This document shows positions 1 to 32,363 of a stretch of DNA of 32,363 nt, piece after piece (the first letter of the stretch is position 1; each line of letters opens with the position of its first letter). The stretch is taken from positions 1 to 32,363 of the forward strand of contig SMWD01000003.1 of assembly GCA_004357495.1 (NCBI GenBank), read 5' to 3'. A program made the position numbers and the translations under genes. Below the pieces are notes generated by a model. That model worked only from the letters and a program-made list of their open reading frames with translations, did not search any database and was not told where the DNA came from. This DNA is from Gammaproteobacteria bacterium (GTDB taxonomy: Bacteria > Pseudomonadota > Gammaproteobacteria > Steroidobacterales > GCA-2729495).

Positions 1-179
1 AAACTTTCCATCATCTATCCCCGCATCGCAGTCTGTCTGGCCCGGTCGTCATCGACATCCGGAGCCAGGCGCATTGTAACCACACGGTAAAAAGGCCGTC
101 GACAGTGACGTCGGTGCGCATAAAAAAAGCGACCCGTTGTCCGCGGACGCAGGGTCGCCATATGGAGGAGTCGGTTGCG

Positions 180-980
180 TCAGAAAGTTGTGTCGGGGGA
201 CGCCGCCGCTGGTGCGTTGCCGATCGCGAAGGTTTTTGCGCCGGTGTCAACGTTTGCCGCGGTACGGCTGCCGGTTTGCCCCTGCAGCCTCGGCGTCTTC
301 GCGGTCAGCACCTCGATGAAGCGGCGCGCATGCGCCGGCGTCGGCATGTGTGCATCGCTCAGGATCTTCGCCGCATCGCCCGTCCCGGCTCCGTAGTAGG
401 CCAGGTTCGCCTGCTGGTCGATACGGATCACGGACCCCTCGACCGAGACTCCGGCGAACAGCCCGCGGGTGCGCGAGTACGAATAGATCTCGGCTTTGAG
501 CTGCACGTCTGTCGCCGCCGATGCACGCCGGCCGACCGGGCCGGCCGCGACGTTCGCATCACCGCCGAGGGTGAATTTGCCCCGGGCAATGTTGTCGACG
601 CCCTTGCGACTTTTGAATACCAGGATGATGTCCGATGCCTGGGCGCCAATCTGCCAGCCGATGCTGCCGGCTCCCATCGAGATGAACGACGGGTTACTCC
701 AGCGGCCGTCCGGCCTGCGCACGACGAGAATGCCCTTGCCATAGCTGCCGCCGATGAAAAAGCCGGCCTTGATCTGGTTCGGGATGACCGCGATCGCGTA
801 CGCGTTCTGTAACAGGGTGGGCGGGATGCTCTGCTCGGGGATTCGCGACAACTGCTGCAGCACCTCGGTGGCCGCATCGACGCGCTGGTCCAGGCTCATG
901 CGGGCCTGCGCCGGGCTCATGGCCAGGGTCGCCAGCATTACCAAAGGGATGGAAATTAAGTTGATTTTCAGTCTCATCAT
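180..980 (-). CDS. SYLF/Ysc84-domain lipid-binding-like secreted protein
   Basis: 266-aa ORF with N-terminal signal peptide; motifs NAYAIAVIPNQIKAGFFIGGSYGKGILVVRRPDGRWSNPSFISMGAGSIGWQIGAQASDIILVF are typical of the SYLF family. Confidence 0.88.
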   Translation of the reverse strand: MMRLKINLISIPLVMLATLAMSPAQARMSLDQRVDAATEVLQQLSRIPEQSIPPTLLQNAYAIAVIPNQIKAGFFIGGSYGKGILVVRRPDGRWSNPSFISMGAGSIGWQIGAQASDIILVFKSRKGVDNIARGKFTLGGDANVAAGPVGRRASAATDVQLKAEIYSYSRTRGLFAGVSVEGSVIRIDQQANLAYYGAGTGDAAKILSDAHMPTPAHARRFIEVLTAKTPRLQGQTGSRTAANVDTGAKTFAIGNAPAAASPDTTF

Positions 981-1398
981 TGCTGCTCCTCAAACAACGC
1001 GTTGCGGCTCGCAGTCCTTCTTGATGAGACCTGGTCGAGTTGTTCGTCGCCTCCATGGCGATGAACGGTCAGATGCCCCCAAGGGCAATTTGACGTAATC
1101 TAACCGAAATCAATTTCTTATGTAAGTCTTTTTTCCAGGCAATGAGGTTGAGAGCATAGATTGTTGAATTTATTAGGTATAGATATCACTGCGCGCAGAC
1201 AACTCCCGGACGTCATGCTCGACCCTCGCCCCGTTGCAGGCTGCGATCGTGGCCTGCCGGTCGGTCCCGGATGCGTGGCGGGCAGCTGGCCGGCTTGCGG
1301 ACCGGCCAGCGCCTAATTACCATGCCTGCGAACTCGGCGCGGCTCGGAGTACGCGTGATGAAGGTTCCGGAAAACACGCGTTAACACTTATTTTATTA

Positions 1399-2913
1399 AT
1401 GAAAACAACGATATTCAGATGGGGAATCGGCCCGCTGTCGGTGCTTTGCCCGGCGCTGGCCGCACTTGTCTGGGCGGGCGCCACCCTGGCCGGGCCGTAC
1501 CTGGCGCCCGGGAACATGGCCCTGCGCAGCGATCTGCAGGTGCTGGCGGACGGCGGACACTTGTCGGCACCGATTACCACCTGGCCGCTGTCGTGGGGTG
1601 ATATTGCCGCATCGCTGGATGATTCGGGCGCTGACTGGCGGCCGGAGGAGATCGTCGCGCTGGTGCGCCTGCGCCGTCACATCGATGCGCAGACCGTATC
1701 CGGAATCCCGACGTTCACCGCGTATGGATCCGGTGCCGCGAATCCGCAGCAGATACGTTCATTCGAAGCCACCCCGCGCGAAGACGGTGAACTCGGCGTC
1801 GGCTTCACCTACACCGGGGCCTGGTGGGCGACGAGCCTGCAGGGGCAATGGGTCAGCGACCCGGAGGACGGGGACGAATGGCGCGCCGACGGCAGTTACA
1901 TCGGCGTTGCGCTCGGCAACTGGATGGTGTCAGCTGCGATTACCGATCGCTGGTGGGGGCCGGGCTGGCAGAGCAGTCTGATCCTGAGCAGCAATGCGCG
2001 GCCGATTCCGGCCATCTCGCTTGAGCGCAACTCGACGCAGGCATTCGAGACGAAGTGGCTGAGTTGGCTCGGGCCATGGGATCTTACCGTCATGTGGGGC
2101 CAGCTGGAATCGGACCGCGAGATTCCGGACGCGAACCTGTTCGGTATGCGGTTCAATTTCAAGCCGTTCAAGAGCCTCGAGATCGGCCTGAGCCGCACGG
2201 CGCAGTTGTGCGGCGATGGCCGGCCATGCGGTCTCGACACCATCTTCAATATGCTGATCGGTCGCGATAACCGCGGCGACAACATCAGCGCCGAAGACGA
2301 GCCGGGCAACCAGCTCGCCGGTTTCGATGTTCGCTGGTCGAGCCGCGTGTTCGACCAGCCGTTCGCGCTGTACACGCAGTGGATCGGCGAGGACGAAGAT
2401 GGTTTTTTCCCGACCCAGTGGCTGGGCCAGTTCGGTGGTGAGACCTGGGGTCAGTGGGATGCGCTCGGCACTTATCGCCTGTTCCTCGAATGGTCCGACA
2501 CGGAGTGCAATTTCCGCTTCTACGACAGCGTGCGCAACGACGGCGACAGGTCGCCCGGCTGTGCCTACAATCACCCGATCTACCAGTCCGGCTACCGCTT
2601 TAAACAACGCGCGATCGGGCACAGCTTCGATGGCGATTCCAGCGTGTTCACGCTCGGCACGACACTGACCGATAACGCCGATCACACCTGGATCGCGACC
2701 GTCGCGATCGGCAACCTGAACCGCCGCAGCGCCCGTCCGTCGACGACTGCTGAGCACAAGACGCGCTATCGCGAGGTGCAAGTGGTGCATCGCCGCCCGC
2801 TGTGGATCGGCGACGTTGGCGTTGGGCTTGGGTACGATTACCGCAAGGATACGGTAACCCACGTCAAGGACGATGAGTTTCGTGTGTTCCTGGAATGGGG
2901 CATGAACTACTAA
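1399..2913 (+). CDS. Capsule assembly Wzi-family-like outer membrane beta-barrel protein
   Basis: ORF open from 1234; ATG at 1399 gives a signal peptide (MKTTIFRWGIGPLSVLCPALAALVWAGATLAGPYL) followed by Wzi-like N-terminus (LRSDLQVLADGGHLSAPITTWPLSWGDI) and amphipathic strands. Confidence 0.8.
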   Translation: MKTTIFRWGIGPLSVLCPALAALVWAGATLAGPYLAPGNMALRSDLQVLADGGHLSAPITTWPLSWGDIAASLDDSGADWRPEEIVALVRLRRHIDAQTVSGIPTFTAYGSGAANPQQIRSFEATPREDGELGVGFTYTGAWWATSLQGQWVSDPEDGDEWRADGSYIGVALGNWMVSAAITDRWWGPGWQSSLILSSNARPIPAISLERNSTQAFETKWLSWLGPWDLTVMWGQLESDREIPDANLFGMRFNFKPFKSLEIGLSRTAQLCGDGRPCGLDTIFNMLIGRDNRGDNISAEDEPGNQLAGFDVRWSSRVFDQPFALYTQWIGEDEDGFFPTQWLGQFGGETWGQWDALGTYRLFLEWSDTECNFRFYDSVRNDGDRSPGCAYNHPIYQSGYRFKQRAIGHSFDGDSSVFTLGTTLTDNADHTWIATVAIGNLNRRSARPSTTAEHKTRYREVQVVHRRPLWIGDVGVGLGYDYRKDTVTHVKDDEFRVFLEWGMNY

Positions 2914-2929
2914 TTACCGGGGCGCGGTC

Positions 2930-3742
2930 ATGTCAGAGCTTGCGGATTTTCCCTGTCGATTGTGTGGAGAGTCGGGGCTGAGCTTGTATTACACGCTGGG
3001 CTGCGACGGCCGCTTTAAATATTACAAGTGTTCGAATTGCACGCTGGTCAATTACGATCTGGCGACCGGTCTCGATCAGACGCAGTATGAGGTCAGCCAC
3101 ATCGATCCGCGCGATGATTCGCTGACGTTCAACCGCGACCGCGATCAGTCGTTTCATGCATTGATGCGCGATGTCAGTCCGCCCGGCCGGCTGCTTGATA
3201 TCGGCTCCGGCAACGGGCGCTTGCTGCATGTCGCCAGGCTGGCGGGCTGGCAGGTCAAAGGGCTGGAGTTGTCGGCCAGTATGGCGGCTTTCGTCCGCCA
3301 GGAACTCGACATCGCGGTCGAAGTCGCCGATTTCCTGGAAACGACGCCTGCACTGGAAGACGCCGGTTCGTTCGACGTCGTGGTACTGCGGCACGTACTC
3401 GAGCATTTGCCGGATCCGCTGATTACCCTGGAGAAAATCAGCGTACTGATGAAGCCGGACGGATATTTTCTGATCGAGATGCCGAACATCGAGGCCATGA
3501 CCAAGCGCTGGAGTCGTTTCGTTGTCGGCGCCGGTTTACACAAGCGCCATTTCGATGCGGACTTCCGGGCCGGGCACTGCAACGAGTACTCGAAGAGATC
3601 GATGCGTTATCTGGCTGAGAAGACCGGATTCAAAGTCGTGCGCTGGGAGACGTATTCACGCAAGCCGTTGCCGAACTGGTTTTATAATCGGGTGCCGATC
3701 GGCAACAAGGCCCGTGCGCTGCTGCGCCGTTCCGGCGCGTAA
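2930..3742 (+). CDS. Class I SAM-dependent methyltransferase with N-terminal Cys pairs (zinc-ribbon-like)
   Basis: CRLCGESG...YYKCSNC N-terminus; SAM motif LLDIGSGNGRLL; VLEHLPDPLITLEKISVLMKPDGYFLIEMPN. Confidence 0.88.
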   Translation: MSELADFPCRLCGESGLSLYYTLGCDGRFKYYKCSNCTLVNYDLATGLDQTQYEVSHIDPRDDSLTFNRDRDQSFHALMRDVSPPGRLLDIGSGNGRLLHVARLAGWQVKGLELSASMAAFVRQELDIAVEVADFLETTPALEDAGSFDVVVLRHVLEHLPDPLITLEKISVLMKPDGYFLIEMPNIEAMTKRWSRFVVGAGLHKRHFDADFRAGHCNEYSKRSMRYLAEKTGFKVVRWETYSRKPLPNWFYNRVPIGNKARALLRRSGA

Positions 3743-3753
3743 GCGCTGCGCAG

Positions 3754-3770
3754 TTCAGGCTCGATTCAGG
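3754..3770 (+). promoter_or_regulatory. Direct repeat TTCAGG-N5-TTCAGG, candidate response-regulator box
   Basis: TTCAGG at 3754-3759 and 3765-3770 (11-bp period), 25 bp upstream of ATG 3796 of the PepSY-RR-HK operon; possible -10 TAGACT at 3780-3785. Confidence 0.5.
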
Positions 3771-3795
3771 CGTCGCCGGTAGACTGGAGGCAGAT

Positions 3796-4071
3796 ATGAA
3801 TTTGCGCAGATATTCCGGTCGATCGCGGGGCTTGCTGATCGTGGCCATTGTCGTGGGGGTACTCGCGTCCCCGGGATGGTCGGACACGGTGCCCGGCGGC
3901 ATGTCGCTCGACGAAGCGATTGTGGTTGTTCGTCAACAGACGAGCGGCAAGGTGTTGCGCGCCAGAAGCCGGACGACGGATGGGCGCACGGTGCACGAAA
4001 TCCGCGTGCTGACCGACGAGGGTCTGGTGAAAACGCTGACGATCGACGCGCAGAGCGGGCGGGTGCAATAG
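3796..4071 (+). CDS. PepSY-domain-like small periplasmic protein
   Basis: Signal peptide, then MSLDEAIVVVRQQTSGKVLRARSRTTDGRTVHEIRVLTDEGLVKTLTIDAQSGRV; precedes a two-component pair. Confidence 0.75.
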   Translation: MNLRRYSGRSRGLLIVAIVVGVLASPGWSDTVPGGMSLDEAIVVVRQQTSGKVLRARSRTTDGRTVHEIRVLTDEGLVKTLTIDAQSGRVQ

Positions 4072-4075
4072 GCGC

Positions 4076-4759
4076 ATGCGTTTGCTGATTATTGAAGATG
4101 ACGATGCACTGCGACGGTCGCTGGCTGCCAATCTGCGCGAGAACGGGTTCACGGTCGACGAGGCAGCCAATGCAGCCGAGGGCGAATACTATGCCGCCGA
4201 GTTCGCGAGTGCGCTCGCGATCATCGATCTCGGCCTGCCGGATCGCCCGGGTGCAGAACTCATTGCTGATTTTCGCAACCGTGGCATGACGTTTCCGATC
4301 CTGATCCTGACCGCGCGAGATCACTGGCAGGACAAGGTTGACGGCCTCAACGCCGGCGCCGATGACTACGTCGTCAAGCCGTTTAACCTGGACGAGCTGC
4401 TGGCACGAATTAATGCGTTGCTCAGGCGGGCGGCAGGCCACGCGCGATCGGTTATCCGGCATGGCCGGATCGAGCTCGATACCCAGGCCCAGGAGATCAG
4501 CGTCGACGGCCGCGCCGTTCAGCTGACGGCCTTCGAGTATCGGCTGATCGAGATTCTGCTGATGCGGGTCGGCCAAGTCGTCACCAAAGCGAACCTGACG
4601 GATCAACTGTACGATCAGGATTTCGAGCGCGACAGCAATGTGATCGAAGTGTTGATCACGCGACTTCGCAACAAGCTTGATCCGGACCGGTCGCTCGGCC
4701 TGATCGAGACGTTGCGGGGCCGCGGCTACCGCATTGCCAGGCTCGAGCCGCCGGACTGA
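4076..4759 (+). CDS. OmpR/PhoP-family response regulator
   Basis: Receiver (LLIIEDDDALRRSL, AIIDLGLPD, ILTARD, GADDYVVKPF) plus winged-helix C-terminus (LTAFEYRLIEILL...VIEVLITRLRNKL...TLRGRGYRI). Confidence 0.95.
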   Translation: MRLLIIEDDDALRRSLAANLRENGFTVDEAANAAEGEYYAAEFASALAIIDLGLPDRPGAELIADFRNRGMTFPILILTARDHWQDKVDGLNAGADDYVVKPFNLDELLARINALLRRAAGHARSVIRHGRIELDTQAQEISVDGRAVQLTAFEYRLIEILLMRVGQVVTKANLTDQLYDQDFERDSNVIEVLITRLRNKLDPDRSLGLIETLRGRGYRIARLEPPD

Positions 4760-6132
4760 TGGGCGCCCGACCCGGTTCGCTCAGTGTGCGCCTGCTCGTG
4801 ACGACGACGGCCGTACTGCTGGCGGCCTTCGCGGTAACAATTGTTCTGCTTGATGCGTTGTTCAGACAGATGAGCGAGGACGCAATCCGGGATTTGCTCG
4901 AGGTTCAGGTGCTGACTTTGATCGGTGTGGCCGAGCTGGGTGCGGACGGCACGTTGGTGCTGCCAACCGACCTGCCCGAGGCGCGTCTGAACAGCCTGAG
5001 TTCCGGACTGTTCGCCGAGATCGTCGACCCGGTTGGCCAGCGTGTCTGGCGTTCGCCATCGGCGGCCGGCATCGAACTTGCACGAGGTCTGTCGGTCGAC
5101 GCCGGCGAGCGCTTGTATCAGCGCCGCCGTCTCGCCACCGGCACCGAGGTACTCGTGCTCGGCATCGGCATTACGTGGGAACTCGTCGGCGATGCATCGT
5201 ATGGCTTCCAGGTGTTCGTCGGCGAGGATCTGACGGCCTACGAACGACAGCTCGCCCGGTTCCGGCAGCAAATGTTCGGCTGGTTTGCGGCCGTCATGCT
5301 GGCATTGCTGATCGCGATCGGCTTGCTGCTGCGCTGGGGTTTGCGGCCGCTGCATCGCATGGCCGGCCAGATCCGTGCGATCGAGACCGGCGACGTCGAT
5401 CTCTTGAGTGAGGACTATCCACGCGAACTCGCCGGTGTGGCACGTAACATGAACGCGCTGGTGCGCTCCGAGCGTCAGCGTATCACCCGCTTTCGGACCA
5501 CAATGGATGATCTCGCCCACAGCCTCAAAACGCCACTCGCCGTCGTACGCAGCGAACTGGGCGCGCGTGAGCCGGATGCCGACGTGCTGCGCGAACAGGT
5601 CGCGCGCATGCAAGGCGTCATCGACTACCGATTGCGTCGCGCCGCGGCCATGGGGCCGCGCACACTCGCGCCGCGGCCGATATCGCTGGCGCCCATTTGC
5701 CGGGAAGTTGCCAGTAGCCTGCGCAAGATTCATGCGGATAAGAAGGTAGATTTCGAACTGCTGGTGCCGGACGGCCTGACGTATCGGGCAGAGCAGGGCG
5801 ACCTCTACGAGCTAATTGGCAACCTGCTCGATAACGCATGGAAGTGGTGTCGGGGGGAAGTCGTACTTGAACTCGTCGACGACGCGGCTGCAGGTCTGCG
5901 GCTGATCATCACCGACGACGGGCCCGGCATTCCGGATGACGACGTCGATGCGGTGCTTGCGCGCGGCAATCGCGGCCAGTCCGTCGCCGCGCACCTGCAG
6001 CGTGGCGACGTACCGGGTCAGGGCATCGGTCTTGCAGTCGTCGCAGAGATCGTCGCATTGTATGGCGGCGAATTGGCGATCACGCGCGACGAGACCAGCG
6101 GCGGCGCACGCATCAACGTTCAGCTGCCCTAG
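4759..6132 (+). CDS. Sensor histidine kinase, PhoQ-like
   Basis: TM-periplasm-TM layout, H-box DLAHSLKTPLAVV, N box NLLDNAWKW, G boxes DDGPGIP and GQGIGLAVVAEIV; overlaps the regulator by 1 nt. Confidence 0.94.
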   Translation: MGARPGSLSVRLLVTTTAVLLAAFAVTIVLLDALFRQMSEDAIRDLLEVQVLTLIGVAELGADGTLVLPTDLPEARLNSLSSGLFAEIVDPVGQRVWRSPSAAGIELARGLSVDAGERLYQRRRLATGTEVLVLGIGITWELVGDASYGFQVFVGEDLTAYERQLARFRQQMFGWFAAVMLALLIAIGLLLRWGLRPLHRMAGQIRAIETGDVDLLSEDYPRELAGVARNMNALVRSERQRITRFRTTMDDLAHSLKTPLAVVRSELGAREPDADVLREQVARMQGVIDYRLRRAAAMGPRTLAPRPISLAPICREVASSLRKIHADKKVDFELLVPDGLTYRAEQGDLYELIGNLLDNAWKWCRGEVVLELVDDAAAGLRLIITDDGPGIPDDDVDAVLARGNRGQSVAAHLQRGDVPGQGIGLAVVAEIVALYGGELAITRDETSGGARINVQLP

Positions 6133-6137
6133 GTTGT

Positions 6138-6430
6138 CGGGGTCGGACCAACGCAAGTCCATGAAACGTTTTGAATTTTTATCGAATAGCCCGTGTATCC
6201 AAGCAGGTTAATTGGCCAATTCGGGCCCTGAAATTAATGGTTTACTGGCAGCCTCGTTGATGCGTTTCACATCGCCGGTACGCTCGCCTGTTTGGCATCG
6301 GCAGATAATGTTCGTTGCGCCTTAAATACGCAAAAATGCACATGAAACGGGCTGTTTAGACCTGAAAAATGGCCTCTCTTTTTAAGCCACATTCTTTTGG
6401 CAATTAGCCGGTTACGGAGGTCCGACCCCG
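6138..6430. repeat. Interval bounded by exact 12-bp inverted repeats CGGGGTCGGACC / GGTCCGACCCCG
   Basis: CGGGGTCGGACC at 6138-6149, exact reverse complement at 6419-6430; interior visibly AT-richer than flanks and contains palindrome AATTGGCCAATT (6210-6221). Confidence 0.6.
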
Positions 6431-7767
6431 CGGCCGCTTGCTTCCAGCATTTTGATCAGGAAGGTTCGAATCGTCGGCACGGCTTCGTGCTGTGTCATGA
6501 GTTGCTGCGCTTCCATGAGCTTTGCCATGTCCTTGATCGAGCGCTTGCCGTCGATCAGGGACATGACGAAAGCGTGGATGCGCGTCGATGTAGCCTGCAT
6601 GCGCAATGAGTCGCTGAGTGGGACCGGCGCATCGCCCTTGACGAGCCAGTTTGGCAGAGCCTCGTAGCGAGCTGTTCTTTTCGCCTGCTTGGTTTTCCTG
6701 GCCGCGAATGTGACGACCGTCTCCTGACGACCGTGCCGGCTGGCCGGAGAGCACATATAGGGGATGCGCGTCTCGTCCACGTGCGGCGTCGTGAACCCCT
6801 GCGCGGCGACAATCTCGACGACTTCCTCGCGGCTGTACCGCTTGCCCGGGTCCGCGTTGTCAAAAGCCAGCGAGCCGAAATTGACCCACTGCCCGTCGTC
6901 GCGCAGCAGATGGTTGATGCGTGCCGCGGTTTCCGCGATGTCGGACGGCAGAATATCCGTGACCCACGGTGTGATGATCGTATCGAAGCTGCCGTTCAGG
7001 AACGGCGCGCGGGCGGCGTCGGCGATAACGAGTTCGAACTCGCCGGTGACCGGCGCTTCGGCCTGCAGTGTTCGCAGAACCGCCGAGTTCTCGATACTGC
7101 TCGGCGCGATTGGGAACTCGTATAACTCGACCGTCTCTCCGCGAAGCAGGCGTTGCGCCAGCAGCATGAACATCGGATTGAAGTCGAGCGCAACCGTGAG
7201 TTCCGGCGTCAGCCGGTCGTGCAGATCACAGGCGAGCCGCGCCGGCCCGGCGCCGAGTACCAGCATCTTGCCGAGCGGCTGATCCAGCATATCGGTGACC
7301 AGGTCCGCGCTCGCTTCATTCTCTCGTTCGCCCCACGACCAGTCACGATGCACGTTGGGGTAATACGTAACCAGGCCTTGATCGCCTGGCAGCCGCGTGC
7401 GCAGGGCGAGGTAGGATTCGATGTTCGCCTCCAGCTCGACGAGACCGAGTGGCTCGAGCAGCGCGAGCAGGCGCTCGTTGTGGTCGCGGTATGCGTGTTG
7501 CATCAGCGTCAACCGCCGGCGTGTGCTGTCGCGCAGGTCGGGCGCGTCCAGTGCGGCTTCGATGAGCCTGACTTCGTGATCGAGACGCCGGGTCTCCATG
7601 TGCAGTCGCGCGCGCCACTCACCGAGTGCGGCCGACGGTTCGGCGAACAGGAACGGGATACCTGCGATGCTCGGGAAGTCAACCTGGCATCCGCCGCACG
7701 CATGGCCGCCGTCGGTCGGGGTCAGCGCGTTGTCACAGCGCGGACAGGCCAGTATCGAGTCGAGCAT
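6412..7767 (-). CDS. Trm112-like zinc-ribbon / class I methyltransferase fusion with C-terminal PqqD/winged-helix-like region
   Basis: N-terminus MLDSILACPRCDNALTPTDGGHACGGCQVDFPSIAGIPFLF; SAM-binding MLVLGAGPARLACDLHD; C-terminal IHAFVMSLIDGKRSIKDMAKLM. Confidence 0.75.
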   Translation of the reverse strand: MLDSILACPRCDNALTPTDGGHACGGCQVDFPSIAGIPFLFAEPSAALGEWRARLHMETRRLDHEVRLIEAALDAPDLRDSTRRRLTLMQHAYRDHNERLLALLEPLGLVELEANIESYLALRTRLPGDQGLVTYYPNVHRDWSWGERENEASADLVTDMLDQPLGKMLVLGAGPARLACDLHDRLTPELTVALDFNPMFMLLAQRLLRGETVELYEFPIAPSSIENSAVLRTLQAEAPVTGEFELVIADAARAPFLNGSFDTIITPWVTDILPSDIAETAARINHLLRDDGQWVNFGSLAFDNADPGKRYSREEVVEIVAAQGFTTPHVDETRIPYMCSPASRHGRQETVVTFAARKTKQAKRTARYEALPNWLVKGDAPVPLSDSLRMQATSTRIHAFVMSLIDGKRSIKDMAKLMEAQQLMTQHEAVPTIRTFLIKMLEASGRGVGPP

Positions 7768-7787
7768 GGCATGCAGTGTATCGACAA

Positions 7788-8086
7788 ATTGGTGTCTGAC
7801 ACCAATAGTCTCCGGTGGCCTGCGGGGTGTAGGCTTGGGGCCTGCGTCTACCCTTGGGGCCTGCGTCTACCCCAAGGGCGCTTCCTGCGGGGCGCCTGCG
7901 GGCCACAGTCTCAGAAAGAAGTCACAATCCCTGTCGTCTGGACAGTTTTTGCCAGTTTGTGGGGCTAAGAGGTGTCAGACACCGATTAGCAGATGCTGCG
8001 GGGCTCGATTTTCGAGAGGTGGCCGGCTAATTGGTGTCTGACACCTTTCGCTCGCTCGCAGCATCTGCTTATTGGTGTCTGACACC
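7788..8086. repeat. Cluster of four REP-like palindromes GGTGTC(T/A)GACACC including a 30-bp-arm inverted repeat
   Basis: Copies at 7791-7803, 7971-7983, 8033-8045, 8074-8086; arms 7971-8000 and 8057-8086 are reverse complements at 28/30 positions. Confidence 0.85.
7834..7871 (+). repeat. Exact 19-bp tandem duplication CTTGGGGCCTGCGTCTACC x2
   Basis: Read directly: 7834-7852 and 7853-7871 identical; also forms stem CCCTTGGGG (7851-7859) / CCCCAAGGG (7870-7878). Confidence 0.9.
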
Positions 8087-8108
8087 TTTCACTTGTTGGA
8101 GCGATGAA

Positions 8109-9743
8109 TCAGATCGTGCCGCTGACGATCGGGTTGAACGCGGTCAGGCTTTGGCGCAGCGCTGCGTTGCCGAGTCCGTGATTCGGGAACAGGCCCGGGA
8201 AGCCGGAATCTTCGCCATGCAGGGCCATGTAATTCAGGATCAGTGTCTCGACGAGCAGGTTGACATTATTCGCGGCCGGGGTCGCGCCGGTGTCCACCGA
8301 ACCGTCTGTCCGGAAGTGGCCGATCTGCTGATGTCGCGCCTGCTCCTCGGGGGTCCCACCGATTAATTGCGCCCGCCCGCCCGGGTTGTACACCAGGAAG
8401 AACGAAGACGCGGTCGAGCTGTTATCGCTCGTCCACTCACCCTTGCCGCGGCCGTCTGCCGAATTGTCGATGACGCCGTTGCTCGACAGCGAACCGTCGC
8501 TGAAGACGTACATCATCAGCGGTACACCGTTGCCGTTGTTTGCACGTGCCGCGTACTCGAGACATGCACCCATACAGCGTCCGGCGCGAAAGTCTTTGAC
8601 CTCGCCCTCGGCACGGCGGCCACCGTGATAGTCATAGCCGCCCATCGTCACGCAGCCGGCGCCGGCGAAGCCGTTCATGACGAGTTTCATGACGGCGGCG
8701 GTCTTGCGGAACTCATTGTCGCCCTGAAACTCCACGTCAGTGAATATCCCCGCTGCACCGACGATATCCGGGTCGAGTTCGGGGTTCAGTGTCGACGGAT
8801 CGCCGAAGCGGTCGGCGATATCGGCGGATTTGACGTAGCCGCAGCGCACGAGTTGCTTGACCACCTCGTCGCGGGTCACCAACGGGTTATCCGGATCCGG
8901 GAACACCAGGCCGGTGCTGACCTGGTCCATCTTCATATCGCTGATCCGGTAGATCGCTTCCATGACGGCGACGGCATCGTCCTGACCGAGCAGTCCGACC
9001 AGTTGTCCCGTGTCGACCAGGCCGGTGACATCGCTCGGGCGGTCAACCTTGGTTGGCCGGTTCGCCGGGTCGATCATCATCGCCGGGGCCATCGAGTTAC
9101 CGCCCGATTCGGAGTTGCGCGAGCCGATCAGCGTCAGCAAGGACCCGTCCGCGCCCGCCCGATTGATTCCATACAGCGGGTTGTGCGGATTGTTGCCGGT
9201 GTCATTGTCAGAGCGGGCCGGGATGACCGCGCCGTTGACGCTGGCCGCCGTGCCCGGAGACATGCTGCCCATCATGCCACGCAGGAACGCGCTGTCGCGA
9301 TGGAATGCCAGGCCGAGCGTTTGGTCGATAAAGTCCAGGTTCGTATTCGGGTCGATGCTCTGCGGCGTCATGTCGCCGGGCAGACCGAGCTTGCTGTAGC
9401 CTTGCGTACTGAGCGGGTCGAGCTGGCCGCCCTGAGCACCGACCAGTACGTTCGAGCCGGACATGTTCGCGCCGCCCGCTAAATCGAAACACATGAATGG
9501 AATCTTGCCCGCGCCGAGCACGTTGATGCCGCACGGCGTGCGCAGCAGGTCCAGGTCGGATGACAATGCCGCGTAGGCGGCACGCGGATCCGCAAACAGG
9601 CTCATGACGCCCCCGCCGAGCACGCTCGCCGCGCCGGTCATGAAACCCTGGCCGATAAAATCGCGACGCGTGACCGGGCGCGGGTGGTTCGGGTGGCGTT
9701 GCGGTGCGAAATAGTGACGCGTGTGACGTCGTCTGCGTGGCAT
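8109..9743 (-). CDS. DUF1501-like Tat-exported protein
   Basis: Twin-arginine motif (VTRRDFIGQGFMTGAASVLGGGVMSLF), then FDLAGGANMSGSNVLVG... and ...TDVEFQGDNEFRKTAAVMKLVMNGFAGAGCVTMGGYDYHG, as in DUF1501-type proteins. Confidence 0.7.
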   Translation of the reverse strand: MPRRRRHTRHYFAPQRHPNHPRPVTRRDFIGQGFMTGAASVLGGGVMSLFADPRAAYAALSSDLDLLRTPCGINVLGAGKIPFMCFDLAGGANMSGSNVLVGAQGGQLDPLSTQGYSKLGLPGDMTPQSIDPNTNLDFIDQTLGLAFHRDSAFLRGMMGSMSPGTAASVNGAVIPARSDNDTGNNPHNPLYGINRAGADGSLLTLIGSRNSESGGNSMAPAMMIDPANRPTKVDRPSDVTGLVDTGQLVGLLGQDDAVAVMEAIYRISDMKMDQVSTGLVFPDPDNPLVTRDEVVKQLVRCGYVKSADIADRFGDPSTLNPELDPDIVGAAGIFTDVEFQGDNEFRKTAAVMKLVMNGFAGAGCVTMGGYDYHGGRRAEGEVKDFRAGRCMGACLEYAARANNGNGVPLMMYVFSDGSLSSNGVIDNSADGRGKGEWTSDNSSTASSFFLVYNPGGRAQLIGGTPEEQARHQQIGHFRTDGSVDTGATPAANNVNLLVETLILNYMALHGEDSGFPGLFPNHGLGNAALRQSLTAFNPIVSGTI

Positions 9744-9760
9744 CGTTGCGACCTCGATGG

Positions 9761-12268
9761 CTATTGCACGGTCGTCACGGCGCTGCCAAGTACGGCGGCG
9801 CAGACGGCCTTGGTGATGTTCCGGGTGCGCACGCTATCGCTGTTGTCACTGGCGATCAGTCGATCGATCAGGTTCAGGTGCGGGGTCGTGATGTACCCAA
9901 GCTCGTTACGTACGTCGGCGAAGGTCGGCTGCGAGCCGAGCCCGATGTTCATCGCATTATCGATCAGCGGCATCAGCATCAGGTCACGAGCCGCGAACGC
10001 GACGCTCGGCTGCGCGCCGAAATCGAAGCCGGGGAAATAGGCCGTACGCTTGCCTGCATCCTCGACCAGTACGTTGCAGTATTCGATCGCAAGCTGCGCG
10101 ATGCCGATCTCGTGTGCAGCCGAGAATGCGCCGATGTCCTCGATCGTCGGCAGCTGGGTCTTGACCAGGGTAAAGGTGCCGGACACTGCCGCATCGGTTT
10201 TCGAAATGCCGGTGATCACCGAGAATGACGCGTTGATCTCGTCGAAGGTCTTGATACCAATATCGGATGCGGGCGCACCGTCGATCGGGGTCGGCGCCAG
10301 CGGCGCGGGCTCGGTGACGAAATTCGTTGCGTTGCCGAGCACCTCGAAGGTCAGGAAGAACAGGTCAGAGTCGGTGCCGCGTTCCAGAGCGATGACCGTG
10401 CCGAGACCGGACAGCGGCTGGCCCTGGGGCGTATACGAAGCATCGGTGATTTGTGTGTTCAGATTCTGGTAGGCCTGGCCGACCGGTGATTCCGCGCCAT
10501 TGATACCCAGCCGCATGCCGGCGATCGGTATGTTTCCCGGGGTTGCGGCCGCGTCGAGACTGATGAATATCGGGGCGTCGAACAGGTAGCTGTAGCTGTC
10601 GAACTGGCTGACCTCGAACAGGATATACGCCTGCGGCATGCCGACGATGCTCTCCGGAAGATTGAACAGCAGGAAGAACTTCTCGCCGACGCCGACGGCG
10701 AAGTTTTGCAGAATCTGTTCCGGTGTCAGTACCCGGTTATGGATGGCAACCAGCCGGATCACGCCCATCCACTGGCGATCGCCGGAGACCTCGTTGCCGA
10801 GTACGAACGCAAATGTGTCGTCCCAGTCGGCGAGGGTGCCGCCGGGCACCGGGTCGAGATCATCGGTGAATACGCCGTTGACATACAGGCGCCGGCCGTT
10901 GACCGGGTCGTAGGTCGCAACGACATGCTGTAGCGTGGCCTGCAGGTCTTCGTCCGTGTCGGATGTCTGCATGAACGGCTCGCCGTTGCCGTCGGTCGTA
11001 CTGCTGCGATTATAGAAATCGTAGGCGTAAAGCGTCTGGCCGAGGTGGAAGTTTCGCGCCATCGTGCCTGCCGAGTAGCTGATGATTCGGGCTTCCTCCT
11101 GCGCGACATTACCGGGCACGACCCACGCTTCGATGGAATACTCTCCGGACGACTTGATCATGTCGTGCAGTTTCTTGCTGTTCGTAGTCGAACCCTGCAG
11201 CTTGCCGCTCAGTATTTCGACGCCCCAGCCGCCGACCCATCTGACGGTGTCGGGATCGGACAGGGTCAGGTTGATTGCCGGGTCGACGCCGCTGGTATCG
11301 AACGCGGTCAAACCGATGCCGGTCTTGAACTCCCACAAGGCAATCTGGTTCGCTTCGTAACGATTGCCGCCGCTGGCAATCGTGCCGTCAAACAGGTTCA
11401 GCGCTGCACTCAGGATCAGGTTTGGGTCGATCGGATCCGTCGTGGAGCCGGCCGCCAGTTGCTCGATCGTCGCCTGCATGGTGTCGGCATTCGCCGCACA
11501 GTCGCCCCAGCAGTTATGGAACTCGAAGCGCAGGCGCACGACGAGACGTGAACTTGCCGGATCGTCGAGATCGATCTTCGGCTTGATCGCAGCGTAGGCA
11601 ATGCCTGGATCCGCATCGGCGAAGTAGGGGTTCTGCTGCACTGCCGGATCCGCGCTGGAACTGTGGCAGGCCAGACAGTTACCCGTCGCAACGTCGGTGA
11701 CCAGGGCATGTACGGTCGCCTCGAACAGGCTGGTGTCCGCGGGAAAGGTTTTGCTCGCGCCGACCTGTCGCAGTACCGGTGCCTGCAGTTCGATCTGGCG
11801 GGCCGCTTCGCCCGTCGTGTTGCCGCCCCAGTTTTCGATCCAGCCGGTCATGATGTCGCCGCAAACGGCCGCTACGGCTTCCCAGCAGTGGTGGCCTCCG
11901 GCAACCTTGATAACCAGCCGGGAGTCGCTCGGCGAGCCGAGATCGACCAGGGACAGCGCCGCGTCATAGGCGAGGTTCACGTCATCAGTGCGTGCGAACA
12001 TCGGTGCCTGGCCACCGGTGTCGCTGTGGCAACCGCCGCAGCGATCCGGCCGCGCGATGTTATCCCACAGGTTAATCATGAAGGACTGGACATCGGCTGT
12101 GGCCGGTGGCGGCCCCGTGTAGTTCGTCGTCGTCGGCAGGTTCAGTTGCGGCAAGGATTCCGTGTCGGCGCCACCGCCGCAACCGGCGAGAAGCAGTGTG
12201 ATCAGCAGTGCGACGAGTCGGGCTGCTGCCATGGTTTTCGCCTGAGTGATCCTGATCATGGTCTGCAC
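9761..12268 (-). CDS. Di-heme c-type cytochrome / LamG (concanavalin-like) domain lipoprotein
   Basis: Lipobox-like LLLAGCGGG; CGGCH at 12026-12040 and CLACH at 11663-11677; LamG-like YSIEAWVVPGN...QHVVATYDPVNGRRLYVNGVFTDDLD...FVLGNEVSGDRQWMGVIRLVAIHNRVLTPEQI. Confidence 0.85.
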   Translation of the reverse strand: MQTMIRITQAKTMAAARLVALLITLLLAGCGGGADTESLPQLNLPTTTNYTGPPPATADVQSFMINLWDNIARPDRCGGCHSDTGGQAPMFARTDDVNLAYDAALSLVDLGSPSDSRLVIKVAGGHHCWEAVAAVCGDIMTGWIENWGGNTTGEAARQIELQAPVLRQVGASKTFPADTSLFEATVHALVTDVATGNCLACHSSSADPAVQQNPYFADADPGIAYAAIKPKIDLDDPASSRLVVRLRFEFHNCWGDCAANADTMQATIEQLAAGSTTDPIDPNLILSAALNLFDGTIASGGNRYEANQIALWEFKTGIGLTAFDTSGVDPAINLTLSDPDTVRWVGGWGVEILSGKLQGSTTNSKKLHDMIKSSGEYSIEAWVVPGNVAQEEARIISYSAGTMARNFHLGQTLYAYDFYNRSSTTDGNGEPFMQTSDTDEDLQATLQHVVATYDPVNGRRLYVNGVFTDDLDPVPGGTLADWDDTFAFVLGNEVSGDRQWMGVIRLVAIHNRVLTPEQILQNFAVGVGEKFFLLFNLPESIVGMPQAYILFEVSQFDSYSYLFDAPIFISLDAAATPGNIPIAGMRLGINGAESPVGQAYQNLNTQITDASYTPQGQPLSGLGTVIALERGTDSDLFFLTFEVLGNATNFVTEPAPLAPTPIDGAPASDIGIKTFDEINASFSVITGISKTDAAVSGTFTLVKTQLPTIEDIGAFSAAHEIGIAQLAIEYCNVLVEDAGKRTAYFPGFDFGAQPSVAFAARDLMLMPLIDNAMNIGLGSQPTFADVRNELGYITTPHLNLIDRLIASDNSDSVRTRNITKAVCAAVLGSAVTTVQ

Positions 12269-12269
12269 T

Positions 12270-13514
12270 TCAGGGACCCTTGCAGTAAACTGCTGCTTGG
12301 GCGAAGGCCAGCTTCATGTTGGCGCCGCCGCTCCTGAAAGCAGAGGTCATCGTGGCAACCTGGTCACGATCGGCCTGGTCGACTGGGTCGCGAAAACAGA
12401 TCGTCTTGAAAACTTTCCTGACCTGGCATTGTGCGAATGCATCACTGTTGGCAAGTTCGGCGCCCATCGAGGCCGCGCCGGCGCCACTGCCCGGCAGCGA
12501 TGAATCCCAACCGAGCAACTGGTTCTGCCCGGCACGCCAATAGTTGGTCCAGCTGTCGTCCGGCGTCTCGAAGCCCGGCCGGAAGTTGTCGGCATTGTTG
12601 AAGTACTTCGGCTGTACCTGGTCTGGTGTGTATACGATGCGCTGTTGCACTTCGTCATAGTCGTAATACGCGAACGCCTGGGTCATCGGGTCCATGCCGG
12701 TGTGGCAGCCGATGCAGTTATTCAGGAAGATGCGGCTGTCGCCGCCCGGGCTGCGCGACACATCCTGTCGAATCCGGTCCGGTGAGCGCGTGATGTCCTT
12801 GACCTGTTCCATGTCGTTACACAGGTGATTGAGCATCGTGAAACGAAACATCGCACGGTTGGTGCCGGCGATGAAGAATGCTTCGGCCGCTGCGCGGGTG
12901 GTAAAAATTCCGGCCACTGCCGCCTGGGGCAGATCGGTCACCTGCGTCTGCGGTACGCCGACCAGTGCCGTCATCAGGTTCGTGTCATTTGCTTCCAGCT
13001 GTGCGTAGTGATTGTTGTTCGTCATCGAGTACGGCGTGGCGCCATTCGGGTCGATGTACACGAGGTTCGCGGACAGCAAGGTATTGAAGGGCACATCGTC
13101 CCGGATCATGCCGATGACAGTTGCCGTGTAGTCATTCAGGGGTACGAATACGCTTTGGCTCTCATTCGTCCACGGCGCCGCGAAATTCTTGAGGGTGACG
13201 TTGTAGAAGCCCTTGTCATCCATCGCCAGATACGCGGCGTCGATCCCGGTTCTGCCGCCGACCCCATTGAGGTCGTTGGTCATGTCCAGCAGCATCTGGT
13301 CGCTCGGCGGCACGCCGGCCAGCCGATCGTGCATTCGTCTGGCCTGCTCCAGTGCGCCCGCCTGGGCAGGCGAGGACATGCTGCCTGACAGCAGAAAAGC
13401 GATCGACACCGAAGCGATCCATCCGGTTCGCGTGCGTACCCCGGCAGCCGTACGCCGCATGCGCATACCAGCACTCATCCCAATTATCGCCCCACAACCC
13501 AGACACAAGCGCAT
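12270..13514 (-). CDS. Secreted c-type heme protein (DUF1588-like CxxCH region)
   Basis: CIGCHTGMDPMTQAFAYYDYDE at 12712-12726 region; signal-peptide-like WIASVSIAFLLSGSMSSPAQA suggests an internal start near 13460-13478. Confidence 0.72.
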   Translation of the reverse strand: MRLCLGCGAIIGMSAGMRMRRTAAGVRTRTGWIASVSIAFLLSGSMSSPAQAGALEQARRMHDRLAGVPPSDQMLLDMTNDLNGVGGRTGIDAAYLAMDDKGFYNVTLKNFAAPWTNESQSVFVPLNDYTATVIGMIRDDVPFNTLLSANLVYIDPNGATPYSMTNNNHYAQLEANDTNLMTALVGVPQTQVTDLPQAAVAGIFTTRAAAEAFFIAGTNRAMFRFTMLNHLCNDMEQVKDITRSPDRIRQDVSRSPGGDSRIFLNNCIGCHTGMDPMTQAFAYYDYDEVQQRIVYTPDQVQPKYFNNADNFRPGFETPDDSWTNYWRAGQNQLLGWDSSLPGSGAGAASMGAELANSDAFAQCQVRKVFKTICFRDPVDQADRDQVATMTSAFRSGGANMKLAFAQAAVYCKGP

Positions 13515-13677
13515 TGCACGCCAGCAGACGCATCTTTTCGCTTCGCGTCTGTGGATTCTGTGATCGCGTTAACGGATTAGTGAATTTCTGTTGTATTAGG
13601 TTATGTGGTGGGTATGCCCGGATCGTTCTTCCGGTTACAAAGACCTCGGGCTGTTGTGACTTGTGGTTGGGAATTAG

Positions 13678-16347
13678 ATGATAAACGGGTTGTTGGAAAG
13701 CCGTTCGAGCGCGTGGCGTTCGTCTGCACTGCTGATAATTATCGTGTGTGGCATCACTGCCTGCGGTAGCGGCGGTGGTGTGGATCTGGCCGGGGGCCAG
13801 GCGGCCGATCCGGTCGTGCTCGATGTCCCGATCGCCTATGTCAAGCGGCCGTTGCCCCTGGATGACCAGGGGAATGTCGAGCCGACCGATGCGCGCGAGC
13901 TGATCACGTTCGAGATCGGCGCTGATCTTTATGTTCGCGAGCGCGCGTCGCCGAGTGCCGCGGAGCGGAACATCACCGAGGGCATTACCGCCGGCCTGGG
14001 TGACGTGCGCGACCTCGAGGTCTCATACGACGGGTCCCGCGTGATCTTCGCGATGCGGGCGCAGTTCATCGAAAACGCCGATGAGGAAGATCAGCCGAAG
14101 TGGAACATCTGGGAGTATGACCTGGAGTTCGATGTGCTGACCCGGATCATGACGTCGGATATCACGGCCGAGGCCGGCCACGACGTGGCACCGTACTACC
14201 TGCCGGACGGGCGCATTGTTTTTTCTTCGACACGCCAGCGTCAGTCGAATGCAATCCTGCTGGACGAGGGCAAACCCCAGTTTTCCGCGCTTGACGAGAA
14301 TCGCGGCGAGTTCGCCTTCGTGCTGCACGTCATGAATGCCGATGGCAGCGATATCCACCAGGTGTCCTACAACCAGAGTCATGATCTGGACCCTGCCGTG
14401 CTCAGCGACGGGCGCATCGTGTTCACGCGCTGGGACAACATGGGCGGGCGCAACGCGATGCACCTATACACCATGAATCCGGACGGCACCGAACTGCAGT
14501 TGCTGTACGGTAAAAACAGCCACGCCACCGGCACGAACGGGGCGACAATTCAGTTTCTGCAGCCGCGCGAGATGAGCGACGGCCGCATGATGACGATTGT
14601 TCAACCGTTCCAGGTCGCCAGTCGCGGTGCCGATATCCGGATCATCGAGACGGCCGATTACCTCGAGAATGTCCAGGCCAACGCGGCCAACGCCGGCGTG
14701 CTGACCGGTCCGGCCCAGTCGTTCGCGACCATCAACGACGTGCGCACCGACGGCAGCGTGTCGCCGGGCGGCGTGTTCGGCTCGGCGTACCCGCTGTGGG
14801 ACGGCACCGAGCGGATGTTTGTCAGCTGGAGCCAGTGCCGGCTCGTCGACGCGGCAGAACTCGCCGCCGCGGTGCTGGATCCGGCACTGCTGCCGTTGCG
14901 TATTTTTCCGTGTACCGACGCGGACCTCGCCGACCCGGCCTTGGTCGAGGCAGACCCGCTGTTTGGCATCTGGATCTACGATCGGGCGAGCGATACCCAG
15001 TTGCCGGTCCTGCAGCCGGAAGAGGGCATTATTTATGCGGACGTGGTTGCCGCCCAGCAGCGTACCTTGCCGCCGGTGATTCACGATCAGGCAACCACCG
15101 GGGCGCTCGACCCGGCCCACGTCGATGCGGGTGTGGGCTTTATCAATATTCGCAGCATCTACGATCGCGATGGCGTGGATCAGGCGGCACCGGATATTCC
15201 GGCACTGGCCGATCCGGCGCAGACCACCGCGGACCAGCGCCCGGGGCGCTTCCTGCGGATCGTCAAAGCGGTGTCGATACCAGACGACGACGTGCGGGAT
15301 TTTGCCAATACGGCGTTCGGGCGCAGTGCCGGCCAAGGCATGCGCGAGATAATCGGTTACGTACCCGTCGAACCGGACGGATCGGTGTATGCCATGGTGC
15401 CCGCAAATATCCCGCTGGCCATCAGTGTGCTCAATGCGGCGGGCGAGCGCGTCACGCCGCGTCATCAGAGCTGGCTGCAGGTTCGCCCGGGCGAGACGCT
15501 CGAGTGTAACGGTTGTCATGAGAACAACACCGGGTTCTCGCACGGCCGGGCGGATGCGTTCGACAGCGCATACCCCGGCGCATTGGCCGACAGCCTGCCG
15601 TTTCCGAATACCGTATCGCTGTATTTCGCGGACTTCGGCGAGACGATGGCCGAGGCTCGCGCGCGTCTGAGCTGCGCGACGGACTGCGCCGAGATCATGC
15701 CGCGCGTCGATATCGTGTACGACGATGTCTGGACCGACGAGGTCGCGGCCGGTCGCGCCAGGGATGCGTCCGTTGCTTACCTGTACAACGATCTGACGAC
15801 GCCGGCGCCGGTGTCGGCGGCGTGTCAGGCCCAGTGGACACCGATCTGCAGAATCGTTATCCACTACGAGATGCATATTCACCCGCTGTGGGCCGAGCCG
15901 CGGCTCGCGCCGGACGGCATCACCGATGTGACCTGCACGGTGTGCCACAGCCCGGTCGATGCGATGGCCATGATCCGGGCGCCACTCGGGCAACTGGATC
16001 TGACGGATGGCCCGTCGGTCGAGGAGCCGGATCACCTGCGAGCCTATCGAGAGCTGCTGTTTCCGGACAACCAGCAATTTTTCGACCTCGCCACCGGCAC
16101 CCTGCAGGACGTCATGATCGAGATCGGCATCGATCCTGTGACCGGCGATCCGATTCTGCAGCCGGTCACCGTCGCCGCGTCGATGTCCGTCAACGGCGCG
16201 GTGTCGTCCGCGCCGTTCTTCAGTCGCTTCTCGGCAGGTGCATCGCATGCCGGCTATCTGAGCGGGGCCGAGCTGCGGCTGGTGGCCGAATGGCTCGATA
16301 TCGGTGGCCAGTACTTCAATAATCCGTTCGACGCGCCGATAAACTAG
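13678..16347 (+). CDS. HzsA-like protein: TolB/PD40-type beta-propeller plus two c-type heme sites, lipoprotein
   Basis: Lipobox-like GITACGSGG; propeller blades (LPDGRIVFSSTRQ, MNADGSDIHQVSYNQSHDLDPAVLSDGRIVFTRWDN, LYTMNPDGTELQLLYG); CNGCH (15505-15519) and CTVCH (15934-15948). Confidence 0.8.
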   Translation: MINGLLESRSSAWRSSALLIIIVCGITACGSGGGVDLAGGQAADPVVLDVPIAYVKRPLPLDDQGNVEPTDARELITFEIGADLYVRERASPSAAERNITEGITAGLGDVRDLEVSYDGSRVIFAMRAQFIENADEEDQPKWNIWEYDLEFDVLTRIMTSDITAEAGHDVAPYYLPDGRIVFSSTRQRQSNAILLDEGKPQFSALDENRGEFAFVLHVMNADGSDIHQVSYNQSHDLDPAVLSDGRIVFTRWDNMGGRNAMHLYTMNPDGTELQLLYGKNSHATGTNGATIQFLQPREMSDGRMMTIVQPFQVASRGADIRIIETADYLENVQANAANAGVLTGPAQSFATINDVRTDGSVSPGGVFGSAYPLWDGTERMFVSWSQCRLVDAAELAAAVLDPALLPLRIFPCTDADLADPALVEADPLFGIWIYDRASDTQLPVLQPEEGIIYADVVAAQQRTLPPVIHDQATTGALDPAHVDAGVGFINIRSIYDRDGVDQAAPDIPALADPAQTTADQRPGRFLRIVKAVSIPDDDVRDFANTAFGRSAGQGMREIIGYVPVEPDGSVYAMVPANIPLAISVLNAAGERVTPRHQSWLQVRPGETLECNGCHENNTGFSHGRADAFDSAYPGALADSLPFPNTVSLYFADFGETMAEARARLSCATDCAEIMPRVDIVYDDVWTDEVAAGRARDASVAYLYNDLTTPAPVSAACQAQWTPICRIVIHYEMHIHPLWAEPRLAPDGITDVTCTVCHSPVDAMAMIRAPLGQLDLTDGPSVEEPDHLRAYRELLFPDNQQFFDLATGTLQDVMIEIGIDPVTGDPILQPVTVAASMSVNGAVSSAPFFSRFSAGASHAGYLSGAELRLVAEWLDIGGQYFNNPFDAPIN

Positions 16348-16349
16348 CC

Positions 16350-17087
16350 ATGCAGTATCCCGCCGTCATCGTGCTTGCCTGTCTGTGCCTCGCCGCGCCG
16401 ACTTATGGCAAAGGTCGGCCATACGAGGTCGTGATCGCGGAACCCTATATCGAATTGCATACCGGCCCGGGCCGCGGTTACCCGATATTCAACCTCGCCG
16501 AGCGCGGCGAGAAGCTCGAGGTTCACACGCGCCGCACCGACTGGTTCAAGGTGCGTACCGAGCGGGGCATCGAGGGCTGGGTGTCGGCCGGGCAGCTGTC
16601 GCAGACCCTCGAGCCCGATGGCACGCCGACGGCGATTCGTGACCCGAGCCGCGAAGACTTCATCAAGCGTCGTCGCGAGGCAGGTTTCCAACTCGGCGAC
16701 CTGGACGGTGCCAATATTCTCACACTGTATGGCGCCTACTTGTTTACCGATAACCTGTCGCTCGAGATTTCCGCATCGGATATTACCGGCGATTTTTCGA
16801 GTGGCTGGATGCTCAGCGCCAGCCTGGTGCATCAGCCGTTCCCAGGCTGGTACGTGTCGCCGTTCTTTACGCTGGGTACCGGTGTGCTGCGCATCGAACC
16901 GAAGGCGACACTCGTACAGGCGGAGGATCGAACCGACCAGGAGGCGCATGTCGGCTTCGGGTTTCGCGCACATCTCGGTCGCCGGTTTCTGCTCCGGGCC
17001 GAATACAAGAGTTACGTCGTGTTTACGAAGAGAGACAGCAACGAGGAATTAGACGAATGGAAGGCGGGATTCGCATTTTTCTTTTAA
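16350..17087 (+). CDS. Bacterial SH3-domain protein fused to a C-terminal beta-barrel-like domain
   Basis: Signal peptide; SH3 motif YIELHTGPGRGYPIFNLAERGEKLEVHTRRTDWFKVRTERGIEGWV; alternating strands ending KAGFAFFF. Confidence 0.75.
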   Translation: MQYPAVIVLACLCLAAPTYGKGRPYEVVIAEPYIELHTGPGRGYPIFNLAERGEKLEVHTRRTDWFKVRTERGIEGWVSAGQLSQTLEPDGTPTAIRDPSREDFIKRRREAGFQLGDLDGANILTLYGAYLFTDNLSLEISASDITGDFSSGWMLSASLVHQPFPGWYVSPFFTLGTGVLRIEPKATLVQAEDRTDQEAHVGFGFRAHLGRRFLLRAEYKSYVVFTKRDSNEELDEWKAGFAFFF

Positions 17088-17728
17088 GGGTGACACTGGC
17101 CGCACTGGGTGTCATGTCCATTACCGGCTGCTTCGGCGGGCGCACGGTCATCGAGACTGCACCCGATGAGGGTGAGAGTGTCATTCAGCCGGAGGTTTCG
17201 CGCCGGGAAGCTGCGCCCGTGAAAATCGATGCCGACAATTTTGAGGTGGGCGCCTATTTCGGTCTGCTCAGCGTCGAGGACTTCGAGACGAATTCGACCT
17301 ACGGTGCGCGCCTGGCCTACCACATCAGCGAGGGCTTCTTCGTCGAGGGCACCTTCGGCCAAACCGATGTCGGCGAGACGAGTTTCGAGAAACTGAGCGG
17401 TGGCGCACCGCTTCTGACCGATGACCAGCGGACACTGACGTACTATGACTTGTCCATCGGCTACAACCTGTTGCCGGGCGAGGTATTTATCGGTCGCAAA
17501 CGAGCCTTTCCGAGTGCCTTGTACGTGGTGGTCGGCGCGGGCAACACCAATTTCGCCGATGATGATTTCTTCACGCTGGTGCTGGGCGCGGGCTATCGCA
17601 TGCTGCTGACCGACTGGCTGGCGCTGCGGGTTGACGTGCGTGACCGGTTGTTTGATTCGGACCTGCTCGGCGAGGACAAGACGACCCACAACTTCGAGTT
17701 CAATATTGGCCTGAGTGGTTTCTTCTGA
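17057..17728 (+). CDS. Outer membrane beta-barrel protein with lipobox-like signal
   Basis: VMSITGCFGG; YGARLAYHISEGFFVEGTFGQTDVG...YYDLSIGYNLLPGEVF...GAGYRMLLTDWLALRVDVRD...FNIGLSGFF (C-terminal Phe); overlaps preceding gene by 31 nt. Confidence 0.75.
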   Translation: MEGGIRIFLLRVTLAALGVMSITGCFGGRTVIETAPDEGESVIQPEVSRREAAPVKIDADNFEVGAYFGLLSVEDFETNSTYGARLAYHISEGFFVEGTFGQTDVGETSFEKLSGGAPLLTDDQRTLTYYDLSIGYNLLPGEVFIGRKRAFPSALYVVVGAGNTNFADDDFFTLVLGAGYRMLLTDWLALRVDVRDRLFDSDLLGEDKTTHNFEFNIGLSGFF

Positions 17729-18251
17729 GGATCGATTCATGATGTTACGCACAAAAGCTTGCCGGTTTTCACTGCCCGGTGCCGTCATCGCCTGCGTACT
17801 GCTTGCGCCGGCGTGGGCCGACGACGCTGAGCCGGCGCCGGATTTCACGCTGAATGACGCCCATGGCAATGCCGTCAGTCTCAGCGATCTGAAAGGCCAG
17901 GTGGTCATGATCAACTTCTGGGCGAGCTGGTGCGGCCCGTGCCGGCAGGAGATGCCGCTGCTCGAGCAGATTCATCGGAAGTACGCGCCACTCGGCTTCA
18001 CGCTGCTTGGCATCAACGTCGAGGAAAATTCCGCCGACGGGCAGGCATTCCTGAAACAGCGCCCGGTCAGCTTCCCGGTCTTGTATGACCCGGAGAATGG
18101 CATCAGCAAATTGTATGACGTCGTCGCCATGCCCAGCACGGTGCTCATTGATCGTCGGGGCAATGTGCGTTACCTGCATCACGGCTATAAGCCGGGATAC
18201 GAGACGGACTACATGGATCAGATTCGCGCCTTGTCGAGAGAGCGGGGATGA
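17715..18251 (+). CDS. TlpA/ResA-family thioredoxin-like protein
   Basis: Signal peptide; APDFTLNDAHGNAVSLSDLKGQVVMINFWASWCGPCRQEMPLLEQI; AMPSTVLIDRRGNV. Confidence 0.92.
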   Translation: MVSSEDRFMMLRTKACRFSLPGAVIACVLLAPAWADDAEPAPDFTLNDAHGNAVSLSDLKGQVVMINFWASWCGPCRQEMPLLEQIHRKYAPLGFTLLGINVEENSADGQAFLKQRPVSFPVLYDPENGISKLYDVVAMPSTVLIDRRGNVRYLHHGYKPGYETDYMDQIRALSRERG

Positions 18252-18472
18252 GTCTCAAGCCTGCACTGATGCTGCTCCTGTTCGCTGTGGCCGCGACCGG
18301 CTGCGCCGTCGAGCCGTGGGTCAAACCCTATGAGCGCGACCGCCTTGCCGATCCCATCATGTTGCTCGATCGGGATCCCGTGTCCGCCGCGTATATCAAC
18401 CACGTGCACGAAGCGCGCGAGGGTGCGCGTGGCGCGGCGGGCAGCGCCGGCGGCGGGTGTGGCTGTAACTAG
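18248..18472 (+). CDS. DUF4266-like small lipoprotein with GGGCGCN tail
   Basis: LLLFAVAATGCAVEPWVKPYERDRLADPIMLLDRDPVSAAYINHVHEAREGARGAAGSAGGGCGCN; sits between TlpA and DUF3570. Confidence 0.82.
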   Translation: MSLKPALMLLLFAVAATGCAVEPWVKPYERDRLADPIMLLDRDPVSAAYINHVHEAREGARGAAGSAGGGCGCN

Positions 18473-18476
18473 CCTG

Positions 18477-19655
18477 ATGAGCATGCCGGCACATCGATGG
18501 TGGTTGCTCGTCGCGCTGGTCGCAGGGTTCGCTGCGGCGCGCGCGGGCGTGTTGCCCGAGGACCGCGCCGATGTGCTGTATCACTACTACGACGGTGACA
18601 ACGTCCAGATCGATGGCCCGTCACTGCTGGTACGCAAGAACATTCGCGAAACCGTCTCGCTGTTCGCCAACTACTACGTCGACAGCATCAGCAGTGCGTC
18701 GATCGATGTCGTCACAACAGGTGCGAGCCGATACGAGGAAGAGCGGAAAGAATACAGCGTTGGTCTGGATTATCTGCACGACGATACGATCATGAGTATC
18801 GCGTTTACGGACAGCAACGAGAACGACTACAAGGCACAGTCGCTGAACATCAGCGTTTCGCAGGATATCTTCGGCGGCCTGACAACGGTGACGATGGGCT
18901 ACGGGCGAGGCTCGGATGACATCTTCCGCAACGGTCCCGACGGCCAGCCGGACGGGATTTTCCATGAGCAGGCCGACCGACGTAACTATCGGCTGAGCGT
19001 GACCCAGGTCATCACGCGCAACTGGTTGCTGGGCCTGTACTACGAAGCCATCACCGACGAGGGTTGGCTGAACAATCCATATCGCCAGACTCGCTTCCTC
19101 GACCCGGGCTCGTCCACCGGCTACTCGTTCCAGCCGGAGATCTATCCCGGTACGCGCTCGAGTAACGCGATCGCATTCAATATGCGCTATCACTTGCCGT
19201 ATCGTGCCGCCGTGCACGGCGGCTACCGGTTCTTCACGGATGATTGGGGCATCGACGCGCACAACTTCGATATCGGCTACACGCATCCGCTGCAGGAAGC
19301 CTGGATTCTGGACATCAGCTATCGCTTCTATACACAGAGCAAGGCCGATTTTTTTTCGGACCTGTTTCCATTTCAGGATTCGCAGAACTTTCTGGCGCGG
19401 GACAAGGAATTATCGACCTTCGTCAGTCACGCGCTTCGGTTCGGAGCCACCTACAACCTGCTCAGGGACGGCTGGAAGTTCCTTGAGAAGGCCAGCGTCA
19501 ACGTCCATTATGATCATATTATTTACGACTACGATGACTTCCACGACCTGCGGTTCAGGGACGAGAACGGCGCGCCGCTGTTTTCGCCCGGGCAAGAGCC
19601 ATTGTTCGATTACTCGGCCGACGTGATCCAGTTATATTTTTCAGTCTGGTTCTGA
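18477..19655 (+). CDS. DUF3570-like outer-membrane protein
   Basis: ORF open from 18330; ATG 18477 gives signal peptide; RADVLYHYYDGDNVQIDGPSLLVRKNIRETVSLFANYYVDSISSASIDVVTTGASRYEEERKEYSVGLDYLHDDTIMSI; C-terminal IQLYFSVWF. Confidence 0.83.
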   Translation: MSMPAHRWWLLVALVAGFAAARAGVLPEDRADVLYHYYDGDNVQIDGPSLLVRKNIRETVSLFANYYVDSISSASIDVVTTGASRYEEERKEYSVGLDYLHDDTIMSIAFTDSNENDYKAQSLNISVSQDIFGGLTTVTMGYGRGSDDIFRNGPDGQPDGIFHEQADRRNYRLSVTQVITRNWLLGLYYEAITDEGWLNNPYRQTRFLDPGSSTGYSFQPEIYPGTRSSNAIAFNMRYHLPYRAAVHGGYRFFTDDWGIDAHNFDIGYTHPLQEAWILDISYRFYTQSKADFFSDLFPFQDSQNFLARDKELSTFVSHALRFGATYNLLRDGWKFLEKASVNVHYDHIIYDYDDFHDLRFRDENGAPLFSPGQEPLFDYSADVIQLYFSVWF

Positions 19656-19770
19656 CGGACGCCGGGGGCTGGCTTGATTCGTTTATTCACTCACGGGTGC
19701 TGGTGCCGGTGCCCGGTTGCGAATAAGCTGACCAGACCATGACCGCTACCGTTATCCGCTGAGTTCGCAG

Positions 19771-20775
19771 ATGCTCAGGTGCTCGATACCCGCACCGCGC
19801 CTGCTGGTGGGCTTGCTCATGCTGGGTGTTTTGCCGGCCGCCCACGGCGACTGGTTTTCCGATGCGCAGGATAAAATGGGCACGCGCGTCGAGATCGAGC
19901 TGTGGCACGACGATGCGGCCGAAGCCAGGCGCCTGATCGCCGCGGGCATGGCCGAGTTCGACCGGATCGAGAGCGCGATGAGCACGTATCGCGCTGATTC
20001 GGAAATTACGCGCATCAATGAGCAGGCGGCTGCCGGCCCGGTCGTCGTCGGTGATGAATTATTCGCTCTGATTGCGCGCGCGCTGGCGTTGTCCGCGACC
20101 ACGGAGGGTGCATTCGACATCACTTACGACAGCGTCGGCCAACTCTATGACTACCGTCTGAACCGGAGGCCGGACGAGCCGGAAATCAATGCGCACCTGT
20201 TGACGATCGACCACCGGTTTGTCGAGCTCGACGTTGCGGCATCGACGATACGTTTCGCGCGTGAGGGGGTGCGCATCAATCTCGGCGGAATCGCGAAGGG
20301 TTATGCCTGCGAGGCTGTGATCGCATTACTGAAAGAACGTGGTGTAACCCATGCGCTGGCGACGGCCGGCGGCGATACGCGCCTGCTCGGCGACCGCGGC
20401 AACGGGCCGTGGATCGTTGGCATCCGCGATCCGGACGACAAAGCCGGGCTGATCACGCGTCTGGCGCTCGCCAATGAGGCGGTGTCGACCTCCGGCGATT
20501 ACGAGCGCTTTTTCATCGAAGACGGGGTTCGCTATCACCACATTCTCGACCCGTCGACCGGCAAGTCGGCGGGAGAGCTGCGCAGTGTCACCATCGTCGG
20601 CCCCGATGCGACGATGACGGACGGGCTGTCGACCAGCGTGTTCGTGCTCGGTGCGCAGGCAGGCCTCGAGTTGATCGAGCGTCTGCCGGACTACGAGGCG
20701 ATCATCATCGATGCTTCCCGCCGCGTGCAGTTCTCGACCGGCCTCGCCGCACAGCAGGCGCGTCGCGCCGATTGA
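19771..20775 (+). CDS. apbE: FAD:protein FMN transferase (ApbE family), exported
   Basis: Signal peptide; MGTRVEIELW, ESAMSTYRADSEITRIN, INLGGIAKGYACEAV, ATAGGDTRLLG, VSTSGDYERFF, HILDPSTGKSA. Confidence 0.95.
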   Translation: MLRCSIPAPRLLVGLLMLGVLPAAHGDWFSDAQDKMGTRVEIELWHDDAAEARRLIAAGMAEFDRIESAMSTYRADSEITRINEQAAAGPVVVGDELFALIARALALSATTEGAFDITYDSVGQLYDYRLNRRPDEPEINAHLLTIDHRFVELDVAASTIRFAREGVRINLGGIAKGYACEAVIALLKERGVTHALATAGGDTRLLGDRGNGPWIVGIRDPDDKAGLITRLALANEAVSTSGDYERFFIEDGVRYHHILDPSTGKSAGELRSVTIVGPDATMTDGLSTSVFVLGAQAGLELIERLPDYEAIIIDASRRVQFSTGLAAQQARRAD

Positions 20776-21000
20776 CATAATCCGTGTAACCCGTCCGGAC
20801 TCCGGGTAATTCATCCGCTTGAGCGGGATGCGTCGCCCGGATGCGTGACTCTGATCACAGGATTCGCCGGGCCGTGCTGCGACCATTATCTTCGCATGCG
20901 AAATTGACGCGAGCGTTGCGTTCGTGACCGGGTCGTATGCCGGGTGTGGTTGTCGGTCGTTTCTCGTTGAGCGGCCAGGTGTGAACCGGAAAATACGCTG

Positions 21001-21534
21001 TTGTCGCGAGTGTTAAATAGTTTTTGTCGGTCTGACCGGCTGCGCGTGGTCTGCTGCGCGCTGCTCTTGCTGGCACTGCCGTGCGCGGCCGCTGCGGCGA
21101 AGCTCGCTGTCAATGAGCCGGCGCCGGACTTTGCGCTGAAGAGTTCCACGGGCAAGAATTTGCGGCTCAGTGAGTATCGCGGTGATGTCGTACTGCTGAA
21201 CTTCTGGACGCAATCCTGCGGGCGTTGCCGAGAGCAACTCGATCGACTCGAATCACTCTTCCAGGCACATCGCAATACGGGCTTCATGGTCATCAGCGTC
21301 GCGGTGGTCGATCAGCCCCGTCATGCGCAGGAGATCGCCGACCGCCTTAATTTGAGTTTTCCGATCTGGTACGACGAACGGAAGGCGGCCGTACAACTGT
21401 ACGACCCGCGCACCATGCCGCTGACGGTGCTGATCGATGCGCACGGCCGGGTGCGGGAGATCCATACGGGCTACCGCCGCGGCGACGAGGCGACGTACGC
21501 CGAGCAACTGCTCGCGTTGCTGGCCGAAGAATAG
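21001..21534 (+). CDS. Second TlpA/ResA-like thioredoxin protein (CGRC)
   Basis: APDFALKSSTGKNLRLSEYRGDVVLLNFWTQSCGRCREQLDRLESLF; TTG start (in-frame GTG at 21010 is an alternative). Confidence 0.87.
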   Translation: MSRVLNSFCRSDRLRVVCCALLLLALPCAAAAAKLAVNEPAPDFALKSSTGKNLRLSEYRGDVVLLNFWTQSCGRCREQLDRLESLFQAHRNTGFMVISVAVVDQPRHAQEIADRLNLSFPIWYDERKAAVQLYDPRTMPLTVLIDAHGRVREIHTGYRRGDEATYAEQLLALLAEE

Positions 21535-21537
21535 AAG

Positions 21538-22083
21538 GTGACAGTCATGACCGAAGGTTCCCGAAATTTGTGCGCCATGGTGCTCGGCATCCTGATGTTC
21601 ACATTGCCGACGGCGGTGTTTGCTGTCGATGGAGCTTCGCGGAGCCTGGATGCCGAAGTACAGGCGCTGAAGGGTGCCGTGCTGGATCTGAATCGCGAGT
21701 TGTTCATGCTCGAGGAAGAGCTGCTGTACCCGGCGAACACGCAGGTTGCCGTGTTCCTGTCGCTGGACATCGGTGAGTTTTTTGCACTCGACTCCGTACA
21801 GCTCAAGGTAGACGGCAAGGAAGTCAGCAACTATCTCTACACCGAACGCGAGGTACAAGCACTGCATCGTGGTGGTGTGCAGCGCTTGTTCCTCGGCAAC
21901 CTGAAGACCGGTCCGCACGAGATCGTAGCCATCTTCACCGGCATCGGTCCGCACGGGCGCGATTATCGGCGGGGTGCGAAGCTCGACTTCGACAAGGGCA
22001 TCGGCGCGAAATTCGTCGAGCTGCAGATTTCCGACCGGGTCAGCAAGCAACAGCCCGAGTTCATGGTCTCGGAGTGGGAATAG
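21538..22083 (+). CDS. Uncharacterised secreted protein of the TPR/ExbBD operon
   Basis: Signal peptide, short coiled region (SLDAEVQALKGAVLDLNRELFMLEEELLYP), beta-rich remainder; 3 bp after upstream gene. Confidence 0.75.
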   Translation: MTVMTEGSRNLCAMVLGILMFTLPTAVFAVDGASRSLDAEVQALKGAVLDLNRELFMLEEELLYPANTQVAVFLSLDIGEFFALDSVQLKVDGKEVSNYLYTEREVQALHRGGVQRLFLGNLKTGPHEIVAIFTGIGPHGRDYRRGAKLDFDKGIGAKFVELQISDRVSKQQPEFMVSEWE

Positions 22084-22086
22084 GCA

Positions 22087-23970
22087 TTGCTGCGACTCCG
22101 TCGAAAATTCGTTCCGGGGTTGCTTCTGATCGCACTGACCCTGACCGGTGGCCACGCATATGCGTGGGGCAAGGCGAAAGATCAGGGAACGACGATCCGG
22201 GACCCGTATTACGGTGAGGTCTTGTTCCACTTCTATCAGCAGGATGACTTTACCGCGCTGACCCATCTGCTGGCTGCCCGTCAGGCCGGCCGCGTCACGC
22301 ACCACGCCGCCGATGCCGAGCTGCTGCTTGGCGGTTTGTATCTCGCCTACGGTCAGCATGCGGACGCCGCCGAAATTTTCACTCGCCTGTTGGCCGAGAG
22401 CGATGATTCGCTGGTACGCGATCGGGTCTGGTTGTATATCGGCAAGGCGCATTATCAGCGCGGCCGGTATCGCGAGGCCGATCACGCGTTTGCGAAAGTT
22501 GGCGACGATCTGCCGGTCTGGCTGGCTTCGGAACATCGCATGCTCAGTGCGCAGAGCCTGATGGCGCAGGGACGGTTCGGCAAGGCCGCTGCATTGCTCG
22601 GCAGCTGGGACGGCGCCGGGAGCTGGTTCGCGTATGCGAATTTCAATCTTGGCGTGGCCCTGGTGCGCACCGGCCAGATTAATGAAGGTGGGGCCCGGCT
22701 CGCCGCAGTCGGGCAGATCGACAGCGACGACCCTGCGCTCATTGCCTTGCGCGACAAGGCCAACCTCGCGCTGGGCTATGCCTACCTGCAGGCCGAACGG
22801 CCCGGGCAGGCCAAGGCGGTGTTGCAGCACGTGCGCCTGCAGGGGCCGTCCTCGAACAAAGCCCTGCTCGGCATCGGCTGGGCCGATGCGCTGCGTGCAG
22901 ATTATCGCGGTGCACTGACCCCATGGCTCGAACTTCAGCAGCGTGATCTGCTGGACAGCGCCGTGCAGGAATCGCTGCTCGCGGTGCCCTATGCATTTAC
23001 ACGTCTCGGCGCGAACGGTTCGGCCGCCGAGTATTACGTTGCCGCGATGGCAGATTTCGACAACGAACTTGCCGATCTCGACGCGGCTATCGCGCGGGCT
23101 CGTTCCGGCGAGCTGGTGCGCTCGCTGCTCGCGCATGACGAACAACAGCTCGGTCGCTGGCACTGGAATCTCGCCGTGTTGCCCGAGACCGACGATGCGC
23201 GTTACCTCTATCACCTGATCGCGAACCATCCGTTCCAGGACGGCTTGCGCAGCTATCGGGATCTCCTCGCGTTACGCGCGCATGTGGCCGAATGGCAGCA
23301 GAAGCTCGCGACCTATGAAGACATGGTGGCGACGCGCCGCCTGGCCTACGAGCAGCGCCTCCCAGCCGTCGCAGCGCGAATGGAACAAGTGAACGTGACC
23401 GGGCTGACGGCGCGCCGCGACGCACTCGCGTCGCGCCTGGCGCGCATCGAGGCGGAGCGCGATGTCGTGGGCCTGGCGCAGAATCGCGAGGCGCAGCTCT
23501 GGCGTGACGTGACGGCCCTTGAATCGCATCTTGCATTCAATCGTGAAGAGGGCGCCGGCGCGCGCAGCAAACAGCGGATTCTGAAGGGCACGCTGCTGTG
23601 GCGATTCGACACCGAATATCGCTATCGGCTCTGGCAGCAGAAGCGCGAGTTGGCCGAGCTCGATGGGGAACTGGAACGCGCCCGCAGCTACGAGGCGCGC
23701 GTGCTGGAGGCACGCGTACAGATGCCGCTGCGACTGTCAGAGTATGCGCACCGAATCGCGATGCTCGCGCCACGGCTCGATTCGATGCAGACGCGCATCA
23801 CGCTGGCGCTCGGAGAGCAGGAAGACCAGCTTGCGGTGGTGGTTGCCGGCGAGCTCGAGGCGCAGAAGTCGCGCCTCGCCAGCTACCGGGTACAGGCGCG
23901 GTTCGCGCTGGCGACGATCTACGACCAGGCGACCGTCGTGTCCAATCAGGATGTCGGGGGTGACCCGTGA
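22087..23970 (+). CDS. TPR / coiled-coil periplasmic protein
   Basis: TTG start, signal peptide; TPR-like LLLGGLYLAYGQHADAAEIFTRLLAE, YIGKAHYQRGRYREADHAFAKV; coiled-coil C-terminal half. Confidence 0.8.
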   Translation: MLRLRRKFVPGLLLIALTLTGGHAYAWGKAKDQGTTIRDPYYGEVLFHFYQQDDFTALTHLLAARQAGRVTHHAADAELLLGGLYLAYGQHADAAEIFTRLLAESDDSLVRDRVWLYIGKAHYQRGRYREADHAFAKVGDDLPVWLASEHRMLSAQSLMAQGRFGKAAALLGSWDGAGSWFAYANFNLGVALVRTGQINEGGARLAAVGQIDSDDPALIALRDKANLALGYAYLQAERPGQAKAVLQHVRLQGPSSNKALLGIGWADALRADYRGALTPWLELQQRDLLDSAVQESLLAVPYAFTRLGANGSAAEYYVAAMADFDNELADLDAAIARARSGELVRSLLAHDEQQLGRWHWNLAVLPETDDARYLYHLIANHPFQDGLRSYRDLLALRAHVAEWQQKLATYEDMVATRRLAYEQRLPAVAARMEQVNVTGLTARRDALASRLARIEAERDVVGLAQNREAQLWRDVTALESHLAFNREEGAGARSKQRILKGTLLWRFDTEYRYRLWQQKRELAELDGELERARSYEARVLEARVQMPLRLSEYAHRIAMLAPRLDSMQTRITLALGEQEDQLAVVVAGELEAQKSRLASYRVQARFALATIYDQATVVSNQDVGGDP

Positions 23971-26840
23971 ACGTCGGTGTGCTGGCCACGGTGTACGGCA
24001 TCACCCTGATGGGTGGCCTGTGGCCGTTCGGCAGCGACAACCGGCCCGAAGATACGCAGGCGACGATCGGCAGCCTCGCCGCGCACGAGATCGACTTGCA
24101 GACGACGCCGGTCGTGCCGGGTGGCGCCGCGGCGGCGCGCGATCAATATCGCGAGTTCCTGGCGATCTCGAAGGATAACCCGGCTCTGCAGAGGGAAGCG
24201 ATGCGGCGTCTCGGCGATCTGAACCTCGCGGCGGGCGAGGATGAGGAGATCGAGCTCGGCCCCGAGGCCGCGGCCGGCTATTACGCCGAGGCCGTGCAGT
24301 TGTATACGGCGTTGCTCGCAGCGAATCCCGATCATCCCGACACCGACAAGATTTTGTATCAACTGGCGCGTGCGTACGAGACGATCGGCGCGGCGGACAA
24401 GGCGCTGGACATCCTCGATCGACTGGTGGCCGGCTATGCCGACAGCCGGTTTTTCGACGAGGCGCAGTTTCGGCGCGGCGAGATTCTGTTCGTCCGCAAG
24501 GATTTCCCGGCGTCCGCGGTGGCCTATGCCGCCGTGGTTGCCAGCGGCGCCGGTTCGACTTATTACCAGCAGTCGCTATACAAGCACGGCTGGGCGATGT
24601 TCAAGCGCAGCCGCTACGAGGCGAGTTTGAATTCGTTCATGACCTTGCTCGATGTCCGTCTTGGCGATGCTGCGGACGCCGGCGCGGCACTGCAGGCTAT
24701 GTCGCGCGCGGAGCGTGAGTTACTGGATGATGCGTTTCGGGTGCTGGCGATCTCGTTGGCTTATCTCGATGGCCACACCTCTTTGAATGGATTGCTTGAC
24801 CAATGGGGACTCGACCGGCGGGGAGCCGAGCTGCGTGGCCCGGATGAACGTGCACCGGCTGGGCGCGGTGACCCGGCTTACGTGGGTCTGCTGTACGCGG
24901 CGCTTGGCGACCTCTACCTCGACCAGGAACGCTATCAGGATGCCGCCAATACCTATGCCGCGTTCGTCGCACGCATGCCGACCGACGCGCGCGCGCCGGC
25001 AATGCAGGTGCGGGTTATCGAGGCCCTGACGCTGGCAAAATTTCCGAGCCTCGTGCTGGAGGTGAAGCGCGATTACATCGACCTGTATGGGTTGCACAGC
25101 GCATTCTGGGCCGGCCGGATGGTGGCGGACTGGAGCGGCGTCGTCGACCAGTTGAAGATGCATCTGACCGATCTGGCCAGCTATGATCACGCGCAAGCGC
25201 AGGCCGATGATAATGCGGCGGCCTATGCGCGTGCGGCCGACTGGTACCACCGGTTTATTGCCTATTTTCCGGATGATCCGGATTCTGCAGCGCGAAACTA
25301 TCTGCTCGCCGACATCTGGTTCGAGCTCGAGCGATATGGCCAGGCGAACACCGAGTACCTGCGCACGGCCTACGACTATGGCCCGCACGAGCAGGCGGCG
25401 GCGGCCGGCTTCGCGGCATTGCTGTCGGCCGAACACCATGCAGAGATGCTCGAGGGCGCGGCGCTGGTCGTATGGCATACGCAGTCGCTCGATAATGCGT
25501 TGCGTTTCGCACGCACGTTCCCCGGGCACGAGCAGGCAGCATCGGTGTTGACCCATGCCGCCGAGGAATTTTTCCGCAGCGGCGCGACCGAGCGCGCGAT
25601 CGAGGTGGCCGGCCGGGTCGTCACGTTACAGCCGCCGGCGTCAATGCAGCTCGAACGCACGGCATGGACCGTGATCGCGCACGCAAATTTCGACCTCGCC
25701 CGATTCGCACCGGCCGAGCGAGCGTATGAGCGTCTGTTGCTGATGCCGCTGGCCGCGGGCATCGAGCGTTCGGACTATGCGGAACGCGTTGCGGCCACTG
25801 TCTATCGTCAGGCCGAGCAGGCGCAGGCTGCGGGCGATGTCGATCTTGCCGTCGCCCAGTTTCTGCGGGTTGCGATGGTTCAGCCAACGTCACCATTCGT
25901 CGCGAACGCCCTGTACGACGCCGGCACACTGTTGCTTGCGAATCAGCGTTGGGGTGAAGCGGTCGATGTTCTTGAGCGGTTCCGTGCTGCTTTCCCGGCA
26001 CACCGGTTTAACGACGACGTCACGCAGAAACTGGCTGTCGCGTATCAGTCATCCGGCCAGCACGGCCGTGCCGCAGCCGAATACGAACGCGTCGCGAGCT
26101 TTGCCGACGCGGATCCGGAACTGCATCGCGAGGCCCTGTGGCAGGCGGCCGACCTGTACGAGCTACAGGGTTCGCGCGCGGATCAGCGTCGTGTCTATGC
26201 ACAGATCGTTGCCCGCTTCCCGACCCCGTTCGGTGAGTCGCTGGAGGCGCAATACAAGCTGGCCAATCTGGCCAGGGAGTCGAACGACTGGGCCGATCGG
26301 CAGCAATGGCTGGCCGCAATCGTCGCGGCTGACGCCGGGGCCGGCGCGGCCCGCAGTGCGCGCAGCCGGACGCTGGCAGCACAGGCCAGGCTCGAACTCG
26401 CAGCCCCGGCGCGTGACGCCTTCCGGACGGTCAAGCTGACGATTCCGCTGAAGAGCAGTCTGAAGCTTAAAAAAGCCCGCATGGAGGCTGCGCTGGCCGC
26501 CTACGGCCAGGCAGCCGACTACGGTATCGCCGCGGTGACGACCGCGGCGAGCTTCGAGATTGCCGATTTGTACTACGTGCTGAGCCAGGACCTGATGAAC
26601 TCGGAGCGGCCGAAGGAGTTGTCCGCGGACGAACTCGAGCAGTATGACATTCTGCTCGAGGAGCAGGCGTTCCCGTTCGAGGAGCAGGCGATCGATATTT
26701 TCAAATCCAACGCGTCGCGGGCCAGCGACGGTGTGTACGACGAATGGGTAAAGAGGAGTTTTGCGCGGCTGGCAGAGTTGCTGCCGTTCCGTTACGCGAA
26801 ATCCGAGAGGAGCGAGCGCTTTGTTGCGGCACTGGATTAA
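23967..26840 (+). CDS. Large TPR-repeat protein (957 aa)
   Basis: GTG start overlapping upstream stop by 4 nt; repeated TPR helices (ILYQLARAYETIGAADKALDILDRLVAGYADSRFFDEAQFRRGEILF, YVGLLYAALGDLYLDQERYQDAANTYAAFVARMP). Confidence 0.88.
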   Translation: MNVGVLATVYGITLMGGLWPFGSDNRPEDTQATIGSLAAHEIDLQTTPVVPGGAAAARDQYREFLAISKDNPALQREAMRRLGDLNLAAGEDEEIELGPEAAAGYYAEAVQLYTALLAANPDHPDTDKILYQLARAYETIGAADKALDILDRLVAGYADSRFFDEAQFRRGEILFVRKDFPASAVAYAAVVASGAGSTYYQQSLYKHGWAMFKRSRYEASLNSFMTLLDVRLGDAADAGAALQAMSRAERELLDDAFRVLAISLAYLDGHTSLNGLLDQWGLDRRGAELRGPDERAPAGRGDPAYVGLLYAALGDLYLDQERYQDAANTYAAFVARMPTDARAPAMQVRVIEALTLAKFPSLVLEVKRDYIDLYGLHSAFWAGRMVADWSGVVDQLKMHLTDLASYDHAQAQADDNAAAYARAADWYHRFIAYFPDDPDSAARNYLLADIWFELERYGQANTEYLRTAYDYGPHEQAAAAGFAALLSAEHHAEMLEGAALVVWHTQSLDNALRFARTFPGHEQAASVLTHAAEEFFRSGATERAIEVAGRVVTLQPPASMQLERTAWTVIAHANFDLARFAPAERAYERLLLMPLAAGIERSDYAERVAATVYRQAEQAQAAGDVDLAVAQFLRVAMVQPTSPFVANALYDAGTLLLANQRWGEAVDVLERFRAAFPAHRFNDDVTQKLAVAYQSSGQHGRAAAEYERVASFADADPELHREALWQAADLYELQGSRADQRRVYAQIVARFPTPFGESLEAQYKLANLARESNDWADRQQWLAAIVAADAGAGAARSARSRTLAAQARLELAAPARDAFRTVKLTIPLKSSLKLKKARMEAALAAYGQAADYGIAAVTTAASFEIADLYYVLSQDLMNSERPKELSADELEQYDILLEEQAFPFEEQAIDIFKSNASRASDGVYDEWVKRSFARLAELLPFRYAKSERSERFVAALD

Positions 26841-27486
26841 TCAGCTCGGTTCGCGGCGGGTCGTCCTGGTCATGGCGTTGGCGATCGGCGCGCTGGCCGG
26901 CTGTGGCGGATCGCAGCCGCAGACCAGGGCCGCCGGCGGGGCCGTCGTTGTCGAGTATCCCGCCGATGCAAGCACACGCTATGCGCGCGCACTCGGGTTC
27001 ATGGATTCGGGCGCGGACGAGCGCGCCGTGATCGAATTCGAGCGAGTCATCGGCACTTATCCGGACTATGCGGGGCCACACGTCAACCTCGCCATTATCC
27101 ACGCACGCAGCGGTCGGCCGGATGCGGCCATGCTTTCGTTACAGCGTGCCATAGCAGTGTGTTCGGACTGCGCGGCGGCCTACAACCAACTCGGTATCTG
27201 GCAGCGTCAGCGCGGCTTGTTCGCGGCGGCCGAACAGTCGTACCTCACGGCGATCGAGTCGAATCCGGATTATGCACTCGCCTATTTTAATCTTGGCGTG
27301 CTGTACGACCTGTACCAGGATCGACCGGATCTCGCGCTGCAGTACTACGAAGGATTTGCCCAGCGGCGTCGACCCGGCGCGATCGATAAGCAGGACGTCG
27401 TCGACAAATGGATCATCGATCTGCGCCGCCGCGTGGGCGAGCCGCAGCGCGCGGCGTTCACAATGCACAGGCAGGTCGGGCCATGA
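26821..27486 (+). CDS. TPR lipoprotein
   Basis: TTG start; lipobox IGALAGCGGS; ALGFMDSGADERAVIEFERVIGTYPDYAGPHVNLAIIHARSGRPDAAMLSLQRAIAVCSDCAAAYNQLGIWQRQRGLFAAAEQSYLTAIESNPDYALAYFNLGVLYDL. Confidence 0.87.
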   Translation: MLRHWINQLGSRRVVLVMALAIGALAGCGGSQPQTRAAGGAVVVEYPADASTRYARALGFMDSGADERAVIEFERVIGTYPDYAGPHVNLAIIHARSGRPDAAMLSLQRAIAVCSDCAAAYNQLGIWQRQRGLFAAAEQSYLTAIESNPDYALAYFNLGVLYDLYQDRPDLALQYYEGFAQRRRPGAIDKQDVVDKWIIDLRRRVGEPQRAAFTMHRQVGP

Positions 27487-27869
27487 GTATCGCCGGGCGA
27501 GCAGCCTTCGTGAGCCTGGTCCTGTTGCTGTCCGGCGGACTGCGCGCCGGGGAGATCGTACCCGCATGGCCGGAAGTGGATGCGGCGCCGGCAGCGGAGG
27601 AACCGGTCGAGCGCCCGGAGGCCACCGGGCAGCGCTACCTGACGGACCGGATGGAGCTCGAGACGACATTGATCCGCGGCAACCAGGAGCTGCCCCGGGT
27701 GCTGTACATCGTGCCCTGGAAAGATCCGTCACTCGGCAGTCTCGCCGGAAAACCGGTCAACAGCCTGATCGATGAGGTGCTGGCACCTCTGGACCGTGAC
27801 GTATTCCTGAGACAAACGAAGTATTTCGATCAATTGTATGGCGCTCCCGAGAGAGAGGTTCGGGAGTAA
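27483..27869 (+). CDS. Uncharacterised secreted protein of the TPR/ExbBD operon
   Basis: ATG at 27483 overlapping upstream stop by 4 nt; signal peptide MSIAGRAAFVSLVLLLSGGLRAGEI. Confidence 0.75.
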   Translation: MSIAGRAAFVSLVLLLSGGLRAGEIVPAWPEVDAAPAAEEPVERPEATGQRYLTDRMELETTLIRGNQELPRVLYIVPWKDPSLGSLAGKPVNSLIDEVLAPLDRDVFLRQTKYFDQLYGAPEREVRE

Positions 27870-27946
27870 TGCGAACACGGCTGCTGCGTGTTCGATTATG
27901 TAAAGACATTGTTGTTTAGTCTGGCGTTCGGAGGAGGGCGGCGGTT

Positions 27947-28600
27947 ATGGATATGTTTGCAAGCGCGATTGGATTTTTTCAGAACGGCGGGTTTTTCATG
28001 TATCCCATCGTGGTGGTATTGGCCGTCGGGCTGGCGATATCGCTCGAGCGGTATTTCTATCTGAGCAAGACCAGCGTGACCAACCGGATGGTCTGGAACA
28101 AGATCACGCCGTATATCAAGGCGGGAAAGTTTCAGGAAGCTGCGTCGGTTACCGAGAAGTCGAAGAGCGCGGTCGGCCAGATCCTGAGCTACGGCCTGTA
28201 TCGCATCAAGGGCGCCGCGCGCCGTGATGATATCGAGAAGGCAATGGAAGAGAGCCTGATGGAGGTCATGCCGCGTCTCGAGAAACGCACGCATTACCTC
28301 GCGACGTTCGCGAACATCGCTACCTTGCTCGGCCTGCTCGGCACGATTATCGGCCTGATTCGTGCGTTCACGGCCGTGTCGGCTGCGAACCCGGCCGAGA
28401 AAGCCGACCTGTTGTCGGCCAGTATCTCGGTCGCGATGAACACGACGGCATTTGGCCTGATGGTGGCGATTCCGTTGCTGCTGATGCACACCGTGTTACA
28501 GAGCAAGACCACGGAGATCGTCGACAGTCTCGAGATGGTTGCCGTCAAGTTCCTGAATGCCGTCGACGAGTGCCGTCGCGGCGCGCAGAAGACCGCATGA
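27947..28600 (+). CDS. MotA/TolQ/ExbB-family proton channel protein
   Basis: GGFFMYPIVVVLAVGLAISLERYFYL; FANIATLLGLLGTIIGLIRAFTAV; LLSASISVAMNTTAFGLMVAIPLLLMHTVLQSK. Confidence 0.95.
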   Translation: MDMFASAIGFFQNGGFFMYPIVVVLAVGLAISLERYFYLSKTSVTNRMVWNKITPYIKAGKFQEAASVTEKSKSAVGQILSYGLYRIKGAARRDDIEKAMEESLMEVMPRLEKRTHYLATFANIATLLGLLGTIIGLIRAFTAVSAANPAEKADLLSASISVAMNTTAFGLMVAIPLLLMHTVLQSKTTEIVDSLEMVAVKFLNAVDECRRGAQKTA

Positions 28601-29109
28601 GACGCCAGTGGCGCAGGCGCCACCGTCCCGAGGCGGTGGAGCTCAATATCACCGCCTTCATGAATTTGATGGTGATACTGGTGCCGTTTCTGCTGATCAC
28701 GGCGGTGTTCTCGCAGGTCGCGATCCTGGAGCTGACGCTGCCGTCCGCCAACGATCAGCCCGGGGTCGACGATCCTCTGACCCTGCAGCTCGAGGTCATT
28801 GTGCGCCCGACCCGACTCGAAGTCGGTGAGCGTAACCGTGGCCTGCTGACCAGTCTGCCGATGACCGAAGACGGCCAATACGACTACGCAGCGCTGCGCG
28901 ACACCCTGAAGCGGATCAAGGCGAAATATCCGGACAAGCTCGACGCCAGCATCCTGCTCGAGCCGGACATCGAATACGACGTACTCGTGCAGGTCATGGA
29001 TACCGTCCGGCTCTACGAGGCGGTCGACGCCGGCGCCGGGGTCATCAAGGCAGAACTGTTCCCGGAAATTTCGATCGGCGATGCGCCGGTGCTGGCGCAG
29101 GAAGGCTAA
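28597..29109 (+). CDS. ExbD/TolR-family protein, TM Asp replaced by Asn
   Basis: VELNITAFMNLMVILVPFLLITAVFSQVAILELTLPSAND; ATG 28597 overlaps upstream stop by 4 nt. Confidence 0.9.
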   Translation: MRRQWRRRHRPEAVELNITAFMNLMVILVPFLLITAVFSQVAILELTLPSANDQPGVDDPLTLQLEVIVRPTRLEVGERNRGLLTSLPMTEDGQYDYAALRDTLKRIKAKYPDKLDASILLEPDIEYDVLVQVMDTVRLYEAVDAGAGVIKAELFPEISIGDAPVLAQEG

Positions 29110-29111
29110 CG

Positions 29112-29648
29112 ATGCTGATGTCGCAACGCGCCAGGCGCATGCAGCGTCGCAATGACAAGGGCAAAAAGGCAGTTGCCCTGAATCTCGTGTCGCTGATGGA
29201 TATTTTCACCATCCTCGTATTCTTCCTGCTGGTGAATTCGGGGCAGGTCGAAGTGCTGCCGAACGCGAAGGACATTACGTTGCCACAATCGGTGGCCGAG
29301 CAGAAAGCGCGTGAGACCGTCATCATTACCGTGACCGGTGATGACATTCTCGTGCAGGGCCGGGCCGTGGCCCGCGTCAGTGACGTGCTGGCGCAGCCGG
29401 ACATGGTCATCGCGGGCCTCGAAGCCGCGCTGCGCAGCCAGAGCGACCGCGTTTTGCGAGCAGACACGCTCAGCAAAATCGAGGACCGCGAAGTCACGAT
29501 CATGGGTGACAAGGCATTGCCCTATAAATTATTGAAACGCGTCATGGCGACCTGCATGGCGGCGGACTATGGGCAGATCTCGCTGGCGGTCATGCGCAGG
29601 TCCGATTCGATGCAGGCAGCGGCCGCCACGCTTGGGGCGCAGGGCTAG
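29112..29648 (+). CDS. ExbD/TolR-family protein, TM Asp retained
   Basis: VALNLVSLMDIFTILVFFLLVNSGQVEVLPNAKDITLP. Confidence 0.92.
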   Translation: MLMSQRARRMQRRNDKGKKAVALNLVSLMDIFTILVFFLLVNSGQVEVLPNAKDITLPQSVAEQKARETVIITVTGDDILVQGRAVARVSDVLAQPDMVIAGLEAALRSQSDRVLRADTLSKIEDREVTIMGDKALPYKLLKRVMATCMAADYGQISLAVMRRSDSMQAAAATLGAQG

Positions 29649-29650
29649 GC

Positions 29651-30592
29651 ATGGCAGCGGTTATTCAATATCGAACCTATGCACTGGCCTGGGATTTCGC
29701 CCGGGAAGATGGCGATCGATTGCGCAGGATCACCAGGAAGGTATTCACCGCAACGTTCGTCCTCACGGTGCTGCTGTCGCTGTTGCCGATTCCCGAAGTG
29801 GATCACACCGACGCGGACCGCATTCCGCCGCGCTTCGCCCGGCTGATTCTGGACCAGCCAAAGCCGCCGCCACCGCCGCCGGTCGTGCAGGCGACGCCCG
29901 AGGAGCCCAGGCTCGTCGAGCAGAAGAAGCCTGAACCCCTCGTCAAGAAAAAGCCCGAGCCGAAACCGATCGACAAGACGAAGGAGGCGCGCAAGAAGGC
30001 CTCCGTCGCGGGCCTGCTGCCGTTCGCCGACGACCTGGCGGAGCTGCGCGATAACCGGGCCATCGCGAGCGTCAAGACCGATCGCGAGCTCGCGGGCGCG
30101 GCCGGCGAGGCGCAGCGGGCCGAGCGCTCGATGATTACTTCGAAGGCAGGCAAGGGCAGCGGCGGCATCAACACGGCCGCGATGAGCCGGGACACCGGCG
30201 GCGCGGGCCTGGATACCGATATGGCGACGACGGCCGTATCGAGTACGGTCGCCGGCCTTCAAGCCGCATCGACGCTCAGGCGACCCGACGCGATCGGGGC
30301 GCCGGCCCGCAGTCGCGAAGAGATCGAGATGATCTTCGATCAGAACAAGGGTGCGATCTACGCGTTGTACAACCGCGCGCTGCGTCGCGATCCGACCCTG
30401 CAGGGCAAGATGGTCCTGAGGCTGACGATCGAGCCGTCGGGCGCGGTCTCGATGTGCGAGGTCGTGTCGAGCGAGATCGAAGACGAGGAAATGCAACGCA
30501 AGCTGATCAAGCGCATCAAGCTGTTCCGATTCGAGCAGAAGGACGTCGCGCGAATCACCACGACAAAGCCGATCGACTTCTTCCCGGCGTAA
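29651..30592 (+). CDS. TonB-like protein with AgmX/PglI-type C-terminal domain
   Basis: One N-terminal TM, Pro-rich linker QPKPPPPPPVVQ...KKPEPLVKKKPEPKPIDK; C-terminal IFDQNKGAIYALYNRALRRDPTLQGKMVLRLTIEPSGAVSMCEVVSSEI. Confidence 0.88.
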   Translation: MAAVIQYRTYALAWDFAREDGDRLRRITRKVFTATFVLTVLLSLLPIPEVDHTDADRIPPRFARLILDQPKPPPPPPVVQATPEEPRLVEQKKPEPLVKKKPEPKPIDKTKEARKKASVAGLLPFADDLAELRDNRAIASVKTDRELAGAAGEAQRAERSMITSKAGKGSGGINTAAMSRDTGGAGLDTDMATTAVSSTVAGLQAASTLRRPDAIGAPARSREEIEMIFDQNKGAIYALYNRALRRDPTLQGKMVLRLTIEPSGAVSMCEVVSSEIEDEEMQRKLIKRIKLFRFEQKDVARITTTKPIDFFPA

Positions 30593-30699
30593 ATCCATAT
30601 ACGGCCGCACCAGACCGAGGTTTGTCCTGAAGATAAGTTGATAAACTTGATATAAATGATTGATTATTCTCAATATTATTTTTCCTAATAAGGCAGTCT

Positions 30700-30728
30700 T
30701 TGACATGGACAGCCAAAGGCGCTAATTT
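30700..30728 (+). promoter_or_regulatory. Candidate sigma70 promoter upstream of the PEP-CTERM-like gene
   Basis: TTGACA (30700-30705), 17-bp spacer, TAATTT (30723-30728); lies in an AT-rich intergenic region. Confidence 0.4.
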
Positions 30729-30856
30729 ATTACCACGCCCTTCCAACCGATGACGCAATCTCGATTAGATCGGCGCTATAAAAACTAGTAAATCGAATTG
30801 GCGAGGCGATGCGTTCGCGCTCATTAGCCTTCGCATGATTAAGGGGGATTCCGCCG

Positions 30857-31594
30857 ATGATTAATTCTTCGCCGCCAGAGCGACTGGCAATCGCATTTGT
30901 GGCCATGATCGCGCTGCTTGCTTTCGGGACGGTTAATGCTGCGACCGTGACGCTGAACTTTGACACCAGTTTCGGGGACCCGCTTGATACGGAGACCCAA
31001 GCGCCGGAGGGGCCGACGCCGTGGTTCACGGCGGAATTCGTCGATTCAGCCCCAGGGGAGGTCGAGTTGGTGATGACGGTATCGGGGGCGGTCGGCGTCG
31101 CCGACGTGACGGATATATATTTCAATCTCGATCCCGTTATGGATGCGACCGATCTGACGTTCACGCGCACCGGCGGAACGGGACCAACCGCGGCAGACAC
31201 GGCGATCAGTACGGGTACCGACGCTTTTCAGGCGGATTCAGACGGACTCTACGACATTCTGTTCGACCTTCCGCCACCACCGGGTAGCAACTCAAAGAGG
31301 TTTAATGCGGGCGAGACGCTCGAGTACACGATCATCGGTGCAGCATCTGCTGCTGCATTGACGGCGAGTTCATTCAATTTCCTGTCGACGCCCCAGGATC
31401 CACCGAATGACAACGGACCGTTCCTGGCCGCGGCGAAATTTGGTTCTACCGGCACCGCCGGTAACTGCCTGGGTGGAGAGGGCGCGTGTAGTGACTGGAT
31501 CGCAGCGACGCCGATACCGATTCCCGCGGCGGCGTGGCTGTTCGGCAGTGCCTTGGGGCTGCTTGTCTGGACGCGTCGGCGCCGCAGCGCCTGA
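30857..31594 (+). CDS. VPLPA/PEP-CTERM-like sorting-domain secreted protein
   Basis: Signal peptide (ALAFGTVNA) and C-terminal IPIPAAAWLFGSALGLLVWTRRRRSA tripartite signal. Confidence 0.85.
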   Translation: MINSSPPERLAIAFVAMIALLAFGTVNAATVTLNFDTSFGDPLDTETQAPEGPTPWFTAEFVDSAPGEVELVMTVSGAVGVADVTDIYFNLDPVMDATDLTFTRTGGTGPTAADTAISTGTDAFQADSDGLYDILFDLPPPPGSNSKRFNAGETLEYTIIGAASAAALTASSFNFLSTPQDPPNDNGPFLAAAKFGSTGTAGNCLGGEGACSDWIAATPIPIPAAAWLFGSALGLLVWTRRRRSA

Positions 31595-31629
31595 AACGCA
31601 TTCTTCCGACGGGGCCCACCCCACGGAAC

Positions 31630-31659
31630 AAAAAACCCGGCCTGATGGCCGGGTTTTTT
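31630..31659. terminator. Bidirectional intrinsic terminator
   Basis: AAAAAACCCGGCC-TGAT-GGCCGGGTTTTTT: perfect 13-bp stem with A/T tracts, between convergent genes. Confidence 0.95.
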
Positions 31660-31660
31660 G

Positions 31661-32363
31661 CTACAGCTCGCTGCACGAGGAACCGAACGCAAAACAAGTG
31701 TAGCAGCGGTGATGGCGCATCCGGACGCGCCGGCCCTGTGCCTCGGCCAGCGTGGCGCCGAGGTCGTACTCCGGATCGTCATCCACGAGCGTGCAGGCGT
31801 AAACCCGCATCTGGCCGTTCTTCTTGATGACCATCTTGCTGAACGCGCACATGAATTGCCTGCGTGTGTCCTCGGTCTGGTAGCGCGTCATGCAGCTTTC
31901 GGTGACGTCGGGCACGTCACGATGCGCGGCCGGCACGTCAAAGTCCGGGAAGGCTACGATCCGGGTGTTGCCGGGCAGGCCGTAAGTTCGCAACAACTCG
32001 CGGTATTGATCATCGACCGATCCGCTGTCCTCGTCGGCTTCCATCTGCCGGGCGAGCGATACGTTAAAGCCCATTGTGTGCAGCGCACGCATGCCCTGGA
32101 ACGCCTTGACGAAGTTGCCGGCGCCGCGGCCTGCATCGTGGCGGTCCGGATCGGGCCAGTCGATGCTGATGCGGAACGAGATCGGGTATTTCGACCCTCG
32201 GAGCGTCTCGATATGGTGCAGGCGCTTGAGCACCGGGTCCGTACCGTTGGTCAATACCAGGCAAGGGCGCAGACTCGATGCGTAATGCAAAATGTTGACG
32301 AAATCCTTCACGATGAAAGGTTCGCCGCCGGTGAACGAGAATTGTTTTACTCCGTGCGTGACG
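31661..32363 (-). CDS. Radical SAM protein, partial (N-terminus beyond the window)
   Basis: ORF remains open upstream of the listed start: VTHGVKQFSFTGGEPFIVKDFVNIL (GGEP motif); C-terminal Cys cluster CYTCFAFGSSC. Confidence 0.85.
   Translation of the reverse strand, partial: VTHGVKQFSFTGGEPFIVKDFVNILHYASSLRPCLVLTNGTDPVLKRLHHIETLRGSKYPISFRISIDWPDPDRHDAGRGAGNFVKAFQGMRALHTMGFNVSLARQMEADEDSGSVDDQYRELLRTYGLPGNTRIVAFPDFDVPAAHRDVPDVTESCMTRYQTEDTRRQFMCAFSKMVIKKNGQMRVYACTLVDDDPEYDLGATLAEAQGRRVRMRHHRCYTCFAFGSSCSEL

Follow-up and report, generated by a model that had tools for sequence, protein, structure and literature searches.

What is a Glt-type, proton-driven trans-envelope motor doing next to a heme, flavin and thiol redox system? 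A gammaproteobacterial locus raises this question in a window of 32,363 nucleotides (the whole stretch of DNA that was analyzed), and the answer developed here builds on direct observations: which genes are present, their heme and flavinylation motifs and their synteny, and how they co-occur and are lost jointly. The plus-strand genes from 13678 to 30592 are all present and closely spaced among the open reading frames (ORFs) of the window, and these ORFs, together with Pfam and NCBIfam matches, bear out the packed array of named families described by an earlier, sequence-only reading. Its biggest gap is, as that reading said, the 225 nt from 20776 to 21000. An operon restart within this gap, which would have spoken for separate transcription, is rejected: the gap holds no promoter- or terminator-like match, such matches are not commoner over the region than in shuffles, and the split loci of relatives break elsewhere, between DUF3570 and ApbE. 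The extent first given to the locus was correct for the plus-strand array but incomplete, as the conserved unit also takes in a divergent heme trio on the minus strand (8109-13514), encoded at 12270-13514, 9761-12268 and 8109-9743.

The motor block, entirely on the plus strand, is best approached through its marker, U181 (21538-22083), a conserved exported protein of helix and beta-sandwich architecture. U181 matches no Pfam or NCBIfam family, and a fold search with its AF2 model (pLDDT 87.5) gave no confident PDB match. Three TPR proteins share one operon with the motor: TPR protein 1 (22087-23970; TPR_19) and the 957-residue TPR protein 2 (23967-26840; TPR and YbgF-like matches), both in GltC/D/E position, and TPR lipoprotein 3 (26824-27486; TPR_11), GltE-like by a weak HMM match. 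U128 (27483-27869), a small exported protein without a Pfam family match, is conserved in core loci and bears a conserved ELPkVlyIVPWk motif. The channel itself consists of an ExbB/TolQ/AglR-type protein (27947-28600; PF01618, MotA_ExbB, 105 bits) and two ExbD/TolR-like proteins, all three over their Pfam cut-offs. ExbD1 (28597-29109; PF02472, 55 bits) has an Asn at the transmembrane Asp position of TolR/ExbD proteins (ITAFMNLM), whereas ExbD2 (29112-29648; PF02472, 61 bits) keeps the Asp (LVSLMDIF). The array ends with an AgmX/PglI-type, TonB-like energy transducer (29651-30592; NF033768, 65 bits, cut-off 40).

This parts list, likened from the outset to the Glt/Agl machinery, matches the composition of the seven-gene AglRQS-GltCDEG core. 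Luciano et al. (2011; PMC3169522) report that this core is conserved among Gammaproteobacteria, where its function is unknown, and that it has there an extra gene without a Myxococcales homologue. Both comprise one ExbB, two ExbD, three TPR and one TonB-like protein clustered in one region. Unlike that core, the locus adds U181 and U128, and its core is tied to a heme/flavin/thiol module that the main text of that paper does not mention. The relationship to Myxococcus Glt was judged by NCBIfam models only, and all scores, those of TPR lipoprotein 3 for GltE (40.8 bits, cut-off 225) and of the AgmX-type protein for GltG (35.5 bits, cut-off 650) included, lie below the equivalog cut-offs; in contrast to Myxococcus GltG, moreover, no FHA domain match was detected in the AgmX-type protein. 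According to PMC3169522, Myxococcales and Bdellovibrionales alone have the motility-specific Group A genes (gltA, B, F, H, I, J and K), which in the Myxococcus gliding machine go with MglA. The Agl-Glt gliding and Agl-Nfs spore-coat machines of M. xanthus, surface transport machines that move polymers or surface complexes, likewise join a proton channel with TonB-like and TPR proteins and outer-membrane barrel partners, but their listed parts include no redox genes (PMC3858216).

Upstream, also on the plus strand, lie two barrels and a flavin/thiol block. SH3omp (16350-17087), conserved among related loci, combines an SH3 domain with an outer-membrane beta-barrel (SH3_3 over its cut-off, OMP_b-brl slightly below), and OMPm (17057-17728) is an outer-membrane beta-barrel of the OMP_myx_plus type (TIGR04565, 172 bits, cut-off 60). 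They are followed by thioredoxin 1 (17715-18251; TlpA/ResA-like, WCGPC; AhpC-TSA and Redoxin) and by a DUF4266 lipoprotein (PF14086, 78.7 bits, cut-off 27), which spans 18248-18472 in a frame different from that of the ORF at 18085 and ends in a CGC motif found in 25/25 homologues. DUF3570 (18477-19655; PF12094, 137 bits, cut-off 25), which probably starts at about 18477 rather than 18330, is a predicted flavinylated beta-barrel with two nearby [ST]xA[ST] motifs, SSAS and TGAS; a relaxed double pattern recurs in 25/25 homologues. The ApbE flavin transferase (19771-20775; PF02424, 270 bits) and thioredoxin 2 (21001-21534; TlpA/ResA-like, CGRC; AhpC-TSA) complete the block, and thioredoxin 2 moves with the motor block among relatives. 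ApbE, DUF3570, DUF4266 and thioredoxin thus lie in one cluster, each family over its Pfam cut-off, as in known flavinylation clusters, which also share the two [S/T]xA[S/T] sites of DUF3570 and the CxC of DUF4266 (Meheust et al., 2021; PMC8238504). The locus encodes no DsbD-type transmembrane electron donor, and 316 of those clusters lack DsbD as well. In contrast to them, the locus adds the HzsA-like and other heme proteins and a Glt-type motor, and its DUF4266 bears a PYER/REGARGA signature of its own.

The first gene of the plus-strand array encodes the HzsA-like (HZS) protein (13678-16347), a di-heme beta-propeller lipoprotein with a lipobox. It matches HZS_alpha at 60.5 bits (cut-off 26.6) as well as PD40. 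With HzsA (PDB 5C2V) and its non-anammox homologues (PMC12758564) it shares beta-propeller repeats, an HZS_alpha middle domain and two CxxCH, and its His857 aligns with HzsA His772, the distal ligand of heme alphaII. Unlike in HzsA, Tyr591, the proximal ligand of heme alphaI, is not conserved: its position, four residues past the CxxCH His, is taken by Thr618, itself not conserved. Because this tyrosine ligand of the active-site heme is absent, the protein is not a hydrazine synthase; it also scores 51.7 bits against the cut-off of 800 for the NCBIfam equivalog NF052339, and neither HzsB nor HzsC is recognized at the locus. The name "HzsA-like" therefore holds for family membership but implies no hydrazine synthase.

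Adjoining this gene on the minus strand is the conserved cyt415 (12270-13514), a mono-heme c-type cytochrome (CxxCH at residue 267) with weak PSCyt3/PSD2 likeness: its DUF1588/DUF1585 matches stay below threshold, with PSD2 at 15.3 (cut-off 25.8) and PSCyt3 at 13.1 (cut-off 27). Next in the trio is a LamG-domain lipoprotein (9761-12268; Laminin_G_3, 72 bits) with two conserved CxxCH, at residues 77 and 198, bringing the heme lipoprotein set (HzsA-like, LamG di-heme and cyt415) to five CxxCH hemes. The outermost member, D1501 (8109-9743), is conserved in the locus, including the twin Arg of its Tat signal, and matches neither DUF1501 nor any other Pfam family; its profile finds no match among PDB sequences. 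A fold search with its AF2 model (pLDDT 78) returned top PDB matches that are all sulfatases, phosphatases or related proteins, albeit weak ones (E of at least 2e-3), suggesting an alkaline-phosphatase/sulfatase-like (DUF1501-like) fold. The LamG domain and this weak fold likeness could point to a surface polymer system, in which LamG would bind a polysaccharide, the Tat and heme proteins would modify or oxidize the polymer, and the motor would transport it or take it up. Verrucomicrobia PSCyt/LamG/sulfatase clusters have been proposed to act on carbohydrates (PMC5615132), and polymers are moved by Agl-Glt/Nfs (PMC3858216). Planctomycete-type PSCyt/DUF1501/LamG clusters similarly encode a cytochrome, a LamG domain and a sulfatase-like protein together (PMC5615132), but the PSCyt3/PSD2 likeness here is sub-threshold and the setting is a gammaproteobacterial Glt-linked locus. 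A polymer role is improbable, given that the fold match is weak and that Pfam and NCBIfam searches of the locus found no glycoside hydrolase, no HMM-level sulfatase and no TonB-dependent receptor.

Whether the motor and redox blocks belong together was judged in 350 genomes, mostly metagenome-assembled (MAGs), spread over Gammaproteobacteria, using two independent queries: HZS at 52 bits or more and strong U181 at 145 bits or more. HZS occurs in 47/350 genomes and strong U181 in 55/350, and every one of the 47 HZS genomes also has strong U181; in reverse, 47 of the 55 U181 genomes have HZS, across 27 of 29 families (Fisher p 2e-50, with shared ancestry ignored). HZS lies within 15 kb of the core in 33 of the 47. 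The four HZS genomes of a phylum-level sample with few carriers (G000, G284, G491 and G663, at 52 bits or more) all have U181, and in an order sample of 147 genomes three markers are all present in 71, absent in 58 and partial in 18. In a tree of cores, 73/75 redox-linked copies fall in one clade (support 0.87), with 3 changes versus 15 in shuffles. The two blocks nearly always co-occur; independent occurrence in most genomes, which the sequence-only reading had named as grounds for its refutation, is not what these genomes show. Elsewhere in Gammaproteobacteria the core stands alone, without redox genes, and the redox partner is therefore not needed by the core in general; nor is HZS indispensable, since core-bearing genomes without it (family f50 and G010) are known, of which at least G010, along with G428, keeps DUF3570, thioredoxin and barrels. 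Such genomes leave room for the redox genes to serve the machine, with thioredoxins, DUF4266, ApbE and heme proteins maturing or repairing outer-membrane parts of a Glt-like complex that has another job, such as adhesion or surface transport. Thioredoxin 2 and ApbE can indeed lie in the motor operon, and SH3omp and OMPm remain where HZS is missing (G130, G010 and G428); yet maturation alone would not call for five conserved heme motifs together with flavinylation motifs and a Tat protein, and standalone cores manage without redox genes, so that we consider this arrangement unlikely.

Block order varies while the blocks stay close: relatives show the window order, the motor adjoining the trio (L072, L174, L182), or all side by side (L181). 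In family f7 the blocks lie far apart, by 592 kb in the single-contig G065, and ApbE goes with the motor block while DUF3570, its expected substrate, goes with the HZS/heme block. In family f1 both blocks were lost together in four genomes, which lack HZS and an intact TPR2, two of them retaining AgmX remnants of 35-114 residues. Two independent modules, co-inherited in a common niche with no mechanistic contact, are thus very unlikely: the co-occurrence p-values ignore phylogeny and f7 unlinks the blocks, but none of the 47 HZS genomes lacks the core, the blocks re-associate repeatedly in differing orders, f7 itself divides ApbE from its substrate, and f1 lost both. The array is more than a chance arrangement, given that co-occurrence and synteny extend over about 30 families, and the coupling of the motor and redox blocks is well supported.

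Two gene sets that, in many Gammaproteobacteria, are rearranged and lost together suggest one system. Our preferred reading, held with roughly even confidence, is that the locus and the divergent heme trio form a single envelope system whose motor most likely moves, assembles or energizes an outer-membrane redox complex. From the inner membrane, the ExbB/ExbD1/ExbD2 proton channel would drive AgmX as a TonB-like arm, which, via the TPR proteins, U181 and U128, would act on the barrels SH3omp and OMPm. The cargo or partner would be the complex of heme lipoproteins together with the DUF3570 barrel; ApbE is predicted to load the latter with FMN, and its reduction may fall to the thioredoxins and to DUF4266, the CxC lipoprotein. 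By analogy, the motor could handle this complex much as Agl-Glt/Nfs carry surface complexes in Myxococcus. That the machine would export, position or power the redox system, the sense of the original proposal, is what we infer, as are the direction of coupling, its chemistry, the localization of the proteins and the path of electrons. A bolder and more tentative possibility, to which we give less credence, is that the locus represents an undescribed kind of machine: a trans-envelope motor, powered by proton-motive force, that serves an outer-membrane heme/flavin/thiol redox complex exclusively and couples its force to surface redox chemistry. This would also be what the gammaproteobacterial Glt core does in one of its clades.

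In composition the motor block resembles the known gammaproteobacterial Glt core, and the redox block includes a known flavinylation module; no joint description of the two was found in the open-access literature. The gammaproteobacterial Glt core has lacked a function since it was described in 2011, and the role of the DUF3570/DUF4266 flavinylation clusters has been unsettled from 2021 on. That the two are paired almost obligately within one clade of cores, along with an HzsA-like heme lipoprotein, offers each of them a role that can be tested. The pairing also suggests that lineages including Woeseiaceae and Steroidobacteraceae MAGs share a conserved envelope system. Should the motor indeed act on a redox complex, proton-driven force would be linked to extracellular redox chemistry.

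The plus-strand array of the window comprises 17 genes between 13678 and 30592, most of which overlap or sit a few bases apart; gene calls bear out the tight packing described in the sequence-only reading, with 225 nt at 20776-21000 as the widest gap. HMM searches recovered the families named there: an HZS_alpha/PD40 protein with two CxxCH motifs (HZS, 13678-16347), two outer-membrane barrels, one of them OMP_myx_plus (172 bits), two TlpA-type thioredoxins, DUF4266, DUF3570, ApbE, three TPR proteins, ExbB, two ExbD proteins and an AgmX/PglI-type TonB-like protein. Family HMM searches gave no match for the exported proteins U181 (21538-22083) and U128 (27483-27869). Nearly all translations, read by eye, carry signal peptides, lipoboxes or transmembrane segments, in agreement with the proposed exported or membrane-bound character of most products. 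The array is thus real, but the conserved unit is larger than first delimited, since a minus-strand trio divergent from the HZS gene is also conserved with it in relatives: a mono-heme cytochrome (12270-13514), a LamG lipoprotein with two CxxCH motifs (9761-12268) and a Tat-signal protein (8109-9743). The trio lies in relatives either beside HZS or immediately upstream of the motor block and on the same strand as that block. The Tat protein had no match in a Pfam search, and its predicted model (pLDDT 78) weakly resembles sulfatases and alkaline phosphatases.

Just downstream of AgmX, the protein encoded at 30857-31594, not conserved among the related loci examined, has a PEP-CTERM/VPLPA-CTERM sorting signal that scores below threshold. 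Towards the other end, a Wzi-like capsule assembly gene (1396-2913, 265 bits) lies ahead of a methyltransferase-like gene and the two genes of a two-component system, none of which was seen in those loci.

Independent occurrence of the redox and motor blocks in most genomes was looked for; instead, all 47 genomes with HZS at 52 bits or more, in a class sample of 350 drawn evenly with carrier families represented by one to three genomes each, carry strong U181, the marker of the motor core. Strong U181 occurs in 55 genomes of this sample, and both markers in 27 of the 29 families concerned; Fisher p-values for the co-occurrence ignore phylogeny. Five class genomes without U181 (G466, G211, G445, G345, G479) have only weaker HZS matches; these lie in ORFs 1000-1800 aa long and seem to represent a different subfamily. 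One genome of the phylum sample, G651, has a weak HZS match 10.6 kb from U181. HZS_alpha, DUF4266 and AgmX occur together in 71 of 147 order genomes, are jointly missing from 58 and show a mixed pattern in 18. Some mixed cases dissolve, because in G082 TPR2 sits at a contig end, AgmX probably being lost to a contig break, and because G041, G052 and G077 lack an intact TPR2. These three and G111, all of the window's own family, lack HZS, DUF4266 and intact TPR2 together; AgmX is reduced to 114 residues in G052 and to 35 in G077, and is intact in G041, where it lies at a contig end. Independent queries were used in the class and order searches, which are free of motor bias; the 80 fetched loci were retrieved via U181 and are biased towards the motor, and the HMMs annotating them were built from loci of the present study. 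Carrier genomes are mostly MAGs. Two MAG records titled Halobacteria archaeon and Janthinobacterium lividum (L148, L113) carry this gammaproteobacterial locus and are probably mislabelled or contaminated bins.

HZS and DUF4266 lie 2.5-4 kb apart almost everywhere, and HZS and U181 within 15 kb in 33 of the 47 class genomes. Family f7 has the locus broken between DUF3570 and ApbE, with 592 kb separating the blocks in G065, a single-contig genome. In this family the motor operon begins with ApbE and a thioredoxin, and DUF3570 is found beside HZS, the barrels and two members of the heme trio; the fetched stretch ends before the third. By sequence, this ApbE is likely the orthologue of the window's (53-56% identity); these genomes also have a second, distant DUF3570 cluster, whose ApbE is 33-34% identical. 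Such second DUF3570/ApbE/thioredoxin clusters (L070, L071) are of the general type. ApbE flavinylates DUF3570, as Meheust et al. 2021 (PMC8238504) demonstrated with a pair from Chlorobium, so that an enzyme and its substrate link the two blocks.

In composition, the motor block equals the AglR, Q, S and GltC, D, E, G core complex (Luciano et al. 2011, PMC3169522), as the proposed Agl/Glt-like parts list had anticipated. That paper reported the core as conserved and linked in Gammaproteobacteria, of unknown function, and accompanied by one additional gene that Myxococcales lack, for which U181 and U128 are candidates. Other Gammaproteobacteria have the same nine-gene core among housekeeping neighbours, without redox genes. 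Such standalone cores (L152-L165, L185) have a more distant U181, and G006, G222 and G282 carry both kinds. A tree of U181, TPR2, ExbB and AgmX places 73 of the 75 redox-associated copies in a single clade (support 0.87); the redox label changes 3 times on it, and 15 times on average when shuffled. The two outliers, L168 (G193) and L180 (G491), are redox-linked loci whose cores possibly reflect separate recruitment or fast evolution.

The double [ST]xA[ST] pattern of DUF3570, which reads SSAS and TGAS in the window's protein, occurs in 25 of 25 homologues, as does the C-terminal CGC of DUF4266 among its own 25. The HzsA-like protein keeps both CxxCH motifs and the position of the distal His772 of HzsA; a role as hydrazine synthase is ruled out, since Tyr591 is missing and the equivalog cut-off is not reached. 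In place of the transmembrane Asp, ExbD1 (28597-29109) carries Asn in most loci (L032-L069), and ExbD2 retains Asp; a minority (L037, L039, L043, L049, L067, L068, L069) have Asp in both.

In the proposed mechanism, proton flow via ExbB/ExbD would move AgmX, which would extend through the TPR proteins to the two barrels, SH3omp and OMPm; these in turn may hold or move the heme lipoprotein complex. Agl-Glt/Nfs surface transport provides a precedent for such a motor (PMC3858216). FMN-bearing DUF3570, together with the DUF4266/thioredoxin pair, would offer a possible electron route.

Follow-up and report, generated by a model that had tools for sequence, protein, structure and literature searches.

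An HzsA-like diheme beta-propeller protein at a conserved gammaproteobacterial locus with flavinylation and gliding-type motor genes

The window (the whole stretch of 32,363 nucleotides analysed here) contains, at the position originally predicted, an ORF of 889 amino acids with an ATG start codon. The genes located 3' of this ORF lie on the same strand, overlapping or mostly separated by gaps of a few bases, whereas three genes on the other side are divergently oriented. The features of the locus are as follows:

8109..9743, minus strand: 544-aa exported protein with a twin-arginine-type signal (TRRDFI), without a Pfam family
9761..12268, minus strand: LamG-domain diheme lipoprotein (Laminin_G_3, 6e-20; CxxCH at 77-81 and 198-202)
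12270..13514, minus strand: mono-heme exported protein (414 aa), distant PSD2/DUF1585 relative
13678..16347, plus strand: HzsA-like diheme beta-propeller lipoprotein (lipobox Cys29; alpha-I CNGCH, 610-614; alpha-II CTVCH, 753-757; distal His857)
16350..17087, plus strand: SH3 and outer-membrane beta-barrel protein (Pfam SH3_3, 2.6e-9; OMP_b-brl, 3.9e-6)
17057..17728, plus strand: outer-membrane beta-barrel lipoprotein, TIGR04565 (OMP_myx_plus; 172 bits, cut-off 60)
17715..18251, plus strand: TlpA/ResA-like thioredoxin-fold protein with CGPC (AhpC-TSA, 4.3e-32)
18248..18472, plus strand: DUF4266 small lipoprotein with a C-terminal CxC (GCGCN; PF14086, 6.2e-22)
18477..19655, plus strand: DUF3570, predicted ApbE flavinylation substrate (PF12094, 1.3e-39; flavinylation-type motif DSISSAS at 18681-18701; the reading frame opens at 18330, and its start is inferred at 18477)
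19771..20775, plus strand: ApbE FAD:protein FMN transferase (PF02424, 2.7e-80)
21001..21534, plus strand: second TlpA-like protein (CGRC)
21538..22083, plus strand: 181-aa protein without an assigned family, always the first of the core machine
22087..23970, plus strand: TPR protein 1 (TPR1), core machine
23967..26840, plus strand: TPR protein 2 (TPR2), core machine
26761..27486, plus strand: TPR lipoprotein 3 (TPR3), GltE-like (GltE model, 1.7e-10, below cut-off; true start probably near 26870)
27408..27869, plus strand: 153-aa core-machine protein (probable start at 27483)
27947..28600, plus strand: ExbB/TolQ/AglR-like proton channel subunit (MotA_ExbB, 2.8e-30)
28570..29109, plus strand: ExbD-like subunit 1 (9.4e-15)
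29112..29648, plus strand: ExbD-like subunit 2 (1.8e-16)
29651..30592, plus strand: TonB-like protein with an AgmX/PglI C-terminal domain, GltG-like (NF033768, 65 bits, cut-off 40)

The original prediction described the 889-aa product as a PD40-type propeller with two CxxCH motifs, in the domain order of the alpha subunit of anammox hydrazine synthase (HzsA). Pfam searches bore this out, with a PD40 repeat (E=2.2e-7) and an HZS_alpha middle domain at residues 526-615 (E=2.4e-16; 60.5 bits, above the gathering score of 26.6). A profile of 38 orthologues matched a single enzyme in the PDB, HzsA of Kuenenia (5c2v_A, E=2.5e-25), the remaining matches being designed propellers. This alignment covers the propeller and both the alpha-I and alpha-II stretches, and the match is far beyond chance. 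The same structure was the top Foldseek match of the AlphaFold model (E=3e-21), ahead of TolB propellers, in a model with a mean pLDDT of 55.6 and poorly modelled heme domains (mostly 25-50), whose confidence is too low for reading off the alpha-I axial ligand. The hydrazine synthase alpha subunit is the only enzyme-level structural relative of this protein. Both the HZS_alpha match and the related fold, on which the original prediction had staked its case, were thus recovered. The lipobox cysteine, Cys29, is invariant (65/65 orthologues), and the protein is predicted from it to be lipid-anchored.

The heme ligands provide a sharper comparison with HzsA. In HzsA, heme alpha-I has Tyr591 as its proximal ligand and its CxxCH histidine (His587) coordinates zinc; heme alpha-II is bis-His, with His689 and distal His772 (PMC12607021, PMC12758564). 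His587 corresponds to His614 in the profile alignment of 38 orthologues, and the position of Tyr591 is therefore occupied by Thr618, as originally proposed; the HzsA stretch His587-Tyr-Gly-Ser590 stands at the matching alpha-I place in the alignment with 5c2v_A. No tyrosine was found four residues after the alpha-I histidine in any of the 65 orthologues. The column of the zinc ligand Cys303 is occupied by Asn280 and contained no cysteine in the 38 orthologues checked, this residue not being universal even among anammox proteins. These substitutions fit the suggestion of a different chemistry. The alpha-II ligands, by contrast with those of alpha-I, are retained, with His757 present in 65/65 orthologues and His857, the equivalent of His772, in 64/65. 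Two further conserved residues, the family-specific His596 preceding heme alpha-I (64/65) and Met657 (61/65), could be candidate alpha-I ligands, on the basis of their conservation.

We considered whether the protein might nonetheless work in a hydrazine synthase. As first noted, there is no beta- or gamma-like gene in the window, and none was found among the gene families tracked at orthologous loci. The NCBIfam profile for HzsA equivalogs (hydrazine_alpha) matched with an E-value of 3.5e-14, but its score of 51.7 bits falls far short of the cut-off of 800. No gene of the CCP/MauG family was detected in the window's own genome (G000, 74% complete) or in its sister G003 (98% complete), a search that bears on HzsC only if HzsC would match that family. 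A search with Multi-haem_cyto (PF13447), performed as a check for HDH/HAO, gave no match, but the control genomes were equally silent and the result was given no weight. A hydrazine synthase, or hidden anammox, was rejected on the Tyr591 and Cys303 positions, the absent partners and the NCBIfam score. The looser proposal of a divergent hydrazine synthase, or of another N-N or nitrogen-oxide enzyme acting on ammonium, hydroxylamine or NO, can draw on the heme alpha-II site and fold common to the two proteins, but the same missing ligands, subunit genes and CCP/MauG-type protein (the last in a near-complete sister genome as well) and a score so far below the equivalog cut-off make it most improbable. 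Nitrogen chemistry by this system is unlikely, and the protein is best classified, from its sequence, as a relative of HzsA that would not be a hydrazine synthase subunit. In metagenomes, a match to HZS_alpha must not, then, be counted as anammox potential.

HZS_alpha relatives outside anammox bacteria have already been published (PMC10732223, PMC12758564). Like the homologues of clades I-IV (PMC12758564), the protein studied here is distant, lies outside anammox and has no equivalent of Tyr591 or Cys303. However, the clade I-IV homologues adjoin beta-gamma homologues in Planctomycetota and Desulfobacterota, whereas our set has no beta-gamma gene and stands beside flavinylation and motor genes. 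It also retains the equivalent of His772, which clade I homologues lack. With Kuenenia HzsA (5c2v) it shares the beta-propeller, the HZS_alpha domain, the alpha-I then alpha-II order and the bis-His alpha-II site; it differs in its lipoprotein anchor, its family-specific His596, its missing alpha-I and zinc ligands and subunits, and its gene company.

This company, which the original prediction missed, tells more than the HzsA-like gene alone. We compared 52 loci containing the gene: that of the window, those of L031-L041 and 40 from relatives. The SH3-barrel gene lies directly 3' of the HzsA-like gene at nearly all loci and is followed by the second barrel in 50 of the 52, the exceptions being a contig-end fragment and one outlier. 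DUF3570 was present in 47/52 loci, most misses being due to contig ends, and the PSD2-like gene in 44/52. The hosts in which the gene set was seen are Woeseiaceae, Hahella, Aliikangiella, Cellvibrionaceae, Methylibium and one Verrucomicrobiaceae MAG. The Woeseiaceae sequences are placed among order-level relatives, and the organism from which the window comes is therefore probably a gammaproteobacterium related to Woeseiaceae. The HzsA-like sequences of L031 (MAG OFTM71, from the Oslofjord tunnel) and of sister genome G003 are identical. Among 99 genomes (98 relatives and the window's own genome), all 61 positive for HZS_alpha had TPR1, in several cases on another contig, and all 30 lacking TPR1 also lacked HZS_alpha (Fisher p ~2e-18, a value that ignores shared ancestry). 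In a sample of 276 genomes drawn across the class, HZS_alpha was found in 43, of which 38 had TPR1, and the two genes were no more than 30 kb apart in at least 28 genomes. Twenty of these class-level loci were read fully: the locus context was present for 15/15 orthologue-level HzsA-like proteins and for 0/5 distant HZS_alpha proteins. The HzsA-like gene has obligate company: TlpA, DUF4266, DUF3570, ApbE, two barrels and the ExbB/ExbD/AgmX-TonB/TPR genes, usually with the divergent heme trio.

Distant HZS_alpha proteins of 970-1450 aa, outside the locus context, were seen at L100-L104 and L076; those of L100-L104 have one or two CxxCH motifs, and these proteins probably belong to other subfamilies.

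The genes for ApbE, DUF3570, the DUF4266 CxC protein and the thioredoxin-like protein stand together at the locus. A cluster type of this composition, fed by DsbD, is known, and a published assay showed that ApbE flavinylates a Chlorobium DUF3570 protein (PMC8238504). The main text of that paper makes no mention of hydrazine synthase. The motif DxxS[S/G]AS was found in 61/62 DUF3570 orthologues, with the exact published form, [S/T]GA[S/T], in 17/62 and SSAS in most, and the CxC of DUF4266 was found in 62/62. The locus differs from the published clusters in that its thioredoxin is of the TlpA/AhpC-TSA type rather than PF13899, heme proteins and a proton-driven machine are added, and DsbD is not adjacent. 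DsbD was encoded elsewhere in all nine genomes tested, including the window's own, in which a single DsbD_TM gene lies on another contig.

The distal part of the locus resembles the core complex ancestral to the gliding machinery of Myxococcus. Luciano et al. (2011; PMC3169522) described, in several Gammaproteobacteria, a region of unknown function grouping gltC, D, E and G, aglR, Q and S and an extra gene. ExbB, a pair of ExbD subunits and a TonB-like protein with an AgmX/PglI domain are all encoded here, in one run with TPR proteins, and the 181-aa protein is a candidate for the extra gene. TPR1 and TPR2 matched no Glt model, and TPR3 matched that of GltE below the cut-off. The machine would correspond, by sequence comparison, to this ancestral core, with neither GltC nor GltD confirmed. 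It differs from the published core in being joined to an outer-membrane heme/flavin module; gliding-specific Group A genes were not identified.

The divergent trio consists of the mono-heme PSD2-like protein, the LamG diheme lipoprotein and the 544-aa exported protein. Its PSD2-like, LamG and heme features recall the planctomycete-specific cytochromes (PSCyt/PSD; PMC5615132), but the 414-aa member is under the Pfam cut-off, although PSD2 was matched in 14/14 of its orthologues (best 1.9e-5), and the 544-aa member matches no family. A resemblance of the 414-aa protein to aminotransferases (weak PDB matches, E=0.02) was judged due to chance. The 544-aa protein displays 55-85% identity across phyla without matching any Pfam family. 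Its structural model is weak, with no Foldseek match under E=0.48, and a fold-based function was not retained; the matches lean, without significance, to the alkaline-phosphatase superfamily. Kinship with DUF1501, a motif impression only, was likewise set aside.

The modules can be separated. Eight loci (L105, L106, L108, L109, L110, L112, L113 and L114) contain the core machine without the HzsA-like or redox genes; this stand-alone version consists of the 181-aa protein, TPRs, ExbB and ExbDs, in HzsA-negative Gammaproteobacteria. At L107 and L111, redox genes and the core machine are present and the HzsA-like gene is absent. The HzsA-like protein is therefore not essential to every version, and, since the core machine also occurs without it, the machine is generic and the HzsA-like protein a module on it. 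The two latter loci constitute natural losses or replacements, useful for studies of function. A second locus type, forming a single tree branch (SH-aLRT 95), has a three-heme HzsA-like protein, no divergent trio and, where loci were inspected, an additional lipoprotein of about 172 aa. Loci of this type are L042, L043, L044, L048, L050 and L085-L090; genome G130 has both types.

We favour, with modest confidence, the view that the HzsA-like protein is an HzsA-fold outer-membrane diheme cytochrome, the heme head of a flavin/heme redox system linked to the proton-motive force, and not a hydrazine synthase subunit. In such a system, thiol carriers (DsbD to TlpA to DUF4266) would, as we infer, exchange electrons with FMN on DUF3570. 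The flavoprotein and the barrels may span the outer membrane, across which the FMN would trade electrons, in either direction, with the hemes of the HzsA-like protein and of the LamG lipoprotein. Heme alpha-II would act as an electron relay to heme alpha-I, which, probably with normal His ligation, would meet the substrate. The ExbB/ExbD/TonB-like part would convert the proton gradient into mechanical work on the outer-membrane assembly, gating, moving or loading it.

The task of such an assembly may be sought in several directions, foremost among them the reduction of a metal and the oxidation of a polymer. Surface hemes and flavin might reduce a metal, most likely ferric iron, with the TonB-like motor moving the iron or its carrier inward. 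The ExbB/ExbD/TonB parts would suit this role, but neither an iron transporter nor a TonB-dependent receptor was identified, whether in the scanned genes of the window or among the families tracked at the loci, and the TPR-rich machine is closer to the gliding core than to a nutrient uptake system; we find this specific version doubtful. Redox attack on an extracellular polymer, such as a polysaccharide, bound by LamG and PSD2-type cytochromes and imported as products by the motor, is unlikely in our estimation. It would account for the LamG domain and PSD2-like heme protein of the trio, and planctomycete-type cytochromes are often found with carbohydrate-binding LamG domains, and near sulfatases in Verrucomicrobia (PMC5615132). 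Nevertheless, the scan of the window genes revealed neither glycoside hydrolases nor sulfatases nor receptors of the SusC/D type, and the three-heme second locus type lacks the LamG trio entirely. The HzsA-like protein might instead be a structural or adhesive component at the surface of a gliding-related motility or envelope-tethering machine, its hemes serving only for folding or sensing; this would be in keeping with a machine matching the core ancestral to Myxococcus gliding (PMC3169522). Conservation extends to the hemes, ApbE, TlpA, the flavin motif and the CxC, however, which suggests redox work, and we consider a purely structural or adhesive role decidedly improbable.

The preferred reading, a heme head on a redox system, can be taken further, as a tentative proposal: a new class of trans-outer-membrane flavin/heme redox machine linked to the proton-motive force, with an HzsA-fold surface head, in which the motor later used for gliding might have served, or might still serve, redox cargo in Gammaproteobacteria. 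Each part has been published before, whether the non-anammox HZS_alpha relatives, the gliding core or the cluster for flavinylation; no description of their combination was found in the open-licence literature searched. Three orphans, each published without a known role (non-anammox HzsA relatives, DUF3570 flavinylation and the core from which the gliding motor arose), meet at a single locus. Their co-occurrence is near-perfect, and their joint function can therefore be tested in culturable hosts, such as Hahella and Aliikangiella.

Several genes flank the island. A Wzi capsule assembly protein (1234-2913, plus strand) and a histidine kinase paired with a response regulator (4076-6132) adjoin it and are kept only in the nearest relative. 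Just 3' of the motor genes, 30857-31594 (plus strand) encodes a secreted protein whose tail resembles PEP-CTERM (IPIPAAAWLFGSALGLLVWTRRRRSA). Beside the divergent trio, 6412-7767 (minus strand) encodes a carnosine-methyltransferase-like protein (CARME, just below the cut-off), found at the same place in eight other loci.
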